A stretch of 64,000 nt of DNA, taken from the NCBI RefSeq assembly GCF_002117005.1, contig NZ_CP021023.1, forward strand, positions 186,001 through 250,000. The letters are read 5' to 3'. Below, in pieces: positions 1-64,000 of this stretch (positions are counted from its first letter, which is position 1; every line of letters begins with the position of its first letter). Below the pieces are notes generated by a model. That model made no database searches and was not told the origin of the DNA. It saw only the letters and a list, made by a program, of their open reading frames with translations. Source of the DNA: Sedimentisphaera salicampi (GTDB taxonomy: Bacteria; Planctomycetota; Phycisphaerae; Sedimentisphaerales; Sedimentisphaeraceae). Made by a program: the position numbers and the translations under genes.

Positions 1-1
1 G

Positions 2-766
2 CAGACTCTTGATTATGATTTCGAGATCCCAAGCTTTGAAACTTTCGCATGCAATAACAAGCCGAACACACTTGAATACGATATTGAAGTTGCAGGGACG
101 GAGAATCAAGATTTGATCTATAACGATATAACTTCTGACAGAAAGGTGCAAATTGGGTTTGAGGCTGTATTCTCTAACTTCTCAGAATATATTGATATTG
201 ATCAGGCCGAGGTTATGTTTGCAGATGCAGACGGCCAAACCTCTACCGTGAACCCGGGCGTTAAGGCAGACGGAACAAACTGCAGCTTCTCGGGCACGCT
301 TTCCAGCTCTCAGATCGAGTCTTACCAGCTTCCTGTAAAAACGCCGGAGAGAAGCGTTTTCGAGGTGTCAGCAGGGGGCAGCCGAAGGCTGTCTTGGCTG
401 GTAAGGCAGACTGCTCCAGCTTGGCAGGTTAGGAACGCACCTGTCGCCGATAAGGGAAGCTTTATTGAAGTTGGCCCTATGCGAAACGACTACTCACCAA
501 AAGAGGAGATTGTAATAGCACCAACTTCTCAGACTAACTCGCCGTTCATTCACAGACTTCGCCACATAAGCAAGGCCAAAATATTCCCTGATAAAGGCAA
601 TAAAACCCTCATTGCTGATATTGAGAAGCTCTCCGGTGAGGGAGAAATAATAGCAGCAAGTTCTGAGATCCCAAAACGTGTAATGGGTGCTTCCGGCTGG
701 TCGTACAGCAACGGATTGGTTACTGCTCAGATAAAGCAGCAGGGAAGGGTTGTAATGAAATTTTGA
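2..766 (+). CDS. C-terminal part of an unrecognised protein
   Basis: The reading frame is open from the left edge (first full codon at position 2) to a TGA ending at 766, so the true start lies outside the window. About 254 residues are visible. They look like beta-rich extracellular material: many Ser/Thr/Asn, few charged clusters, no membrane segment, and a single visible cysteine. There is no PEP-CTERM or dockerin-like tail. I do not recognise the family. It sits directly upstream, on the same strand, of secreted PEP-CTERM proteins and a sulfatase, so a role in extracellular polysaccharide processing is possible but rests only on context. Confidence 0.75.
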   Translation, partial: QTLDYDFEIPSFETFACNNKPNTLEYDIEVAGTENQDLIYNDITSDRKVQIGFEAVFSNFSEYIDIDQAEVMFADADGQTSTVNPGVKADGTNCSFSGTLSSSQIESYQLPVKTPERSVFEVSAGGSRRLSWLVRQTAPAWQVRNAPVADKGSFIEVGPMRNDYSPKEEIVIAPTSQTNSPFIHRLRHISKAKIFPDKGNKTLIADIEKLSGEGEIIAASSEIPKRVMGASGWSYSNGLVTAQIKQQGRVVMKF

Positions 767-787
767 AAAAACTTCTGCCAATTAATT

Positions 788-817
788 ATGAAAGGAGGTA
801 AGTTTTTGCAAAAATAG
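788..817 (+). other. Strong Shine-Dalgarno with only a nine-codon ORF
   Basis: AAAGGAGGT at 791-799 is a near-perfect anti-16S match, yet it is followed only by TTG-CAA-AAA-TAG (806-817). The ATG at 788 gives a nine-codon frame that contains the Shine-Dalgarno itself. The real gene start at 864 has its own AGGAG. This could be a relic of a lost start, a leader peptide, or chance. Confidence 0.25.
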
Positions 818-863
818 TTGGCGTAAAAGAAGAAACTAATTTATTAATTTTTAGGAGAAAAGT

Positions 864-1472
864 ATGAAGATTAAAATTCTAACCTTAGCAGTATTGTTTG
901 GGTGTGTTTGTGTAGGCTTTGCGGCATTCAATATGATTCCTGAAAACCCAGATTTCGAGGATGGTAATGTTGGCGATTTTCCAACAGGCTGGTTCCAAAA
1001 TGGTACAGTCATTACCTCGGATAACGGCCCGAGCGAGCCGGGCAGCAAGTCTGCCTTTATGGCCGGCGGTTCAGAAACATATGGCCTGCGTTCAAAAGGC
1101 TTTGAGGTAACTTCAGGCGAAACCTATACACTCACCTTTGATTACAAAACTGCTAACTCAACATCAGGAAATCCGCAGCTGCGGTTCATTTTCATAGAAA
1201 ATGCAACAATTGATACTAATGGAAATGTAAGCGGTGATTTCATTGGAGAATCGCAGTCAACTTTAACTGTAACTAATAATGAGTGGGACACATTCAGTAT
1301 AACAGCCTCTGATACAGGCACTCAATTAGCTTCCTATTTGAGATTTACCAAGAATACATTTGGTTCATTTGACGGTGAGGTCTGGATAGACAACGTTTCT
1401 GTTGTCCCCGAACCAGCGACCATGGCTCTGATTGGCATTGGCGGTCTTTTCATCCGCAGGAAAAAGGTTTAA
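864..1472 (+). CDS. PEP-CTERM secreted protein, copy 1
   Basis: This 202-aa protein has an N-terminal signal peptide (about residues 1-20, ending FAA). A beta-rich domain follows, with PENPDFEDGNVG near the start and EVWIDNVSVV near the end. This arrangement resembles the jelly-roll carbohydrate-binding folds often found in PEP-CTERM proteins. The tail VPEPATMALIGIGG plus RRKK is a PEP-CTERM sorting signal, so the product should be exported and handled by an exosortase-type system. The ATG at 864 follows a good AGGAG. The next gene is a close paralogue only 26 nt downstream, which points to tandem duplication. The exact ligand is unknown; sugar binding is an inference from the fold-like pattern. 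Confidence 0.88.
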   Translation: MKIKILTLAVLFGCVCVGFAAFNMIPENPDFEDGNVGDFPTGWFQNGTVITSDNGPSEPGSKSAFMAGGSETYGLRSKGFEVTSGETYTLTFDYKTANSTSGNPQLRFIFIENATIDTNGNVSGDFIGESQSTLTVTNNEWDTFSITASDTGTQLASYLRFTKNTFGSFDGEVWIDNVSVVPEPATMALIGIGGLFIRRKKV

Positions 1473-1498
1473 TTATATAATTAGAAAGGAGAGACGCT

Positions 1499-2119
1499 TT
1501 GAAGATCAAACTTCTAACATTAACAGTGCTGTTTGCCTTTGCCTCTGCAGGCCTTGCGGCATTCAATATGATTCCTGAAAACCCAGATTTCGAGGATGGT
1601 AATGTTGGCGAACTAGTAACAGGCTGGTTCAAAGATTCGGCATTTACATTCTCGGATAACGGACCAAGCGAGCCAGGCAGCAAATCGGCTTATTTAGCCA
1701 GCGGTACGGAAGATTACGGTCTTAGGTCAAGAGGTTTTGAAGTTACATCAGGCGAAACCTATACACTCACGTTTGACTACAAAACCGCAGGCACAACTGA
1801 TGGTAATCCTGAAGCTAGATTTTTATTCAAGGAAAACGCAGTAATCGACAGCTTAGGCAATGTCAATGGTGATTTTATTGGAGCGGAAGTTTTGGACTTG
1901 ACGCCAACCGAGGGCACTTGGGAAACATTGAGTGTCGCTTCATCCAGAACAGGAACTGATATAGCAGGAGTTATCAGGATAACCAAGAATAAGTTCGCTT
2001 CAGGCTCAGACTCATTCAACGGCGAGGTCTGGATAGACAACGTTTCTGTTGTCCCCGAACCAGCAACCATGGCTCTGATTGGCATTGGCGGTCTTTTCAT
2101 CCGCAGAAAAAAGAAATGA
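1499..2119 (+). CDS. PEP-CTERM secreted protein, copy 2
   Basis: This 206-aa paralogue of the preceding gene has the same architecture: signal peptide, beta-rich central domain, PEP-CTERM tail ending RRKKK. Start choice: TTG at 1499, seven bases after AAAGGAG (1485-1491). No ATG gives the signal peptide, and the TTG aligns exactly with the ATG of copy 1. The first ~50 and last ~40 codons are almost identical in DNA to copy 1, while the centre has diverged. This pattern suggests gene conversion at the ends or selection for diversity in the middle. It is probably co-transcribed with copy 1 and the sulfatase downstream. Confidence 0.87.
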   Translation: MKIKLLTLTVLFAFASAGLAAFNMIPENPDFEDGNVGELVTGWFKDSAFTFSDNGPSEPGSKSAYLASGTEDYGLRSRGFEVTSGETYTLTFDYKTAGTTDGNPEARFLFKENAVIDSLGNVNGDFIGAEVLDLTPTEGTWETLSVASSRTGTDIAGVIRITKNKFASGSDSFNGEVWIDNVSVVPEPATMALIGIGGLFIRRKKK

Positions 2120-2185
2120 CAACTTTATTATTATTATTTAGCAGAGGGCTCATGCCCTCTGCCTTACATTTCTTAGGAGATACAG

Positions 2186-3586
2186 ATGAAACGAAGAGAT
2201 TTCTTAAAGGCTTCAGCCGCCTGCGGTATGGGGCTTTCATTGACAGGCCTTGCTGCCGGGGTGTCGGCAGAAAAATCTGCAGTAAGCAAGCCGAATATAG
2301 TGTTTATAATGGCCGATGATTTAGGTTTCGGCGATTTGGGCTGCTATGGAAATCCTGTTGTTCAAAGTCCAAATATAGACACTTTCGCCCAAAACAGCCA
2401 GACGCTCACTCAGTATTACAGCGCCGGGCCGGTATGCAAGCCTACGAGGGTATCCTTCTTAACAGGCAAATACCCCTACAAAACAGGCTCAAGGATGACC
2501 GTTGACGGCAGAGACCCTTCTCTTGATGTCGGATTTTTCCCAAAAATTCTCCAGCAGGCAGGCTACACAACCAAAGTGGCCGGTAAATGGCATGTCGGTC
2601 ACTTCCCGGGCGGTATGGATATTATCGGATTCGATGAATGGTCTGTATGTGCCCCGGGTGGATGGTGTGACTACTGGGACTACACAATACACACAAAAGG
2701 AAACACTGAACCTTCTAACGGTAAATACAGCACCGATATGATAACTGAAAGCGGGCTGGAATTTATCGAAAGGAATCAGGACAACCCATTCTTTCTTTAT
2801 CTTGCTTATACTGCCCCTCATTTTCCGCTTCAGGCTCCCGAGGAGGATATAGATCCGTTCAGGGATAACAGCGACCTTGAAGAGGGAACAAAGGTTGTCT
2901 ATGGGATGATAAAACGTATGGATCATGGTATCGGCCAGATACTTGCAAAGCTCAAGGCAAAAGGCCTATATGATAATACTATGGTAGTGTTCACAAGCGA
3001 TAACGGGCCTAGATTCGGTGCATATAAAGGATTATCACAAGAGCGATATAACGGTCATTTAGCCGGCCAGAAATCTTATACGCTCGAGGGCGGCATAAAA
3101 GTGCCTGCTATTGTGCATTGGCCGCAGAAGTACAATTGCCCGTGCAGTTATTATCCATATATGATGCATACAGTGGACTGGTTCAAAACGCTGCTGACCG
3201 TTGCCGGAGCAGATATCCCGCAAGGAACTGATATCGACGGGGATTGTTATGTAGATTACCTGCTCAACTGCAAAAAGGGCGATGATACCAAGAGGTATTG
3301 GTCTTTCAATAATGTCCGCCCCACATCAAAGAGCAACAGCGCCATGCGAGATGGAGATTGGAAGCTGAATCGTCCTGCGATTGAGTCTTTCAAGAGATGG
3401 GACCAGCCAGCTGATCTGCCTCTGCCCGATGATATACCGGACTACGAGCTTTACAGAATAGATAAAGACCCGTTTGAAAAGAATGACATCTCTGATGAGT
3501 ACCCCGAGAAAACAAAAGAAATGATAAGAGATTTTGAAAACTGGTTCGATGCTGTTATGAAAAAACACAGAGAACTTAATTCATAA
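2186..3586 (+). CDS. Secreted formylglycine-dependent sulfatase
   Basis: This 466-aa enzyme of the type I (S1) sulfatase family hydrolyses sulfate esters. A twin-arginine signal opens the protein (MKRRDFLK, then a hydrophobic stretch to about residue 28), so export in folded form is expected. Calcium-binding aspartates are in ADD at 43-45. Cys84 lies in the signature CKPTR followed by TGKYPYKTG, so a maturase must convert it to formylglycine; none is encoded here. Other family motifs are GKWHVG, HFPLQAP and TSDNGPR. The length is typical. The ATG is preceded by AGGAG. Its neighbours suggest a sulfated polysaccharide substrate, but the sulfate position and sugar cannot be read from sequence. 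Confidence 0.93.
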   Translation: MKRRDFLKASAACGMGLSLTGLAAGVSAEKSAVSKPNIVFIMADDLGFGDLGCYGNPVVQSPNIDTFAQNSQTLTQYYSAGPVCKPTRVSFLTGKYPYKTGSRMTVDGRDPSLDVGFFPKILQQAGYTTKVAGKWHVGHFPGGMDIIGFDEWSVCAPGGWCDYWDYTIHTKGNTEPSNGKYSTDMITESGLEFIERNQDNPFFLYLAYTAPHFPLQAPEEDIDPFRDNSDLEEGTKVVYGMIKRMDHGIGQILAKLKAKGLYDNTMVVFTSDNGPRFGAYKGLSQERYNGHLAGQKSYTLEGGIKVPAIVHWPQKYNCPCSYYPYMMHTVDWFKTLLTVAGADIPQGTDIDGDCYVDYLLNCKKGDDTKRYWSFNNVRPTSKSNSAMRDGDWKLNRPAIESFKRWDQPADLPLPDDIPDYELYRIDKDPFEKNDISDEYPEKTKEMIRDFENWFDAVMKKHRELNS

Positions 3587-3613
3587 AATGCTTAACTAAA
3601 TCACGAGAGAAAA

Positions 3614-6600
3614 ATGCGATACTTTACTGCAATTACTGTTTTTGTTTTAGCCATTTCGGCTGCGAATTTTGGAGCTTTCTGGGATGGAGGTGCAGGCACA
3701 ACTTCCTGGAATGATGCTGCAAACTGGGACCCTGACGGTGTGCCAACCACCGATACTGACATTAGCCTTGGAGCGGATCCTGTTCAGGAAATTGTTGTCT
3801 CAGACAATGCATCCAGCAACAGAATTGATCTGGGCTACGATAACGGCAAGGATGTAAACCTAACAGTTGATGGAGCTGTATTAACTACAGGATGGTTTGT
3901 AAACGCCAGCAAAAATGTTAATTCAACTGTTAATATTACTAATGGCGGAACCCTTGATACCGTTCTTAATAGATTATATGTTGCCAACTCAGGCACCGGC
4001 GTGCTGAATGTCTATGACGGAACTGTCAAAAACCTGAACACCGTTTACGGGATTTTTATGTGCGATAAAAGTTCAGGCAACGGAACAATCAATCTCTATG
4101 GAGGCGAGATTATAGCTAACGGTATTGAAGCAGGGCTTTATTCTGGACAGTGGCAGATAAATATCGGTTCGGGCCAGCTCATACTCAATGGAGACCACAG
4201 AAGTTTTCTAAATACCTATTCGGATAATTTTATTCCTTTTGACGGCATGACAGATATCAATGTCAATTATTATTCCGATACTGATAAGACAGTAGTCTCT
4301 GCTGAAGAGGTTGTGCAAAACGATAATCTATACTGGGATGGAGGTGCAGGCACAACTTCCTGGAATGATTCTGCAAACTGGGACCCTGACGGTGTTCCAG
4401 CATCGGATAATGATCTGAGCCTTGGAGCGGATTCTGGGCAGGAAATTGTAATCTCGGCTGACGCCTTCAGCGGCAGAGCCGATCTTGGTTATGATAACGG
4501 CAAAAATGTCAGCCTTACAGTTGATGGAGCCGCGTGGACTTCCGGATGGGTCGTAAATGCAAGCAAAAATGTTAATTCATCTATTAATATTATTAATGAC
4601 GGAACCCTTGATACTGTTCAAAACAGGCTTTATGTAGCAAGCTCCGGCACTGGTGTTATAAATGTATATGAAGGGACTGTCATAAACTCGAATCCTGATT
4701 ACGGGATTTTTATGTGCGATCAGCCTACCGGCAACGGCAAAATTAATCTCTTCGGCGGTGAAATTATTGCTAATGGGATAGAAGCCGGTTCTTACCCCGA
4801 TCAGTGGCGGATTAATATTGGCTCGGGCAAGCTCACGCTAAACGGAGACCATAGAAGCTTTCTAAATACTTATTCGGATAATTTTATCCCTGTTCAGGGT
4901 ATGACAGATATAAATGTGAACTATTCACCTGACACGGGTAAGACAGTGGTCTCTGCAGAAAGAATTCTGCAAGAAAATTACGTATTAGAGAACCCGCGAG
5001 AAATACCAGTTATAGCCGAAAAAGACGTTGTAGTTTTAGGCGGTTCTACGGGCGCAGTTAGTGCAGCAGTAAGCGCTTCAGAGTCTGGTGCAAGCGTATT
5101 TCTTGCTGCTCCTAAGAAGTTTCTGGGAGAAGATATATACGGGTCCTATCGTTTGTGGCTTGAAGATGGGTTAGAGCCCAACAGTTTACTGGCAGAAAAG
5201 GTCTTTGAAGAACCTGAGCCCTTTGAAAATATGCTGGATTTTGATTACACAACTGATATTCCTTCAGCAGGCGGCCACAAAGATACTGACCCTCCATCAC
5301 TTTTGAACGACTTCAAATACGCAAACGCAGTATCCCAAAGTGTACAATATGATGGGGATGTAAAAATCACAGTTGACTTGGGCGCCATTGAATCCTTCTA
5401 CAAGCTGAATTTAAAGGCTTACCAAAGAGTCAACGGCTTTGAAGTTCAAGATGTAACTGTATTCGCAAGCAGCGACCAGCAGCAGTGGCAGCAGATAGCA
5501 TACATCGAAAACGATATGATCGGCGAAGGTTTGACAGATTTCGATACGGTTGATTTAGAGGCTCAGGTTAATGGGCAATATCGCTATTTAAGATTTGATG
5601 TTCAGAAAACCGACAATGTCTCAAGAGTTCTGCTCGCTGAGCTGCAAATAATTCAGGAGCCTGAAGGCGGATTGCAGTCCGGCAGAAGACCGCCAACTCC
5701 AATGCAGGTAAAAACAGTTCTAAACGATGCACTTTTTGATGCTGACGTCCCCTATATTGTCAGTTCTTATCCAACTGAGATTTTGAAAGATGCAAGTGGT
5801 AATCCCGCCGGCGTAGTTATTACAAACCGCACCGGTAGGCAGGCCATTAAAGCAAAGGTAATCATTGATGCTACTCCAAGAGCTGCTGCTGCACGGATCT
5901 GCGGTGCGCAGTTCAGGCCTTTCCCTCAGGGTAATCAGCAGTTCAAGAGATATGTTGTCAGAGGTGAAGAAAAAACAGGGCCTAAGCTTCAGTCAAGAGT
6001 AATGCCAACGCCGGTATCCGGCCTTTACAGCGGCAATTATGATGCTTTGGAGTATCAGATAGAAATATTTATGCCCGATAATTCTTACGCTTCTTTCCAA
6101 GAGGCAGAACAAACAGCAAGAGAGCTTACATACAGCATTGAGCAGGTGGATACTTCTCAGGGAATTTGGCAGATTCCACAAGACCCAGTGCTCTCTTCTA
6201 ACCAGTACAGCGGCGAGTTCAGCTCAATTGATGATATACCAGAAGAGAGTTTCAAATCTGTTTCGACAGACAGGATTTATGTTCTCAGCGGATGTGCTGA
6301 TGTTTCCCGTACTATTGCTGAGGAGCTTTTATATCCTCCTGTTTATATAGCTCTCGGTGAAAGAATAGGCGGCGCTGCTGCCTTGGCAGCTTCTAATATA
6401 TCATTGCCGCAGGATGTTGAAGTGAAATCTAATAATAAGGCTGCTTCAATCTCGGCAGAAGTTAAAGAATCCAAATATGGAGCCCGTCCGACAGACTTCA
6501 CCGCTTCAATGGTGAAAAGCGAAGCCCGCGGGTTGAAGGTTTTAGCAGAATATGATGTTGTAGTGGTTGGCGGCGGGACTTCGGGTGCTCCTGCGGCTAT

Positions 6601-8488
6601 AGCAGCTTTAAGAGGCGGCGCAGATACCCTCGTGGTTGAAGCAATGCACGACCTTGGCGGCGTGAGTACGCTTGGCTTGATAGGCAAATACTATTACGGT
6701 AACAGAGTAGGATTTACAGAAGAGCTTGATACTGGTGTTGCTGCTATGAACGCCCCGCAGCTAAGCGATAACGTTCATTGGAATGTTGAGGCCAAGGAAG
6801 AATGGTATAGAAATATGATTTCATTTATGGGCGGTGATATATGGTTTGAAGCTATAGGCTGCGGAGCAGTTGTGGACGGCAGCAAGGTTAAGGGCGTTGT
6901 TGTTGCTACGCCTCTTGGGCGAGGTGCAGTTCTAGCAGATGTCGTTATTGATGCAACCGGTAACGGTGAGATCGCAATTCCTGCAGGTTCTGATTATATG
7001 TTCACAGACGACGCCCACGCCGCTATGCAGGGAACAGGACTTGCTCCCCGAAACTTGAATGATAATTACTCCGTTCCGTTCTGGTATGCAAATAACGACT
7101 GGACCTACGTTGATGAGACAGATGTTAAAGACGTGTTCCGTACAAGCGTAAGGGGGCTTGATAAATACAGCTCTGCTTATGATATAAGCCAGTTCATACA
7201 AACAAGAGAAAGAAGGCGCATTGTCGGGGATTACTGTTTACAGGTGCCGGATTTTCTAAATCTGAGAACATTCCCTGACACCATAGCCAAGGCATACGGA
7301 GGAAAATACGACTCCCACGGCTTTACAGTACATCCGTTCCAGAGTATTAAGACATCTGAGTATAATCATTGTTATATACCGTATCGATCTCTGATACCCG
7401 CTAATCTGGACGGGATTCTCGCCGCAGGGTTAGGGATTAGTGCTCATAGAGATGTTATCCCTGTTTTCAGAATGCAGCCTGATATACAGAATATTGGTTA
7501 TGCCGCTGGTGCGGCGGCCGCTTTAGCTTCAGAGAACGGCGGACACGTAAGAGATATAGATGTTGAACAGCTCCAGGAGATGCTTGTAGATAAGGGGATA
7601 ATCGAATCTGCTGTCAAAAACCATCAAGACTCTTTCCCGTTTACACAAAGTGAGATTTCTCAAGCGGTCCAGCAGATGATTGCAAGCTCGGATTATGAAG
7701 GCCTTAAAAAAGTTCTCGCGCAGCCGGAGGACGCTGTGCCGTTCCTCGAAAATGTGTGCTATGATACATCAAAGAGCTTTGAGCAGAGGCTCAGGTCAGC
7801 GCACGTCCTTGGCTTTCTTGGTAATTCTGCAGGTTCTGCTCTGCTTGTTGATGCTGTGGAAAATTATTCAGAGTGGGACGAAGGCTGGAATTTCAGGTCA
7901 GGCGGCCAGTTTGGCTCCAGTTTGAGTAGGCTGGACTCCTACATAATTGCTTTGGGTAAAACAGGCGATATCTCAGGGCTTCAGCCAGTTTTAGATAAGG
8001 CAGAGCTCTTGGGTGAAACTGATGCTTTTTCTCATTTCAGGGCTGTTGCGATTGCTCTTGAGTCTATAGCATCACCTCAGGCCGCCGAGCCCCTTGCGAA
8101 CCTGCTGAATATAAGCGGCGTTAGAGGTCATGCAGTTACAAATGTTGAGCAGGCTTTGAATAACCCGCTAAACAGGAGAAATTCTCTGAGAGAGATAATT
8201 TTGGCGAGGGCTTTGTACCGCTGCGGTGATTATAATAACCTCGGTTTGAATACGCTTAAGCAGTACAAATCTGATTTGAGAGGGCATTATTCAAGGCATG
8301 CCCACGCTGTTTTAAGAGAAGCGGATATCAATAACGATGACTCAGTAAATTTAGGTGATTTGTCTTTTTTAGGTGATAGATGGCTTACATTTTGTGATAT
8401 GTGCTATGGTGCTGATTTGAATTCAGACAAAATCGCAGATATCGATGATCTAACAATAATAGGAAGTCAATGGCTTGAGCAAATGTGA
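3614..8488 (+). CDS. Giant secreted multidomain flavoprotein (beta module x2, FAD x2, discoidin, HEAT-like, dockerin-like)
   Basis: The protein has 1624 aa. Order by residue: Sec signal peptide 1-20; two copies of a beta-rich module starting WDGGAGTTSWND (about 21-233 and 239-450); a Rossmann-type FAD fold from about 471 with a discoidin (F5/8C)-like domain inserted at about 559-677; a second, complete FAD_oxidored-type domain from about 979 with intact GGGTSG and a later IPYRSL; HEAT-like repeats at about 1390-1530; and two dockerin-like calcium loops (DINNDDSVNLGDL and DLNSDKIADIDDL, 1571-1624). The first FAD half reads GGSTGA where GxGxxG is expected and lacks IPYRSL, so it may be inactive. 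Predicted location is outside the cytoplasm, which is unusual for a flavoenzyme with a Sec-type signal. Substrate unknown. The gene at 9615 is its paralogue. Confidence 0.88.
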   Translation: MRYFTAITVFVLAISAANFGAFWDGGAGTTSWNDAANWDPDGVPTTDTDISLGADPVQEIVVSDNASSNRIDLGYDNGKDVNLTVDGAVLTTGWFVNASKNVNSTVNITNGGTLDTVLNRLYVANSGTGVLNVYDGTVKNLNTVYGIFMCDKSSGNGTINLYGGEIIANGIEAGLYSGQWQINIGSGQLILNGDHRSFLNTYSDNFIPFDGMTDINVNYYSDTDKTVVSAEEVVQNDNLYWDGGAGTTSWNDSANWDPDGVPASDNDLSLGADSGQEIVISADAFSGRADLGYDNGKNVSLTVDGAAWTSGWVVNASKNVNSSINIINDGTLDTVQNRLYVASSGTGVINVYEGTVINSNPDYGIFMCDQPTGNGKINLFGGEIIANGIEAGSYPDQWRINIGSGKLTLNGDHRSFLNTYSDNFIPVQGMTDINVNYSPDTGKTVVSAERILQENYVLENPREIPVIAEKDVVVLGGSTGAVSAAVSASESGASVFLAAPKKFLGEDIYGSYRLWLEDGLEPNSLLAEKVFEEPEPFENMLDFDYTTDIPSAGGHKDTDPPSLLNDFKYANAVSQSVQYDGDVKITVDLGAIESFYKLNLKAYQRVNGFEVQDVTVFASSDQQQWQQIAYIENDMIGEGLTDFDTVDLEAQVNGQYRYLRFDVQKTDNVSRVLLAELQIIQEPEGGLQSGRRPPTPMQVKTVLNDALFDADVPYIVSSYPTEILKDASGNPAGVVITNRTGRQAIKAKVIIDATPRAAAARICGAQFRPFPQGNQQFKRYVVRGEEKTGPKLQSRVMPTPVSGLYSGNYDALEYQIEIFMPDNSYASFQEAEQTARELTYSIEQVDTSQGIWQIPQDPVLSSNQYSGEFSSIDDIPEESFKSVSTDRIYVLSGCADVSRTIAEELLYPPVYIALGERIGGAAALAASNISLPQDVEVKSNNKAASISAEVKESKYGARPTDFTASMVKSEARGLKVLAEYDVVVVGGGTSGAPAAIAALRGGADTLVVEAMHDLGGVSTLGLIGKYYYGNRVGFTEELDTGVAAMNAPQLSDNVHWNVEAKEEWYRNMISFMGGDIWFEAIGCGAVVDGSKVKGVVVATPLGRGAVLADVVIDATGNGEIAIPAGSDYMFTDDAHAAMQGTGLAPRNLNDNYSVPFWYANNDWTYVDETDVKDVFRTSVRGLDKYSSAYDISQFIQTRERRRIVGDYCLQVPDFLNLRTFPDTIAKAYGGKYDSHGFTVHPFQSIKTSEYNHCYIPYRSLIPANLDGILAAGLGISAHRDVIPVFRMQPDIQNIGYAAGAAAALASENGGHVRDIDVEQLQEMLVDKGIIESAVKNHQDSFPFTQSEISQAVQQMIASSDYEGLKKVLAQPEDAVPFLENVCYDTSKSFEQRLRSAHVLGFLGNSAGSALLVDAVENYSEWDEGWNFRSGGQFGSSLSRLDSYIIALGKTGDISGLQPVLDKAELLGETDAFSHFRAVAIALESIASPQAAEPLANLLNISGVRGHAVTNVEQALNNPLNRRNSLREIILARALYRCGDYNNLGLNTLKQYKSDLRGHYSRHAHAVLREADINNDDSVNLGDLSFLGDRWLTFCDMCYGADLNSDKIADIDDLTIIGSQWLEQM
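3674..4313 (+). repeat. Beta-module repeat, copy A
   Basis: First of five copies of a ~210-codon module (WDGGAGTTSWND ... NITNGGTLDT ... GGEIIANGI). The first ~155 codons are nearly identical in DNA to copy B (8617). The repeated pattern resembles the beta-helix-like passenger segments common in planctomycete PEP-CTERM proteins. Confidence 0.9.
4331..4966 (+). repeat. Beta-module repeat, copy A'
   Basis: Second copy inside the same gene, directly after copy A. It is more diverged from A than A is from B (PASDNDLSLG instead of PTTDTDISLG), so the internal duplication probably predates the A/B homogenisation. Confidence 0.88.
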
Positions 8489-8550
8489 TTTGATTCGAGT
8501 CTTAAATTAAATGTTCCAAAGTAATGTATTATTAAAAAAGAGGTGAAATT

Positions 8551-9321
8551 ATGATTGATGGGAAATTTAGGCAGTTACTGACAATTGTGTTAGTTTTGTC
8601 AACTGTGAGTTACGCTGCTTTCTGGGATGGAGGTGCAGGCACAACTTCCTGGAATGATGCTGCAAACTGGGACCCGGACGGCGTCCCCACTACGGATACT
8701 GACCTTAGCCTTGGAGCGGATCCTGTTCAGGAAATTGTTGTCTCAGACAATGCATCCAGCAACAGAATTGATCTGGGCTACGATAACGGCAAGGATGTAA
8801 ACCTAACAGTTGATGGAGCTGTATTAACTACAGGATGGTTTGTAAACGCCAGCAAAAATGTTAATTCAACTGTTAATATTACTAATGGCGGAACCCTTGA
8901 TACCGTTCTTAATAGATTTTATGTTGCCAACTCGGGTACCGGTGTGGTGAATGTCTATGACGGAACTGTCAAAAACCTGAACACCGTTTACGGGATTTTT
9001 ATGTGCGACAAAAGTTCAGGTAACGGAACAATCAATCTCTATGGTGGTGAGATTATAGCTAACGGTTTGCGGGCCGGTTCATATTCTGACCAATGGAGCG
9101 TTAATATTGGTTCCGGGGAGCTGAAACTAAACGGAGACCACAGGACCTTTATGAACACCTATTCAGATAATTTCAACCCTATACAAGGTATGACTTCAAT
9201 TGAGGTTGATTACGATTCCCAAGGCGACCTAACTACTGTAACTGCTGTCCCAGAACCTGCAACATTGACTTTGCTGGGGATTGGCGGTTTATCATTGTTT
9301 AGAAGAAAACGCAAAAATTGA
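8551..9321 (+). CDS. Short PEP-CTERM protein carrying the beta module (copy B)
   Basis: This 256-aa protein has a signal peptide (1-22, ending SYAA), one beta-rich module and a PEP-CTERM tail (VPEPATLTLLGIGG, then RRKRKN). The first ~155 residues of the module match copy A of the upstream giant gene almost exactly. The last ~80 codons instead match the short gene at 13908, so the gene is a mosaic. ATG 8551 follows AGAGGTG with good spacing, a leader shared with the genes at 9615 and 13908. It is likely an anchored or sorted surface protein sharing a structural module with the flavoprotein. No catalytic motif is visible. Confidence 0.88.
   Translation: MIDGKFRQLLTIVLVLSTVSYAAFWDGGAGTTSWNDAANWDPDGVPTTDTDLSLGADPVQEIVVSDNASSNRIDLGYDNGKDVNLTVDGAVLTTGWFVNASKNVNSTVNITNGGTLDTVLNRFYVANSGTGVVNVYDGTVKNLNTVYGIFMCDKSSGNGTINLYGGEIIANGLRAGSYSDQWSVNIGSGELKLNGDHRTFMNTYSDNFNPIQGMTSIEVDYDSQGDLTTVTAVPEPATLTLLGIGGLSLFRRKRKN
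8617..9246 (+). repeat. Beta-module repeat, copy B
   Basis: The 5' two thirds pair with copy A, while the 3' third pairs with copy D (for example GELKLNGDHRTFMNTYSDNF is identical in B and D). The switch falls near codons 155-165 of the module. Confidence 0.88.
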
Positions 9322-9356
9322 ACTCATAACTGAGATATATGCCGAGGAGGGTGCTA

Positions 9357-9391
9357 TTTTTGAGTGTGCATTATTTAGTGCACGCTCAAAA
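9357..9391 (+). terminator. Hairpin after the short PEP-CTERM gene
   Basis: TTTTGAGTGTGCA (9358-9370) pairs with TGCACGCTCAAAA (9379-9391) with one G-T wobble and an 8-base loop. ATGTTTTTAAG follows. It is consistent with a rho-independent terminator for the gene ending at 9321, although the T-tract is short and offset. Confidence 0.6.
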
Positions 9392-9478
9392 TGTTTTTAA
9401 GAAAATGTTTTATAGATAACGACGTTAATATTATTTAGGTAATGCTTCGCTTAAGTTTTGTCGTTTTATTATACTGAT

Positions 9479-9553
9479 GATTTGAATTCAGGCAAGGTTG
9501 CAGATATAGACAACCAGTAAATAGTGGGCAGACAATGGCTTGAAGATATGTAA
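9479..9553 (+). pseudogene. Fossil C-terminal tail of a third giant flavoprotein gene
   Basis: Translation from 9479 aligns residue for residue, without gaps, to the last 24 residues of the gene ending at 13844. It reads DLNSGKVADIDNQ, an in-frame TAA (9518-9520), then IVGRQWLEDM and a stop. The following spacer (to about 9600) also matches the spacer after 13844. This is a degraded dockerin-like tail left when a long gene copy between 9321 and 9615 was deleted. No upstream remnant of the FAD domains is seen. Confidence 0.8.
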
Positions 9554-9614
9554 TTTGTTTTTAATTTGTGTTAAATTGAGTGTTTAAAAGTGCTGTTTTT
9601 AAGAAGGTGAAATT

Positions 9615-12600
9615 ATGACTAATGGAAAATTTAGCCACTTACTGATAATTGTGTTAGTCTTATCAACTGCGAGCTATGCTGCTTTTTGGGATGGAGGCGC
9701 AGGCACAACTTCCTGGAATGATGCTGCTAACTGGGACCCTGACGGTGTTCCAACCCCGGATACTGACCTTGAGTTGGGGGCGGAACCTGCGCAGGAAATC
9801 GTTATCTCGGCTAATGCCTCCAGCAGCAGAATTGATCTGGGTTACGAGAATGGCAAAGATGTAAACCTCACAGTTGATGGAGCTACATTAACTACAAAAT
9901 GGTTTGTAAATGCCAGCAAAAAAGTCGATGCAACTGTTAATATCACTAACGGCGGGACGCTTGATACGGCTTACAACAGGCTCTATATTTCCAATTATGG
10001 TACAGGCGTCATAAATGTTTATGACGGAACTGTTAAGAACTTAAATACGGAGTATGGAATCTTCATGTGCGGCAAACCGGCAGGAGAAGCCACAATTAAT
10101 CTTTACGATGGTGAAATAATCGCCAACGGAATAGAAACAGGCAATCAATGGACCGTTAATATTGGTTCCGGGGAGCTGAAACTAAACGGAGACCACAGGG
10201 CCTTTATGAACACCTATTCAGATAATTTCAACCCTATACAAGGTATGACCGATATAAAGGTAAATTATGATTCTGATACAGATAAAACGGTGATTTATGC
10301 GGAAAAAGATGAGCAGGAAAACTACGTTTTAGAGGAACCACGCGAAATACCAGTTGTAGCCGAAAATGATATAGTAGTTGTAGGTGGTTCTACTGCAGCA
10401 GTGAGTGCAGCAGTAAGTGCATCAGAGTCTGGGGCAAGCGTATACTTGGTTGCCCCCAAAAAATATTTAGGGGAAGATGTCTGCGGGTCCTACAGGTTAT
10501 GGCTTGAGAATGGAGTTGACCCTAACAATGAATTGGCGCAAACAGTTTTTGAAGAGCCTGAACCTTATCAGGGAACTCTTGATTATGAATACACTGCAAG
10601 CGTACCCTCAGATCCAAAACATGAAGACACCGACCCGCCCAGTCTTCTTAATGACGGCAAGTTCACTAATCCAGTTTCTCAGAGCATTCAATATAACAGC
10701 GATGTTACTATAACTGTTGACTTAGGCGAAAGATTATCATTTGATAAAACCAATGTGATGGCATATCAGAGAGATGATAATTTCGAGGTCAAGGATGTAA
10801 CGGTTTACGGGAGTAATGACAGTCAATCCTGGGATGAACTTGCCTTTATTGAAAATGAATTGCTTGGCACAGGTTCTTATGAAGAGGATCCTATTGATTT
10901 GGTTGCTGATTTAGATGCAAAGTATCGCTATCTTCGTTTTGAAGTAAGAAAACCAGAAAATGTCTCAAGGATGCTCCTTGCAGAAGTGCAGGTTCTTCTG
11001 GCTCAGCAGGAAGCCACGGGACGCAGACCTCCTACTCCTATGCAAGTTAAAACTGAATTGAATAATGCCCTTTTTGATGCTGATGTGCCCTATGTTTTTG
11101 GTTCATATGCCACGGAAATTATAAGGGATTCAGAAAACCAGCCTGCTGGTGTTGTTGTTACTAACAGATCCGGCAGACAGGCTATACTTGGCAAAGTTAT
11201 AATTGATGCAACTGCTCGTGCTAGTGTTGCACGCAACTCAGGTGCTGAATTTGAACCTTATCCGCAGGGAATTAGCTCTTTTCAGAGGTATGTAATTCGA
11301 GGTCCGGAGCAGACAGCACCAAATATTCAGTCAAGGAAAATGACTGCTCCGGTATCAGGGCCTTACAGTGGAAATTATGAGGCTGTTGAATATCAGGTAT
11401 CGGTGAATATGATTGACGATTCCTATGCTTCATTTGCCGCCGCCGAAATGAGTATAAGAGATCTTACTTTTAGCATTGAGCAGGTTGATTCATCAGAAAA
11501 TATCTGGCAGGTTCCTCCTGACCCTGTCATTTCAAGAAACCCTTATACAGGAAATTATACTTCTGTAAGCGATATCCCTGAAGGAGCTTTTTTACCTGTC
11601 TCAACTGATCGAATTTATGTCCTTGGAGGATGTGCTGATGTGTCAAGGTCAACAGCGGAAAATCTTCTCTACCCGCCTGTTTATATAGCTCTTGGCGAAA
11701 GAATTGGCGGTTTTGCAGCTGCCAAGGCAATGAGTTTGCCTGAGCAGGAAGACGTCAAACTAAAATCAAACCATAAATCTCCCACCATAAATGGTGTGGT
11801 GAAGGAGTCCAAGTACGGAATAAGTCCCACTCGGTTTTGCCAGTCAATGATACCTGCTCAACAAAGATCTTTGAAGGTTCTGGCTGAATATGATGTGGTT
11901 GTTGTAGGGGGTGGTACGGCAGGTGCACCCGCTGCGATTTCTGCCGCAAGAGATGGGGCAGATACGTTGGTTGTCGAATTACTTCACGACCTTGGCGGAG
12001 TGGGAACATTAGGGCTCATAGGAAACTATTATGCAGGAAACAGAGTTGGTTTTACATCAGAAATCGACCAAGGTATTGCCCAAATGAATCCGCCCGAACT
12101 TTGCGAAAATTCGGATTGGAATATTGAAGCAAAAAAACAGTGGTACAGAAATGAAATAATGTCTGCGGGCGGAGATATATGGTTTGAAACCATAGGTTGC
12201 GGCGCGGTAGTCGAAGATAATAAAGTGAAAGGTGTAGTAGTTGCAACCCCATTCGGAAGGGGTGTTGTCTTGGCGGATGTAGTAATCGATTCGACTGGAA
12301 ATGCCGATATTGCAATCTGTGCTGGTTCGGATTATAGATATACTGATGACGAGCATGCCGCATTGCAGGGGACAGGTTTCCCTCCTCGAAACCTTAATGA
12401 CAACTACTCTAAATATTTTTGGTATGCCAACAACGATTGGACCTATGTAGAAGAAACGGATACTATGGATGTTTTCCGAACTGTCTTGACAGGTTTCAAT
12501 AAATGGTCTTCCGCATATGACATAAGTCAGTTCATTCTGACAAGGGAAAGAAGACGCATCGTGGGAGAGCACTTTCTTGATGTCGTAGATTTCCTGAACT

Positions 12601-13844
12601 TAAGGACTTTCCCTGATACTATAACTAAGGCTTATGGAGGTCATTACGACACTCATGGCATGACAGTACACAAGTTCTTTGATATAAAAACTTCTCAGAC
12701 TAACAATTATTGTTACATACCTTATCGTTCTCTCATCCCTGAAAATCTTGATGGTATTCTCGCAACTGGTTTGGGAATAAGCGCACATAGAGACACCATT
12801 CCAGTCATAAGAATGCAGCCAGATATCCAGAATCAAGGATATGCTGCTGGTCTCGCTGCTGCCTACGCTGCTCACAACGGTGGGCATACCAGAACTATTG
12901 ATATTGAACAACTCCAGCAAGACCTTGTTGACAAAGATATTTTAGAGCCGGAAGTTAAAGGCCACACTGATTCTTTTCCTTTTACGGAAACTCAAATTCA
13001 GCAAAGTGTTGACCAGATGATTGGTAGTTCAGAATACAGCGGACTTAAGAGAATTCTTGCGCAGCCAAATGATGCTGTTCCATACCTTGAACAGGCCTGC
13101 ATAAATACAGCCAACTCTCAAGATGCGAGGTTTAGAGCTGCACACGTTCTCGGTATGCTAGGTAATGACACTGGCATAGATCTAATTATTGATGCAGTAC
13201 AAAACTTCTCTGAATGGGATGAAGGCTTAAAGGTTAATGTTCCTGCTGGAGTGGAAAGAGATTTCGGGAACAGCTTGAGTGAACTTGACAGTTACATTGT
13301 TGCTCTTGGAAGAACGGGCAATCCAGCAGGTTTGCAGGCAATTTTAGATAAAGTGGAACTGCTCAATGCCGGCCATGAGCTCTCGCATCACAGAGCTGTA
13401 GCAATTGCTCTTGAGTCTATAGCATCACCTCAGGCCGCAGAGCCGCTAGCCAACCTCCTTGCAGAAGAAGGTATGACCGGCTTTGCAATTACAGACATTG
13501 AGCAAGCAATACCAAAGACGTATACAAGCAGGGGCAAAACATTAAGGGAACTTATTCTGGCCAGAGCTCTTTATCGCTGCGGAGATCATCAGGATGTGGC
13601 ATTAAATATATTGCAGCAATATAAATCCGACTTGAGAGGACATTATTCAAGGCATGCTCATGCTGTTTTAAGAAAGGCAGATGTGAACTGTGATAGTTGC
13701 GTCGATTTCAAGGACGTTGCTTTTCTTGGAAAAAATTGGCTTAAATTTTGTGATATGTGTTATGGTGCTGATTTGAATTCAGACAAAGTTGCAGATATTC
13801 AAGATCTTACAATAATGGGCAGCCAATGGCTTGAAGATATGTGA
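9615..13844 (+). CDS. Giant secreted multidomain flavoprotein, paralogue (beta module x1, FAD x2, discoidin, HEAT-like, dockerin-like)
   Basis: This 1409-aa paralogue of the gene at 3614 has one N-terminal module instead of two. Order by residue: signal peptide 1-21; beta module about 23-230; first FAD fold from about 251, with motif GGSTAA in place of GxGxxG; inserted discoidin-like domain about 342-459; second FAD_oxidored-type domain from about 759 with intact GGGTAG, TRERRRIVGE and IPYRSL; HEAT-like region; dockerin-like tail 1354-1409. ATG 9615 follows AAGGTG. Most of the protein differs moderately from its paralogue, whereas the N-terminal module is nearly identical to that of the short gene at 13908. 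The substrate is unknown; oxidation of an extracellular sugar or glycan is an inference from its carbohydrate-degrading neighbourhood. Confidence 0.88.
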   Translation: MTNGKFSHLLIIVLVLSTASYAAFWDGGAGTTSWNDAANWDPDGVPTPDTDLELGAEPAQEIVISANASSSRIDLGYENGKDVNLTVDGATLTTKWFVNASKKVDATVNITNGGTLDTAYNRLYISNYGTGVINVYDGTVKNLNTEYGIFMCGKPAGEATINLYDGEIIANGIETGNQWTVNIGSGELKLNGDHRAFMNTYSDNFNPIQGMTDIKVNYDSDTDKTVIYAEKDEQENYVLEEPREIPVVAENDIVVVGGSTAAVSAAVSASESGASVYLVAPKKYLGEDVCGSYRLWLENGVDPNNELAQTVFEEPEPYQGTLDYEYTASVPSDPKHEDTDPPSLLNDGKFTNPVSQSIQYNSDVTITVDLGERLSFDKTNVMAYQRDDNFEVKDVTVYGSNDSQSWDELAFIENELLGTGSYEEDPIDLVADLDAKYRYLRFEVRKPENVSRMLLAEVQVLLAQQEATGRRPPTPMQVKTELNNALFDADVPYVFGSYATEIIRDSENQPAGVVVTNRSGRQAILGKVIIDATARASVARNSGAEFEPYPQGISSFQRYVIRGPEQTAPNIQSRKMTAPVSGPYSGNYEAVEYQVSVNMIDDSYASFAAAEMSIRDLTFSIEQVDSSENIWQVPPDPVISRNPYTGNYTSVSDIPEGAFLPVSTDRIYVLGGCADVSRSTAENLLYPPVYIALGERIGGFAAAKAMSLPEQEDVKLKSNHKSPTINGVVKESKYGISPTRFCQSMIPAQQRSLKVLAEYDVVVVGGGTAGAPAAISAARDGADTLVVELLHDLGGVGTLGLIGNYYAGNRVGFTSEIDQGIAQMNPPELCENSDWNIEAKKQWYRNEIMSAGGDIWFETIGCGAVVEDNKVKGVVVATPFGRGVVLADVVIDSTGNADIAICAGSDYRYTDDEHAALQGTGFPPRNLNDNYSKYFWYANNDWTYVEETDTMDVFRTVLTGFNKWSSAYDISQFILTRERRRIVGEHFLDVVDFLNLRTFPDTITKAYGGHYDTHGMTVHKFFDIKTSQTNNYCYIPYRSLIPENLDGILATGLGISAHRDTIPVIRMQPDIQNQGYAAGLAAAYAAHNGGHTRTIDIEQLQQDLVDKDILEPEVKGHTDSFPFTETQIQQSVDQMIGSSEYSGLKRILAQPNDAVPYLEQACINTANSQDARFRAAHVLGMLGNDTGIDLIIDAVQNFSEWDEGLKVNVPAGVERDFGNSLSELDSYIVALGRTGNPAGLQAILDKVELLNAGHELSHHRAVAIALESIASPQAAEPLANLLAEEGMTGFAITDIEQAIPKTYTSRGKTLRELILARALYRCGDHQDVALNILQQYKSDLRGHYSRHAHAVLRKADVNCDSCVDFKDVAFLGKNWLKFCDMCYGADLNSDKVADIQDLTIMGSQWLEDM
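9681..10310 (+). repeat. Beta-module repeat, copy C
   Basis: Nearly identical in DNA to copy D (13974) over most of its length (PTPDTDLELGAEPAQEIV..., NRLYISNYGTGVINV). Its last ~25 codons instead resemble copy A, with SDTDKTV near the junction to the FAD domain. Confidence 0.88.
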
Positions 13845-13907
13845 TTTGTTTTAAGTTTGTGTTAAATTGAGTGTTTGAAAGTACTATTATTTAAAAGAGG
13901 TGTAATT

Positions 13908-14669
13908 ATGACTAATGGAAAATTTAGACAGTTACTGACAATCGTGTTGGTCTTATCGACTGTGAGTTACGCAGCTTACTGGGATGGAGGTGCAGGCACA
14001 ACCTCCTGGAATGATGCTGCAAACTGGGACCCTGACGGTGTTCCAACCCCGGATACTGACCTTGAGTTGGGGGCGGAACCTGCGCAGGAAATCGTTGTCT
14101 CGGCCAATGCCTCCAGCAGCAGAATTGATCTGGGTTACGAAAACGACTACGATGTCAACTTCACAGTTGATGGAGCTACATTAACTACAGGATGGTTTGT
14201 AAACGCCAGCAAAAAAGTCGATGCAACTGTTAATATCACTAACGGCGGGACCCTTGATACGGCTTACAACAGGCTCTATATTTCCAATTATGGTACAGGC
14301 GTCATAAATGTTTATGACGGAACTGTGAAGAACTTAAATACGGAGTATGGAATCTTCATGTGCGGCAAACCAGCAGGAGAAGCCACAATTAATCTTTACG
14401 ATGGTGAAATAATTGCCAACGGAATAGAAACAGGCAATCAATGGACCGTTAATATTGGTTCCGGGGAGCTGAAACTAAACGGAGACCACAGGACCTTTAT
14501 GAACACCTATTCAGATAATTTCAACCCTATACAAGGTATGACTTCCATTCAGGTTGATTACGATTCCCAAGGCGACCTAACCACTGTAACTGCTGTCCCA
14601 GAACCTGCAACATTGACTTTGCTGGGGATTGGCGGTTTATCATTGTTTAGAAGAAAACGCAAAAATTGA
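13908..14669 (+). CDS. Short PEP-CTERM protein carrying the beta module (copy D)
   Basis: This 253-aa protein has the same plan as the gene at 8551: signal peptide, one beta module, PEP-CTERM tail (VPEPATLTLLGIGG, RRKRKN). An in-frame start at 13875 would add 11 residues, but ATG 13908 (MTNGKF) has the shared AAGAGGTG leader and aligns with its paralogues, so I use it. It forms a long/short pair with the giant gene that ends 63 nt upstream. The two share their N-terminal module but carry different C-terminal sorting devices (dockerin-like versus PEP-CTERM). It is the last plus-strand gene before a convergent minus-strand operon. Confidence 0.88.
   Translation: MTNGKFRQLLTIVLVLSTVSYAAYWDGGAGTTSWNDAANWDPDGVPTPDTDLELGAEPAQEIVVSANASSSRIDLGYENDYDVNFTVDGATLTTGWFVNASKKVDATVNITNGGTLDTAYNRLYISNYGTGVINVYDGTVKNLNTEYGIFMCGKPAGEATINLYDGEIIANGIETGNQWTVNIGSGELKLNGDHRTFMNTYSDNFNPIQGMTSIQVDYDSQGDLTTVTAVPEPATLTLLGIGGLSLFRRKRKN
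13974..14594 (+). repeat. Beta-module repeat, copy D
   Basis: Fifth copy of the module. It is almost the same as copy C over its first 190 codons, and the same as copy B from there into the PEP-CTERM tail. Confidence 0.88.
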
Positions 14670-14682
14670 ACTCATAACTGAG

Positions 14683-14758
14683 ATATATGCAGAGGCCGGA
14701 ATACTTAAGAATTCAAGCTGATAAATGCTGCACACTTTGAAAAAGCCTCTGCATATAT
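14683..14758. terminator. Perfect 14-bp inverted repeat between convergent genes
   Basis: ATATATGCAGAGGC (14683-14696) is exactly repeated in inverted orientation at 14745-14758, with a 48-base loop. It separates the PEP-CTERM gene (plus) from the mannosidase (minus), and its right end touches the mannosidase stop codon. It probably acts as a two-way terminator or RNA-stabilising stem. The left arm is preserved imperfectly after the gene ending at 9321, where the right arm is gone. Confidence 0.55.
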
Positions 14759-17700
14759 TATTCCAGTTTCAGTTTAATCGTCTTTATTTCCCATGGCCGG
14801 AAGCTGAGGTTTATCATTTTTGAGCTGGATTTTAGTTCGCAGATTTCTTCTTCCAGGGCATTTGTAAGCCATGCATTCTCGATTTCGAAGGCTGATTTGA
14901 GTTTGGCCTCGCTGCTTCCGCCGGCAGATTCATAAAGCCTAAGCACAACTTCGCTGCCTTCTTGAGCCTTTTTAACAGTCTCTAAAACTGCAGTTTCTGA
15001 TTCTATATCAAAGAAGCTTAAAGAATTGCTGCTTGCTGAAGGAATTGGGCAGTCCTCGTTTATGATAAGGGGCGAGTTTAGCTCGCTCGCAGCCTCAGCA
15101 ACCCCGCCCTGAATTAAATTACCTTTATGCGGCAGAAGCGAATATGTGAAGCTGTGTTTGCCCTGATCTGCCTCTTTTCCGGGGAAACTCGTACTTCTGA
15201 GCAGGTTAATGTCTATCACATTCCCAAATAAATTATAGCCGTATTTACAGTCATTTAGAATTGCAGCGCCTCTGTCCTTCTGTGATATGTCCACAAATTT
15301 ATGTGCGCATACCTCAAGCATAGCCTTATCCCAGCTTGTGTTGGTATGGGTTGGGCGTCTTAGATTGCCGAACTGTATATCGCAGGTTGCAAAATGGCTG
15401 AAAACATTCAGCGGGAATTTCGTCCTTAGCATTTTGGAGTTTTCATGCCAGTCAACCTCCGTATTGAAGTCTATTCGTTTGCTGCCGTGAGTTAGGACAA
15501 TCTTTTGGGTAAGTTTTGAATTACCGTAGGAGTATGTCTGTTCCAGAATCGCCTTTGGACCGCTGAGGCTTGCAGAGCTGCTTTCGAGCTTGAAGGATTC
15601 AGAAGGGAGCTTCTGATAGTCTTCAAGTATATCCCATGCATCGCCGTTGTCGGTGTAAACATCAAGGGTGTTGCCTTTGCTGCCTTCATGTATTGTTTCA
15701 AATCCTGCCTGCTTGTCATAAGCGGATATAAGGCGGCCATCTTCTGAAAATTCAAGCCTGATAAGTTCGTTTTCAAGGAGCTTTCTTTCGGCTTTCAGAG
15801 GAAAACTTTCTTCAATAATCTCTGATTTTTTAAAGCATCTAAAGCCCATCGGTTCCACTTCGGCTTTCAGCCAACCGTATTTTGTTTGAACCCACTCGCT
15901 TCTTTTCCATGATAGGGTGTTGAATACTGCTATATCATTGCTGCTCGCGTCAAATCTGCCGTTTTTATTCTCTGAGAGTGATTTTAATGCATCTCTGGTA
16001 AGCTGCTGCACTTCCTGAAGCAGCAGTTCATATCTTTCGAGACACTCATCGTAAACCCGCTTCATTGAAGACCCTGGCAGTATGTCGTGGAATTGATAGA
16101 GAAGGACTTCTTTCCAAATCTCATCAAGCCTTTCTTGCGGGTAATCCCACCCATTCTGCATAGCGACGGTTGCCAGGAATTCGAGGTCCCGCAGACGCAG
16201 TTCCAGCATCCTGTTGTATTTTTTGGTTTCAGCCTGCGAGGTGTATGTGCCTCGGTGTTTTTCAAGATAGAGTTCTCCGTGCCATTGAGGGTAGTTTGCG
16301 CTGTCTTGGTTAAGATGTTCGAAAAAGTCCGAGCTGAATTCCTGCTTTACAGGGGGAAGTCCGCTAAGGTTTTTGAGCCTTTTGAGCTTCTCGAGATGTT
16401 CTGCGCCAGGCCCTCCGCCTCCGTCTCCAATTCCAAAAAGCATCAGGCATCTATCGCTTACAGCTTTCTGGGCGTAATTCTTTTCTGACTTAGCTATAGA
16501 CTGCGGGCCTGCATTGCTGTTGTATGTTTCTTCCGGAAGCATATGGCTCAATACTGCTGTTCCGTCCAGGCCTTTCCAGTAAAAGGTGTGATGGGGGAAT
16601 TTGTTGGTGTCATTCCACGAGAGTTTCTGAGTCATGAAGTAATCAACTCCGCAAGTCTTCATTATTTGTGGAAGAGATGCTGAATATCCGAATACATCAG
16701 GAAGCCAGAGATTCCTTACGTCAAGCCCAAATTCTTCTCTATAGAATGTTTTACCGTAAACAAATTGTCTTATGAGGGATTCACCTGAAGGCAGGTTGGT
16801 GTCTGATTCAACCCACATTCCACCCTGAAGCTCCCATCTTCCCTCAGCGACTTTTTCTTTTATCTTGCTGTAGAGGTTAGGGTATTCATCTTTAACCCAT
16901 TGATATAGCTGGGGCTGACTGGCTCCAAAAATGTATTCAGGGTAGCGTCCCATTAAATCCAGTACGGTTGAAAATGTCCTTGCAGCCTTCCTGAAGGTTT
17001 CTCTTATCGGCCAGAGCCAGGCTAGATCCATGTGGGCATGGCCTACAGCGCTGACTTTCAGGCATGGGTCTAAGCTTTTTCTGCTCAGCTCCTTACTTAG
17101 CAGGTCTCTCGCCCGCTTTACTTCATCCTCATCGAAGTTATGAAGTATCACCATCGCCTCATAAAGAGCTCTTGAAGCCCTTGCATATCTTGCACTGTCT
17201 TTATCCAACACCTGCATAAGCTCTCTGATTGTCCAGTAGTCGTAGTAGAGATCTCTTATGTCATCCCTGCATACGGCTATATCTGCCTGTTCTATTCTGC
17301 CGTCTTTGCATAGTGTTCCGAAAAGGTCGTTGCAGCCTGCATCAATCCATATATCTATTTTGCCGGTTTGCTTTGCATCATTCGAGAGCTGAAGTACCCT
17401 TTTTCCGGGTTGTCCCAGCGAAAAGCAGAATGAAGAGCTGCCGTTGGTTAATCCTCTCTGAGGATTCCCGTGATTATCAAATACGCAGGCCTCTCCGTTG
17501 AAGTCTATCAGGAGAACGGTATGTTTATCTTTGCAGTCCTCTGGCACATCTCCTGTAATGTGAAACCAGCAGCAGTCGAAAACATCGCCCCATTTATCTC
17601 CCGGCTTAAAGGTTTTCTTTTCACCTTCGGTTTTCCTGTCAAAGGGAAGAGGTTCTTTAGTTGTGTAACCCTCAATATTGAGGGGTGTCTTTGGGGTATA

Positions 17701-17769
17701 AATTTTTTCTTTTATATCGTCTGCAAATTGGATCATCATTTCAATCTGCTTCTCGGAAAATCTAAACAT
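14758..17769 (-). CDS. GH38 alpha-mannosidase
   Basis: This 1003-aa glycoside hydrolase of family 38 removes alpha-mannosyl residues. Residues 1-235 form the N-terminal extension. GHAHMDLAWLWP at 243-254 supplies zinc ligands His246 and Asp248, and LWLPDVFGYS contains the probable nucleophile Asp358. The C-terminal half is the usual beta-sandwich region. There is no signal peptide, so it is probably cytoplasmic and acts on imported mannosides. The start follows AAGGAT. It is the last gene of a minus-strand run containing an FAD oxidoreductase, a symporter and URO-D-like proteins. A palindrome-bearing hairpin lies just upstream. Which manno-oligosaccharide it uses cannot be read from sequence. 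Confidence 0.93.
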   Translation of the reverse strand: MFRFSEKQIEMMIQFADDIKEKIYTPKTPLNIEGYTTKEPLPFDRKTEGEKKTFKPGDKWGDVFDCCWFHITGDVPEDCKDKHTVLLIDFNGEACVFDNHGNPQRGLTNGSSSFCFSLGQPGKRVLQLSNDAKQTGKIDIWIDAGCNDLFGTLCKDGRIEQADIAVCRDDIRDLYYDYWTIRELMQVLDKDSARYARASRALYEAMVILHNFDEDEVKRARDLLSKELSRKSLDPCLKVSAVGHAHMDLAWLWPIRETFRKAARTFSTVLDLMGRYPEYIFGASQPQLYQWVKDEYPNLYSKIKEKVAEGRWELQGGMWVESDTNLPSGESLIRQFVYGKTFYREEFGLDVRNLWLPDVFGYSASLPQIMKTCGVDYFMTQKLSWNDTNKFPHHTFYWKGLDGTAVLSHMLPEETYNSNAGPQSIAKSEKNYAQKAVSDRCLMLFGIGDGGGGPGAEHLEKLKRLKNLSGLPPVKQEFSSDFFEHLNQDSANYPQWHGELYLEKHRGTYTSQAETKKYNRMLELRLRDLEFLATVAMQNGWDYPQERLDEIWKEVLLYQFHDILPGSSMKRVYDECLERYELLLQEVQQLTRDALKSLSENKNGRFDASSNDIAVFNTLSWKRSEWVQTKYGWLKAEVEPMGFRCFKKSEIIEESFPLKAERKLLENELIRLEFSEDGRLISAYDKQAGFETIHEGSKGNTLDVYTDNGDAWDILEDYQKLPSESFKLESSSASLSGPKAILEQTYSYGNSKLTQKIVLTHGSKRIDFNTEVDWHENSKMLRTKFPLNVFSHFATCDIQFGNLRRPTHTNTSWDKAMLEVCAHKFVDISQKDRGAAILNDCKYGYNLFGNVIDINLLRSTSFPGKEADQGKHSFTYSLLPHKGNLIQGGVAEAASELNSPLIINEDCPIPSASSNSLSFFDIESETAVLETVKKAQEGSEVVLRLYESAGGSSEAKLKSAFEIENAWLTNALEEEICELKSSSKMINLSFRPWEIKTIKLKLE

Positions 17770-17840
17770 ATTCTATCCTTCGCCTTCCTTCAGATTAGAA
17801 GAAAAAACAGTGTCTTATCATTTATACGCACTAATGAAGC

Positions 17841-17874
17841 TTGAGCCTAATTGTAAAACATTTTACAGGCTCAA
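17841..17874. promoter_or_regulatory. Hairpin containing a LacI-type operator-like palindrome
   Basis: TTGAGCC (17841-17847) pairs with GGCTCAA (17868-17874). Nested inside is TGTAAAACATTTTACA (17852-17867), a 16-base palindrome apart from its two central bases. No T-tract follows on the minus strand, so this is not a clear terminator. The shape is like LacI/CcpA-family operators. It lies about 70 bases before the mannosidase start, where an operator would be useful. Confidence 0.45.
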
Positions 17875-17947
17875 GGCTGGGCAATTATAGCGCTAAATAA
17901 TTGTTAATGAAGTATTTTTTTTATTAGCTGGAAAGCTGGACGGTTTT

Positions 17948-19354
17948 TCAAGATTTCAGGTCTCTGAGCATACCCTGTTTCTTGAGTTTTTTCTGCATTT
18001 TTGTTACGGAAATATCTCTCAGCCCAGTCCCTTTACCAGCTGCCATAGCTGCGGCAAGTCCGGCTGCCTGTCCGGTTTGCGAAACTATAGGCTGAACCCT
18101 GTAGGCCGTCATTGCTATATGTGTGCCGCTGATTATTTTTCCGGCTGTTAAGAGACCCTCAAATCCGCTTGGGATAAGAGATCGGTAAGGAATACCGAAA
18201 GGGGGGATATGCTTGTCTTCTTTAGTCCAGCTCTCACCCCAGCCGTCAAGATAGTATTGACCGATAGCTACAGTGTCATCTGCATATTTGCCTTTCCTCA
18301 TGTAGCCTTCGGTAATTACAAAATCGCCTTTGATTCTTCTGTTTTCCCTTACTCCTACTTTAGGCGCAAAATTTACCGTGAAACCGCTTTCAAAGAGCTT
18401 TCTTACCGTTGGTTTCAATCTTTGCTGCAAGAGCCTCTGGGTATTTGACACTTCTATAGGGTTTCTCGTATCCTTGCAAATTTCAGTGGCTCCCCAGTGA
18501 ATATAAATCCCGGTCTTTCTATTGTAAAAGCTATCTTTCACATTTTTGAACCAACCGTAGCCGTAATCGATGCATCCTGCATTTAGCTCTTCATAAACCT
18601 TGAAGTCAGATTTTTCAGTTCCGAACTTCTGACTTATAAACATCTGCGTACAGGGCATAACCCTCTCATCAGCTTTTTCTTTCCCGTGAGTTTCATTGAA
18701 TTGTGCTTTTGAATCTCTTCCGTACATTGACTCGCAGCCGGCCATTTCACATACTGCGCCGTTGCCCGTGGCATCTATTGTAACTTTTGCTTTTACTGCA
18801 ATCGAATGCCCAGCGGCTCCGGAAGCGATCACTCCCTCAAATCTGTCTCTGTTTCCTTTTGGGCTTATCAGAGGCTCAACAGCTCTTGCCCCGCAGATAA
18901 CCTGAATATTCTTTTCTGCTGATATCATATCATCCAAAATCATACTGTAAGAGGATGGGACATACCAGAAGTCAGACAATTTATCCTTATTATTGGATTG
19001 AGGCCTCAAAAGCGAATGGTCATTTTTCAGTTTATCGACCATTTCCTTGAAAATACCCACCATCGGATTTCCGCAAAGATACCCAACGTACATATCTGTT
19101 GGCGCGCCGCCTATTTGCTGATCCTCTTCAAGCAGCACAACCCTTGCCCCTTCGCGTGCAGCAGAGATTGCAGCGGGTATGCCTGAGGCGCCCGCACCCA
19201 ATACCAGTACGTCGGTTTCAACGGCATCAATATCTAATTTACGGCCTGCATTAAGCTTATCATTATTGCCGTACATGGTTGAAGTTAAGAAAGCTGGCGT
19301 AAGCAGCGAGCTCTTTATAAAATTCCTTCTGTTGAAACTATTTATAGCTGACAT
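17948..19354 (-). CDS. TAT-exported FAD-dependent oxidoreductase
   Basis: This 468-aa protein begins with a twin-arginine signal (NRRNFIK at 8-14, hydrophobic stretch to about 28). The FAD-binding motif is intact (VLVLGAGASGIPAA near 50-63), followed by a glutamate-rich second strand end (VVLLEE). IDATGNGAV, IPYRSLIP and QTGQAAGLAAAMA place it in the FAD_oxidored group (PF12831-like), the same family as the active half of the giant proteins at 3614 and 9615. Its reaction is unknown. It was chosen to start at ATG 19354, which follows GAGGT. Same-strand neighbours are a symporter (66 nt upstream) and a mannosidase downstream. Confidence 0.9.
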   Translation of the reverse strand: MSAINSFNRRNFIKSSLLTPAFLTSTMYGNNDKLNAGRKLDIDAVETDVLVLGAGASGIPAAISAAREGARVVLLEEDQQIGGAPTDMYVGYLCGNPMVGIFKEMVDKLKNDHSLLRPQSNNKDKLSDFWYVPSSYSMILDDMISAEKNIQVICGARAVEPLISPKGNRDRFEGVIASGAAGHSIAVKAKVTIDATGNGAVCEMAGCESMYGRDSKAQFNETHGKEKADERVMPCTQMFISQKFGTEKSDFKVYEELNAGCIDYGYGWFKNVKDSFYNRKTGIYIHWGATEICKDTRNPIEVSNTQRLLQQRLKPTVRKLFESGFTVNFAPKVGVRENRRIKGDFVITEGYMRKGKYADDTVAIGQYYLDGWGESWTKEDKHIPPFGIPYRSLIPSGFEGLLTAGKIISGTHIAMTAYRVQPIVSQTGQAAGLAAAMAAGKGTGLRDISVTKMQKKLKKQGMLRDLKS

Positions 19355-19420
19355 TATAAAACCTCATACAATTTTTATTAGAGAATAATTTCCTAAAACT
19401 TGCTTTATCAGGCAAACATT

Positions 19421-21409
19421 TTATTCGGCATTTTCATCAAATTTATAGCTTTCTACAGGCCCATCTGCCGGAGGAAGTTTGCTGTACCAGAAGAAGTACA
19501 TACCAACCATACAGAAGACCGAAATGCCGAGAGTTATAAAGAACGCATTAAACGAATGAATAACCAGCTGCATAGGCATAAGGAATAAGGTTACCTGCCA
19601 TCCCATTACAAAAGGCACAGCTATAATGTCATTCTTGTGCTCGGATTCCATAAGTTTTTTCTCTCGAGGGCTTAAAGTGTCTTTCAGAGGCTTCCAGAGC
19701 CCGAAAGGTCTAGTCCTCATATAGAATTTTTTGAGAGTGTTCCAGTCGGTAGGCTTGAAGCAGTAAGTCGCCGCTATGGTGCACAGAAGCGTTGCAGCAA
19801 AAACTATCAAAAGCTGTATTCTCGGGTCGAGTCCGGGGGCTATTGCTCTTTGGAGTATTGCAATAGTCATACCGGAGAACATGCCGATTGCAAAACCTTC
19901 GCCGTTAAAACGCCACCAATAAAGCCTCAAAAAGCATGGAGCCACAAGGCCAGCATTGAGACCCATAACGAGCCATTCCCATATATCCGTAACGCCTTTG
20001 AGGGTGTAAGCGAGGAGGAAACCTGCTATTACTAATATGAATGTAAACAAGTAGCTTGCAGTAATAAGCTCCCTGTTTTTTGCTTTAGGGCGAAGGTATC
20101 TTTTGTATAAATCATTTACAAAATATCCACCCGCTTTATTTATTGAAGAGTCCAGCGTGGACATTGCAGCGGCAATCAATGCTATGAAGATTATGCCCCT
20201 CACCCCTGATGGGATGCTCTTCATCAAAACTGCCGGCATTATAGTTTCCGGATTAACCCCGCCTTCAAAGCTAACCATTAAGGTCTTGCTCTTCCAGCCT
20301 TCATTGAATAAGTCTTTCAAACCATTTATAAGCTCAGGCGAATATTCGGAAGGCGCCTGTACTATATGAGCCAGCGTATCATACCATTTGTGCGCTGGAA
20401 TCTCACCGAGATGTGCCCTTATCAATTCTGCGGCCTGAGGTATTGCGTTAGTATCGGGGAATGAATCCCGAACAAGATATATTCCAAACACTGCAAATGC
20501 CATTATCAGAGGCCATCTCAGGCTCATGATAACCGTCCAGAATGCAGACATAAGCCCGCAGTCTCTGTCGCTTTTTGCCCCGAAATACATTGGCTCAGCG
20601 CCCGAAACGCTCATTCCGAGAAGTATGTTCAAAAACAGATATGAGAGAGCGAAAGAAAGCAGGTTTGAATACTGCTCATAACCCGGAAGGAATTTTGTCT
20701 TTATTTCCGGCGCGCTGCTTGCCCACTCCTGATTCCCTGTAACCTGTGCTGCTGTATCTGAAAATGAAGTAAGATCAGGTATTTCAAAGCCGGCGAGAAA
20801 CGCCACTGAAATTGCGCCTATGAAAATGAAAAGACCCTGAACAATATCACTGTAAACCACGCCGTAAAAGCCGGATATTGCTGTGTAAACTGTTGCCATA
20901 CCAACGAAAATCAGGCAGCATTGGAAAGGTGTAAACGGGAGGAAAAGAGACAGGAATATGCCAAGCCCCTTTATAGTCATACCGAGAAGCCCTATTGTAA
21001 GCAGTATTATAGCTACAACTTGAGCGATTCGTGAAAGATGCGCACCAAAACTCTTGCCAAATCGGAACATCATCCATTCAGCCAGCGTCATGCAGCCTGA
21101 TCGCCGGTGCCATTTTCCCGTCCAAAGCAGCATGAAAACCATAACAAGCCCTGCCCCTCCACGGAAGGCTATATATAATCCCTTTGGGCCGATCATATAT
21201 ATGAATGCTACTATTATCATTGTGCCAACAATGTTTACCCACATTGCCATTCCCGAAAAGCCCAGAGCCCACCAAGGCAGTTTCCTTCCGCCAAGATAGT
21301 AGTCATCAAGGCTTTCTGCTGCTTTTTTGCGCATGTAGAGACCGATGCACAGCAAAAATACAAAATACAAACCAATGATCGTGTAGTCCAGCCAGCTTAA
21401 ATAATGCAT
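19421..21409 (-). CDS. Sodium/solute symporter (SSS family)
   Basis: This 662-aa integral membrane protein starts with a helix typical of SSS transporters (LDYTIIGLYFVFLLCIGLYM) and DDYYLGGRKLPWWALG at about 36-51. Roughly fourteen hydrophobic segments are visible, and STLDSSINKAGG marks the conserved sodium-site region of helix 8. It should import a small solute, often a sugar or carboxylate, with sodium. The length is somewhat above the 500-600 typical, because of loops and a C-terminal extension. It lies 29 nt downstream of a URO-D-like gene and upstream of the FAD oxidoreductase, so it probably imports the substrate handled by that cluster. Confidence 0.93.
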   Translation of the reverse strand: MHYLSWLDYTIIGLYFVFLLCIGLYMRKKAAESLDDYYLGGRKLPWWALGFSGMAMWVNIVGTMIIVAFIYMIGPKGLYIAFRGGAGLVMVFMLLWTGKWHRRSGCMTLAEWMMFRFGKSFGAHLSRIAQVVAIILLTIGLLGMTIKGLGIFLSLFLPFTPFQCCLIFVGMATVYTAISGFYGVVYSDIVQGLFIFIGAISVAFLAGFEIPDLTSFSDTAAQVTGNQEWASSAPEIKTKFLPGYEQYSNLLSFALSYLFLNILLGMSVSGAEPMYFGAKSDRDCGLMSAFWTVIMSLRWPLIMAFAVFGIYLVRDSFPDTNAIPQAAELIRAHLGEIPAHKWYDTLAHIVQAPSEYSPELINGLKDLFNEGWKSKTLMVSFEGGVNPETIMPAVLMKSIPSGVRGIIFIALIAAAMSTLDSSINKAGGYFVNDLYKRYLRPKAKNRELITASYLFTFILVIAGFLLAYTLKGVTDIWEWLVMGLNAGLVAPCFLRLYWWRFNGEGFAIGMFSGMTIAILQRAIAPGLDPRIQLLIVFAATLLCTIAATYCFKPTDWNTLKKFYMRTRPFGLWKPLKDTLSPREKKLMESEHKNDIIAVPFVMGWQVTLFLMPMQLVIHSFNAFFITLGISVFCMVGMYFFWYSKLPPADGPVESYKFDENAE

Positions 21410-21438
21410 CTTAAGTATACCTTTTAATGTTGTAGTGT

Positions 21439-22557
21439 TTAAAAATTAACTGTTTCGAATTGACTGTTATAACTGTTTACTATATCCGTTATTAGGTTTA
21501 TCCGCTCAATGTCTCCAGTTGAAGAAATCTCGTCGGAAATACCTAAAATAAGTTTAGGTGCAAAAAGTTCGATTATTCTTTCTGTGCAATCTGTAAGAGT
21601 TTTTTCAGAGTAGGTCTCATCGAAAAACACAGCAGGAATTCCATCTATCAAATACATATCGTCGCCGAGAGCCTCTTTTATTTCTTCCAGGGTTACATCG
21701 CCCTGCGGGGTTGGAGTTATAGCCTCAATTCCGTCAAGGCCGGTCTGTCTTGCGTATTTCAGTAGTGGTCGGCAGTTCCCGTCCCAGTGAGAATAAACAA
21801 ATTTGCCTGCCGAATGAAGCTTATCGCACCTTCGCCGGCAGGCCGGCAGGTGATATTTTTCGAATAAATATGGTGGTAGGCTGTCGCTGTGTATGTTTTC
21901 ACCGAAATTAACCAGATTAACAGGTGAATCGTTTATCAATTCTATAAGTCTGCTGTGACTTTCTTCAAGGGCATTGAAATACCTGTCCACAGTTTCAGGC
22001 CAATCCTGCATCGCAAAAATGCCGTTCTCTATGCCCATTTTTTCAAGATAAAGGCTTTGGATATTCATTCGGGGCATTATAACCGCAGGAGCTCCCAAGT
22101 CGCCAATCTCTTCTATAAGTTTATTATATTTCTCCCCGTTCCATTTCCATGAGCAATTTTCTTCCCGCCAAGCTGCTGTTTCAAGTTCTTTCTCAGTTTC
22201 AACTTCTCGCTTCAGATGCTTAGGCCACTGAGAGGTTTTGCTTTTTTGAAGTATTTCTGTCTGGCAGCCGGCAGGTGTTTCAATTGTATGGGTGATTTTT
22301 CCGTCCGGGTTCTCTTGGAAGGTTTGCTGTACCCTGTAATCTTCCTGTCTTTCAAAACATTCCCCGAATTCGTAAAGCCGTGCAGAACAGCCGAGCTTTC
22401 TGTAGATATCGTAGATGCTCAGCCCGGCATACTTTTCAGGAAGAGGTTCGCCGCTGAATATCTTATCATGGTACCAGCATATTATTCGCGGCTGCCAGAG
22501 GATTTTCCCATCTGATCTGCCAAAAACTGCATCGCTGTTCAATTTTGCAAAATTCAC
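21439..22557 (-). CDS. URO-D-superfamily protein 1 (divergent)
   Basis: This 372-aa member of the uroporphyrinogen decarboxylase/methyltransferase superfamily is the most divergent of four in a row. It starts with GTG at 22557, 11 bases after the stop of the next gene; no better ATG exists. Conserved elements are the central SHWDGN motif near a barrel strand and the downstream DGIEAITPTPQGD and LIDGIP strands. It lacks the MRQAGRY substrate motif of true HemE. It also lacks the His-x-Cys zinc motif of corrinoid methyltransferases such as MtaA, having His-Trp-Asp-Gly instead. The reaction is unknown. It is directly upstream of the symporter. Confidence 0.8.
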   Translation of the reverse strand: MNFAKLNSDAVFGRSDGKILWQPRIICWYHDKIFSGEPLPEKYAGLSIYDIYRKLGCSARLYEFGECFERQEDYRVQQTFQENPDGKITHTIETPAGCQTEILQKSKTSQWPKHLKREVETEKELETAAWREENCSWKWNGEKYNKLIEEIGDLGAPAVIMPRMNIQSLYLEKMGIENGIFAMQDWPETVDRYFNALEESHSRLIELINDSPVNLVNFGENIHSDSLPPYLFEKYHLPACRRRCDKLHSAGKFVYSHWDGNCRPLLKYARQTGLDGIEAITPTPQGDVTLEEIKEALGDDMYLIDGIPAVFFDETYSEKTLTDCTERIIELFAPKLILGISDEISSTGDIERINLITDIVNSYNSQFETVNF

Positions 22558-22568
22558 CTAATGCTCTT

Positions 22569-23573
22569 TTATAGAATGTTATTAAAGGCCTCAAAGGCAG
22601 TATAAATGTTTTCCGGCTTTGCACCCGGCCCGAATTGAACCTGTGCAATTACTCCTCCGTTTTTGTAGAGTTTGCCGCAGATATCTTCAACTGCGTTTCT
22701 TATCTGCTCGCTGCTTCCTTCCGGCAGAAGATTCTGGCGGTCTATCTCGCCCCAGAATGTTATCCGCCCGCGGAATTTTTCGCTGAGTTTGTCTAATCCG
22801 ATACAAAATATTTGACTGCTCAAGGCATCCAGCCCAATTTCTATCAAATCTTCCATTATATCGTATATGTAGCCGTTGGAATGCATAAAGATTTTCTTGC
22901 CCTTTGAGCGGGCTATATCGACATATTCCTTGTACATCGGCTTGAAAAGCCTTCGCCAATGATCCGGCGAAATAAGCAGCGAATTCTGCATTCCCCAGTC
23001 GTCCATAAACATAAGCCCATCAACATCAGTTTCAGCCCAAGTTTCAAGGAGCTTGAGGTTATACTGATGGATCGTGCCGATAAGCGTTTCAAGCTCGGTG
23101 GGCTGCATTGCCAAATCAAGCATTACGTTTTCTGTCCCGCGAAGAAACTGAAGCCTCTCAAAAGGCCTCGGAGCAGCGCCTGCAAGGATGAATTTCTCAG
23201 ATTCGCTGCAGAAGCGGTTTACTTTTTCTTTGTCCACAGTGAGCATTTCAGAAGGTGGGCTGACTTTTGAAAGTTCATCCCAGTTTTGTATCAATGGCGA
23301 TTTAACCTCGCCCATAATTCCTTCGTGTTTATTGTAGAACTCACAGCCCCATTCGTCTTTGTATGTCCCTGAAATATAGGGGTCTCCAAAGGTTTGCGGG
23401 CTTGTTTTAAGAAAATTAGGCGAAGAAATTATGTCATCCGGAAAAGTCGTTTTGATTTTCGAAACCTGCTCCGGATAATTAATCTCAGCCCAGCGAAGAA
23501 GCCAGAGCTGTCGCGGAATTCTTTCAGGATTATCGAACTCAAGTGTTTTTGTTACCAGTTTGCGTGAAGTCAT
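22569..23573 (-). CDS. URO-D-superfamily protein 2
   Basis: This 334-aa barrel protein of the URO-D/methyltransferase superfamily opens SRKLVTKTLEFDNPERIPRQ, where family members have an arginine loop, but with no MRQAGRY. KIFMHSNGY at the centre gives an H-x-N-G motif. GGVIAQVQFGPGAKPENIY forms the last strands. It is strikingly similar to the next gene upstream (23647), sharing long identical stretches such as ERLQFLRGTENVMLDLAM, so the pair is a tandem duplication. It is not expected to make haem: no other haem genes are near, and four copies would be redundant. The true substrate is unknown; the context suggests sugar-derived compounds. Confidence 0.85.
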   Translation of the reverse strand: MTSRKLVTKTLEFDNPERIPRQLWLLRWAEINYPEQVSKIKTTFPDDIISSPNFLKTSPQTFGDPYISGTYKDEWGCEFYNKHEGIMGEVKSPLIQNWDELSKVSPPSEMLTVDKEKVNRFCSESEKFILAGAAPRPFERLQFLRGTENVMLDLAMQPTELETLIGTIHQYNLKLLETWAETDVDGLMFMDDWGMQNSLLISPDHWRRLFKPMYKEYVDIARSKGKKIFMHSNGYIYDIMEDLIEIGLDALSSQIFCIGLDKLSEKFRGRITFWGEIDRQNLLPEGSSEQIRNAVEDICGKLYKNGGVIAQVQFGPGAKPENIYTAFEAFNNIL

Positions 23574-23646
23574 TAGATTCCCTTTTGCTTAAATTTATAA
23601 TTATTATCTAATGACAAACATAACTTCATTTGCCAAATTCGCAAGT

Positions 23647-24660
23647 CTATAAATTAGCTGAAATATTGTTCCAGGTTTCATAAGCGGTATAAACATTCTC
23701 AGGTTTTGCGCCGGGGCCGAATTCCAGCTGGGCTATTGTTCCTCCGTTCTGGTATAATTTATCAAATATTTCTCTGACGGCGTTCTGGATATCATCTTGG
23801 CTTCCCTCCGGCAGAAGCCTCTGGCGATCTACTTCACCCCAGAATGTTAATCTGCCTTTGCAAATCCTGCTTACTTCATCAAGTCCCATGCAGAATATCT
23901 GGCTGTTTATAGCATCAAGACCCAGTTCAATCAGGTCTTCATAAATATCCAGAATATATCCGTCGGAGTGCATAAAAATTTTCTTGCCGCTTGAGTGGGC
24001 TATATCTATATATTCCTGATACATGGGTTTGAAAATTTCGCGCCACTGATTAGGTGAAATCAGCAGCGATCTCTGGGCTCCCCAGTCATCCATAAAGGTA
24101 AGCGCATCGACATCAGTTCCCGCCCACACTTCAAGCAGTTTGAGGTTGTATTGATGGATTGTATCTATAAGTGTTTTTAGCTCAGGCGGCTTCATCGCTA
24201 GATCAAGCATTACATTTTCTGTCCCGCGGAGAAACTGAAGTCTCTCAAAAGGCCTTGGACACGCCCCAGCAAGGATGAATTTTTCCGATTCTCTGCAGAA
24301 GCTGTTTACCTTATCCTTATCAACACTAAGCATTTCTGAAGGGGGACGAACATTGGAGAGATCATCCCAGCTTTCCACAATAGGCGATTTTACCTCGCCG
24401 ATAATCCCCTCATGCTTATTTACAAATTCGCAGCCCCATTCATCAAAGAAAGTACCCAGCTTGAACGGATCACCCTCAGTTTTAGGCTGCGTTTTAAGGC
24501 AGTTTGGAGGCGGGACAATATCGTCTGGGAAATCTGCTTTAATTTTGGAAACTTCTTTCGGATAATGATTCTCAGCCCAAGGCAGAAGCCAGAGTTGCCT
24601 CGGTATTCTTGCAGGGTTGTCAAACTCTAACGTTCGTATTACTAATTCTCTGGGAGTCAT
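23647..24660 (-). CDS. URO-D-superfamily protein 3
   Basis: This 337-aa near twin of the gene at 22569 opens TPRELVIRTLEFDNPARIPR, has a central KIFMHSDGY (H-x-D-G), and ends with GGTIAQLEFGPGAKPENVY. The asparagine of its twin is an aspartate here, so the two may differ in activity. The ATG at 24660 overlaps the end of the upstream gene by 41 bases, a sign of translational coupling. A 73-base spacer separates it from its twin. Annotation as HemE should be avoided for lack of the MRQAGRY motif. Confidence 0.85.
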   Translation of the reverse strand: MTPRELVIRTLEFDNPARIPRQLWLLPWAENHYPKEVSKIKADFPDDIVPPPNCLKTQPKTEGDPFKLGTFFDEWGCEFVNKHEGIIGEVKSPIVESWDDLSNVRPPSEMLSVDKDKVNSFCRESEKFILAGACPRPFERLQFLRGTENVMLDLAMKPPELKTLIDTIHQYNLKLLEVWAGTDVDALTFMDDWGAQRSLLISPNQWREIFKPMYQEYIDIAHSSGKKIFMHSDGYILDIYEDLIELGLDAINSQIFCMGLDEVSRICKGRLTFWGEVDRQRLLPEGSQDDIQNAVREIFDKLYQNGGTIAQLEFGPGAKPENVYTAYETWNNISANL

Positions 24661-25759
24661 AGCTGTCCTCGCATTGATTATCGTATTTAACTATTTCATA
24701 TGTGCTTTCAATGAAAGCATCCACATTTTCAGGTTTAGCACCTGCTGATATTGCCCCGCCGGTGCATAAAACAAATTTCTGGTTCTGGTTTGCAGTTTCA
24801 AAGCAGTATCTGGCAGCATTTTTTACGTCTTCAGGAGTCCCCTCAATCATAACGTTGATCGGATGAATATTCCCTGCAAGTATCACATCGGGAAGAGCCT
24901 CTCTGAAGTCTTTTATATCGATATTCGGAGAGAAGCCCATCAGCTCATCGATATTAAGCTTATTGAGCTGGGAAATCCCTGAGGGTATAATGTCTCCGTC
25001 GGTATGAAGGCTGCAGAGAGCTTTGCCTTTGTATCTGTTGAAGATTTCGCCTGTGTAAGGACGGACAAATTCATCAAAGAGCTCTGGTGGCAGGTATGCG
25101 CAGTAGTCCTCGCCGATGTCCACTTTGTCGTAGAGGTTATTGTTTGCTGGCATATTGCCCCATCTTGATTCGGTAAATTCAATCCATTCAAGCGTTCGCT
25201 GGAAAAGAAAGTCGAATATTTTTTTTACCTTTGCGGGGTGGTCGTAGAGGTCTATGAAAAACTTTTCAGTACCTCTGAATATTGAGTATAGATCCATTGC
25301 CCCTGTAGAACCAAGGTAGTGATAAACTTTTTTGTCGTCAGGCAGCCGGCTGTTGAAATATTCAATTGCTTTTGTTATTTCCTTTGCCGCCTTGGTTTCA
25401 GCGATTGGTGTAGTGCAGAAATAGCGGTCGAAATTGTCTAAGTCTTTCTCAAGTACCCTGTCAGGCACGGATTCAGGGTGGTCTTCGTTAAACTTTTCGA
25501 GATCAAAGAATATATCGGCATTTCCAATGTCTATTGAGAAATCCCTGAGGCCGTAAAAGCGGTCGTTGACAATTTTTTGAGCTTCGAACATTACTTCAAT
25601 ATCACTGCTGTAGTCTTTGGGGTTTACATTTGCATATTCGCATACAAAAGTGCAGTCCAGCCACAAGCGAAAAGGTGCATATTCCACCCGCTCACCCCTT
25701 ATAAGCTTTCGATACCTTTCTACGTTGCCTTCAAGAAAACCGTCTGGTACTTGAGCCAT
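24620..25759 (-). CDS. URO-D-superfamily protein 4 (operon head)
   Basis: This protein has 379 aa when started at ATG 25759 (MAQVPDGF), which follows GAGGT seven bases upstream. A longer frame to 25837 would begin with an unlikely hydrophobic leader that overlaps the promoter region. The fold signature is like its neighbours, and the central motif is SLHTDGDIIP (H-x-D-G). LAGNIHPINVMIEGTPEDVK is typical of the methyltransferase-like branch of URO-D. It is the first gene of the minus-strand operon that continues through three paralogues, a symporter, an oxidoreductase and a mannosidase. A TTGACA box about 85 bases upstream could drive it. Substrate unknown. Confidence 0.85.
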   Translation of the reverse strand: MAQVPDGFLEGNVERYRKLIRGERVEYAPFRLWLDCTFVCEYANVNPKDYSSDIEVMFEAQKIVNDRFYGLRDFSIDIGNADIFFDLEKFNEDHPESVPDRVLEKDLDNFDRYFCTTPIAETKAAKEITKAIEYFNSRLPDDKKVYHYLGSTGAMDLYSIFRGTEKFFIDLYDHPAKVKKIFDFLFQRTLEWIEFTESRWGNMPANNNLYDKVDIGEDYCAYLPPELFDEFVRPYTGEIFNRYKGKALCSLHTDGDIIPSGISQLNKLNIDELMGFSPNIDIKDFREALPDVILAGNIHPINVMIEGTPEDVKNAARYCFETANQNQKFVLCTGGAISAGAKPENVDAFIESTYEIVKYDNQCEDSYDSQRISNTNVRV

Positions 25760-25820
25760 TTGATACCTCAACAAATTCAAATAAAAAAATGTTAACACGA
25801 AGCAACTTTTGCATATGGTA

Positions 25821-25848
25821 AAACTAACAAATAGCAAATATTTGTCAA
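25821..25848 (-). promoter_or_regulatory. Predicted sigma-70-type promoter for the URO-D/symporter operon
   Basis: On the minus strand, a perfect TTGACA (25848-25843) is followed after 16 bases by TAGTTT (25826-25821). A transcript would start near 25814, giving a leader of about 55 bases before ATG 25759. It lies back to back with a plus-strand promoter. Confidence 0.45.
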
Positions 25849-25856
25849 TAAATATA

Positions 25857-25884
25857 TTGACGATTTTTAAATTTGCAGTATATT
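25857..25884 (+). promoter_or_regulatory. Predicted sigma-70-type promoter for the GxGYxYP/PHP gene pair
   Basis: TTGACG (25857-25862), a 16-base spacer, then TATATT (25879-25884). The leader to ATG 26022 would be about 130 bases. Its -35 box is only 8 bases from the divergent -35, so one regulator could control both operons. Confidence 0.4.
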
Positions 25885-26021
25885 CTCTTTCATAAACTGT
25901 ATCTGATAGCTAAAACTTTTTTATTACTGTTTTGTTCAAGATTTAGTGATCTCGCTTAAAGCAGTGTTACAAAAGCTTTGTTGACTTCTGTATATTGTTA
26001 ACCGAATTTAAGGGCTTTTTT

Positions 26022-27854
26022 ATGAATTTCTCAAGGGACAATCAGGTTATTGCAGTCTTATTTGTGTGTGTGTTTTCATTTTCAGCGAACGCCATAGCCA
26101 ATTCACCCAGATGGTTTCCCTCTCAAGAACCACCGGAGTTTGTCTTGAAGACAAATTATATGGGAGATTTGGGAAGTGAGCTGCCTGATAAGATGGAAAA
26201 CAAAAAGCATTTTGGAAATTTAATGCACATACTTGCTCAGTCTGTTTCTGGATTGGCTGCCAAAGGTGTTAATCAGGGCAAAACTGATGAAATGATATGG
26301 ATACAGAAAAGAAGCAGCGATTATCAAAAGTGGTTCAAGATGACAAAGGAAAGGCTTGGTTTTGAGGATAAAGGTGTTCATTCTTTGACCAGCCTGATTA
26401 AGCGTTTCAAAAAACAAGGCCTGATTGAAGGATATATAGTTTATTCATACGATGATTCAAAGGGCGGCGCATATACTGAAAGGGAGGATATAGACTCTTC
26501 TCTGAATGTTGCAACAACTCTTGCAGGCATCAGAAATGCTATTTTGCTTGAGGAGAATGTTGAGGTTATAGGCAGAAGGCTTGGATTGAAAAGGCTTTTT
26601 GATGCCCGCGGCAAAACTATGGATTGGTGTTATGATAATGTTCTTGGCGAGCTCAACAGAAATGCTCTTCTTACTGTTGACCCGAAAGTTGGCTACAACA
26701 GGGCTGTTGCTATAGCTAACCGTTGCGCTTGTGTTTACGGGATAAACGATATAACAGCCAAATTCAGCGAATGGCTTAATCCTCCCTCGCCAGTATTCGG
26801 CTGGAACTGCGGGGGAGAAGCCGAACAGACAGGACTTGTAACAGAATACGGGCATTTCCAAACCGCTACAAACTGGGCATTAAACCTTCCGCTGCTTTCG
26901 GCGGATTCGGAAAATGCAGAACTCAGGAGAATAAAGGCAGTCGAACCTTCCGATATAAATTACAACGACAATCGCCGTCCTGCTGCGTTTATTATGAGCG
27001 ACGGGGATAATCTGCAGTGGATTACCGGAAAATTCTGTATGGACAGGAGATACTGGGCTAATCCCTATCACGGAGGTTTTCCTATGGGCTGGACAATCTG
27101 CCCGGGACATTTATCACAGCTTTGCCCTGCCGCCTTCAATTATCTTTCAGACACCCAGCCGAAGAATTCCGGTTTGATGGAATATGGAGGCGGTTATTAC
27201 TATCCTGACCTTTTTGCAAAAAAAAGAGAGAACCGCTTAAAGTATCTCGAGATGCACGCAGAAAGGATTTCTCATTATCTGAATCGAACAGGAATAAAGG
27301 TCTTTAGTTTTATCTGTAAAGATGTTGACAGTCCTGAAGCACTGGAGGCATATTCACTGTATGCCAAAAAGCTCAAAGGCATATACGGAATGATTGCAGT
27401 GCAGTATTATCCATACAACGGGGGCGACGGCGAAATTTTCTGGTATAAAAATTCAGAAGGAACTGAGATTCCTGTGATTACTGCCACCCATTCAATATGG
27501 AATAATGCCCGCTGGGAAGGCGGCGGAACGCCTGCCAAAATAGCAAGGCTGATAAATGAAGATTCAACAGATACCGGCTTCAGCATTGTGAGTTCTCATG
27601 CATGGTCTAAATTCAATAAGATTCCAGATAACGATCAAGAGGCAGAGAACGTTCCAAAAGAAGCCTCAAAAAAACAGCTTAAAAATGCTGAAAGCGGACT
27701 TACCCCAGTTAAGTGGTGTGTTGACAGGCTCAATCATAAAGATGTGCATGTAGTAACGCCTGAAGAGCTTATCTGGAGAGTAAGGATGGAAAAAAGACCT
27801 GAACAAACAGAAGAAGTTATCAATAGATTACAGAAAAAATATTCCGAAAGGTAA
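26022..27854 (+). CDS. Secreted GxGYxYP-family protein (putative glycoside hydrolase)
   Basis: This 610-aa protein has a signal peptide (hydrophobic stretch IAVLFVCVFSFSANA, cleavage near residue 25-28). The hallmark GGGYYYPDLF is present, preceded by FIMSDGDNLQW, both features of the GxGYxYP family (PF14323), which is called a putative glycoside hydrolase without, to my knowledge, a firmly established reaction. A TTG at 25995 would lengthen it by nine residues. I prefer ATG 26022, eight bases after AAGGG, because the signal peptide begins there. It is five bases upstream of the PHP-like gene, so the two are surely co-transcribed. Substrate unknown. Confidence 0.85.
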   Translation: MNFSRDNQVIAVLFVCVFSFSANAIANSPRWFPSQEPPEFVLKTNYMGDLGSELPDKMENKKHFGNLMHILAQSVSGLAAKGVNQGKTDEMIWIQKRSSDYQKWFKMTKERLGFEDKGVHSLTSLIKRFKKQGLIEGYIVYSYDDSKGGAYTEREDIDSSLNVATTLAGIRNAILLEENVEVIGRRLGLKRLFDARGKTMDWCYDNVLGELNRNALLTVDPKVGYNRAVAIANRCACVYGINDITAKFSEWLNPPSPVFGWNCGGEAEQTGLVTEYGHFQTATNWALNLPLLSADSENAELRRIKAVEPSDINYNDNRRPAAFIMSDGDNLQWITGKFCMDRRYWANPYHGGFPMGWTICPGHLSQLCPAAFNYLSDTQPKNSGLMEYGGGYYYPDLFAKKRENRLKYLEMHAERISHYLNRTGIKVFSFICKDVDSPEALEAYSLYAKKLKGIYGMIAVQYYPYNGGDGEIFWYKNSEGTEIPVITATHSIWNNARWEGGGTPAKIARLINEDSTDTGFSIVSSHAWSKFNKIPDNDQEAENVPKEASKKQLKNAESGLTPVKWCVDRLNHKDVHVVTPEELIWRVRMEKRPEQTEEVINRLQKKYSER

Positions 27855-27859
27855 TTTTT

Positions 27860-30532
27860 ATGAAAAGACGCGATTTCCTAAAGCTTGTAGGTGTCAGCGG
27901 AGCAGCAAGCTTGCCAAGCGTTTTAACTGCTGAGCCCCAAATCCCTTCGCCCGGGAAATGGAGTTTGTCGCCAAACAAGCTTACAGCTGCAGAAACAGCA
28001 GATTTAGAGCTAAGATACGAAAACGGAAGTTATGCCCTCCCCGCAGGCTCTTACCATAGGGTTTTAATCGAGCCGGTTAGTGTAAAGACCTTTTTCCATT
28101 GTCCCCCAAGTACTGATTTGAAGGTTGCCCAATATAAAACGTCTTTGCCCAATATAAAACTCGAGCCGAAGAGAGTAAACGGTGTAGGATTTAGAGAAGT
28201 CAAAATCGTTTTCCCTGAAGGCCTTAATGCAGGTGGAAGCTTTGCACTGAAGATTGGTAATAAACAGCCAGACGGAAGCGTTAAGGCATTGATAAACCCT
28301 ACCCAAGTTCAAAATCTCACCTTCGAGACATACACCTGTTTAGCTGGCAGGGCAAACAAAAATCCATGGAAAAGCTCTGAGGGTAAAGAAATGGACTGGG
28401 CAAAAATGGGCTGGATAAGCTCTCTTCCCCATTTTGACATAAACGGCGGCAGAGCTTCAAAACTCAGGCTGTTTGCGCCTTCATTAATTCAGGTTGATAA
28501 ACCCTTCAGTCTAAAAATTTCAGTTATAGATGATTTTGATAATAAGGCCTGTCCAAGTTATCAGAATGATGTGGTACTTGAAGAGCTTGAGAATCTTTCT
28601 GCTCTTCCTGATAGAGTGAAATTCAGATATTCAGATGATTGCAGCAAAACTATTGAAGGGCTCAAAGTCCGGAAACCAGGCATATACAGAGTTAAGGCAA
28701 GCCTTTCAGGAAGTTCAAAATATTTCGAGAGCAATCCGATTGTTGTTCGTGAGAAGGTAGAAAATCCAATCTACTGGGGGAATATACACAACCACTGCCA
28801 GTATTCTGAATGCTGGGGGACCGATCTGGATACATTTTATTCCTTCGCTCGCGATATTTCCGGAATGGACTTTGTAGCACTCAGCGACCATAGGGGACAA
28901 AAGCCGGTAAAGGGCAGGTATGTAAGCAGGCTGCTTAGATGGCGAACGGGCAATGCAGACAGCCTAAAGGCATGGAAAGATACAATCTATAAGGCGGAAA
29001 AATACAACAACCCAGGAAAGTTTGTAACCCTTTTCGGCTATGAATGGACATCCATGGACAGCGGCCACTATAACATATACGTTCCCGAAGCAAAGCTTGA
29101 GGATATGGATAAGTATTTCACCAAGCGATACACAGACTATGGTTTCAATATCCGTGAGATGCTAAAAGACACTGAAGCCCTCTTCATACCGCACGGCCAT
29201 GCAGACAGGCTTCCGTTCTATAATCTTGTGCATACAAAAAACGCAGCGGGTAAAGAGCTTACGCCTGCGGTAGAGGTGTACTCAGACTGGGGCGGAATGT
29301 ATTTCCCCTATAAGCAATTTGATAAAGACTCGCAATTCGGAGCTGCAAGGAATTCTGACACAGAAAGCTATCTCTGGGTAATTGACAAAGGTTATAAGCT
29401 TGCTGCTATAGGAGATTCAGACTCACATACAGGCCTGCCCGGTAGAAGGACAGTAGGAAGCTGCGCTCCAAATCACGACCACCCCCAGGGGCTTACTGCC
29501 GCAATCACCTCAGATTATACCCGCAGGGGAATTATGAACGCCTATCACAACAGGCATGTTTACGGTACAACCGGTGAGAGGATATTCCTTGAAGTGAGGG
29601 CTGAGGATGCCTTTATGGGCGATGAGCTTCGCACAGATGAATCTTTTGATATTAATGTACAGGTTTCAGGAACAGATCTGATAGACAAAATCTATCTTTA
29701 CAGAGGCCTTGAAAAGATTGGCGAAAAATCACCGCAAAATCAGAGAGACGTAAGCTGTGTTTTTGAAAATCTTCAGCCTTCTGAGGATGAAAGGCCTTAC
29801 GCTGTCGCCGTAATCCAGAAGGACGGCAGCAGGGTATTCGGTACTCCTGTATGGGTACGAAAAAAGTCTGTACCCGAATTGACTGTCGTTAAAAACGGCG
29901 ATACTGCTCTTCTCTGCAATGAAGGAAACTGCGATGCTGAGAAGATAAACATCATGTATTCAGGTTTTGAGCATCCCTTTGCGCTGCCTGCCTTGGAAGG
30001 GTACGAGTGCGGCATGAAAGAATCTGCTGCTATGATCTGGACACAGCGATGGAACGATTTCAAGACTATGTTCCATTACCGCTGGCACGGAGAGCCGATT
30101 GAAGGCCGTATCCGAATAATTGGGGCTGAAGATTATAACGTCGATTTCAACAGAGACTTCATTTTCCGGAAAAATAGATACAGCGACGACGGCAAAGGCA
30201 ATATCACTTTCGAAACCGGCAAAATGGTAATACCTTCCCATTCTCAGGGCTTCGATATTATGATAAAAAGCCGTACAGACCGCAAATGTCAGGCCGTGAT
30301 AGAGCTGAACCGAAAAGTCAGAACTTACATGGGTCCAAAGAAAATTGTCTCTAAAGAAGTTGTTGTACCTCTCAACGGAATTACGCAAAATAGATTTAAT
30401 TCATATGAGATTTCAAAAATCAGCAGCGATGAGAAGATACCCATAGACAACAAAAAAGGTTTCTACGCAGTTGATCCTTCAATGAGAATAACTGAAGTGA
30501 ATGAATCAAACAACCTTTATTATTTGCAGTAA
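27860..30532 (+). CDS. TAT-exported PHP/DUF3604-like metal-dependent protein
   Basis: This 890-aa protein opens with a twin-arginine signal (MKRRDFLK). Residues about 30-300 are beta-rich. A PHP-type metallohydrolase region then begins with WGNIHNHCQYSECWGTD (about 308-324), continues with DFVALSDH, and later FIPHGHADR and IGDSDSHTG. These His/Asp clusters are the usual metal ligands of PHP domains and match the DUF3604 pattern. The last ~250 residues look like beta-sandwich accessory domains. The activity is probably hydrolytic and metal dependent, outside the cytoplasm, but the substrate is unknown. Partner: the GxGYxYP protein directly upstream. Confidence 0.83.
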   Translation: MKRRDFLKLVGVSGAASLPSVLTAEPQIPSPGKWSLSPNKLTAAETADLELRYENGSYALPAGSYHRVLIEPVSVKTFFHCPPSTDLKVAQYKTSLPNIKLEPKRVNGVGFREVKIVFPEGLNAGGSFALKIGNKQPDGSVKALINPTQVQNLTFETYTCLAGRANKNPWKSSEGKEMDWAKMGWISSLPHFDINGGRASKLRLFAPSLIQVDKPFSLKISVIDDFDNKACPSYQNDVVLEELENLSALPDRVKFRYSDDCSKTIEGLKVRKPGIYRVKASLSGSSKYFESNPIVVREKVENPIYWGNIHNHCQYSECWGTDLDTFYSFARDISGMDFVALSDHRGQKPVKGRYVSRLLRWRTGNADSLKAWKDTIYKAEKYNNPGKFVTLFGYEWTSMDSGHYNIYVPEAKLEDMDKYFTKRYTDYGFNIREMLKDTEALFIPHGHADRLPFYNLVHTKNAAGKELTPAVEVYSDWGGMYFPYKQFDKDSQFGAARNSDTESYLWVIDKGYKLAAIGDSDSHTGLPGRRTVGSCAPNHDHPQGLTAAITSDYTRRGIMNAYHNRHVYGTTGERIFLEVRAEDAFMGDELRTDESFDINVQVSGTDLIDKIYLYRGLEKIGEKSPQNQRDVSCVFENLQPSEDERPYAVAVIQKDGSRVFGTPVWVRKKSVPELTVVKNGDTALLCNEGNCDAEKINIMYSGFEHPFALPALEGYECGMKESAAMIWTQRWNDFKTMFHYRWHGEPIEGRIRIIGAEDYNVDFNRDFIFRKNRYSDDGKGNITFETGKMVIPSHSQGFDIMIKSRTDRKCQAVIELNRKVRTYMGPKKIVSKEVVVPLNGITQNRFNSYEISKISSDEKIPIDNKKGFYAVDPSMRITEVNESNNLYYLQ

Positions 30533-30603
30533 GACTTTTATCTATTGAGATAAGAAAATGAAAGAGATTGCTGATAAAAGGCTGAATGCCAAAGTGGATA
30601 CAT

Positions 30604-30677
30604 TGGGCGGTATTGGATTCGAACCAATGACCTCCTGGATGTCGACCAGATGCTCTAGCCAGCTGAGCTAACCGCCC
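30604..30677 (-). tRNA. tRNA-Val (anticodon GAC)
   Basis: The minus strand folds as a full cloverleaf: acceptor GGGCGGT/ACCGCCC with discriminator A, D-arm GCTC/GAGC, anticodon stem TCTGG/CCAGG with loop TCGACAT, T-arm ATTGG-TTCGAAT-CCAAT. The seven-base loop puts GAC at 34-36, hence valine. Base 33 is C instead of the almost universal U. CCA is not encoded. It lies downstream of purN on the same strand. Confidence 0.88.
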
Positions 30678-30774
30678 GAGATATGCTGAAATGCCTTTGC
30701 AGGCAGGGCACATAATATTACGAAAAAAAGCAGGATTGTAAAGCAAAAACGACGGCTTGAAGGCGAGAAACACA

Positions 30775-31413
30775 TCAAGCGTTTTGCTCACGGGAAGCTT
30801 TTATATGGACTATGCCGTTTTGCACAGTGAGCCGGTTTTCGCAGAAAAGCTCAATTGCTTCAGGGTAAGCTATACGCTCTTGTTCAAACACCCTGTCAGC
30901 GAGAGTTTCCGGCGAATCATAAGCGAAGACAGGGCAGGTTCGCTGAAGTATTATCGGGCCTGCGTCGTATTCGTTGCTGCAGAAGTGTACGGTGCAGCCG
31001 GAAACCTTGCAGCCCCTCTTCAGCACCGCCTCGTGTACGTGATGGCCCCACATTCCCTTTCCGCCGAAGCTGGGCAGAAGGGCTGGGTGTATGTTCATTA
31101 CTCTGTTCTCGTAGCCTGAGGGAATCTTCCAGTAGCAGAGCCAGCCGGCCTGAACGGCCAAATCAATCTCCCGTTCGCGGAGCAGATCGTCTATTTTGCC
31201 GCTGAATTTATCCACATCTGCATAATCTCTGGGCCGAATTATCTCGGGGGTAAGCCCAAGCTTCTCAGCCCGCTTGTTGCCCTTGCAGTTTGTCCTTGAG
31301 CTAACCGCAGCAGCAATCTCGGCATTGAGCCTGCCCGCATTGATCTGCTCGGAGATATTAACCATAGTTCTGCCCGAGCCGCTGAGAAGTATAGCGATTC
31401 GTGTTGGTCTCAT
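30775..31413 (-). CDS. purN: Phosphoribosylglycinamide formyltransferase
   Basis: This 212-aa enzyme transfers the formyl group from 10-formyl-THF to GAR in step three of purine synthesis. It opens RPTRIAILLSGSGRTM (nucleotide-binding loop). NIHPALLPSFGGKGMWG and a downstream EYDAGPIILQ carry the catalytic His and Asp. The start was placed at ATG 31413 rather than upstream, because the family begins at MRPTRIAIL and because the ATG overlaps the stop of the preceding gene by one base (TAATG), which implies coupled translation. Length is typical. FolD at 38148 supplies the folate one-carbon pool. Confidence 0.93.
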   Translation of the reverse strand: MRPTRIAILLSGSGRTMVNISEQINAGRLNAEIAAAVSSRTNCKGNKRAEKLGLTPEIIRPRDYADVDKFSGKIDDLLREREIDLAVQAGWLCYWKIPSGYENRVMNIHPALLPSFGGKGMWGHHVHEAVLKRGCKVSGCTVHFCSNEYDAGPIILQRTCPVFAYDSPETLADRVFEQERIAYPEAIELFCENRLTVQNGIVHIKASREQNA

Positions 31414-32150
31414 TAGTATTCTTCTTCGGGGTTCAGTATTATGATTCTGCTGCAGCTGGGGCATCTGATTATCTCGTCCTTAGAAAGCAGCCTGTTGTAA
31501 ACCTCGTTTGTCAAGGCCATAAAGCAGCCGCCGCAGTGGAAAAGATTTTTCTTTGGATCTGCCCGTTCAATGAATGCAACAGCATCTCCATCATATGTAT
31601 CTGCCAGTCTCTTGAATATTTCGAGCGTTTCTGAATCCACCTCTGAAGCAGCCTTCTCCCAGTTCTTCCTTGTTTCTTCAAGCGAGGCCTCGCATTCGTT
31701 AATCTTATCGGAAGCTTTTTCCTTCACCTCATTGATGGTTTTTTTCTGGTCTTCAATCTGCTTTTCTATTTCGCTGCACTCATTCTCTTTCTGCTCTATA
31801 AGCGAATATATCTCAAGGATTTTGTTTTCCAGTTTAGAATTGTCGACTTTATTGGTGTTCAGCTCTGTAAGGATTGCCGCATACTCTTTGTTGTTTCTTG
31901 CAGTATTGAGTGCGGTTTTATATTTCTCTACAGTTTCTTCTCTGCTTTTTATTTCGAGATTGAGAGAATCGGCTTCGCGTTTGAGTTTCTTGATTTCCTC
32001 CTGAGTCTCGGCGTGTTTCTCTTCGAGTTCTTTGAGTTTGTCCTGCTGAAGCACTACGGCCCGTTGAGCACGTTCAAGACGTTTATTCATTCCTCGAAGC
32101 TTGTCTTCTTCAATTTGCAGCTTGTAAAGTCCCTCGAGTAAAGGTCCCAT
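31413..32150 (-). CDS. Coiled-coil protein with C4 zinc ribbon
   Basis: This 245-aa protein is almost wholly a long antiparallel coiled coil (about residues 5-180, heptad-rich, high Glu/Lys). A C-terminal zinc ribbon follows: FHCGGC near 205 and RCPSCSRI near 235, two CxxC knuckles. This is the CT398/zf-RING_7-type family, found widely in bacteria and poorly understood, with suggested nucleic-acid or RNA-polymerase links. The start follows GGAG. It overlaps purN by one base and follows the ribosomal protein S1 gene, after a terminator. Confidence 0.88.
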   Translation of the reverse strand: MGPLLEGLYKLQIEEDKLRGMNKRLERAQRAVVLQQDKLKELEEKHAETQEEIKKLKREADSLNLEIKSREETVEKYKTALNTARNNKEYAAILTELNTNKVDNSKLENKILEIYSLIEQKENECSEIEKQIEDQKKTINEVKEKASDKINECEASLEETRKNWEKAASEVDSETLEIFKRLADTYDGDAVAFIERADPKKNLFHCGGCFMALTNEVYNRLLSKDEIIRCPSCSRIIILNPEEEY

Positions 32151-32277
32151 GAGTATGCTCCATATTCAGTTATTAAAATCTTGCAACAAAAATACTATTA
32201 TGTACTTAGTTTCGATTACTTCAACCGAAAACTTAAGGCTTTTTTACGGGTATTAAAATTTCAAAGAGAAAAAAAGA

Positions 32278-32298
32278 CCGGCAGTTAAAAACTGCCGG
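32278..32298 (-). terminator. Rho-independent terminator of rpsA
   Basis: Read on the minus strand, CCGGCAGTT and AACTGCCGG form a 9-bp stem with a three-base loop, followed by TCTTTTTTTCTC. It lies 23 bases after the S1 stop codon and separates S1 from the coiled-coil/purN genes. Confidence 0.88.
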
Positions 32299-32321
32299 CC
32301 GCTTAATGCAATTTGGGAAAT

Positions 32322-34142
32322 TTATTCTTCGTTTTTCTTGCCGAAGAGCGAGGGATCAATCATCAGATCGCCTCCTTCAAGTCCGCCTCGGAGATTAGGA
32401 TTGTCCTGTTCCTGCGGAGCAGAGGAAGCAGTCTGTTTTTCTTCGGATTCGCCTTGCTGCTCAGAAGATTCTTCTTTACCCTTCTCAGCATCTTCAGCTG
32501 CCCACTGAACACGTCTGAGGCTCAGTCCGATCTTGCGGGCTTCTGTATCCACTCTGAGGATCTTAACCTCAATCTCATCGCCCACGCTTACTACATCCTG
32601 AGGCTTGTCAACCTTGTGGTCGGCTAGCTCGGAAACATGGAGCAGGCCTTCAAGCTCGTTTTCAAGCTCAATGAAGACACCGAAGTTTGTTATCTTGGTA
32701 ACTTTACCCTTAACTACCTGACCGGGCAGATATGTTTCAGGGATAGCCTTTGCCCATGGGTCTTCTGTAAGCTGTTTAACGCCGAGGCTTATTCGCTGCT
32801 TCTCTTCATCAACTTCAAGCACAACGCACTGGATATCCTGCCCCTTCTCGAGGGCCTCGTTCGGGTGGTTGTATTTCTTTGTCCAGCTCAGGTCGCTGAT
32901 GTGAATAAGTCCGTCTATGCCTTCTTCGATCGTCGCAAATGCACCGTAGTTCATAAGGCTTGTAACTTTCGCATTTACTACAGTTCCCGGAGGATACTTA
33001 TGCGCAGCCACAGTCCACGGATTCACCTCAAGCTGTTTGATGCTCAGGCTGATTTCCTGCTTCTCTTTATTTACCTCGAGTACAACCGCTTCAACTTCTT
33101 GACCGATCTCGAAAATATCGCCCGGATGCACTATGCGTTTCGTCCAGCTCATCTCGCTGATGTGGATAAGCCCTTCAATGCCTTCTTCAAGACGCAGGAA
33201 TATGCCGTAGTTCATTATGTTTACTACAGTGCCTTTAACCTTGCTTCCCACAGGGTAGCGGCTTTCAGCATTCTCCCACGGGCTCTCTGATTTCTGCTTG
33301 AGGCCGAGAGAAACTTTCTCATTATCTTTATCTACGCCGATTACAACGCATTCAATTTCCTGATCGAGCTCAACAACCTCAGATGGATGAGAAACCCTGC
33401 CCCAGCTCAGATCAGAGATGTGCAGGAGTCCGTCCAGACCGCCAAGGTCTACAAACACGCCGAAATCTGCGATATTCTTCACAATGCCCTTGCGGCGCTG
33501 TCCAATTTCGATTTGCTCCAGGAGCTTTTCTTTGCTCGCCTGACGCTCTTCTTCGATAATCTTCCTGCGTGAAACTACGATATTCTTATTTTCAGTATCT
33601 ATCTTGAGTATCTTGCATTCTATATCGTCTCCGATAAACCTGCTGATATCTCCTGGCTTGCGGATGTCAACCTGCGATGCAGGCAGGAACACCGGCACGC
33701 CGATATCCACGAGCAGTCCGCCTTTGATTCTGCGCGTAACCTTGCCGGTAACGATATCGCCTTCGCCTTTTGTATTGACGATCTCCTGCCAGCCCTTGAT
33801 GCGGTCTGCCTTGCGCTTGCTGAGGAGGATAACGCCGTCTTCAGCATCCACCTCTTCAAGATATACATCAATCTTTGTGTCTTTTACGATCTCTTCAGGG
33901 TCATCAAATTCGCTTGAATCAACAACACCTTCGCTTTTAAGCCCTAGTTCAACTATAACATCGCTGCCGATCTGCTCTACGATTTTGCCTGAGTGAATTG
34001 TTCCGGGGCTGAGTGCTTCTGCTTTTTCTTCAACAACCCCGTTTAATAGTTCCTTGTGTTCTTCTGTGAAGAGTGAACTGAGCTCCTGCTCGATAGACTC
34101 GGGGGTGATTCCGAGTTTCTTATAAATATTAAAATCTACCAT
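32322..34142 (-). CDS. rpsA: 30S ribosomal protein S1
   Basis: This protein has 606 aa when started at ATG 34142 (MVDFNIYKKLG). A GTG at 34184 would add 14 residues but has no sensible ribosome site. Six S1 RNA-binding repeats are visible, the last four carrying the typical GxVxxxxxxGxFVxL pattern (for example KGIVKNIADFGVFVDLGG, KGKVTKITNFGVFIELEN). The C-terminal ~50 residues are acidic and Gln/Glu rich, a low-complexity tail. The protein brings mRNA to the 30S subunit. The gene ends at a clear terminator and begins 363 bases downstream of the EF-G stop. Confidence 0.96.
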   Translation of the reverse strand: MVDFNIYKKLGITPESIEQELSSLFTEEHKELLNGVVEEKAEALSPGTIHSGKIVEQIGSDVIVELGLKSEGVVDSSEFDDPEEIVKDTKIDVYLEEVDAEDGVILLSKRKADRIKGWQEIVNTKGEGDIVTGKVTRRIKGGLLVDIGVPVFLPASQVDIRKPGDISRFIGDDIECKILKIDTENKNIVVSRRKIIEEERQASKEKLLEQIEIGQRRKGIVKNIADFGVFVDLGGLDGLLHISDLSWGRVSHPSEVVELDQEIECVVIGVDKDNEKVSLGLKQKSESPWENAESRYPVGSKVKGTVVNIMNYGIFLRLEEGIEGLIHISEMSWTKRIVHPGDIFEIGQEVEAVVLEVNKEKQEISLSIKQLEVNPWTVAAHKYPPGTVVNAKVTSLMNYGAFATIEEGIDGLIHISDLSWTKKYNHPNEALEKGQDIQCVVLEVDEEKQRISLGVKQLTEDPWAKAIPETYLPGQVVKGKVTKITNFGVFIELENELEGLLHVSELADHKVDKPQDVVSVGDEIEVKILRVDTEARKIGLSLRRVQWAAEDAEKGKEESSEQQGESEEKQTASSAPQEQDNPNLRGGLEGGDLMIDPSLFGKKNEE

Positions 34143-34414
34143 TAAATTAAAAAACCTTTCCGCAGAGTAATAAACCTTTATCACCCTTGTTGTGCCTGCG
34201 TTTCACACCAAGGGGCAGCTGTACAACCGCTGCACAGCGCTGACCTCAATTCAGACCCAAAAACCGGATTACGCACCCGAAAGGCCTGCTTAACTATTCA
34301 ATTCAGCTTGAATGAAATTGCTATTATCATGATTGAGGCGTCGGTATGCAAGGCTTTTTTGAGAATTTTTTTGGCTGTTTAGTGTTCATTTTCAAACCGC
34401 ACCAGAAAAAGAAA
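34143..34414. other. Intergenic region upstream of rpsA
   Basis: No gene is seen between the rpsA start and the EF-G terminator. The rpsA promoter must lie here, but no convincing -35/-10 pair was found. AAAGG 12 bases before the rpsA ATG is its likely ribosome site. Confidence 0.6.
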
Positions 34415-34438
34415 AGCCCACGTTTTAATACGTGGGCT
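34415..34438 (-). terminator. Rho-independent terminator of fusA
   Basis: On the minus strand, AGCCCACG and CGTGGGCT pair around TATTAAAA and are followed by TTTTCTTTTT. Two more small GC hairpins (GCCCC-TTGC-GGGGC, 34446-34459, and an imperfect AACC...GGTT stem at about 34466-34487) stand between it and the fusA stop. Confidence 0.88.
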
Positions 34439-34504
34439 CTCTAAAAGCCCCTTGCGGGGCGGGGAACCTGCCGTAAACGGCTGGTTTTGTTTTTAAATTT
34501 GAAA

Positions 34505-36580
34505 TTAGTCTGAGAGGATTTCCTGTGCGATATTGTCCGGCACCTTCTCATAGTTCAGCGGTTCCATACTGAACGAACCGCGTCCCTGAGTTGCGCTTCT
34601 CAGCTCGCTTGTATAGCCGAAAAGCTCTGAAAGCGGTGCCTTGGCGTCGAGGATTCTCATCTGTCCGCTCAGCCTTGAGTCAGTAACCATTCCTCGCTTG
34701 CTGATAAGGTTGCTCTGAACCGGTCCGAAAGCGGAATCCGGCACAACCACCTGAAGCTTCATAATCGGTTCAAGCAGTTTTGGTCCGGCCTTGGAGAGGG
34801 CTTCTTTCACCGCCATCGCTCCGGCCTGCTCAAACGCCATCTCCGAGGAGTCAACGGAGTGGAAAGAGCCGTCAATCAGCTCAATGTGTACGCCCACAAC
34901 AGGATAGCCGGCAAGTATGCCTGAAGTAAGAGCCTCGCGGCAGCCTTTCTCAACGCTGTTCCAGAATTCACGCGGAACAGCTCCGCCAACAATCTTGCTT
35001 TCAAATGTTATGTCATTGCTCACATTTCCGTCTTCCTCGAGAATCGGTTCCATAGTGATTATCACATCACCGTACTGGCCCCTCCCGCCGGACTGACGAA
35101 CAAATTTACCCTGCTGCTGAACATTCTTTGTGATGCATTCCTTATATGCAACCTTCGGCTGACCTACCGTTACATCAACGTTCATATCACGGGTTATCCG
35201 TGTTTTCAGAATATCCAGATGCAGCTCGCCCATACCGCTGATAATGGTCTGGCCTGTTTCAGGGTCGTACTGAGTCTGGAAGGTGGGGTCTTCTCTTCTC
35301 AGCGAACCGAGAGCATCTCCGAGCTTTGCTCTGTCTGAAGAGTTTTTCGGCTCAATGCTCATACTGATTACCGGCTCGGGGAAGTTTATAGTGTCCAGGA
35401 GGATCGGTGCATTTGTATCGCAGAGGGTGTCCCCTGTAAGGGTTTCTTTGAGCCCAACGCAGGCAAATATATCGCCTGCTCTGACTTCATCACGAATTTT
35501 TCTGTCATCAGCGTGCATCTCGAAGATGCGGGTGATGTTTTCTCGTTTGTCCCTTGTGGAGTTCATAACCCTCGTCCCGCTCTTGAGAGTGCCCTGATAA
35601 ACGCGCACAAAGTAAAGGTCGCCGTGCTTATCGTGGGTAATCTTAAATGCCAGAGCAACCAGCGGCTTTTTGGGGTCGCATTCCACTCTGTATGTTTCCT
35701 CTTCGTCTTTCGGGTTCAATCCTGTGATTGCAGGGGTTTCCAGCGGGGAGGGGAGGTATTCAATAACGCCGTCAAGAAGCTTCCTTACACCCTTGTCTTT
35801 CAGGGCTGAACCGAAATAAACCGGATGCATCCTGCAGTTTATTGTCTCTTCACGAACTGCCTTCTTGAGCTCATCATTGGAGATTTCTTCCTCCATCAGG
35901 TATTTTTCCATGAGCTGTTCGTCGCATTCAGCTATGCTTTCAACCATATTATGACGCCACTGTTCAGCAGTTTCTTTCAGCTCCTCGGGGATGTCTTTAA
36001 CCTCTACATCCGCCCCAACCTTAGTTGGAGTGTAGTAGTAGGCCTTCATCTCCATAAGATCAATCACGCCGTTAAAGTTGTTCTCTGCTCCTATCGGGAT
36101 CTGCATGGCCACAGGATTTGCATCGAGCTTTTCTTTGATGCTCTTGATGCTCATCTCAAAGTCAGCCCCGATTTTGTCCATTTTGTTTATAAAACAAAGG
36201 CATGGCACGTTGTATTTTTGCCCCTGACGCCAGACAGTTTCGCTCTGCGCCTGAACGCCCTCGCTTGCATCGAAAACTGCCACAGCTCCATCGAGAACGC
36301 GCAGGGCACGTTCAACCTCAGCGGTGAAGTCAACGTGGCCGGGAGTATCGATCAGGTTCATATCATACCCGTCCCAGCTGCATTTTGTTGCAGCGGAGGT
36401 GATGGTGATGCCTCTGGACTGCTCATCTTCCATGTAGTCCATAACGGCTGTGCCATCGTGAGTTTCACCTATCTTGTAGGTTCGTCCTGTGTAAAACAGT
36501 ACTCTTTCAGTAACTGTCGTTTTGCCAGCATCAATGTGAGCCATTATGCCGATATTACGAAGTTTGTTTAAGTCAGACAT
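34505..36580 (-). CDS. fusA: Translation elongation factor G
   Basis: This 691-aa GTPase drives translocation on the ribosome. G-domain motifs are all present: AHIDAGKTT (residues 14-22), RGITIT switch, DTPGHVDF, and NKMD. The C-terminal domains are complete ([29 protein letters not shown]). Length is normal for EF-G. The ATG follows AAGGGAATC. It is not beside rpsL, rpsG or tuf as in the usual str operon but stands alone. It could thus be a second EF-G paralogue of the kind many planctomycetes have, but the catalytic motifs are standard. Confidence 0.95.
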
Positions 36581-36975
36581 ATTCTGATTCCCTTAGAATA
36601 TTCGTAAGATTTAGGTTTTTATTTCTATTATAAAATTAACCGAGCAAGATACACCTTGCTCGATTTTTTTACATACTTATGCCGCAGGAAAAATTGCAGC
36701 GGGTAGTATAATAAACATAACCAAAGAAATAGAATTGTTAATTTTCTATAAAAAAATTAAAAAGTCAAGCAAAGCAGGCAGATAATATCACCTCGTTCTG
36801 CAAAAAGGCACAAGAAAACAGGTTCAAATCACTTTTAAGGCCATTTTTAAGAGGGAAGGCCGAGCAGAATTCTCTTTACACAAAAACTGATGGATCTAAG
36901 ATAAAAATATCTGAAAGAAAAACTGTGATTACTAGACGGAAAACTGATAGCCCTTAAATCAGGGGTCTCTGCGCT
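36581..36975. other. Intergenic region between divergent fusA and CNNM-like gene
   Basis: 395 bases, AT rich, without a credible gene. A minus-strand TTGACT at 36768-36763 is a possible fusA -35, but the matching -10 is weak. AGGGG at 36961-36965 serves the CNNM-like gene. No riboswitch fold was recognised. Confidence 0.5.
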
Positions 36976-38007
36976 ATGATTCTATTTATAACTTATTTGT
37001 TTCTGGCAATATTTGTATCATTTCTTTGCTCGCTTCTTGAAGCAGCTCTTCTCAGCGTTCCTCGTTCACACGTTGCGCTGATGCTCGAGAACGGGAGCCG
37101 TGCGGGCAGGCGTCTCGAGAAGATGAAGGACGATGTTGACCAGCCTCTGGCAGCAATCCTCACGCTCAATACCTTTGCCCATACCCTCGGTGCGGCAGGT
37201 GTTGGCACTCAGGCAGCCTTGCTTTGGGGAGAGGCCTGGGTTGGAATGGTAAGCTTTATCCTAACGCTTGTAATTCTTGTGTTCTCAGAAATTATCCCCA
37301 AAACACTTGGAGCGGTGCACGCAAAAGAGCTTGCCTGTTTCACAGTTTGGACAGTTCACGGATTGGTTTTGGCCTTAAAGCCCCTTGTGGCAGTTTGCAA
37401 CCTGATTTCCAAGTGGATGGGAGGCAAGCAGCCGGTTCCTGTGATAAGCCGCGAGGAGGTGAGCAGTCTTGCCTGGCTTGCCCACTTCAAAGGTACGCTC
37501 GAACACAACGAGGCGAAGGTTATGAGGAATATAATCGCCCTTCGAAACGTAACAGTGAAGGATGTTATGACACCCAGAACCGTAGTAACCACGCTTCAGG
37601 AAAACCAGACAGTTAGCGAGGTTACAGAAACCGAACCCCCGAGATTTGCCCGCATACCGGTTGTAGGTGAATCTCTGGATGATGTAAAAGGCCTGCTTCA
37701 CCGCCGAGACCTGTTCAAGGCTCGTAGCGAGGAAAGGGGGGACAAAGCGGTGAGCGAGCTTGTTCGTCCGATACACGCGGTGCCTGAATTGGCGAATCTG
37801 CAAGCTGTGCTCGATGAATTCCTGAGACGCAGCGAGCATCTGTTTCTTGTGGTTGATGAATACGGCGGGGCGGAAGGCATTATTACCCTTGAGGATGTTT
37901 TGGAAACCCTTCTAGGGGAGGAAATTGTGGATGAGACAGACGCCGTAGAGGATATGCAGGCACTTGCAAGGCAGCTTCTCGAATCAAAAAGGAAAAAAGA
38001 AGAATAG
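36976..38007 (+). CDS. CNNM/CBS-domain membrane protein, short form
   Basis: This 343-aa protein has a DUF21/CNNM transmembrane domain (about 1-150, four hydrophobic segments). A CBS pair follows, with DVMTPRTVV near 195 and VVDEYGGAEGIITLEDVLE near 292-310. The family includes CorC/HlyC-type proteins linked to magnesium and cobalt efflux. The usual C-terminal CorC/HlyC transporter-associated domain (~80 aa) is missing: the chain ends in a basic tail (ESKRKKEE) after the second CBS domain. Start ATG 36976 is preceded by AGGGG. Hemolysin naming is historical and should not be taken as function. Confidence 0.88.
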   Translation: MILFITYLFLAIFVSFLCSLLEAALLSVPRSHVALMLENGSRAGRRLEKMKDDVDQPLAAILTLNTFAHTLGAAGVGTQAALLWGEAWVGMVSFILTLVILVFSEIIPKTLGAVHAKELACFTVWTVHGLVLALKPLVAVCNLISKWMGGKQPVPVISREEVSSLAWLAHFKGTLEHNEAKVMRNIIALRNVTVKDVMTPRTVVTTLQENQTVSEVTETEPPRFARIPVVGESLDDVKGLLHRRDLFKARSEERGDKAVSELVRPIHAVPELANLQAVLDEFLRRSEHLFLVVDEYGGAEGIITLEDVLETLLGEEIVDETDAVEDMQALARQLLESKRKKEE

Positions 38008-38147
38008 GCCTTGTTTTCTGCCTTTTTTCTGCCGTCTGGAGCTTCTGCTGCTTTCAATTTTCAATATATCTGCGGTTTGACAAAGCACCACGCTTTAAGA
38101 TAATGTGCGTCTTCGAATTGAATTTATGTTAAAGTTCAGGAGTTATT

Positions 38148-39035
38148 ATGACAGCAGAAATAATAAGCGGCAAGCAGTTGGCATCTGATATACGCGGAGA
38201 ATTGAAGCAGGAAGTTGAGAGCCTTAAGGAAAAAGGAATCACCCCTGGCCTCGCTGTGATTCTGGTAGGCGAAGACCCGGCATCTCAATCTTATGTACGG
38301 GCTAAAGAGAAGGCCTGCGCAGAGATTGGTATATACTCAGACGACAACAAGCTCCCCTCAGATATTTCAGAGGAAAAGCTTCTCTCACTGATAGAAGAGA
38401 AGAACAATGACCCATCTATCCATGGAATACTCGTTCAGCTTCCCTTGCCCAAACACATTGATGAGGCGAAGGTTCTGCTTGCGGTTAATCCCGATAAAGA
38501 TGTTGACGGCTTCCATCCTGTAAACGTCGGCAAGCTTGTAGTGGGGCAGAAAGCCTTTCTCCCGTGTACCCCGCACGGAATCGTTCAGATGATCAAACGA
38601 GCCGGCGTTCAGCTGGAAGGGGCGAACGTTGTGATAGTTGGAAGAAGCAATATTGTTGGAAAGCCCTTGGCCAATATCCTTATGCAGAAAAGCGAGCTGG
38701 GCAATGCAACTGTAACAGTATGCCATACAAGAACAAAAGACATCTCAAAACATACAATTGAGGCAGATATCGTTGTAGCTGCTACTGGATTCCCAAATTC
38801 GGTTACAGCTGATATGGTTAAAGAAGGGGCGGTTGTGATTGATGTTGGCGTGAACCGTGTTCCCGATGATACGAAAAAGAAAGGCTACAGGCTTATCGGC
38901 GATGTAGATTTTGATGCTGTCAGCCAGAAGGCTTCCTTTATTACGCCGGTACCGGGAGGCGTGGGGCCTATGACGATTACTATGCTTCTCTACAACACTG
39001 TAGATTCTTCTAAGACAGCAAACAATATTAAATAA
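38148..39035 (+). CDS. folD: Methylenetetrahydrofolate dehydrogenase/cyclohydrolase
   Basis: This 295-aa bifunctional enzyme interconverts 5,10-methylene-, methenyl- and 10-formyl-THF with NADP. Family motifs: SYVRAKEKACAEIGI with the catalytic Lys, QLPLPKHID, DVDGFHPVNVGKL, PCTPHGIVQMI and the nucleotide loop VIVGRSNIVGKPLA. PVPGGVGPMT closes it. Length typical. ATG follows CAGGAG. trpS starts 27 bases downstream, so the two are probably one transcript. It provides 10-formyl-THF for PurN encoded at 30775. Confidence 0.96.
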   Translation: MTAEIISGKQLASDIRGELKQEVESLKEKGITPGLAVILVGEDPASQSYVRAKEKACAEIGIYSDDNKLPSDISEEKLLSLIEEKNNDPSIHGILVQLPLPKHIDEAKVLLAVNPDKDVDGFHPVNVGKLVVGQKAFLPCTPHGIVQMIKRAGVQLEGANVVIVGRSNIVGKPLANILMQKSELGNATVTVCHTRTKDISKHTIEADIVVAATGFPNSVTADMVKEGAVVIDVGVNRVPDDTKKKGYRLIGDVDFDAVSQKASFITPVPGGVGPMTITMLLYNTVDSSKTANNIK

Positions 39036-39062
39036 CACCAAATACCTTTATGAGATAACGAA

Positions 39063-40025
39063 ATGAAAATACTCTCAGGAATTCAGCCCTCAGGAAGGCT
39101 GCACATAGGAAATTATTTTGGTGCTATGAAACAGCACCTTCAGCTTCAGGACGCCAACGATGGGTTTTACTTTATCGCCGAATATCACGCCCTTACAAGC
39201 AATCCTGAGCCGGATACGCTCAGAGATTATGTTTTCGCTGTGGCTGCGGATTACCTTGCCCTTGGGCTGAATCCCGAGAAAACAGTATTCTGGCGGCAGA
39301 CAGATGTGCCGGAGGTGGTGGAGCTTATGTGGCTCTTGTCCTGCGTTACCCCTGTAGGGCTTATGGAAAGGTGCGTAAGCTATAAGGACAAGCTAGCGAA
39401 GGGACTCTCCGCCAATCACGGCCTTTTCACCTATCCGCTCCTTCAGGCGGCGGATATCCTCGCCTTCGAGAGCGACCTTGTCCCAGTTGGTGCTGATCAG
39501 AAGCAGCATATTGAGGTTACTTGCGATATCGCCCAGAAGTTTAACCATCTCTACGGCGAAACCTTCAAGATACCAAAGGAATACATAATAGACTCTGTCG
39601 CTGTTGTTCCCGGAATCGACGGTCAGAAGATGAGCAAGAGCTACGACAACACCATCGAGATCTTCGAGCCGGAAAAGAAGATGCGCAAAAAGGTTATGAA
39701 GATTAAAACAGATTCTGCCGGCGTGGATGAACCGAAAAATCCTGATACTTGCAGCGTGTTTGCCCTGCTGAAGCTTTTCGCCTCTGAAGATGAGCTTAAA
39801 GAGTGGGACAAGAAATACCGTGAGGGAGGTATGGGCTATGGCGATGCCAAAAAACGCCTCGCAGAGCTGATGCTTGAATTTTTTAAGCCGTACAGAGAAA
39901 AACGCGAAGAGCTCGATAAAGACCCCGCATACATTGAGAAGGTGTTAAAAGGCGGCGCCGAGCGTGCAAGAGCCGCAGCAGGCGAAACCCTCGCAAGAGC
40001 AAGGCACAATATCGGCATAAGGTAG
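39063..40025 (+). CDS. trpS: Tryptophanyl-tRNA synthetase
   Basis: This 320-aa class I synthetase charges tRNA-Trp. The HIGH-type motif is HIGN at residues 14-17 (GRLHIGNYFGAM), and the KMSKS loop is GQKMSKSYDN near 192-201. SGIQPSG at the N-terminus and QAADILAFESDLVPVG are family signatures for tryptophan over tyrosine. Length is typical of bacterial TrpRS. It is in a probable operon with folD and meets the glycogen operon tail-to-tail with 9 bases between the stops. Confidence 0.96.
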   Translation: MKILSGIQPSGRLHIGNYFGAMKQHLQLQDANDGFYFIAEYHALTSNPEPDTLRDYVFAVAADYLALGLNPEKTVFWRQTDVPEVVELMWLLSCVTPVGLMERCVSYKDKLAKGLSANHGLFTYPLLQAADILAFESDLVPVGADQKQHIEVTCDIAQKFNHLYGETFKIPKEYIIDSVAVVPGIDGQKMSKSYDNTIEIFEPEKKMRKKVMKIKTDSAGVDEPKNPDTCSVFALLKLFASEDELKEWDKKYREGGMGYGDAKKRLAELMLEFFKPYREKREELDKDPAYIEKVLKGGAERARAAAGETLARARHNIGIR

Positions 40026-40034
40026 CGTTTGCTT

Positions 40035-43000
40035 CTATATTTCCAGAGTTTTGGCTAAGCGGTAAAATTCGCTTACGCTCCATCCTTGCGCCTTGCACCC
40101 TCGCTGATTGTGCGGGGCATTTCCGTCGAGAATCTCGGGCAGATGGCCAATGCAGCCGTTTTGTATTGTCTGAAATGCCGCATTGATAACAGCTTTCGCA
40201 GTTGAAATCCCGCTTGTCCCATGCACCATTGCAAGGCCCTCGCAGTAAGAAGGCAGAACCCATCCCCAAGCAGTGCCGTTATGGTATGCCGGCTTCCTGC
40301 TGGTGTCCTCATCGCCGCCGTAAACGCCTTTATACGGATAGAATGAATCGTTCAGCGGCTGGCCGCTGCCATCTCTAATCTCAAGCTCATATTCCACCGG
40401 CTCATCCGCTAAGGAACGTATCCCGCCGGGAACTAAAAGCCTCTGACAGTTCTGCAGGATCTTTTCAGCGAGCTTTTTGTTACTTATCGCTCCGAGAGTT
40501 ATCGCAAAAAGCTGATTGCACCTGCAGTGGTCATCCGGCTCAGCCTCGTTTGCAGGTGTCCCTGGGGAGCAGTGCAGGCAGTCTGACAAGCCGTTTTTGT
40601 TTTCATACAACAGAGAAATGTTTTCTCTAACCTTTTCGGCAAGCTCTGCCCAGCGTGAAGGATTCTTCGATTTGGTTTGCGAGAGAAATCTCAGAGCCGC
40701 TTCCCAAAGGGCCTGAATCTCCACAGGATACCCCTCTCTCGGCGTGCCGGCAGGGTAGTTGGTGTCCATCCAAGTGAAGTGCGATGGGCTGAAGATCAGA
40801 CCGGACTGCTCGTCCATTTTTATGCCGTTATCAGTTCCACGCTGATAATTCTCCGCAATCGACTCGAGAACTTCCAGCAGTGTTCTCCCGTCCACTTTCT
40901 CGTTCAGTATATCCTTGCTGCAGTAGGATATATATTCCTTCACAGCAGCAAAAAGCCAAAGCGGGGCATCTGAGGTGTCGCGGTTGGATACGTCCTCGGC
41001 CCGTATCATATTCGGAAGAGTGCCGCCTTCTTCGAATTTTGCAAACTGCAGGATTATCTTACGAGACTGCTCGTAAAATCCTGCAGCAATAAATCCGCGC
41101 AGGGCAATAAGGGTGTCCCTGCCCCAGTCTAAAAACCATGGGAAGCCCGCAAGAACCGTTCTGAATTCGCCCCTTCTAACTATATACCGCTTCAATGCAG
41201 TTTTCAGCAGCTTCTGAATCTTATATTTTTGGCCTGTTTCGGGCTCTCGAACTTCGCTGAATGCCTTCGGATTCTCTTCATTCACCGCAATACTCAGTCC
41301 GGAATGTTCTCCGCCTGCAAGGTTGAAGCTGAAATAGCCCGGACTGAAAAGATCGGTTGTGCTCTCGAGACCTCTATGCTCTTCAACCGGCAAATTGTGC
41401 ATATACTTCCACTCACTCTGCGGCGTGAAACTTCCCCTTTCAGCTTCAACACTGAGCCTGTAATTTTGTGAATGGCTGAATATGAGCTCTCGCTTGGTAT
41501 GGTTTTTCATCTTTTCGTAATCTCGCTCGGGGCCTTTGTAGGCCTTGGTAACCATATGGCAGAGTCTTGCATCCACATCAGGACGCACAATCACTCTAAC
41601 TTGCTCGCTATCTTCCAGACACAGGCCGGAGTCGTCTGCCTTAGGTCGGCTAAATCGCAATACGGCTGAGTTGGAAGTCTCACTGAAATCCAGTATGATT
41701 TTGAACGGCACCATCTTCCCCATACCTACAGGTGCCTGAAATTCCCATAGAACGCGGTTGTTCATATCGGTTGTGAAAATCCTCTGACAGCTTGCCTCAA
41801 TGGGGGTGCTGTAGTCTCTGTATCTCAGCCATACCCTGCACCTCACAACTGATGCTATCCGGTCTGCAGGGAATTCGGGGCTCAAATTAGCTGCGAAAAC
41901 CGCATCATATTTGCTGTAAATTTCTCCCCAGCGGCTGCGAACCTGCGCCATACTGCCGATCTCATTGCTGCATATTGCATAGTCGCTGCGGTCTCGAATG
42001 TCCTCGTAATTTTTATCAAGGCAGATTTTAACGGGCGTCTCTTCAGGTGGGCAAACCAGCTTAGATTTAAGCTGTTTGGGTTTATCTTCGAAGAGCCGGA
42101 GGATAAAATCAAACTCCTCAACGCTGCCGGTTTCCTCCATTGGGTTAAATGCGGCGATGTATTTGCCTTCTTCGCAGCGGATGGAATAGTGCCGCTCAAA
42201 AACCTTTCCGCTGCTTTTGATTTCTGCGAGAAACGGGCTTTCCGCAGTAACGAAAAGCAGGTGCTCTGAGGGCAGGATTACATTTCGCCGTGAATCTTCG
42301 GGGGCCTTCCAGTGGACTATTTTGTTTGAATGTCCGCTTTCTCGGAGCAGCTTGTTAACTGCAGCTTGAGGATTTTTGATAAAATCTTCTCCAAGCCTGC
42401 GGAAATCAACTTTTGAACAGTCTGCCTCCTCGTTCAGATTCTGCCATATCTGCATCATCCTTGCTTTAGCTGTCTGCTTTGTATGCTCAGGTGCATCCTT
42501 TTTCTGCTGGCAATAATTCTGATATTCTTTGCTTCTGGATAAACACAAAACCTCACCCGGGGCAAGTCTGACCTTTGCTGTATGGTTTTCCATACAGAAG
42601 TCTTTTTCACTTTCTGTAAGCAGATTCACTAATGTATCATCCTTGCAGGAGAAATCTTCCCAGCTCCACTGTACTGAGCTTTCATTCCCGCTGTCTAAAT
42701 TCGAGAGGATAAGCAGCTTTTCGCCTCCGGGTGCGTGTCTGAGCAAGGCTAAGCTGTTTTCACTGCCCGAATGTATGAATCGCCTTCTAGTTCCCGCCTG
42801 AAAACACGGGTGGTTCGTTATTACCCTTACTGCACTTTTAACCGTGTATTTGATATTATCTTCGCTGTCCCAGTTCAGGCAGGAGCAGTTATGAACATCA
42901 ATCTTTTCCTCAGCGAGCCATTCCACCCCGCAGGTGATTCCGTAAGCCCCGCAGTCTGATAGCAGAGCGCAGAGAAGAGTTCTAAGGATTGAAAAATTTT

Positions 43001-44264
43001 TCCCAGAGCCTGCGAGGCGGTTGTTGTCGTGAGTTTCAGCAAAATTCACAAGCGTTCCGAGGTTTAGCGAGGTATCGAGGAAGAATTGTGCATAGCCCTC
43101 GATTTGCTCTCTATTGTAGTTCTGGAAGAGTTCGGAATACGCCCAGTTCAGATTGCCCTTGGTTAGCAGGGCTTTGGTGGTTTCAAGCGGGCCGCCGAGG
43201 CCTTCAAGCAGGAAAATCGTATGTGGATACTCCTCCCGAACCCTTGCTGTGATGTATCTCCATACATCCAGAGGAATCATATATCCCGCATCGCAGCGGA
43301 ATCCGTCCACCCCTTTGCTGCACCAGAAGAGAAATACCTCTGCCATATATCTGCAAAGCCCGCTGCTGGAATAATCCAGCTCACATAAATCTGCCCATTC
43401 AACGCCCCAAGCTCCCGGGCTTACAAACTCCCCAGTATCTTTTTTCTTAACCCACTGGGGGAAATGCTCCTGAATCTGCGATGCCCAGCCGGTATGGTTG
43501 GCCGGCAGGTCGAGGAAAACCTTTCCTTCTCTTAGGTGTATCTGGTCTACAAGCTCTTCAAACTGATTCATTGGAGAGGCGGTTTTGTCGAATTCAGCAC
43601 TGCCGTGGTCAACATCGAAAAAATCCTTCGACGCAAACGGACTGCCGTACCTGCCCATTCGAGCAAAGGTAGTGGGGATAGGATGAACGGGAAGAAGCTG
43701 GATTATCTTGAAGCCAAGATCGCCGATTATATGATCGAGCTCTTTTATCACGTCCCTGAATGTACCGGAAGGGGGGATAATGGTATATCCCCGGCCGTCT
43801 AAATCTTTGATCTGTTCTTCATCAACAGTTTGTTTTTTGTATTTGTTAATCCCAAAAAGCCGCGGGAAAACTGAATATATAGTATTTCCGCCGAAAGTGA
43901 AAGCCGGCTCAACCTTTATGTTTGTATTCTCGCCCTCAGGCCAGTAAACCTGAGGTATTTCGCCTTCTGATATAAAAAGCGTTTTCGCAGAAAAGCAGCC
44001 AGTTTCTGTAAGGGCAAGCTCAACCTCGTAAACACCCTTGCCCTTGTGGTGCATCTTAATGTCGTGCCAGTCTTTCCCGAGCACCTCTTTTGCCTTCTCA
44101 ACGCTCTCAATAATCTGCTTCCTTTGCTGATGCCCGCGGAAAAGATTGCTTCTCAGATAGGCCTGCCCCTTTAGATGATCAGGAACTTTGAGAATGAATT
44201 TAACAGTATCGCCTTCGTGTTTGAGAAGATTTGTGCCGGGGGAGGGGGTTTGAATTATTTTCAT
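40035..44264 (-). CDS. Bifunctional glycogen-debranching enzyme, AGL-like (GH13 plus GH133)
   Basis: This 1409-aa protein has an N-terminal GH13 barrel (about 120-480) carrying all three catalytic acids: Asp325 (GFRCDAGY), Glu354 (LLEGLGG), Asp413 (ETHDNN). A middle beta domain follows. The C-terminal alpha/alpha-barrel is of the amylo-alpha-1,6-glucosidase type (GH133) with FPWFLDWGRDTLIALRG and RDTSDAPLWLF. This matches the two-activity plan of eukaryotic AGL (4-alpha-glucanotransferase plus 1,6-glucosidase) rather than bacterial GlgX. It is the last gene of a five-gene minus-strand glycogen operon, 18 bases after the branching enzyme. No signal peptide: cytoplasmic. Confidence 0.92.
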   Translation of the reverse strand: MKIIQTPSPGTNLLKHEGDTVKFILKVPDHLKGQAYLRSNLFRGHQQRKQIIESVEKAKEVLGKDWHDIKMHHKGKGVYEVELALTETGCFSAKTLFISEGEIPQVYWPEGENTNIKVEPAFTFGGNTIYSVFPRLFGINKYKKQTVDEEQIKDLDGRGYTIIPPSGTFRDVIKELDHIIGDLGFKIIQLLPVHPIPTTFARMGRYGSPFASKDFFDVDHGSAEFDKTASPMNQFEELVDQIHLREGKVFLDLPANHTGWASQIQEHFPQWVKKKDTGEFVSPGAWGVEWADLCELDYSSSGLCRYMAEVFLFWCSKGVDGFRCDAGYMIPLDVWRYITARVREEYPHTIFLLEGLGGPLETTKALLTKGNLNWAYSELFQNYNREQIEGYAQFFLDTSLNLGTLVNFAETHDNNRLAGSGKNFSILRTLLCALLSDCGAYGITCGVEWLAEEKIDVHNCSCLNWDSEDNIKYTVKSAVRVITNHPCFQAGTRRRFIHSGSENSLALLRHAPGGEKLLILSNLDSGNESSVQWSWEDFSCKDDTLVNLLTESEKDFCMENHTAKVRLAPGEVLCLSRSKEYQNYCQQKKDAPEHTKQTAKARMMQIWQNLNEEADCSKVDFRRLGEDFIKNPQAAVNKLLRESGHSNKIVHWKAPEDSRRNVILPSEHLLFVTAESPFLAEIKSSGKVFERHYSIRCEEGKYIAAFNPMEETGSVEEFDFILRLFEDKPKQLKSKLVCPPEETPVKICLDKNYEDIRDRSDYAICSNEIGSMAQVRSRWGEIYSKYDAVFAANLSPEFPADRIASVVRCRVWLRYRDYSTPIEASCQRIFTTDMNNRVLWEFQAPVGMGKMVPFKIILDFSETSNSAVLRFSRPKADDSGLCLEDSEQVRVIVRPDVDARLCHMVTKAYKGPERDYEKMKNHTKRELIFSHSQNYRLSVEAERGSFTPQSEWKYMHNLPVEEHRGLESTTDLFSPGYFSFNLAGGEHSGLSIAVNEENPKAFSEVREPETGQKYKIQKLLKTALKRYIVRRGEFRTVLAGFPWFLDWGRDTLIALRGFIAAGFYEQSRKIILQFAKFEEGGTLPNMIRAEDVSNRDTSDAPLWLFAAVKEYISYCSKDILNEKVDGRTLLEVLESIAENYQRGTDNGIKMDEQSGLIFSPSHFTWMDTNYPAGTPREGYPVEIQALWEAALRFLSQTKSKNPSRWAELAEKVRENISLLYENKNGLSDCLHCSPGTPANEAEPDDHCRCNQLFAITLGAISNKKLAEKILQNCQRLLVPGGIRSLADEPVEYELEIRDGSGQPLNDSFYPYKGVYGGDEDTSRKPAYHNGTAWGWVLPSYCEGLAMVHGTSGISTAKAVINAAFQTIQNGCIGHLPEILDGNAPHNQRGCKAQGWSVSEFYRLAKTLEI

Positions 44265-44282
44265 AGTAATGTCCGGTAAATA

Positions 44283-46319
44283 TTATGGATGGCTCGCAAG
44301 CGCTTCGTTTCTTTTTAATACAACTGCTGTTCGGGAGGGCAGATAAACCTTGAGAATATTCTTCACAGTATCATTCTCAATATAATGCTCTGTGTAATAA
44401 TCAATCTGTTCGTCTATTCTTTCAAATCCACCCATACATCCCTTGTCGCTGTTTAGTGCTATATGGTATTTACCCGGCAGGCATTCAACCCCGTATCCTT
44501 CGTAGGATTTCTCAGGATGAAGATTGACAAACAGCACCATCTCGCCCCTCTTAACAGCAAACACCTTGTCCTGACTGTCGAAGTGCAGAAGGCAGGGGTC
44601 GGTTTTGTAGATCTCTTCTTTTCCTGCCATTTTTATGGCCGCATTGTCGAAATTCAGGAGGTGATGGTATCTTAGGTTCTTGTCGTCTTTCAGGCTCCAT
44701 TGTCTTCTCGCGTATTTGTAAGACCAGCCGTTACCCTCACGCGGAAAATCAATCCATTCAGGGTGGCCGAACTCATTGCCCATAAAATTCAGGTAGCCGC
44801 TGTCGCCCGTGAATATCGTTGCAATACGCATTATCTTGTGCAGGGCGATGCCCCTGTCGATAACTAAATTCTCAGAACCGGCGTGCATATTGAAATACAT
44901 CTCTTTGTCTATGAGAGTGAATATTGCAGTCTTTCCGCCCACGAGAGCCTGGTCGTGGCATTCCACATAGCTTATCGTTTTCTCTTCAGCCCGCTTGTTG
45001 AGCAGTTCGTGAGTGAGATAGCTGATATTCCAGCTCTCATCTGGTATATCCAGCAATTTAAACCAGCAGTCCGTTACACCCATCGCCATTCGGAAATCAA
45101 ATCCGCAGCCTCCCTCCCAGACAGGGCAGCAAAGCCCGGGCATCCCGCTCACGTCTTCAGCGATTGTCATAGCGTTAGGATGAATCTGATGTGTCAGCTC
45201 ATTGGCAAGGGCGAGATAGCAGAAAGCATCTTCATCCGCATCGCCGTTGAAATAATCGTCGTAGCTTGTAAAGTCCTTCCCGAGGCCGTGGTGCGAATAG
45301 AGCATACTGGTTATCCCGTCGAACCGGAAGCCGTCGATATTGTATTCCTCAAGCCAGTACTTGCAGTTTGACAGGAGAAAATGCACCACCTCCGGTTTGC
45401 TGTAATCAAAGCAGTATGAATCCCAGAGCCAGTGATTGCCCTTTTCCCCTTCGTGGAAATACTGATATATCGTTCCGTCGAATCTTGCCAGCCCTTCCTG
45501 CTCGTTTTTAACGGAGTGGGAGTGTACAATATCCATAACTATCCTTAGCCCAAAGCTGTGAGCCCTGTCCACGAGATACTTGAAATCCTCCGGCGTTCCG
45601 AATCTCGAGCTTACTGCAAAATAATTCGAAACGTGATAACCGAAAGACCCGTAATACGGATGCTCCATTACAGCCATCAGCTGAATTGTGTTGTATTCGC
45701 ATTCGGCGATATAGGGTATGATATGATCAGCGAAATGAATGAAGCTTGAAACATCTTCTGCCTCGCCTGCCATACCTGTATGAGCCTCATAGATAATCGG
45801 GTCTGCCTGTTCAGGGCAGCTGTGTTTGAAGACGTAAGGTCTTTCAGGCTCCCAAACCTGAGCGCTGAATATATTGGTGCTGAAATCCTGCACAGCTCTT
45901 GTTGCGTAGGAGGGTATCCTTTCGCCTTCTCCGCCTTCCCAGTAAAGTTTCAGCTTATAAAGCATCTCGTGGCTGATTTTCTCTTCAGCCAGCTCGATTT
46001 CCCAGTCGCCCTTTTTATTTATCCGTTTCAGTTCAAACTCCGACATCTCTTTCCAGCCGGAAAAATCACCTATCAGGAATATGCGCTGGGCATTTGGAGC
46101 CCATTCTCTGAATGTCCAGCTGCCGGCGGAAGTTTTGCGCATTCCATAGTAATGATGCCCGTTAGCGAAATCAGAAAGGTTGCCGCTGCCGGCATACTTC
46201 TTCTTTTTAAATTCGAGCAGTTCTTTCCTGCGGTCGATGAAGGATTGGTAATGCTGCAGGTAAGGATCATCGAGCAGGGCGGCTGCTTTGCTTTTATATG
46301 TTTTGTTTGGAGTTTTCAT
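44283..46319 (-). CDS. glgB: 1,4-alpha-glucan branching enzyme
   Basis: This 678-aa enzyme introduces alpha-1,6 branches into glycogen. A CBM48-type domain is at about 60-150 (FREWAPNAQRIFLIGDFSGW). The GH13 barrel has catalytic Asp334 (FRFDGITSMLYSHHG) and Glu388 (TIAEDVSGMP), plus ECHDQAL. GITSMLYSHHG and the 678-aa length fit the GH13_8, eukaryote-like branch, whereas E. coli GlgB is GH13_9. The start lies 3 bases after the synthase stop. It sits between synthase and debranching enzyme, as expected for one storage-polymer operon. Confidence 0.94.
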   Translation of the reverse strand: MKTPNKTYKSKAAALLDDPYLQHYQSFIDRRKELLEFKKKKYAGSGNLSDFANGHHYYGMRKTSAGSWTFREWAPNAQRIFLIGDFSGWKEMSEFELKRINKKGDWEIELAEEKISHEMLYKLKLYWEGGEGERIPSYATRAVQDFSTNIFSAQVWEPERPYVFKHSCPEQADPIIYEAHTGMAGEAEDVSSFIHFADHIIPYIAECEYNTIQLMAVMEHPYYGSFGYHVSNYFAVSSRFGTPEDFKYLVDRAHSFGLRIVMDIVHSHSVKNEQEGLARFDGTIYQYFHEGEKGNHWLWDSYCFDYSKPEVVHFLLSNCKYWLEEYNIDGFRFDGITSMLYSHHGLGKDFTSYDDYFNGDADEDAFCYLALANELTHQIHPNAMTIAEDVSGMPGLCCPVWEGGCGFDFRMAMGVTDCWFKLLDIPDESWNISYLTHELLNKRAEEKTISYVECHDQALVGGKTAIFTLIDKEMYFNMHAGSENLVIDRGIALHKIMRIATIFTGDSGYLNFMGNEFGHPEWIDFPREGNGWSYKYARRQWSLKDDKNLRYHHLLNFDNAAIKMAGKEEIYKTDPCLLHFDSQDKVFAVKRGEMVLFVNLHPEKSYEGYGVECLPGKYHIALNSDKGCMGGFERIDEQIDYYTEHYIENDTVKNILKVYLPSRTAVVLKRNEALASHP

Positions 46320-46322
46320 CAG

Positions 46323-47852
46323 CTAATCTATCAGAGGCCTTTTGGCCATCTTTTCATAAATATCAATATAAGCCTGAGCAGTAACGGAATGGTTGAATCT
46401 TGCATTCGCCTCTTCCATTACCCTTTTAATCTGCCTTTGTTTGGTTTCTTCGGGGAGTTTGTGGAACTCAACAGCCTGTTCTATTGCCCATTTGAGCCCC
46501 TCGGAATTGTATGTGTTGAAGAGAAACCCGTTCCCGCAGTTGTTAAGTGAGTCCATATGAACTATAGTATCGTGAAGACCTCCAGTATCGTTTGCAACCG
46601 GAAGGCTCCCGTATTTCGGCGCTATCATCTGAGGTAAACCGCAGGGCTCGAATAGCGAAGGCATCAGCATAAAGTCAGACGCCGCAAATCCAAGCCTTGA
46701 GAGGTTTTCGCTGAAATCGTGTACTGCAAGGCTGCTGTGGATATTGTGGAAGGCGGCGATATTATGGAAGTGCTCTTTGAATTCGCCGTTGGCAACAATC
46801 GCCACCTGCAGATTCTCCTTAACGTTTTCATTGATGGTCTTGAAGAGAATCTCAGCCAGAAGCTGACAGCCTTTCTGATTCGGATCGAGCCTTGAAGGCC
46901 AGAAAAAGAGCGGGGCATTAGGGTCCTCGGTAAGCCCGAGAGCCTTTTGAAAGGCCGCCTTATTAGCCTTTTTGGCCGAATAGAAATTTGTGGTGTCGTA
47001 ATTTTCTTCAAGAGCTTCATCTGTTTCAGGGTTGTATGAAGGGTCTGGAGAATTCAGAATACCGGCGGCGCAGCCCGAGTGATACTTGTTAGATATTTCG
47101 CTCCGCACCTGCCCGGGAATGAAGTTGTGCTGCCCATTTATAATCTCTTCCAGGAAAGTCGGGCTCACGGTATTTATAAAATGTGCAGCAAAAATTCCGC
47201 TTGTAAGAAGGTCAACAAGATTGCTCGAACGAGATTCCTCATAGTTTTGCGGGGGATACTCATAGTAAAGATTCTGCCAGAAATTTGCTGCATCTATCCC
47301 GCCGTGCTCTTCGATGTATTCAAGCGTGAGCCGCTGTGTGTGGATATTGTGTACGGTGAAAAGGCAGGGGATATTGAGCCTCCGCGCAAAGCCGGGGATA
47401 AGTCCGGTCATCCAGTCGTTGCAGTGTATTATATCCGGATTTACATTCGGGATTATGTTGTTTACAACCTCTCTCTGAAAAGCAAGGCTAACCTTGAAGC
47501 TTTCCTTCATATAGTTGCCGTAGATCTTGTCCTGATAGTAGAAAACCCTGTCTTCGGCGAGGTGTATCCTGCTGTGGCTTAGCTTGTTTAGATACAGCCT
47601 GAGCTCATCTTCCACAAGCCTTCCGATTTCAAAGCTGAATATCCTTCGAAAATTGGGGATTGCGATATGCACATCTGCGCCAAGCTCATAAAGACATGAG
47701 ATAAGAGAAGCAGACACATCTGCAAGCCCGCCCGCCTTGGCGGCAAGCTGGTTGGCATAATTGCCCATACCGTCGGGCAGGTAGGTTACCTCAGGCGTAA
47801 CCACTAAAATCCGTAGGGATTTACTTTTGGAGGCGCGTTTCTTAATAGCCAT
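46323..47852 (-). CDS. glgA: Glycogen synthase (GT5)
   Basis: This 509-aa glycosyltransferase of family 5 elongates alpha-1,4-glucan from a nucleotide glucose. LVVTPEV near 16-22 starts the first Rossmann fold. The substrate motif KAGGLADVSASL (about 39-50) replaces the usual KTGGLGDV. CNDWMTGLIPGF and the C-terminal FEPCGLPQMIAPKYG plus TGGLHDTI are signatures. An extra loop (LPDGMGNYANQLAA) stands before KAGGL, absent in E. coli GlgA. Whether it uses ADP- or UDP-glucose cannot be told from sequence; no ADP-glucose pyrophosphorylase is encoded here. The start is preceded by GAGGT at short spacing. Confidence 0.92.
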   Translation of the reverse strand: MAIKKRASKSKSLRILVVTPEVTYLPDGMGNYANQLAAKAGGLADVSASLISCLYELGADVHIAIPNFRRIFSFEIGRLVEDELRLYLNKLSHSRIHLAEDRVFYYQDKIYGNYMKESFKVSLAFQREVVNNIIPNVNPDIIHCNDWMTGLIPGFARRLNIPCLFTVHNIHTQRLTLEYIEEHGGIDAANFWQNLYYEYPPQNYEESRSSNLVDLLTSGIFAAHFINTVSPTFLEEIINGQHNFIPGQVRSEISNKYHSGCAAGILNSPDPSYNPETDEALEENYDTTNFYSAKKANKAAFQKALGLTEDPNAPLFFWPSRLDPNQKGCQLLAEILFKTINENVKENLQVAIVANGEFKEHFHNIAAFHNIHSSLAVHDFSENLSRLGFAASDFMLMPSLFEPCGLPQMIAPKYGSLPVANDTGGLHDTIVHMDSLNNCGNGFLFNTYNSEGLKWAIEQAVEFHKLPEETKQRQIKRVMEEANARFNHSVTAQAYIDIYEKMAKRPLID

Positions 47853-47912
47853 AATACCTCGCTGTTACTCTTCAGAGAAGGGACAGGCTATATACCCTCC
47901 AGACCGGCTGAA

Positions 47913-50468
47913 CTAATCAGACCAGACAACGAAATTAGGTATATGATTGTCCCAAATGTTTCCTGCAGGGGTGAGTCTGGCCGTTACGCCGAACCTGCCT
48001 GCCATCTGACAGTCCACCTGCGCTTCGTATAAATAATTGCCTTTAGATTTATCTTCTATTATATTCATTTTAGCTGTATTGCTCGAGATAACCTGATTTG
48101 TAGGATCTACAGGCCCGTAATAGAGCTCCACATCCACCTGCTCCGGGTCAAGGCCGTCTAAATAAACCTCAAGCCGTACTGTTATCTTATCATTAACATA
48201 AACGTGCGATATATCTTCTATTATCTGCGGTATCCCGATATTAACGTTCCCAAGCTTTTCGTAGTATGTCTGTTTCACTTGTGCAAGCTCTTTGGCATAC
48301 TTGCATTTTGAAGCCGTAAGTTTGTCGTACGCCTCTAATGCAGGCGCGTAGAAATGGTTTTTATATTCGTAAACCATCCTGTTGCTTGAGAAATTGTACA
48401 AGGCCATCTTCAGGCTCTCTTTGATTTTTGCTATCCACTCTGCGGGCATTTCGCCTGTTTTGCGGCTGTAATAGCAGGGGATGATTTCATTTTCCAGAAT
48501 GTTAAAAAGCGCCTGAGCTTCAATTACATTCCTGTACTGCTCATCATAAACGTCATCCCTGCTGGGGATTGCCCACCCGCATTCGGGGCAGTAGGCCTCT
48601 GCCCACCAGCCGTCGAGGATGCTGCAGTTTATCCCGCCGTTTATTGCAACCTTCATACCGGAGGTGCCGCTGGCCTCTTTTGGCCGCTCGGGATTATTCA
48701 GCCATACATCTACGCCGTGCACCATCGTTCTTGCGATTCTGATATCGTAGTCTTCAAGGAACACTACCCTGTGCGATACACCGTATTCCTTGGCAAACTG
48801 GATTATCTCATGGATAAAGCTCTTGCCTTTCTCGTCTGCAGGGTGCGCCTTGCCCGCAAATATAAACTGCACAGGCTTGTCCTCGCTCTTTAGAAGGTTT
48901 GCAAGCCTCTCTTTGTCCGAGAGCAGAAGAGTTGCGCGTTTGTAAGTGGCAAATCTCCTTGCAAAGCCGATAGTAAGTGCATAGGGGTCGAGGCAGTTAT
49001 GTACGCTTCTTTTCTCTTTTTCTGTGGCGTTCAGGTTTGAAAGCTGTTTGGTTATAGCGCTTCTGGTACTGTGCACTAGGTCAGCCTTTTCCATCTGATG
49101 AACCTGCCAGAGCAGGGTGTCCGGGATCCGGTCTATCTCACTGCATATAGTTTCATTATCTATAAAGTGTTCCCAGCCGGGCGAGAGATACCTGTCATAA
49201 AGCTCCTGATTGCGCCTTGAAACCCAGCTTCTCACGTGCACACCGTTTGTTACGTGCTTGATAGGAACTTCATCCTTCGGCTTATCCGGCCACAAATGCG
49301 CCCACATATTCCTTGCAACCTGCCCGTGGAGTTTGCTTACACCGTTTGAGTAGTTCGCCATGCGAAGACCGAGAATTGTCATCGAAAACTCGCGGATATC
49401 TTCCCCTGAATCAGGAGGCAGCCCCCAGCGCAGTATCCTGGCAGGGTCTAAATGAAGGTCTTCCTGAAGCGCCTCGAGGTATGGGCGGAGAAGGTCTATG
49501 TCAAACACTTCATTGCCTGCTGGTACAGGTGTGTGGGTGGTAAATATGTTTGTCCGCCATGCAATCTGGATAGCAGTGTTGTAGTCTATATCCTTTGTTT
49601 CGATAAGGTGCGAAATACGCGCAAGGCTTATGAAAGCGGCGTGCCCCTCATTTATATGGCATACCTTCGGTTCGTATCCAAGCTTAACTAGCGCCTGATG
49701 GCCTGCGATGCCCAAGAGAAGCTCCTGATGGAGCCGCATTTTCTTGTCTCCTCCATAGAGCCGCCAAGTGATGCTGCGCATATCAGGTGAATTCTCAGGG
49801 ATCTCAGTGTCAAGAAGATACAATTTTACATTCCCGACTTTCATCTGCCATACTATCGCATGAACCACCTGATCAGCAAGGCGGAGCGAAACCATTATCT
49901 CGCCACCGTCTGCATCCCTCGCCCTTGAAAGAGGCATATGCTCAATGTTGTTGTCAGGGTAATGCTCGTTTTGCCAGCCCTCTTTGTCTATCGTCTGGCG
50001 GAAATATCCCTGACGGTATAAAAGGCCGACGCCTACCATCGGGAGCTCAAGCTCTGAAGCGCTTTTTAAGTGGTCGCCTGCAAGGATGCCGAGCCCGCCG
50101 GAATAAAGACGAATGCTTTCATGAAGCCCGTGTTCGAGTGAGAAATATGCTATGCAGTTATTTCCGCTGCTGTTTTTTTTCTCTTTTTCCGGTTTCTCAA
50201 CTTCAGCCTGAAATTTCTCGCGAACTTCCTCTAACTGTTTAAGGAAGGTTGGGTCTTCCGAAAGCTCTTCAAGCCTTTTCTGTCCTGCTCTTTTTAGCAG
50301 GATTTTCGGATTTGATTTACAATCTTTCCAAAGATCAAGGTCTATATATCTGAAAAGGGCAATTGCTTCTTTGTTCCAGCACCACCATACATTATCTGCA
50401 AGGGTTTCTAAAAATTGGAGCTTTTGGGGAATCTTCGGTAAAACATTAAAAAGACGAATGTTTCTCAT
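47913..50468 (-). CDS. glgP: Alpha-glucan phosphorylase (GT35)
   Basis: This 851-aa enzyme releases glucose-1-phosphate from glycogen. The N-terminal DUF3417-type region (NVLPKIPQ ... LADNVWWCWNKEA) is followed by the GT35 fold: NGVHVRSWVSRR and EASGTSGMKVAINGG, where the Lys of MKV is the pyridoxal-phosphate site region. ATG 50468 follows AAGGA at good spacing. A GTG at 50486 would add six residues and looks less likely. The DUF3417 form differs from the classical ~815-aa E. coli GlgP. It is first after the small CBM48 gene (45 bases apart). Confidence 0.94.
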   Translation of the reverse strand: MRNIRLFNVLPKIPQKLQFLETLADNVWWCWNKEAIALFRYIDLDLWKDCKSNPKILLKRAGQKRLEELSEDPTFLKQLEEVREKFQAEVEKPEKEKKNSSGNNCIAYFSLEHGLHESIRLYSGGLGILAGDHLKSASELELPMVGVGLLYRQGYFRQTIDKEGWQNEHYPDNNIEHMPLSRARDADGGEIMVSLRLADQVVHAIVWQMKVGNVKLYLLDTEIPENSPDMRSITWRLYGGDKKMRLHQELLLGIAGHQALVKLGYEPKVCHINEGHAAFISLARISHLIETKDIDYNTAIQIAWRTNIFTTHTPVPAGNEVFDIDLLRPYLEALQEDLHLDPARILRWGLPPDSGEDIREFSMTILGLRMANYSNGVSKLHGQVARNMWAHLWPDKPKDEVPIKHVTNGVHVRSWVSRRNQELYDRYLSPGWEHFIDNETICSEIDRIPDTLLWQVHQMEKADLVHSTRSAITKQLSNLNATEKEKRSVHNCLDPYALTIGFARRFATYKRATLLLSDKERLANLLKSEDKPVQFIFAGKAHPADEKGKSFIHEIIQFAKEYGVSHRVVFLEDYDIRIARTMVHGVDVWLNNPERPKEASGTSGMKVAINGGINCSILDGWWAEAYCPECGWAIPSRDDVYDEQYRNVIEAQALFNILENEIIPCYYSRKTGEMPAEWIAKIKESLKMALYNFSSNRMVYEYKNHFYAPALEAYDKLTASKCKYAKELAQVKQTYYEKLGNVNIGIPQIIEDISHVYVNDKITVRLEVYLDGLDPEQVDVELYYGPVDPTNQVISSNTAKMNIIEDKSKGNYLYEAQVDCQMAGRFGVTARLTPAGNIWDNHIPNFVVWSD

Positions 50469-50513
50469 ACAAATGTCCTTATTCACTTGCTGTTTTTATG
50501 TCTGTCGTTTTAG

Positions 50514-50801
50514 TTACTCTACTATCAGGACGTTATTCAGCGTCCCGTGGCAGTTTTTGGAGATGTTTGGGTTGTTGGGGTCGATGCACCATTTACCCGA
50601 TACCTTAAATTTATATTCATGAGTTCCCAGAGGTATCATAGCAGTGGCCTTAAAGTGCCCCTCTCCGTCCTGGTCTTTCAGTTTTTTTGCATTTTCTTTC
50701 CAGTCGTTAAAACTTCCCGCAACGTAAACCTCACTACCAGGGTCTGCTTCATACTCGAATACCACTCGCCTGCGGCGTACATTGTTTTTCTTCTGCGCCA
50801 T
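50514..50801 (-). CDS. Stand-alone glycogen-binding (CBM48/AMPK-beta-like) protein
   Basis: This 95-aa protein is a single CBM48-like domain: RVVFEYEADPGSEVYVAGSF, then NDWKENAKKL, HEYKFKVSGKWCIDP and a final beta strand. Such domains bind glycogen in branching enzymes and in the AMPK beta subunit. Here it has no enzyme attached. ATG 50801 is seven bases after GAGGTG; the in-frame GTG at 50810 falls within that ribosome site. It heads the glycogen operon and could tether its products or serve as an adapter. Its role is inference. Confidence 0.85.
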   Translation of the reverse strand: MAQKKNNVRRRRVVFEYEADPGSEVYVAGSFNDWKENAKKLKDQDGEGHFKATAMIPLGTHEYKFKVSGKWCIDPNNPNISKNCHGTLNNVLIVE

Positions 50802-50979
50802 TTCCGTCACCTCATAAATAGCTTTTTCTGCCTCCGCAAACGCTCACAACCATACTGAGTTCAATTATATTTCAGTGTCTTCAAATTTCAAGCTATAAAG
50901 AAAGGCTGAGTCAATCAGTTTTGCCAAAATGGAAAAAATATGTAAAATAATCCAATCTTCAATTTTAAGGAGCAAAATT

Positions 50980-51927
50980 ATGAGCTTTAGAAAAACCTTT
51001 ACTTTTGTTTTAGTTTTATGTTTGGCTCTTGCCGCTTCAGGTATGGGCGAAGGACTGCAGAGAATGAGCAAAAAAGCTCCAGCGAAAATGTCTCTATGGC
51101 CGAAGAGCGAGATTCCTCATTTCAAGGACATAGGCCTTGAAGAAACTATAGACCAACGCGGCCATATCAGCAATGTTGACACGCCCGAGATTGAGATTTA
51201 CCTCCCGTCAAAGGATAATAGAAACGGCTCTGCTGTTGTGATCTGCCCTGGCGGGGGATACAGCATACTCTCGATAGAGAAGGAAGGGCGGAAGATTGCC
51301 GAATGGCTCAACACCTTCGGGACTGCCGGAATTGTACTGAAATACCGCCATAAATATTTCCAGTACCCTGTTCCGCTTATGGATGCTCAAAGGGCAATCC
51401 GTCTCACGAGATTAAAAGCAGAAAAATGGGGTATTGACTCGTCCAAAATTGGCATAATGGGCTTCTCAGCAGGCGGCCATCTTGCATCAACTGCCGGCAC
51501 CCATTTCAGCAGCGGAGATAATGATGCAGAAGATCCCATCGAAAGACTCAGTTCAAGGCCGGATTTTATGATCCTTGTGTATCCTGTGATTTCTATGCAG
51601 AAGGGTGTAACGCATGGCGGATCAAGGGTTTCAATTTTAGGCAGGAATCCTGATAAGCAGCTCGTTGATAATCTTTCAAACGAGCTTCAAATTACCTCCA
51701 GCACCCCGCCGGCATTTCTCATTCACGCAGCCGATGACGGGGCAGTTCCGTATCAAAATTCAGTGCTGTTCTATGAGGGGCTTATAGAGGCGGGCGTTCT
51801 CTCAGAGCTGCATATTTATCCAAAAGGAGGCCACGGCTTTGGTATGATGTCCGGAGCCAAACTCGGCCCCTCCCAATGGCCAAAGCAGTGCCGAAGCTGG
51901 CTTGAAAGAACGATTATCAGCAGATAA
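50980..51927 (+). CDS. Secreted alpha/beta-hydrolase, esterase-like
   Basis: This 315-aa protein starts at ATG 50980, which follows AAGGAG; an earlier ATG at 50929 has no ribosome site. Signal peptide about 1-22 (FVLVLCLALAASGMG). Catalytic features: oxyanion region VVICPGGGYSIL, nucleophile Ser in GFSAGGH, Asp in HAADDGAVP and His in GGHGFGM. The pattern matches BD-FAE/acetyl-xylan-esterase-like enzymes that remove acetyl or feruloyl groups from polysaccharides. It is divergent from the glycogen operon and ends two bases from the rnfB stop. The exact ester is unknown. Confidence 0.9.
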   Translation: MSFRKTFTFVLVLCLALAASGMGEGLQRMSKKAPAKMSLWPKSEIPHFKDIGLEETIDQRGHISNVDTPEIEIYLPSKDNRNGSAVVICPGGGYSILSIEKEGRKIAEWLNTFGTAGIVLKYRHKYFQYPVPLMDAQRAIRLTRLKAEKWGIDSSKIGIMGFSAGGHLASTAGTHFSSGDNDAEDPIERLSSRPDFMILVYPVISMQKGVTHGGSRVSILGRNPDKQLVDNLSNELQITSSTPPAFLIHAADDGAVPYQNSVLFYEGLIEAGVLSELHIYPKGGHGFGMMSGAKLGPSQWPKQCRSWLERTIISR

Positions 51928-51929
51928 TA

Positions 51930-52784
51930 CTAAGAGTTTTTCCCTCTTTTAACAATCACGCCCGTGGGGCATTTTTCCGCTGCTTCGCGGGCCTTTTCTT
52001 CATCGTATTTATCGTAGTTTATAACTGCAACATTACCGTCCATTTCGAACATCTCAGATACCTTAGTGCAGAGTTTGCACCCGATACAGCCCACCTTGCA
52101 CCTCTCCTTGGCCTGCTTGCCCATTTCCTGCGTCCTGCACGCCACAACATACATATCATCATTTTTGAATGGAATCATCTTAATCAGATTACGCGGGCAC
52201 GCCTTCACGCACGCCGTGCAGCCGGTGCATTTGTCGTAATCTACGGTTGCCAGCCCGTCTATGATATGTATTGCATCAAACCTGCAAGCCTTAACGCAGT
52301 CGCCGAAATCGAGACAGCCGTACTTGCAGGCCTGCGAATTTGGAAGTGCATCCGCAGCTGTGCAGCTTTCAATGCCGAGATAATCGGCATAATATATTTT
52401 GTCTTCCGAGTGCGCATTGCACCTCACAACAGGCCTGAGCGGCACATCCCCTCCGCCTGCCTGAAGATTGAGTATTTCAGCAATTTTCTCTGCTACATCC
52501 TTACCGCCCGGAGCGCAGCGTCCGATCAGCTCAGGATTTTCATAAACAGCCTTTGCATAAGATGAGCAGCCCGCATATCCGCATGCACCGCAGTCTATAC
52601 CGGGCAGAACCTCGTTTATAGCTTCTATCTTCGGGTCAACCTTCACCTTGAGCTTAATGCTCGCAATAAGAAGAACTGCTGCAAAGATGCTTCCCAGCAG
52701 AACCATGGTGAGTCCTGCAGGCCAGATGTTGTTTATAAATTCAATAAAGCTGGCGAGTATCATAGTTTCCTGTCCAAATATCAT
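51930..52784 (-). CDS. rnfB: Rnf complex iron-sulfur subunit B
   Basis: This 284-aa protein has an N-terminal membrane anchor (about 10-45). A 4Fe-4S domain follows (CGACGYAGC ... GRCAPGG), then ferredoxin clusters: CLDFGDCVKACR, CTGCTACVKACP, and a further Cys group CKVGCIGCKLC ending near EKCPTG. It accepts electrons from ferredoxin and passes them into Rnf. ATG at 52784 overlaps the rnfA stop as ATGA, but an internal ATG at 52763, after AGGAAACT, is also possible. It is the last gene of the operon. The third C-terminal cysteine group makes it longer than the ~190-aa proteobacterial form. Confidence 0.95.
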   Translation of the reverse strand: MIFGQETMILASFIEFINNIWPAGLTMVLLGSIFAAVLLIASIKLKVKVDPKIEAINEVLPGIDCGACGYAGCSSYAKAVYENPELIGRCAPGGKDVAEKIAEILNLQAGGGDVPLRPVVRCNAHSEDKIYYADYLGIESCTAADALPNSQACKYGCLDFGDCVKACRFDAIHIIDGLATVDYDKCTGCTACVKACPRNLIKMIPFKNDDMYVVACRTQEMGKQAKERCKVGCIGCKLCTKVSEMFEMDGNVAVINYDKYDEEKAREAAEKCPTGVIVKRGKNS

Positions 52785-53371
52785 TTGATCATCCCGTTAA
52801 AGCCCATAAAGGCCAATGAAAGGATTCCTGCTGTGATTAGAGTTATCGGAGCTCCCTTGAGCGATTCCGGCACGTCTGCAAGATCCAGGTTCTCCCTTAT
52901 CCCTGCCATTATGCATATTGCCATCGTAAAGCCCACACCTGCCCCGAAGCTGAGAACCAGAGCGTTCAGGAAATTGCTTACGCCCCACAGATTGAGGAAA
53001 AGGCAGAGCCCGAGAATTGCGCAGTTTGTTGTGATAAGGGCGAGAAAGATCCCGAAGCTCTCGTAAAGAGCCGGAAAAAATTTCCGAACATACATCTCAA
53101 CAAGCTGCACAGCGCCTGCTATAACGAGGATAAAGCATACATACCGCATAACTTCAATATTCAGAGGCATCAGTATGAAGTTGTCTATCAGCCATGTCAG
53201 CGTTCCGCTCAGCGTAACAACGAATGTAACAGCCATACCCATTCCGAATGCCATATCAAGCCTTCCCGATACCCCCAGATAAGGGCATATACCGAGAAAC
53301 TTAGAAAATACGAGGTTGTTTACTATTACGATAGACAAAAAGCTGAGAATTAATGTCTGGAGCAGTTCCAT
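52781..53371 (-). CDS. rnfA: Rnf complex membrane subunit A
   Basis: This 196-aa protein has six predicted transmembrane helices. VNNLVFSKFLGICPYLG near the N-terminus contains the conserved Cys of the RnfA/RnfE pair, thought to carry a membrane-embedded iron-sulfur centre, and NCAILGLCLFLN is the other signature. It acts with RnfE in ion-coupled electron flow from ferredoxin to NAD. It is coupled to rnfB by an ATGA overlap and starts 4 bases after rnfE. Confidence 0.95.
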   Translation of the reverse strand: MELLQTLILSFLSIVIVNNLVFSKFLGICPYLGVSGRLDMAFGMGMAVTFVVTLSGTLTWLIDNFILMPLNIEVMRYVCFILVIAGAVQLVEMYVRKFFPALYESFGIFLALITTNCAILGLCLFLNLWGVSNFLNALVLSFGAGVGFTMAICIMAGIRENLDLADVPESLKGAPITLITAGILSLAFMGFNGMIK

Positions 53372-53375
53372 CAGA

Positions 53376-53990
53376 TCACTCCTTTGCGTTTCTTCTGTTT
53401 ATAATATTCACAATCCCGAGCATAAATCCGAGCGTAATGAACGCCCCAACTGGAAGAGCAAAGCCGAATATGCTGAGCGAGCCTTCAGGAGCTATCGCAA
53501 ATCCGAGCACTGTTCCGTAGGAGAGCACCTCCCGAACGATACCCAGAGCTGAGAGCGTGAGAGTGAAGCCAAGCCCCATCCCGAGGGCATCAAGAACTGC
53601 AATCCCGAGCTTTTGTTTGCTTGCGCAGGCCTCCGCTCTGCATATAATCAGGCAGTTTACGATAATCAGCGGGATATAAGGCCCCAGCTTTGCGCTCATC
53701 TCAGGCAAATACGCCTTCAGGATCAGATCAACAATCGTTACGAAAGTGGAGATCGTGAGGGTGAACATAAGTATCCTGATATGCGGCTTAAGCAGATTGC
53801 GTATCAGGCTTACAACAACATTCGAGCAGAATAGCACAAATGTTGCGCTGAGCCCCATTGTAAGTGAGGAGGCCAGATCGCCTGTAACTGCAAGCGTAGG
53901 ACACATCCCCAAAAGAAGTACGAATACCGGATTCTCATCCCCAAGTCCGTTCAGGAAAACTGAAAGAGGATTTGTTTTTGCATTACTCAT
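53376..53990 (-). CDS. rnfE: Rnf complex membrane subunit E
   Basis: This 204-aa polytopic membrane protein has LLLGMCPTLAVTG in the first half and NCLIICRAEACASKQ later, the diagnostic cysteine pair that matches that of RnfA in inverted topology. About six helices are visible. Its ATG overlaps the end of rnfG by 8 bases. It shares its role with RnfA: the membrane core of the Rnf ion pump. Confidence 0.95.
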   Translation of the reverse strand: MSNAKTNPLSVFLNGLGDENPVFVLLLGMCPTLAVTGDLASSLTMGLSATFVLFCSNVVVSLIRNLLKPHIRILMFTLTISTFVTIVDLILKAYLPEMSAKLGPYIPLIIVNCLIICRAEACASKQKLGIAVLDALGMGLGFTLTLSALGIVREVLSYGTVLGFAIAPEGSLSIFGFALPVGAFITLGFMLGIVNIINRRNAKE

Positions 53991-54594
53991 CTATAAGCCC
54001 TTCCTCTGTTAGCTTCTCTCTGATTCCTGAGAGATGCTTGTTGAATATCTTCACAACCGCTTTGCTGCTGATTGTGGCTCCGCTTACAGCAACAATCTCT
54101 TTGTCAATTACAGTTTCATCGCCCATCTTGATAAGCTCAAGTTCTTTGGCAGGAGCCCCTTCGAACTGATTTTTGTAGTATGGGCTCTTTATCTTGCTTC
54201 CGAAGCCGGCGGTTTCATTGCTCATTAGCACGTTATATCCGAGGATATTCTCGAATTCAGCGTTTACTGCAATCAGAAGCTTGATTGTATCTGCATATCC
54301 AGGGCCGGAGGCGGTAAACGCCCAGCCGGAAGTTTTTCCTGAATTTTCTGCTTTATATACGCTGATTTTTTCATTGGCAAATTCGAACTTTTTCTTGTCG
54401 ATTACCTGCTCGAAATTTTCCGCTTCCGGCAGCACTTTCTTCAGCGATTGATTGAGCTTGTCAATCTTGTTCTGTTGTATCTTGGGCTGAAGAGTGTAGT
54501 TTACCGAAGCGAGCAGAAGCCCGAAAATCAGTGAGCATACCACAAGCAGCCAGCTCTCTTTCCAGAAAAGAACCAATTTATTTTCATTTGCCAT
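53983..54594 (-). CDS. rnfG: Rnf complex flavoprotein subunit G
   Basis: This 203-aa protein has one N-terminal transmembrane helix (about 14-33) and an extracytoplasmic FMN-binding domain. The covalent flavin site motif SGATISS is at 171-177, with Thr174 the expected attachment residue; an ApbE-type transferase is required but not encoded here. GFGSKIKSPYY (about 130-140) is also conserved. It overlaps rnfD by 11 bases and rnfE by 8. Confidence 0.95.
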   Translation of the reverse strand: MANENKLVLFWKESWLLVVCSLIFGLLLASVNYTLQPKIQQNKIDKLNQSLKKVLPEAENFEQVIDKKKFEFANEKISVYKAENSGKTSGWAFTASGPGYADTIKLLIAVNAEFENILGYNVLMSNETAGFGSKIKSPYYKNQFEGAPAKELELIKMGDETVIDKEIVAVSGATISSKAVVKIFNKHLSGIREKLTEEGLIDE

Positions 54595-55669
54595 CAGGTA
54601 TTCCTCCGATTGGTTTTGCCGGCAGCATCCTGTCTATCAGCGGTGTAAATGCGTTCATTATCAAAATTGCAAACATTACGCCCTCTGGATATGCCCCGAA
54701 AAGTCTTATCAATACTATTATCAGCCCCACGCCGCAGCCAAACACCACGGTCCCTGCTCTGGTTATAGGGCTTGATACCGGATCAGTTGCTATAAAGAAT
54801 GCGCAGATCAGCATACCGCCCGATACCATATGCACAAGCGGATTGGCGAAGGCTGTTTTATCAAATAGATACCCTATTTCGGCAAATACAAAGGCCGAAC
54901 CAAGCACCGCTGCGGGTATATGCCATGAAATTGTGCGTCTTATCAACAAATATATCCCGCCTGCAAGCAGGGCAAGGGCATTTGTTTCTCCCAGAGACCC
55001 CCCGATATTCCCTGTAAGGGCGTATTTGAGCTGAGAATTAGGCCAGTTTGATTTGATGATCTCAGAGGCCTTTTCCGCATTCCTTGTTTTAACGGCCTTC
55101 TTAACCCATGAAAGGGGGGTGGCCTGGGTTACCGCATCAAGCTTAACGTCTTGGTCTTTTTGTTCTTGTGAACTGTTCTTGGCATTAACCTGCGTGTCAG
55201 GGCCGAGCCCGGGCATATCGGGATTCATCTGGGCGGGGAGATGCCATGAGGCCATTGCCATCCCGAAGCTCACTGTGAGGAAAGCCCTTGCACCCATAGC
55301 GGGATTGAAGATGTTGCAGCCCAGACCGCCGAAGGCCATCTTGCAAACGCCTACAGCGAATATGCAGCCTATAACAGCATACACCACCGGCAGCTTAGGC
55401 GGCAGCGACAGGGCCAAAATCAAACCCGTTACAACAGCGCTCAAGTCTCCAAGCGAGTTTTCGCGTTTCATAAGCTTGCAGCAGATATACTCCACAGCCA
55501 CGCTTGCCAGTATGCAGGTGAGTATAAGGATAACTGCATGCTGGCGGAAGTGATATACAGCAGCCGCCGAGGCAGGCACAAGCCCTATCAAAACATCCAG
55601 CATAATTGTCTTTGTGGAATGTTTTCGGCTAATGTGCGGAGCCGGGGATACTCTCAAGTTTTCGCTCAT
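54584..55669 (-). CDS. rnfD: Rnf complex membrane subunit D
   Basis: This 361-aa integral membrane protein belongs to the RnfD/NqrB family. It opens SPAPHISRKHSTKTIMLDV, a family signature. DAVTQATPLSW (178-188) is the expected covalent FMN region, with Thr184 the candidate; a glutamine stands where many homologues have glycine. IFNPAMGARAFL and IATDPVSSPITRAG are other conserved loops. Eight to nine helices are visible. It lies 44 bases after rnfC. Confidence 0.94.
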   Translation of the reverse strand: MSENLRVSPAPHISRKHSTKTIMLDVLIGLVPASAAAVYHFRQHAVILILTCILASVAVEYICCKLMKRENSLGDLSAVVTGLILALSLPPKLPVVYAVIGCIFAVGVCKMAFGGLGCNIFNPAMGARAFLTVSFGMAMASWHLPAQMNPDMPGLGPDTQVNAKNSSQEQKDQDVKLDAVTQATPLSWVKKAVKTRNAEKASEIIKSNWPNSQLKYALTGNIGGSLGETNALALLAGGIYLLIRRTISWHIPAAVLGSAFVFAEIGYLFDKTAFANPLVHMVSGGMLICAFFIATDPVSSPITRAGTVVFGCGVGLIIVLIRLFGAYPEGVMFAILIMNAFTPLIDRMLPAKPIGGIPDGK

Positions 55670-55713
55670 ATTAAATTCCGTTATATTGCTCTAAATACAG
55701 ATTACTTCTCGCT

Positions 55714-57063
55714 TTAAGCGGGCATATCTTTATTCGCTCTTGCTATCCTGATTTTGCCCGTCTTTATATAACCCGTAACTTCAATATTTGCAGGGCATAT
55801 ATAGCTGCAGCTCCCGCATTCCATGCAGGCCGAGATATTGTGCTTTTCTGCAAGATCCAGCCTGTCTGCCTTCACTGCATGGGCGATTTTCGTAGGGTTG
55901 AGTTTTTCCGGGCAAACACTGAGGCATCTCCCGCAGCGGATGCAGGGGGTTTGCCTGAAAAGATATTTTGCCTCACCGACTTCTTCTTTGGTAAGGCAGA
56001 GAACACATCCTGTTGTCTTGGTGGTCGGGGTCTGAAGCTCGCCAACTGAAAAGCCTGTCATAGGGCCTCCCAGAACCACCTTCACAGCCTCCTCTTTAAG
56101 CCCTCCGCACTGCTCGATAAGATGTTCTGTCGGCGTGCCCGTGGGCACATAAAGATTTGCCGGCTTTTGAACCCCTTTCCCCGTTACAGTAACAGCTCTG
56201 TGCGTAAGCGGAGCAGAATCGATAACTGCCTCTGCTACAGCGGCTGCGGTTGAAACATTGCACACCATAACACCCACCATAGGCGGGATCTTGCCTGTCG
56301 GTATAACCTTCCCAAGCACAGAATTAACCAGCTGACGTTCGCCTCCCTGCGGATATTTCGTTTCCAGAACGCTGAGCTCTATATTCTCCTCGTTTTCGGT
56401 TCTCTCCCGCAGAAGCTTTATTGCCTCGGGCTTATTGTTCTCAATGCCGATATAGCATTTCCTGCATCCCGATGCCTTGCGGAGAAGCTTTATCCCTGCA
56501 AGGAACTGGTCTGTCCATTCCAGCATCACGCGGTAGTCGCAGGTTATATAAGGCTCGCATTCGCAGGCGTTTACGATCATAGTTTCCTTGGGCATCTTTG
56601 GGTTAGGCCCCACCTTCACTCCCGTGGGAAATCCTGCTCCGCCCATACCCACTATGCCTGCCTCAGCTATTTTTTCATTTATCTGTTCCGGGGTGTAGTC
56701 GTCTTCTGAAAAATCTGCGAAGCTGTTCTGCTCAGGCGGGCAAGCAGGCTCAGCCTCAGACGGTTCTATTACTACTGCCTGAACCCTTCCGAGAACAGGG
56801 TGAGAACGCAGGTTTATATCCTTGATTGTTCCGCTTACAGGCGAATGCACCTTCGCTGAAACAAATGCCTCGCTGTCTCCGATCAGCTCGCCTTTCTCCA
56901 CTTCCTGGCGTTTCTTCACAACAGGCTTGCATATCGCCCCTATATGCTGGCTCATCAGCACGGAGATCTGACCGGGCAGCTTTACAAGACCCGTGATCGG
57001 GCAGTCTTTGCTCAAATCCTTGTTATCGGGAGGGTGAATTCCTCCCTTGAATGTTTTTTTCAA
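55714..57063 (-). CDS. rnfC: Rnf complex NADH-side subunit C
   Basis: This protein has 449 aa with the start at TTG 57063 (reading KKTFKGGIHPP, the usual RnfC N-terminus), preceded by AGAGGTG. A TTG at 57087 would translate through that ribosome site and is rejected. A biotinyl/lipoyl-like SLBB region is followed by the NADH/FMN domain (GMGGAGFPTGVK, CECEPYITCDY). Two 4Fe-4S clusters follow near the C-terminus: CIRCGRCLSVCP and CMECGSCSYICP. It interacts with NAD at the cytoplasmic face. First core gene of rnfCDGEAB. Confidence 0.95.
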   Translation of the reverse strand: MKKTFKGGIHPPDNKDLSKDCPITGLVKLPGQISVLMSQHIGAICKPVVKKRQEVEKGELIGDSEAFVSAKVHSPVSGTIKDINLRSHPVLGRVQAVVIEPSEAEPACPPEQNSFADFSEDDYTPEQINEKIAEAGIVGMGGAGFPTGVKVGPNPKMPKETMIVNACECEPYITCDYRVMLEWTDQFLAGIKLLRKASGCRKCYIGIENNKPEAIKLLRERTENEENIELSVLETKYPQGGERQLVNSVLGKVIPTGKIPPMVGVMVCNVSTAAAVAEAVIDSAPLTHRAVTVTGKGVQKPANLYVPTGTPTEHLIEQCGGLKEEAVKVVLGGPMTGFSVGELQTPTTKTTGCVLCLTKEEVGEAKYLFRQTPCIRCGRCLSVCPEKLNPTKIAHAVKADRLDLAEKHNISACMECGSCSYICPANIEVTGYIKTGKIRIARANKDMPA

Positions 57064-57115
57064 TTTCGACACCTCTTTTAAATTCAAAACCCAAAAAGAT
57101 TGTTTTGAGAAAAGC

Positions 57116-57385
57116 CTATTTGAGCTTTTTTATCAAAAACGAACAAACTGATATAACACCAGCAGTTATAATCAATGCAAAAAAAGCAGCAGCCGGCGAA
57201 AATCCTTTTGAGCTCTCAAAATTATTGTCAAGAAGTGAATAGCTGATTATAAACGTCAGTATAGGCACAACAAAAGCAGCGATAACCTTCAGTGTTACCG
57301 GCTTGCAGTCCGAGTGCCCGAGAGTATTATACACGCTCCCGCATCCGTCTTTCTCGTTACATTTCTTGCAGTCTCTTTTTGGCAT
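57116..57385 (-). CDS. Small cysteine-rich two-helix membrane protein, Rnf-associated
   Basis: This 89-aa protein has a cysteine-rich N-terminus (Cys6, Cys9, Cys14, Cys27: DCKKCNEKDGCG) and then two transmembrane helices (about 32-50 and 64-84), ending KKLK. It resembles small RseC/SoxR-reducing-type proteins that accompany Rnf operons in other bacteria, but this is weak resemblance. It lies 52 bases upstream of the chosen rnfC start on the same strand, so it is probably the operon's first gene. The four cysteines could bind a metal or an iron-sulfur centre. No clear ribosome site is seen. Confidence 0.65.
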   Translation of the reverse strand: MPKRDCKKCNEKDGCGSVYNTLGHSDCKPVTLKVIAAFVVPILTFIISYSLLDNNFESSKGFSPAAAFFALIITAGVISVCSFLIKKLK

Positions 57386-57494
57386 AAACAGCTAATCACA
57401 GAAAAATTAAGTAAAAATTAGATTTATACATAATTCTTTTTCGATTTCAACCTTGCTGGTTTGATTAGAGTCTGCCAAATTCTCGATTTACTGC

Positions 57495-59855
57495 TTATTT
57501 TCCTCGTTTAGATATGATTTCGAGCGAATTGTTAAATTTGTATTTTATTCCTTTTCTTGAAGGAATTTCAGCGGTTTTGTTTTTATAGCGCAGTTTCAAG
57601 CTGCCGCTTCGGCTTGGAATAAAAGAGGCTTCAGCAAGCTCGCCTTTTTCCCATTTGATATCGATCTCAAATCCGCCTCTTGCTTTGAGCCCTGTAATCT
57701 CTCCTTTTTCCCAAGCCTTAGGCAAAGCGGGAAGAAGCTCAATCGAATCGGTATGGCTCTGCAGGAGCATCTCCGCAATACCTGCACAGCCGCCGAAGTT
57801 TCCGTCTATTTGGAACGGGGGATGAGTGTCGAAAAGATTTCGGAGAGTAGATTTACTGTACAGCGATAGCAGATTCGAATGCGCCTTTTCGCTTTCGCCC
57901 AGCCTTGCCCATATATTGATTATCCACGCCCTCGACCAGCCTGTATGCCCGCCGCCGTGGTCAAGCCTGAAATCCACGCTCTTTTTAACAGCCTTAGTTT
58001 CTTCAGGGCTTCTTGAGTAGGTGTACTGCCTGCCAGGATGCAGGCCGTAGGCATGCGAGATATGCCTGTGCCCAGGGGCTGGCTCCTCAAAATCCTCAGA
58101 CCATTCCAGCAGTCTGCCGTCTTCGCCGATTTTGGGAAGAGCCAGCCTCGCCTTGGCTGATTTTACGTTTTCAATAAACTGATTCTCAATTTTCAAAACA
58201 TCTGCGGCTTCTATTGTGTTTGTGAAAACATCCCACGTGATCTGCTGGGACATAGCCGCCCCCATATCAAGGAATCCATCCTTCCCGTTTTTGGTTTTGA
58301 AGGCGTTTTCCGGAGAACCTGCTGGGCCTGCAGTGAGCAGTCCGGTTTCAGGATCTTCTGCAAGGTAGTCGAGAAGGAACAGCGAATTTGCTTTCAAAGC
58401 CGGATAAGCCCTTTCCCGAAGAAATTCTTTATCCTGAGTGAAGCGGTAATGCTCCATAAAATGCGAGCTGCACCACGCCCCTCCAAACGGCCAGTACCCC
58501 CATCTCACCTTACCGAATGGAGAAGTAAAAAGCCACGGGTCTGTGGTATGATGAATTACTGTGCCCCTTGCCCCATAGGCTTTCCTTGCTGTTTCGCTTC
58601 CTTTGCTGTAAACGTTTTCTATAAAATCGAAGAAAGGTTTATGGCATTCCGATAGATTGCAAACCTCCGCCGGCCAGTAGTTCATCTGCATATTTATATT
58701 CACGTGATAATCGCTGTTCCATGGGGCAGCAATATGCTTATTCCAGATTCCTTGAAGATTTGCCGGCATACAGCCCGGTCTTGACGAGCTTATAAGAAGA
58801 TATCTGCCGAAATTGAAATACAGCGCACTGAATGAAGGATCACTCTTGCCCTGCTTTATTGCTTTTAGTCTTTCACCCGTAGGTTTGGGGGAGCTGCTGG
58901 TTTCAGGAAGATTGAGGCTTACTCTGCTGTATAGCCTTCTGTACTCGCTGATATGCTTTTTCTTTAGCTCTTTAACACCTCTTTTGGAGGCAGCCTTTAA
59001 TGTTTGAAGGCATTTTTCTTTTAGACTGTCAGTAAGCGGGGTGTATGGTTTTTCTTTATTGTAATTGGTTTCTGCTGCAATAAGGATTACAGCAGAGCTT
59101 GCATTTTCAATTCTGAGCCTTTTGTTTTCTGTTAAAATTTGCCCGTCTATGCTTTCAGCTTTCATTAAGCAGGAATACCTTACACCTTTATGTTTGCCGT
59201 TGTGGCTTGCCTGCCCCCGCATGGAAAGCATATTATCCCCGAGTGATTCTGTGTTATAATCCGCCGGCCTTGAAAGATTTGCTGCAAAATTTAGAGATTT
59301 CGGTTCGCTTGCCGTTATTCTAACGGCTATAGTTCTATCCGGGCGGCTTGCAAATACCTCGCGGGTTATTTTATTTCCCGCTATGGTAAACTCTGTTTTG
59401 CATATTGCGTTCTCGAGATCAAGGCTTCGTTTATAATAGCTCGCCTCGCCCTTCATATCGAAATCGAGTATTAAGTCTCCAAGTGTCTGATATGATCTGG
59501 GAACAATCCTCGGCGGCAGCGCCGCCTGCACAACTTCATCTGCTTGTTCGTATTTGCCCTCAAAGATCAGCCTGCGCGCCTTTTTGAAAGCAGGATAGAG
59601 CTTCTCGTTTGCCTCCGGTACTGGAGGCCCCGCCCAAACCGTATCCTCATTGAGCTGGATTCGTTCTTCGCTTATCCCGCCGAAAACCATCGCGCCGAGC
59701 CTGCCGCTGCCCACGGGAAGAGCCTCTGTCCACTTCTCAGCAGGCTCCTCGTACCATAAATGCGAAGAGCTGCCTCCAGCAGAGACCGCCGTAATGTTAA
59801 TAATCAACAACGCAGCCGCAATCAACACGGCCGTACTTTCCTTTATGAGTTTCAT
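57495..59855 (-). CDS. Secreted GH95 glycosidase (alpha-L-fucosidase/galactosidase type)
   Basis: This protein has 786 aa when started at ATG 59855, seven bases after AAGGA; the ATG at 59870 lies within that site. Signal peptide about 1-26 (TAVLIAAALLIINITAVSA). GH95 hallmarks are LWYEEPAEKWTEALPVGSGRLGAM, ERIQLNEDTVWAGPP, NINMQMNYWPAEVCNLSECH and HISHAYGLHPG. The family hydrolyses alpha-1,2-L-fucosyl or alpha-L-galactosyl bonds; which applies cannot be told here. Probable location is the periplasm or outside the cell. Divergent from the GH43 gene, so plant or algal side-chain sugars are a natural inference. Confidence 0.93.
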   Translation of the reverse strand: MKLIKESTAVLIAAALLIINITAVSAGGSSSHLWYEEPAEKWTEALPVGSGRLGAMVFGGISEERIQLNEDTVWAGPPVPEANEKLYPAFKKARRLIFEGKYEQADEVVQAALPPRIVPRSYQTLGDLILDFDMKGEASYYKRSLDLENAICKTEFTIAGNKITREVFASRPDRTIAVRITASEPKSLNFAANLSRPADYNTESLGDNMLSMRGQASHNGKHKGVRYSCLMKAESIDGQILTENKRLRIENASSAVILIAAETNYNKEKPYTPLTDSLKEKCLQTLKAASKRGVKELKKKHISEYRRLYSRVSLNLPETSSSPKPTGERLKAIKQGKSDPSFSALYFNFGRYLLISSSRPGCMPANLQGIWNKHIAAPWNSDYHVNINMQMNYWPAEVCNLSECHKPFFDFIENVYSKGSETARKAYGARGTVIHHTTDPWLFTSPFGKVRWGYWPFGGAWCSSHFMEHYRFTQDKEFLRERAYPALKANSLFLLDYLAEDPETGLLTAGPAGSPENAFKTKNGKDGFLDMGAAMSQQITWDVFTNTIEAADVLKIENQFIENVKSAKARLALPKIGEDGRLLEWSEDFEEPAPGHRHISHAYGLHPGRQYTYSRSPEETKAVKKSVDFRLDHGGGHTGWSRAWIINIWARLGESEKAHSNLLSLYSKSTLRNLFDTHPPFQIDGNFGGCAGIAEMLLQSHTDSIELLPALPKAWEKGEITGLKARGGFEIDIKWEKGELAEASFIPSRSGSLKLRYKNKTAEIPSRKGIKYKFNNSLEIISKRGK

Positions 59856-60055
59856 TTTGCATCCTTTCACAGAAACGAGATTATAGATTCTCTCTGTCGC
59901 AGAAATTATATCAAAGCGTATATTAATTTATCGCTTCAACCCTTTCAATTGTATCAAAAAAGAGCATTTGCTGAAGCCTAAATCGTGATAGCTTGACGAA
60001 CTGCCGGCAAAACCCAGTTTAACCACTGCTGGGGGATTTTTACTGAAATTTTGAA

Positions 60056-60084
60056 TTGATTTTTGGTTTCAAAGTATTTAAAGT
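60056..60084 (+). promoter_or_regulatory. Possible sigma-70-type promoter for the GH43 gene
   Basis: TTGATT (60056-60061), 17 bases, TAAAGT (60079-60084). A transcript would begin near 60091, leaving about 48 bases before ATG 60139 but only about 12 before ATG 60103. Confidence 0.3.
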
Positions 60085-60138
60085 CTAAAGAGGTTTATCT
60101 TTATGGTTAGAATAAAATATGAATGCCGAGGTGGTTTT

Positions 60139-62016
60139 ATGAGATTCTGCGATGCAGCAATCTTGCTGCTTATTGTATTTTCCAGTTTGGCTCCTGCCCT
60201 TGAGGAGGATGTCAATCAGGGGATGAAACACGTTCATGACCCTTCAATGATATATTCCGAAGGATTTTATTACGTCTTTTCTACGGGCAGCGGAATCTCG
60301 ATAAGGCGTTCAAGCGATCTGAAGCACTGGACATACATCGGCAGGGTGTTTTCGGATATTCCCAGCTGGGTTCAGGATAAGGTAGAGGGTGTTTCGGGCT
60401 TCTGGGCTCCCGATATCACCTATCACAACGGCAAATACTATATCTGCTATTCCGCCTCCACTTTCGGCTCTCAAACCTCTGTTCTTGGCTTGGCCTCTAA
60501 CGCCACGCTCAACCCCACTGATCCCAATTATCAGTGGGTGGATGAGGGCGAGATTATCGATTCACCGCCGGCAGACCCTCCGGCATACAATGCCATAGAC
60601 GGGGCGTTTGTGAAGGATGAAAGCAGCAATATGTGGCTCACTTTCGGCTCATTCTGGGAAGGCATTATGCTCACAAGGCTGGATAACTCCACCCTGAAGC
60701 CCGCTTCGTCTCCCGCCGAGATACACCAGATTGCCCGCAGGAGCAATTCATCTGCGATTGAAGCCCCTTACATCACCTATCGAAACGGATGGTACTACCT
60801 CTTTGTGAATTGGGATCATTGCTGCCGAGGCACAGACAGCACATACAAGATTGTCGTGGGGCGGTCTGAATCTATTGAAGGTCCATACAAAGACAAAAAC
60901 GGCGAGCCTCTGCTTCAAGGTACAGGTGGGACGCTCTTTGCAGGAGACTCCGGCAGGTGGATCGGTCCTGGGCACGCTGATATAACAACAGTGGATGGGC
61001 AGAATTATTTTACCTATCACGCTTATGATGGTCTCGACGAAGGAACGCCCACGCTTCGTGTGAATTATCTCCAATTCGATCAGCAGGACTGGCCTGTTAT
61101 GGGCGATTCTCTTACCCAGCCGGAAGATTTGCCGGATGGGATAACTGTTGCCCATTGGAATTTTGATAACGGCCCCGCAGGGACACCTATGAACAATAGC
61201 GGCTATACAGGCCAGTTATCGGTGCCCGATTTATCAGGCAACGACTATGGTTTGTATGCTTGGGACGATTTTTACGGCCCATTATTTTCTCAGGAAGGCC
61301 AAACGCCCAGCGGCCTCGGCCTTAGCTGCCGGCTCAGCGGCGGCCAAGACGTCTATACAAAAGATGATGCAATCAACAACTGGTCTCCGGAGGTTTGGAC
61401 AATAGAGCTTGCCGTTAAGCTTGATAATCCAGGCGGCTGGCAGACGTTCATCGGCCGAGACGGCTCATCTCAGGGCGAAACAGAGGCGGATTTTTATCTT
61501 CAGAAAAACGGGGTAAATGATCGATTCCGAATCAACTTTGATACGGTTGGCGGGCAGCGTTATATTCTTGATTCTGAGTTCCCCGCTCAGGCAGGCCAGT
61601 GGTACTACCTTGCTGCTGTTTCCAACGGTGAGCAGCTGAAGATGTATGCCGACAAGCTCGACGGCGAGGGCTCGCAGGTGGTCGGGAGGATGCAGATGGA
61701 TGCAAGCAGCAATAATTCCTTAGCCGCCTCCGGCTACAACTGGACCATCGGACGCGGATGGTACAATGGAGTCTATACTAACCATGTTAGCGGCTTTATA
61801 GACGATGTGAGATTTTCCTCAGAAGCCCTTGAGCCTTCAGAGTTTCTTCATTATCAGTGCGGTGCGTGGGGATATCTCGAATTTGATTACAATCAGGACT
61901 GCTTCGTTGACATACACGATTTTTCTTTATTCGCTCCGAGCTGGGCGGGTTCTATAGATCAGCTTGAATCCTTTTCTGCCCAGTGGCTTGAAACCAGCAA
62001 TCCTTATTATAACTGA
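60139..62016 (+). CDS. Secreted GH43 endo-arabinanase with LamG-like and dockerin-like domains
   Basis: This protein has 625 aa when started at ATG 60139 (after GAGGTGG), where a signal peptide begins (MRFCDAAILLLIVFSS...). An ATG at 60103 would add 12 residues. GH43 five-blade catalytic acids: Asp34 (HVHDPSMIY), Asp154 (AIDGAFVKD) and Glu208 (AIEAPYITYRNGWYYLF). The best match is arabinan endo-1,5-alpha-L-arabinosidase. A LamG/concanavalin-like domain follows at about 340-570. The C-terminal DYNQDCFVDIHDF and SAQWLE form a dockerin-like tail like those of the giant flavoproteins, with one calcium loop. Adjacent to a XylR-like regulator and araA, so arabinan use is likely. Confidence 0.92.
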   Translation: MRFCDAAILLLIVFSSLAPALEEDVNQGMKHVHDPSMIYSEGFYYVFSTGSGISIRRSSDLKHWTYIGRVFSDIPSWVQDKVEGVSGFWAPDITYHNGKYYICYSASTFGSQTSVLGLASNATLNPTDPNYQWVDEGEIIDSPPADPPAYNAIDGAFVKDESSNMWLTFGSFWEGIMLTRLDNSTLKPASSPAEIHQIARRSNSSAIEAPYITYRNGWYYLFVNWDHCCRGTDSTYKIVVGRSESIEGPYKDKNGEPLLQGTGGTLFAGDSGRWIGPGHADITTVDGQNYFTYHAYDGLDEGTPTLRVNYLQFDQQDWPVMGDSLTQPEDLPDGITVAHWNFDNGPAGTPMNNSGYTGQLSVPDLSGNDYGLYAWDDFYGPLFSQEGQTPSGLGLSCRLSGGQDVYTKDDAINNWSPEVWTIELAVKLDNPGGWQTFIGRDGSSQGETEADFYLQKNGVNDRFRINFDTVGGQRYILDSEFPAQAGQWYYLAAVSNGEQLKMYADKLDGEGSQVVGRMQMDASSNNSLAASGYNWTIGRGWYNGVYTNHVSGFIDDVRFSSEALEPSEFLHYQCGAWGYLEFDYNQDCFVDIHDFSLFAPSWAGSIDQLESFSAQWLETSNPYYN

Positions 62017-62023
62017 AAAGATG

Positions 62024-63163
62024 TTATTCCATCCTGTACTGCTTCGGGCTTTGGCCTGTAGCGTTTCTGAAGTATCTTGAGAAGTGCTCGGGATCTGTAA
62101 ACTTGAGCTCCTGAGCTATCTGGTGTATGGATTTTGAGCTGTTCAGCAGTTTGTTTTTAACAAGATTTATCCTAAGCCTTTCTATCTCGCTTTTTATTGT
62201 GCGTTTCAATGTGGCTTTGAATCTTTTCTCCAGCTCCCGTTTGGAGAGGCAAGTCGCCTCTACTACATCAATAGTCTGAATCGGCTTGTCGAAATTTTTT
62301 CGTATAAACACTATTGCCGAAACAACCTCCTCATCATCTATTGCGAGGATATCTGTCGAGCGTCTCTCAATGATATCCAAAGGAGACACCTTTATTATTT
62401 TATACCCGCCTGTGTTTTCAATCAGGCTGTTGAGGTGCTGGGCAGCGGAATATCCTGCCCTTTCAAAGTCCAGTTCAATGCTTGAAAGCGGGGGAGAGGA
62501 GAGGTTGCAAATCAGCTCATCGTTATCAACACCCAAAACAGCGATTTCTTCGGGAACGTTTATCTCGGCTATCTTGCAGGCCTCAAGTACAGACACAGCG
62601 CGGTCGTCGTTGCAGGCGAACACACAGATCGGCCGAGGGAGTTTCTTCAGCCACTCAGCTATGTTCAATCTTTCTGACTGATGGATGTTGTTTTCGGGCG
62701 AATCGCTGAGGTAGTTGTAGAACGAGTTTATCTTCGTATGTTCAAGCGAGCGTCTGAAGGCCTGAAGACGCTTCTGAGACCATTCGAATTCACTGAATCC
62801 GCAGTACGCAAAGTTGTAGAAACCAAGGCCGGTAAAATAGTCGGCTGCCATCTGCCCTATATTTTTGGAGTTGGTCATTATTGTGGAGGTTCCGGCGATT
62901 AGTTCATGAAGGGTATCGCTTACCACTTTGGCAGTCTCTGTCTCCAGCAGCTCCGGCACTTTGAAGGCATCTCGGATTAGCAGGCCGTCAGGTTTCAGGT
63001 ATTTAAAGTCAAAATCATAACCTGAGGCAGACTCCTGAAGATAATCCGGCGGCTGCACATAAACCTCCCAGTCTGTCAGGGTTGAGAGGTATTTCTCCAC
63101 TCCGGACAGGAATTTCCGCCCTGTAGCCCGAGAAGTATCTACAACTATCAGTATTTTCTTCAT
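62024..63163 (-). CDS. XylR/AraC-type transcriptional regulator
   Basis: This 379-aa regulator has an N-terminal LacI-like periplasmic-binding fold (about 1-265: KKILIVVDTSRATGRKFLSG, VLGVDNDELICNLSSPPLSS) that senses a sugar. A C-terminal AraC-type double helix-turn-helix follows (about 280-378: SIHQIAQELKFTDPEHFSRY, FRNATGQSPKQYR). The same plan is seen in E. coli XylR. It is divergent from araA, and its stop codon is 7 bases from that of the convergent GH43 gene. AGAGG precedes the ATG. A pair of direct repeats 21 bases apart just upstream could be its own binding site. By context the ligand is probably arabinose. Confidence 0.92.
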   Translation of the reverse strand: MKKILIVVDTSRATGRKFLSGVEKYLSTLTDWEVYVQPPDYLQESASGYDFDFKYLKPDGLLIRDAFKVPELLETETAKVVSDTLHELIAGTSTIMTNSKNIGQMAADYFTGLGFYNFAYCGFSEFEWSQKRLQAFRRSLEHTKINSFYNYLSDSPENNIHQSERLNIAEWLKKLPRPICVFACNDDRAVSVLEACKIAEINVPEEIAVLGVDNDELICNLSSPPLSSIELDFERAGYSAAQHLNSLIENTGGYKIIKVSPLDIIERRSTDILAIDDEEVVSAIVFIRKNFDKPIQTIDVVEATCLSKRELEKRFKATLKRTIKSEIERLRINLVKNKLLNSSKSIHQIAQELKFTDPEHFSRYFRNATGQSPKQYRME

Positions 63164-63175
63164 AAATTCACCTCT

Positions 63176-63208
63176 AACGCATAATGGTTATATTATAACG
63201 CAAAATGG
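63176..63208. promoter_or_regulatory. Two 12-bp direct repeats spaced 21 bp, AraC-type operator candidate
   Basis: AACGCATAATGG (63176-63187) and AACGCAAAATGG (63197-63208) match at 11 of 12 bases and are offset by exactly 21 bases, two helical turns, the geometry of AraC-family half-sites. A 13-base palindrome GTTATATTATAAC (63187-63199) lies between. The sites are 12 bases from the regulator's ATG and about 165 bases upstream of araA. Confidence 0.5.
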
Positions 63209-63371
63209 CCTTAAAGAGAATGGATTTTCTGATATTTTTTATAAAGGCAGTTTTTCAGCAGGCTTACAAGATTTGAGAAAATCTTTGAAATCGTGCTGAA
63301 TATCTGCTGGGTTCTTTTATGTTTTATTGCTTAAAAGTTAGTAAAAATCAAAATCAGAAAAGGGAAATGAC

Positions 63372-64000
63372 ATGAATGTTTTAGAAAATTACGAAGTATG
63401 GTTTGTTACCGGCAGCCAGCATTTGTATGGCAGAGAGGCTCTTGATAAGGTAAATTCAGACTCTCAGGCGATATGCGAAGGGCTCAATGGTTCAAAAGAG
63501 CTGCCGTGTAAAGTGGTTTTTAAGCCCGTTTTAACCACCTCCGAAGAAATCTCTAATCTCGCAGCAGAGGCCAACAACTCCCCGCAATGCATAGGTCTTG
63601 TTATGTGGATGCACACATTCAGCCCTGCGAAGATGTGGATTAAGGGTTTAAGCATACTTAACAAGCCGTTTGCACACCTGCATACCCAATGCAACAGAGA
63701 CATCCCGTGGGACAGCATCGATATGGACTTTATGAACCTCAATCAATCCGCTCATGGCGGGCGTGAATTCGGCTTTATTTGCAGCAGGATGAGAAAGCAG
63801 CGCAAGGTTATCGTTGGCCATTGGCAGGATAAGCAGGTAATCGAGAAGCTCGGGATCTGGATAAGAGCTGCTGCCGGCTGGAATGAATGGCAGAACCTGA
63901 AAGTCGCCAGATTCGGCGATAATATGCGAAATGTTGCCGTAACTGAAGGCGATAAGGTTGAGGCTGAGAAGCAGTTCGGCTTTTCTGTAAACGGCTATGG
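63372..64000 (+). CDS. araA: L-arabinose isomerase, N-terminal part
   Basis: The gene starts at ATG 63372, preceded by AAAGGGAAA, and runs off the window edge after about 209 codons; the full family length is about 500. The start [17 protein letters not shown] is the family signature, followed by [16 protein letters not shown] and [11 protein letters not shown]-like motif ([10 protein letters not shown]) and [13 protein letters not shown]. It converts L-arabinose to L-ribulose in the cytoplasm. The adjacent regulator and GH43 arabinanase support an arabinan-utilisation locus. The frame has no stop before 64000. Confidence 0.94.

Follow-up and report, generated by a model that had tools for sequence, protein, structure and literature searches.

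Two double-FAD genes in a duplicated unit

The window, by which we mean the whole 64,000-nucleotide stretch analysed, corresponds to positions 186001-250000 of a genome assembled as a single contig of 3.19 Mb. Its plus strand carries two genes for giant proteins, P0001 (1624 aa; 3614..8488) and P0002 (1409 aa; 9615..13844), recognised from their open reading frames and Pfam matches as double FAD_oxidored proteins. The two are paralogs, sharing 67% identity over 1391 columns, and their relatives place the genome in Planctomycetota. Each contains two homologous FAD_oxidored (PF12831) folds, hereafter FAD1 and FAD2, with an F5/8C (discoidin/CBM32-like) domain inside the first and a HEAT-like tail behind the second.

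All four folds passed the Pfam cut-off for PF12831 (27 bits). FAD1, the putative pseudo-flavin half, spans 5000..6421 in P0001 (65.5 bits) and 10341..11759 in P0002 (67 bits), insert included; FAD2 spans 6530..7618 (164.8 bits) and 11868..12959 (181.2 bits). The F5/8C domain lies between the two parts of FAD1, with approximate boundaries at 5246..5665 (32.0 bits) and 10587..11000 (31.9 bits), and exceeded the PF00754 cut-off of 28.2 bits in both proteins, in agreement with the discoidin-like interruption reported in a first-pass annotation. That annotation had marked 5020-8200, a span running from FAD1 of P0001 into its HEAT tail. It had also contrasted the dinucleotide motifs of the two folds, and these were present as described: VVLGGSTGA in FAD1 and VVVGGGTSG in FAD2 of P0001, VVVGGSTAA and VVVGGGTAG in P0002, with IPYRSL confined to FAD2 in both.

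The flanking parts are more variable in how well they can be named. The helical tail of P0002 (12987..13634, with predicted helices) matched HEAT_2 (PF13646) at 30.8 bits, above the cut-off of 27.7, whereas the P0001 tail (7661..8293) was sub-threshold and was assigned by homology to that of P0002. The C-terminal tail of P0001 (8306..8485) shows two DxNxD repeats by eye, and that of P0002 (13656..13841) scored 12.2 bits against the Dockerin_1 (PF00404) cut-off of 22.9. The architecture proposed at first pass was therefore recovered above cut-off for FAD_oxidored, F5/8C and, in P0002, HEAT_2, but its dockerin element was not. At the other end, P0001 begins with two tandem copies of a module of ~213 aa (3671..4978), without Pfam matches over cut-off; P0002 carries a single copy (9678..10319). 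A Sec-type signal was judged present by eye, as had been claimed.

A sulfatase gene (2186..3586, plus strand; PF00884 201.5 bits, SGSH_C 31.3 bits) ends 27 bp upstream of the P0001 gene and is a probable operon partner. Downstream of each double-FAD gene, on the same strand, lies a gene for a protein with the same N-terminal module: a PEP-CTERM protein at 8551..9321 (PF07589, 28 bits; module 80% identical to that of P0002) and a protein with a PEP-CTERM-like end at 13875..14669 (module 92% identical). The region 3614-14669 thus represents a tandem duplication of a ~5.34 kb unit, double-FAD gene plus PEP-CTERM gene, and holds five occurrences of the module. DNA identity reaches 97% between the module copies at 3679-3978 and 8622-8921, and 98% between the PEP-CTERM ends at 9091-9347 and 14439-14695, far above the 71-86% of the enzyme parts. 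This disparity suggests recent gene conversion between the enzyme and the anchor-type protein.

Beyond the unit, a GH38 alpha-mannosidase gene (14758-17769) on the other strand adjoins a minus-strand cluster (17948-25837) of URO-D-family genes, a sodium:solute symporter and a single-fold FAD_oxidored protein whose N-terminus is Tat-like (RRNFIKSS). A putative GxGYxYP glycoside hydrolase (25995-27854) and an adjoining DUF3604 protein (27860-30532) follow. Promoter and terminator scans performed no better than on shuffled sequence.

Flavin signatures and fold of the two halves

FAD-contact signatures were counted in one alignment of 93 proteins. FAD2 retained GGGTxG, the GG pair and the D(S/A)TG glycine in 93/93, together with an acidic residue after strand 2 in every protein (Glu in 92, Asp in one). 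By these signatures it looks fully competent, in line with the earlier proposal that the second half is catalytic, and it almost certainly carries FAD.

FAD1 presents a different picture. The first glycine of its dinucleotide motif was kept in all 93 proteins; the second was Ser in 53, Thr in 23 and Gly in 13, and the third Ala in 56 and Gly in 37. The acid after strand 2 was replaced by Ala in 87/93, and no protein had an acidic residue there. At the second glycine of LGG, Glu or Asp stood in 87/93 and Gly in none, giving mostly LGED or LGDD; G286 is followed mostly by Glu or Asp and then by D288, the latter in 93/93. The DATG glycine was likewise absent from all 93, with Asp, Pro, Glu and other residues in its place. 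Since this split between the halves recurs throughout the 93 aligned proteins, it is not a matter of chance.

The altered GGSTGA motif was rejected as enough on its own to show that a half is inactive. In related genomes, intact single-fold PF12831 proteins carry GGTSAG or GGTSSG, with Ser or Thr at the second glycine, and GGG occurs in 13/93 FAD1 sequences, so that GGSTGA or GGSTAA by itself is weak evidence. In one intact single-fold protein the acid is itself replaced by His (GGTSAG...VHPGVRLGG). The glycine pair at the LGG site separates the two groups, being present in 13/13 single-fold proteins examined and never in FAD1. The first-pass suggestion of an inactive first half was thus partly supported, by the complete loss of acid, GG and DATG glycine more than by the motif on which it leaned. 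Judged by these losses, FAD1 very probably lacks normal FAD binding of the canonical kind, and the first half would be a pseudo-enzyme.

FAD1 nonetheless appears to have been maintained. Its profile aligned with that of FAD2 over 308 columns (99.7% probability, E 2e-25, 23% identity), which establishes the two halves as homologous. The mean majority-residue fraction was 0.744 in the N-terminal Rossmann part of FAD1 versus 0.722 in FAD2; it fell to 0.627 in the second part of FAD1 and to 0.54, the lowest of the domains, in the F5/8C insert. AlphaFold modelled residues 235-1340 of P0002 with a pLDDT of 89.7 and a pTM of 0.90, and FAD1 with its insert (pLDDT 91.2) was predicted as a complete flavoprotein fold. 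Compared alone with solved flavoproteins, the FAD1 model matched flavocytochrome c3, geranylgeranyl reductase, cyclohexanone dehydrogenase and Thi4 with Z about 16-18 over 212-269 residues; the P0002 FAD2 model matched the same group (Z about 18). The structure prediction called for at first pass thus returned a confident flavoprotein fold for the first half, with Z about 17. Together, the confident complete fold and a Rossmann part conserved like that of FAD2 argue that FAD1 is a maintained pseudo-flavin half.

The modelled P0002 insert has the beta-sandwich fold of its family and resembled a C-terminal part of BT0459 (Z 17.4, rmsd 2.2, 139 residues), a match that extends by homology to the P0001 insert. 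At the profile level, FAD1 weakly matched the F5/8C-type part of GH89 alpha-N-acetylglucosaminidases (E 0.0018), and profile searches against solved structures extended no further than the dinucleotide motif, F5/8C domains and HEAT-like designs.

A family with a fixed core and a variable insert

Relatives of the first half were found in 20/392 genomes of the phylum, with a patchy distribution: the one other searched genome of the same genus had none, whereas G127, from the same family, yielded three when searched with the first half and a larger number when searched with PF12831. Several double-FAD paralogs were noted in G127 and at locus L046, two of them in tandem and preceded by a GntR-type regulator. 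Across GTDB species genomes, a scan identified 288 stretches encoding relatives; the best 80 loci came from Planctomycetota, Verrucomicrobiota, Lentisphaerota, Hydrogenedentota and Omnitrophota. All 91 complete relatives recovered combined FAD1, FAD2 and the HEAT-like tail. This arrangement is fixed across the family, and therefore represents a real enzyme design rather than decay in one genome. Plasmid and phage collections gave no matches to FAD1. The first-pass statement that no described enzyme of this architecture was known stood in so far as none was found in the open-access literature searched, but the architecture extends beyond this genome, being conserved in several phyla. The double-FAD proteins form a widespread bacterial family, apparently not described before, whose members are giant and for the most part exported.

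Export was scored by whether the sequence preceding FAD1 held a stretch of 12 residues averaging at least 1.5 in hydropathy, a criterion based on hydropathy only and on mechanically assigned start codons. Such a stretch was present in 82/82 relatives bearing the F5/8C insert (mean above 2 in 72/82, and several with a lipobox-like Cys) and in 3/9 relatives without it. The insert and the export leader are linked. In a tree built from the second half and the tail, eight of the insert-less proteins fell on one side of a branch with SH-aLRT 100%, and the ninth, L056, was a long-branch exception; the tree is unrooted and allows change in either direction. Insert-less members share the same degenerate FAD1, which thus occurs on both sides of the tree and degenerated independently of insert and export. 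Insertion of the F5/8C domain was accordingly rejected as the cause of the degeneration. The earlier coupling of flavin-site loss to carbohydrate presentation also failed, insert-less members, mostly without an export signal, being equally degenerate. Beside four insert-less double-FAD genes (L058, L059, L060 and L064), on the opposite strand, lies an AraC-type gene, named by eye and by mutual similarity.

Cellulosome-like anchoring through the dockerin-like tail was rejected, as the tail is sub-threshold and a cohesin (PF00963) search of the window genome gave no matches at E 0.1. The same genome holds 49 dockerin-like matches at E 0.1, that is, dockerins lacking a recognisable partner. It encodes ApbE, an enzyme of covalent FMN attachment, and yielded no ECF-type FAD exporters of the EetB family (PF07456). 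A flavin outside the cytoplasm is unusual and has precedent, flavocytochrome c3 being a periplasmic protein with non-covalent FAD. FAD export, the other precedent, is documented in Listeria (PMC9973259).

Gene neighbours bear on the substrate. In a 20-protein clade distinct from that of the window proteins, most genes precede, or lie close to, members of a conserved gene series encoding xylose-isomerase-like (PF01261), PIG-L deacetylase (PF02585), PfkB kinase, DUF4432, mannitol-1-phosphate dehydrogenase-like and distantly glucosamine-6-phosphate deaminase-like proteins, the last with a best E of 0.0086 to solved structures. The commonest families among 75 operon-like neighbours were xylose-isomerase-like (9) and PIG-L (7). 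This amino-sugar series, the window sulfatase and its neighbours, and the F5/8C domain favour a carbohydrate substrate, which we consider fairly probable; an amino sugar would be a tentative lead.

A proposed catalytic half with a flavin-free twin

We lean towards reading these proteins as exported flavoenzymes built as intramolecular pseudo-dimers, in which a catalytic FAD2 pairs with a flavin-free FAD1 and acts on carbohydrate outside the cytoplasm. An ancestral FAD_oxidored domain would have been duplicated, or two paralogs fused. FAD2 would bind FAD and oxidise or reduce the substrate, most likely a carbohydrate. FAD1 would have kept the flavoprotein fold while losing flavin binding, and may serve as a structural and/or ligand-binding partner, a twin that packs against FAD2 and completes or shapes the particle. 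In exported members, the F5/8C (CBM32-like) domain on FAD1 probably keeps the glycan close to the FAD2 site. Of the remaining parts, the HEAT-like tail is constant, and the N-terminal modules and dockerin-like tail are lineage-specific.

In a stronger form, FAD1 would be a dedicated pseudo-subunit that binds a non-flavin ligand, such as a glycan end or a nucleotide, and regulates the FAD2 site or supplies it. We regard this as rather unlikely; if true, it would define a broadly distributed class of exported flavoenzymes that modify glycans and carry an obligatory pseudo-enzyme partner within the same chain.

Three other explanations were weighed. FAD1 might bind something other than flavin, be it NAD(P), a sugar nucleotide or a different metabolite, in a role of its own, for substrate binding or allostery. 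It has near-invariant residues of its own (D288, R518, R540 and others; n=93), and the Ala at the position of the acid typical of FAD or NAD sites is followed two positions on by Arg in 68/93, as may be the case in some NADP sites. Most members are exported, however, to where NAD(P) is scarce, and a ligand is not deducible from sequence; we judge this explanation unlikely.

Alternatively, both halves might bind FAD, FAD1 through an atypical site, in a two-flavin enzyme acting, for example, as an electron relay. The complete predicted fold and the strongly conserved Rossmann part of FAD1 are compatible with this, and since intact PF12831 proteins tolerate Ser or Thr at the second glycine and His for the acid, FAD1 could bind flavin atypically. 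Against it, three FAD-contact signatures are missing from FAD1 in 93/93 proteins, and the acidic residues at the GG site of most would be expected to repel the FAD phosphates, which makes a second flavin distinctly improbable. That these are ordinary PF12831 enzymes with noise or decay in the first half in this genome is very hard to credit: GGSTGA is close to variants of intact relatives, but all 93 proteins, drawn from several phyla, show the same pattern, and the Rossmann part of FAD1 is under no less constraint than FAD2.

On the pseudo-dimer reading, a candidate class of exported redox enzymes would be added to glycan breakdown in Planctomycetota and their relatives, a setting in which the known enzymes are mostly hydrolases, lyases and sulfatases. 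Domain libraries register these proteins simply as FAD_oxidored matches and are silent on the additional, degenerate fold. Should one half indeed be a pseudo-flavoprotein fixed in the family, these proteins would offer a natural setting in which to ask why a catalytic fold outlives its cofactor.

The closest known proteins are single-fold FAD_oxidored (PF12831) proteins, such as that encoded at 17948-19354 in the window, which belong to the same fold family and carry signatures and IPYRSLIP as in FAD2; they differ in having one fold, without FAD1, F5/8C insert or HEAT tail. The flavocytochrome c3, urocanate reductase and fumarate reductase flavoprotein group was among the best solved matches for both halves (Z about 16-18), but its members have a single FAD fold and align partially, at 14-23% identity. 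Rab GDP dissociation inhibitor and Rab escort protein (GDI/REP) lack FAD. FAD1 resembles them in the predicted retention of a FAD-type fold and, to judge from its motif losses, probably in being flavin-free; the likeness is one of analogy, apart from sequence, since GDI/REP are not tandem, not bacterial and of unrelated function. Finally, a published account (PMC10646112) describes glycoside 3-oxidases and 3-keto-glycoside pathways in which a sugar is oxidised by a flavin before the bond is cleaved. The double-FAD clade with a xylose-isomerase-like neighbour recalls these pathways as a functional analogy, although glycoside 3-oxidases are flavoproteins of the GMC superfamily and not of PF12831.

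Follow-up and report, generated by a model that had tools for sequence, protein, structure and literature searches.

A run of four UroD-superfamily proteins in Sedimentisphaera salicampi with candidate corrinoid-dependent sugar O-demethylases among its members

Main finding

Four URO-D proteins (U1–U4) are encoded in tandem beside a sodium:solute symporter, and three of them (U1, U3 and U4) are interpreted as corrinoid-dependent O-demethylases of sugar-linked methyl groups, whose corrinoid proteins would come from other loci of the genome; a probability of about 0.5 is assigned to this reading. Its observed basis is the fold of U1 and U3, a histidine–carboxylate motif of repeated origin, corrinoid-system genes fused to or lying beside relatives of U3 and U1, and an enrichment of GH38 genes.

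Gene run and neighbours

All coordinates refer to the window, which is the whole 64,000-nucleotide stretch that was analysed. Seven genes form a tight run on the minus strand, with two further genes on the plus strand:

24620..25762, minus strand: U4, URO-D protein (PF01208, 78.8 bits) with motif LHTDG and Gly at the second-Cys column; opens the run
23647..24660, minus strand: U3, URO-D protein (PF01208) with FMHSDG and Glu313; modelled
22569..23573, minus strand: U2, URO-D protein (PF01208) with MHSNG, a U3 paralogue carrying Asn233 and Gln313
21439..22557, minus strand: U1, URO-D protein (PF01208) with SHWDG and Asp342 at the second-Cys column; modelled
19421..21409, minus strand: SSS-family sodium:solute symporter, downstream of U1 (PF00474, 97.5 bits)
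17948..19354, minus strand: FAD-dependent oxidoreductase (PF12831, 270.9 bits); twin-arginine-like start, read directly from the N-terminus
14758..17769, minus strand: GH38 alpha-mannosidase-type glycosidase (PF01074, 322.8 bits), probably closing the run
25995..27854, plus strand: GxGYxYP putative glycoside hydrolase (PF14323), divergent from the run
27860..30532, plus strand: DUF3604/CehA–McbA-like metallohydrolase (domain match; under the NCBIfam cut-off)

The gaps from U4 through U3, U2 and U1 to the symporter are −41, 73, 11 and 29 bases. The open frame of U4 extends from a TTG at 25837 and the ATG at 25762 is the likely start. U2 and U3 are 73% identical and are the sole close paralogue pair of the quartet; U1 and U4 share 16–18% identity with U3. 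Elsewhere in the genome, a 48% relative of the window symporter adjoins URO-D genes at a second locus (L025). GxGYxYP-like genes also adjoin URO-D genes at loci L030 and L103.

The original prediction described four non-HemE URO-D-like paralogues beside a symporter, and this description held: all four proteins pass the PF01208 cut-off of 23.9 bits (30.3, 62.6, 65.6 and 78.8 bits), the symporter lies 29 bases from U1 and none of the four contains RQAGRY, the HemE motif. HemE was rejected as an assignment on the same ground, and on score: U4 reached 29.3 bits where 302.95 are required, and no other member of the quartet was among the matches listed. The proposed tie to catabolic genes was supported.

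Fold and predicted metal site

The U3 model (pLDDT 94.9) was closest to the solved chain of MtaA (PDB entry 4ay7; Z = 25.8, r.m.s.d. 3.5, 298 aligned residues). The U1 model (pLDDT 93.9) has the UroD-superfamily fold, with the best Z score of 23.4 for HemE and 21.9 for MtaA; both modelled members have their fold in common with HemE. MtaA, HemE and MetE were among the matches listed in the structure searches and CdmB was not, which is no argument against CdmB. Profiles built from mixed URO-D members matched solved MtaA, HemE and CdmB. In single-sequence searches for solved relatives U1 had no match and those of U3 and U4 were weak or due to chance; a U3 profile search gave none.

The motifs SHWDG (U1), MHSNG (U2), MHSDG (U3) and LHTDG (U4) share one alignment column with the H-x-C of MtaA (4ay7) and of ten of the 13 other URO-D proteins of the genome, confirming the predicted equivalent central position of H-x-[D/N]-G. 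The remaining three carry FVCG, HNDA and HSDG. The motif also occurs outside the quartet. The occurrence of the motif at one column in 4/4 proteins is not chance, because its background is only 0.084 per 350 residues (948 non-URO-D proteins of the examined loci). Asp or Asn occupies the motif column in 4/4 quartet members versus 2/13 of the genome's other URO-D proteins (Fisher P = 0.006; P = 0.018 with the quartet counted as three lineages).

At the second-Cys column U1 has Asp and U4 has Gly, while U3 and U2 have a gap beside Glu and Gln, respectively; in alignment A2 the second Cys and Glu313 of U3 occupy neighbouring columns, not the same one. The His-Cys-Cys site of MtaA and CmuA is therefore absent from the quartet, as had been claimed. 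MtaA and MtbA resemble U3 and U1 in fold and in the position of the His, whereas in the quartet H-x-C and the second Cys are replaced and the scores are far under the NCBIfam cut-offs (best 50 bits versus 244); an assignment as S-type methyltransferases of the MtaA, MtbA or CmuA kind was rejected.

In the available text of a preprint, carboxylate-for-cysteine swaps in the UroD superfamily are tied to O- rather than S-demethylation, the rule for O-type methyltransferases being that one or both Cys ligands become a carboxylate or a non-ligand (PMC10418091). U1 follows this rule at both Cys places, U3 at both if a shift of one column is allowed and U4 at one; U2 has amides at both. On sequence grounds, the H-x-D...D/E pattern of U1 and U3 matches the substitution rule of that source. 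A single origin of H-x-D was rejected, since the starred branches require at least five changes and parsimony eight, on a quick tree with some long branches. Judged from this tree, H-x-D arose repeatedly.

Conservation

The U3 family is widespread, with H231 conserved in 82/82, D233 in 80/82 and E313 in 78/82 alignment rows. In the U1 clade H, D, G and the second D are present in 15/15 rows. For U4, one relative (68% identity) was found among 294 genomes. U4 showed neither a corrinoid link nor a second carboxylate, and its membership of the same functional class is inferred.

U2 has lost both predicted ligand carboxylates (Asn233 for Asp, Gln313 for Glu). Its ortholog in a genome of the same genus (L168) is 90% identical, with dN = 0.052 and dS = 0.583; by this sequence comparison U2 is under purifying selection despite the loss. 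The paired change to Asn and Gln suggests that the two carboxylates would act together.

Corrinoid proteins and sugar genes near relatives

As predicted, no corrinoid protein is encoded nearby: neither a B12-binding domain nor RACo was matched in the 64,000-nucleotide window. The corrinoid-free branch which had been concluded from this neighbourhood does not hold for U3 and U1, two of the three lineages. Two genomes encode a U3 relative as a fusion with a corrinoid protein, and in both the fusion is preceded by a KDPG aldolase or sugar kinase gene and followed by an SSS gene. At locus L164 a corrinoid protein, a homocysteine methyltransferase and a U3 relative occur together; at L138 a corrinoid protein and RACo adjoin a U3 relative. 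One operon with a U1 relative encodes a corrinoid protein, an activation-like protein, a homocysteine S-methyltransferase and GH38. The genome of S. salicampi itself encodes, outside the window, two corrinoid proteins (in the C1:63300 and C1:2322726 regions), one RACo and two homocysteine methyltransferases. The original refuting outcome, a corrinoid partner elsewhere in the same regulon, is borne out in part, for the encoded partner and not for the shared regulon. Among the genomes that carry U3 or U1 relatives, 53 of 56 had B12-binding_2, a share that may be ordinary for genomes of this kind.

GH38 genes lie near 11/80 U3 relatives versus 1.6 expected, and recur near U1 and U4 relatives. Other neighbours of U3 relatives include sugar kinases, KDPG aldolase, LacI, sugar ABC permeases and several GH families. 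Linkage to SSS symporters, a check proposed originally, recurs within the genome, at 4/13 URO-D clusters against a random mean of 0.65 (P = 0.004), and at both corrinoid–U3 fusions; as a conserved feature of the 80 U3 loci it was not found, two SSS queries giving one weak match (L126).

Alternative readings

The enzymes could instead be corrinoid-dependent methyltransferases for a non-sugar donor (a methoxyaromatic aglycone, betaine, sulfonium or halomethane), with the glycosidases merely freeing the aglycone. SSS symporters transport many solutes and that of the window reached no NCBIfam cut-off, both of which leave room for such a donor. Known UroD-superfamily methyltransferases also use such donors in the available text of PMC13222342: MtvB, OdmB, VdmB and MtoB use methoxyaromatics and CdmB uses haloalkanes. 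The sugar-gene neighbours of U3 relatives argue against this reading, as does the absence of any aromatic-catabolism family among the listed 25 of 108 Pfam families (for 91 neighbours), and it is considered rather unlikely.

Equally improbable is that the UroD fold serves here as a metal-dependent lyase, epimerase or hydrolase acting on sugar acids, without methyl transfer, the corrinoid fusions and neighbours being a side branch. A divalent metal could be bound by the H, D, E set, sugar-metabolism neighbours are general and 74 of the 80 U3 loci have no corrinoid gene in the available flanks (many contigs being short). Corrinoid genes nevertheless lie near 6/80 U3 loci versus 0.64 expected, and the fusions in two genomes and the adjacency at several loci involve two separate lineages.

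That the quartet forms one heteromeric complex or an obligatory four-step pathway tied to this symporter is very doubtful: the run is tight and a second H-x-D URO-D gene lies near a U3 relative at 14/80 loci (three at L143), but the complete quartet was found in no other genome examined, U2 is the sole member retained in the same-genus genome, relatives of U4 and U3 lie apart in another genome of the family and U1 relatives occur without U4. Of the sequential or heteromeric action originally proposed, the recurring pairs fit joint or sequential action and a conserved quartet was rejected. Several observations speak against the main reading: beside U3 relatives, H-x-C URO-D genes are as frequent as H-x-D ones (19 versus 17), most U3 loci and the window itself have no corrinoid gene in the sequence available, the U1 model is closest to HemE, Glu313 of U3 is one column off the second Cys and U4 has neither a second carboxylate nor a corrinoid link.

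Proposed function and known systems

As sugar O-demethylases, U1, U3 and U4 would serve corrinoid-dependent demethylation systems as their substrate-specific methyltransferase components (MTI), each binding a methylated compound brought in by the neighbouring symporter. To judge from the gene neighbours, this is probably an O-methylated sugar or glycoside piece that glycosidases such as GH38 help to free. His-x-Asp and a second carboxylate (Asp342 in U1, Glu313 in U3) would hold a metal that activates the ether oxygen; a corrinoid protein from another locus would take up the methyl group on its Co(I) and hand it on to homocysteine or another acceptor, with re-reduction of the corrinoid by RACo. 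U2 may be a partner without metal or a copy put to another use. Methylated sugars are present in algal, plant and bacterial glycans; porphyran is one source in the available text of PMC10033563.

OdmB, VdmB, MtvB, MtoB and CdmB resemble the relatives found here in using a separate corrinoid protein and activase, a likeness by description (PMC13222342, available text); unlike them, the quartet has a sugar-gene context and the H-x-D...D/E pattern. CdmB has the UroD fold in common and no strict need for zinc, and motif and chemistry need not be coupled because this superfamily MTI works without zinc. The Cdm system passes the methyl group to H4folate, whereas here a homocysteine methyltransferase adjoins relatives at L164 and L198. 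Type 1 mlp clusters likewise contain several UroD-superfamily genes, together with a corrinoid protein and an activase, which some relatives here also have; as described in the available text of PMC10418091 their sites have retained His-Cys-Cys and their links are to sulfur or selenium, whereas the window has H-x-D/N and sugar genes. Assignment as such a cluster (Mlp2, Mlp3, corrinoid protein, activase) was rejected, since the window has no corrinoid protein or RACo and the sites differ.

The sugar demethylation route found in the literature searched is the oxidative P450 reaction on 6-O-methyl-d-galactose (PMC10033563, available text). It has the same proposed product logic, from O-methyl sugar to free sugar, but yields formaldehyde, whereas the route proposed for the quartet would need no oxygen. 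Descriptions of anaerobic sugar demethylation, or of URO-D proteins with glycosidases, were not found in the literature searched, subscription journals being mostly outside its coverage.

A wider proposal is put forward tentatively and is less probable than the main reading: anaerobes of many phyla, including gut Clostridia, may carry out an undescribed oxygen-independent O-demethylation of sugars, in which carboxylate-ligand UroD enzymes and corrinoid proteins would pass the methyl group to homocysteine, the enzymes would act in sets and U2 would be a metal-free partner kept by selection. Should the proteins prove to be corrinoid-dependent O-demethylases of sugars, a testable function would be gained for a family spread over many anaerobic groups and gut Clostridia, with Robinsoniella peoriensis (L166) as one cultured carrier, and the swap from H-x-C to H-x-D, with its several origins, would be a sequence marker of substrate class.

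Gene organization

The source genome is a single contig (C1) of 3.19 Mb, of which the window covers C1:186001-250000. The quartet of URO-D (PF01208) genes, U1–U4, heads a minus-strand run:

24620-25762, minus strand: U4, open frame, motif LHTDG
23647-24660, minus strand: U3, open frame, motif MHSDG
22569-23573, minus strand: U2, open frame, motif MHSNG
21439-22557, minus strand: U1, open frame, motif SHWDG
downstream of U1, minus strand: sodium:solute symporter (SSS), then FAD oxidoreductase, then GH38 (alpha-mannosidase-type) glycosidase
25995-27854, upstream of the run, divergent: GxGYxYP gene, followed by a likewise divergent DUF3604 gene

Successive gaps from U4 to the GH38 gene are −41, 73, 11, 29, 66 and 178 bases. 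The Pfam cut-off was exceeded by all four URO-D proteins and NCBIfam cut-offs were reached by none of them. Putative glycosidases of the GxGYxYP type adjoin URO-D genes repeatedly (L030, L103 and 25995-27854 in the window). The gene at 13875-14669 encodes a protein with a C-terminal PEP-CTERM-like sorting signal (translation read by eye).

Central motif and structure

The genome encodes 17 URO-D proteins, the quartet and 13 others. Since the HemE motif RQAGRY was found in none of the 17, the family seems to be diverted from heme synthesis in this organism. The original observation on the quartet was sound: RQAGRY is absent from all four, and H-x-[D/N]-G takes the place of H-x-C, with Asp or Asn (4/4) aligned in the central column that holds the H-x-C of the solved methyltransferase MtaA (PDB entry 4ay7). 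In the other 13 this column contains H-x-Cys in ten (HSCG, HTCG, HNCG, HICG, HCCG, HICS), FVCG in one and Asp in two (HSDG in L025, HNDA in L023); the difference from the quartet gives a Fisher P of 0.006, or 0.018 counted by lineage. The second Cys of MtaA aligns with a Cys of L022, a protein of the same genome; the corresponding residue is Asp in U1 and Gly in U4, and U3 has a gap with Glu313 one column further. The FVCG protein (L021:6700-8070; C1:2178699-2180069) lacks the His. At its C-terminal end it has a thioredoxin-like stretch that scores 45 bits against NF047660 and so stays under the cut-off of 105. Relatives with FVCG are found close to U3 in L125 and L140 as well.

AlphaFold models of U3 (pLDDT 94.9) and U1 (pLDDT 93.9) both have the UroD fold. 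The top chain for U3 was MtaA 4ay7 (Z 25.8, rmsd 3.5, 298 aligned), level with human UROD 1r3y (Z 25.4, rmsd 3.4, 301 aligned); that for U1 was UROD 1j93 (Z 23.4, rmsd 3.6, 309 aligned), and MtaA scored Z 21.9 (rmsd 3.7, 295 aligned). By itself the fold leaves function undecided.

Lineages and conservation

Sequence comparison divides the quartet into three lineages rather than one family, U2 and U3 being 73% identical and U1 and U4 each 16–18% identical to U3. In a 97-row tree (quick method, long-branch warnings) U3 and U2 fell inside an all-Asp clade and U1 inside a second clade, of 17 rows with Asp. U4 and its single relative fell in a group of 13, ten of which have Cys; the Asp/Cys state changes number eight by parsimony and at least five by starred branches.

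A collection scan yielded 137 candidate loci encoding a U3 relative; the best 80 span Clostridia, Chloroflexi, Spirochaetes, Planctomycetota, Verrucomicrobia and others. In the window's phylum U3 relatives occur in 14 of 294 genomes at E 1e-40, including this one. Across 82 rows (U3, U2 and the 80 relatives) His231 is kept in 82, Asp233 in 80 and Glu313 in 78; U2 and its ortholog L168 have Asn at 233 and Gln at 313, L173 has Ser at 313 and the L178 row ends early. U1 relatives were found in 11 other genomes among 294 (E 1e-25), and His257, Asp259, Gly260 and Asp342 are kept in all 15 rows of the U1 clade alignment. U4 has one relative among 294 genomes (68% identical). Another H-x-D family, marked by HTDG and SDYC, lies within 1 kb of U3 in L098, L125, L134 and L143, and further away in L114, L119, L152, L153 and L166. 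Its members may be the partners that U3 usually has.

In a genome of the same genus (G004) the surrounding EF-G, S1 and PurN genes (identified by eye) are still present, but of the quartet U2 alone remains, adjoining a transposase. U3 was probably lost there, because U2–U2 identity (90%) exceeds U2–U3 identity (73%). In the two species Asn233 and Gln313 of U2 have replaced both of the predicted ligand carboxylates; dN 0.052 and dS 0.583 against L168:9290-10294 (dN/dS near 0.09), similar to the neighbouring PurN (dN 0.091, dS 0.742), nevertheless indicate purifying selection.

Corrinoid and carbohydrate neighbours

As originally noted, no corrinoid protein is encoded near the quartet: the two in the genome, like its one intact RACo (corrinoid re-activating protein), lie outside the window. 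The genome also contains two homocysteine methyltransferase genes. B12-binding_2 was present in 53 of 56 genomes searched, all carriers of U3 or U1 relatives, a proportion that genomes of this kind may commonly show. In two genomes of one genus (G023, G195) Pfam places B12-binding_2, B12-binding and URO-D in one U3-frame protein, whose gene is preceded by a KDPG aldolase/sugar kinase gene and followed by an SSS gene. Among the best 80 of 137 U3 loci, six have a corrinoid gene in the examined flanks versus 0.64 expected (density 0.57 per Mb in 37 genomes), and 74 have none there. In L138 a corrinoid gene starts 24 bases after U3, with RACo further along; in L164 corrinoid and homocysteine methyltransferase genes precede U3, and in L167 a corrinoid fragment does. 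L198 has the order aldehyde dehydrogenase, U1, corrinoid protein, MetH-activation-like protein (a weak match; 22 bits, cut-off 25), homocysteine methyltransferase, GH38.

PfkB, GH2, GH38 and ABC permeases were the commonest same-strand neighbours (three each; n = 91; 25 listed of 108 Pfam families). GH38 occurred in 11 of the best 80 of 137 U3 loci versus 1.6 expected (P 1e-6, overstated because sugar genes cluster by nature). L166 (Robinsoniella) combines GH38, U3, a second H-x-D URO-D, sugar-type ABC-transporter genes and a third H-x-D URO-D, paralleling the window with a different transporter, and in G001 a U4 relative lies between two GH38 genes. In this genome an SSS gene lies within 5 kb of 4/13 URO-D clusters (random mean 0.65, P 0.0036); in other genomes one lies beside the two fusions, and the best 80 of 137 U3 loci gave one weak match (L126). 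L025:5405-11512, a second locus of the window's genome, places two divergent URO-D genes (HSDG, HICS) next to an SSS symporter that shares 48% identity with the one in the window.

Proposed function

According to a preprint (PMC10418091), UroD-superfamily S-methyltransferases bind zinc via His-Cys-Cys, and the O-methyltransferases have carboxylates or non-coordinating residues in place of one Cys or of both. The rule allows exceptions, because CdmB is a zinc-independent member (PMC13222342). U1 fits the preprint's rule with both carboxylates and U3 with both after a one-column shift, and U4 has one. On this basis we propose that these proteins would perform corrinoid-dependent O-demethylation, a sugar being the likeliest methyl donor; metal, transfer direction and substrate are what we infer. 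A corrinoid-free catabolic branch finds no support, given the U3–corrinoid fusions and the corrinoid neighbours of U3 and U1 relatives. Judged by these relatives, the quartet are likely corrinoid-associated methyltransferases of the UroD superfamily; their sites are of the carboxylate type, and their genes belong to carbohydrate gene clusters.
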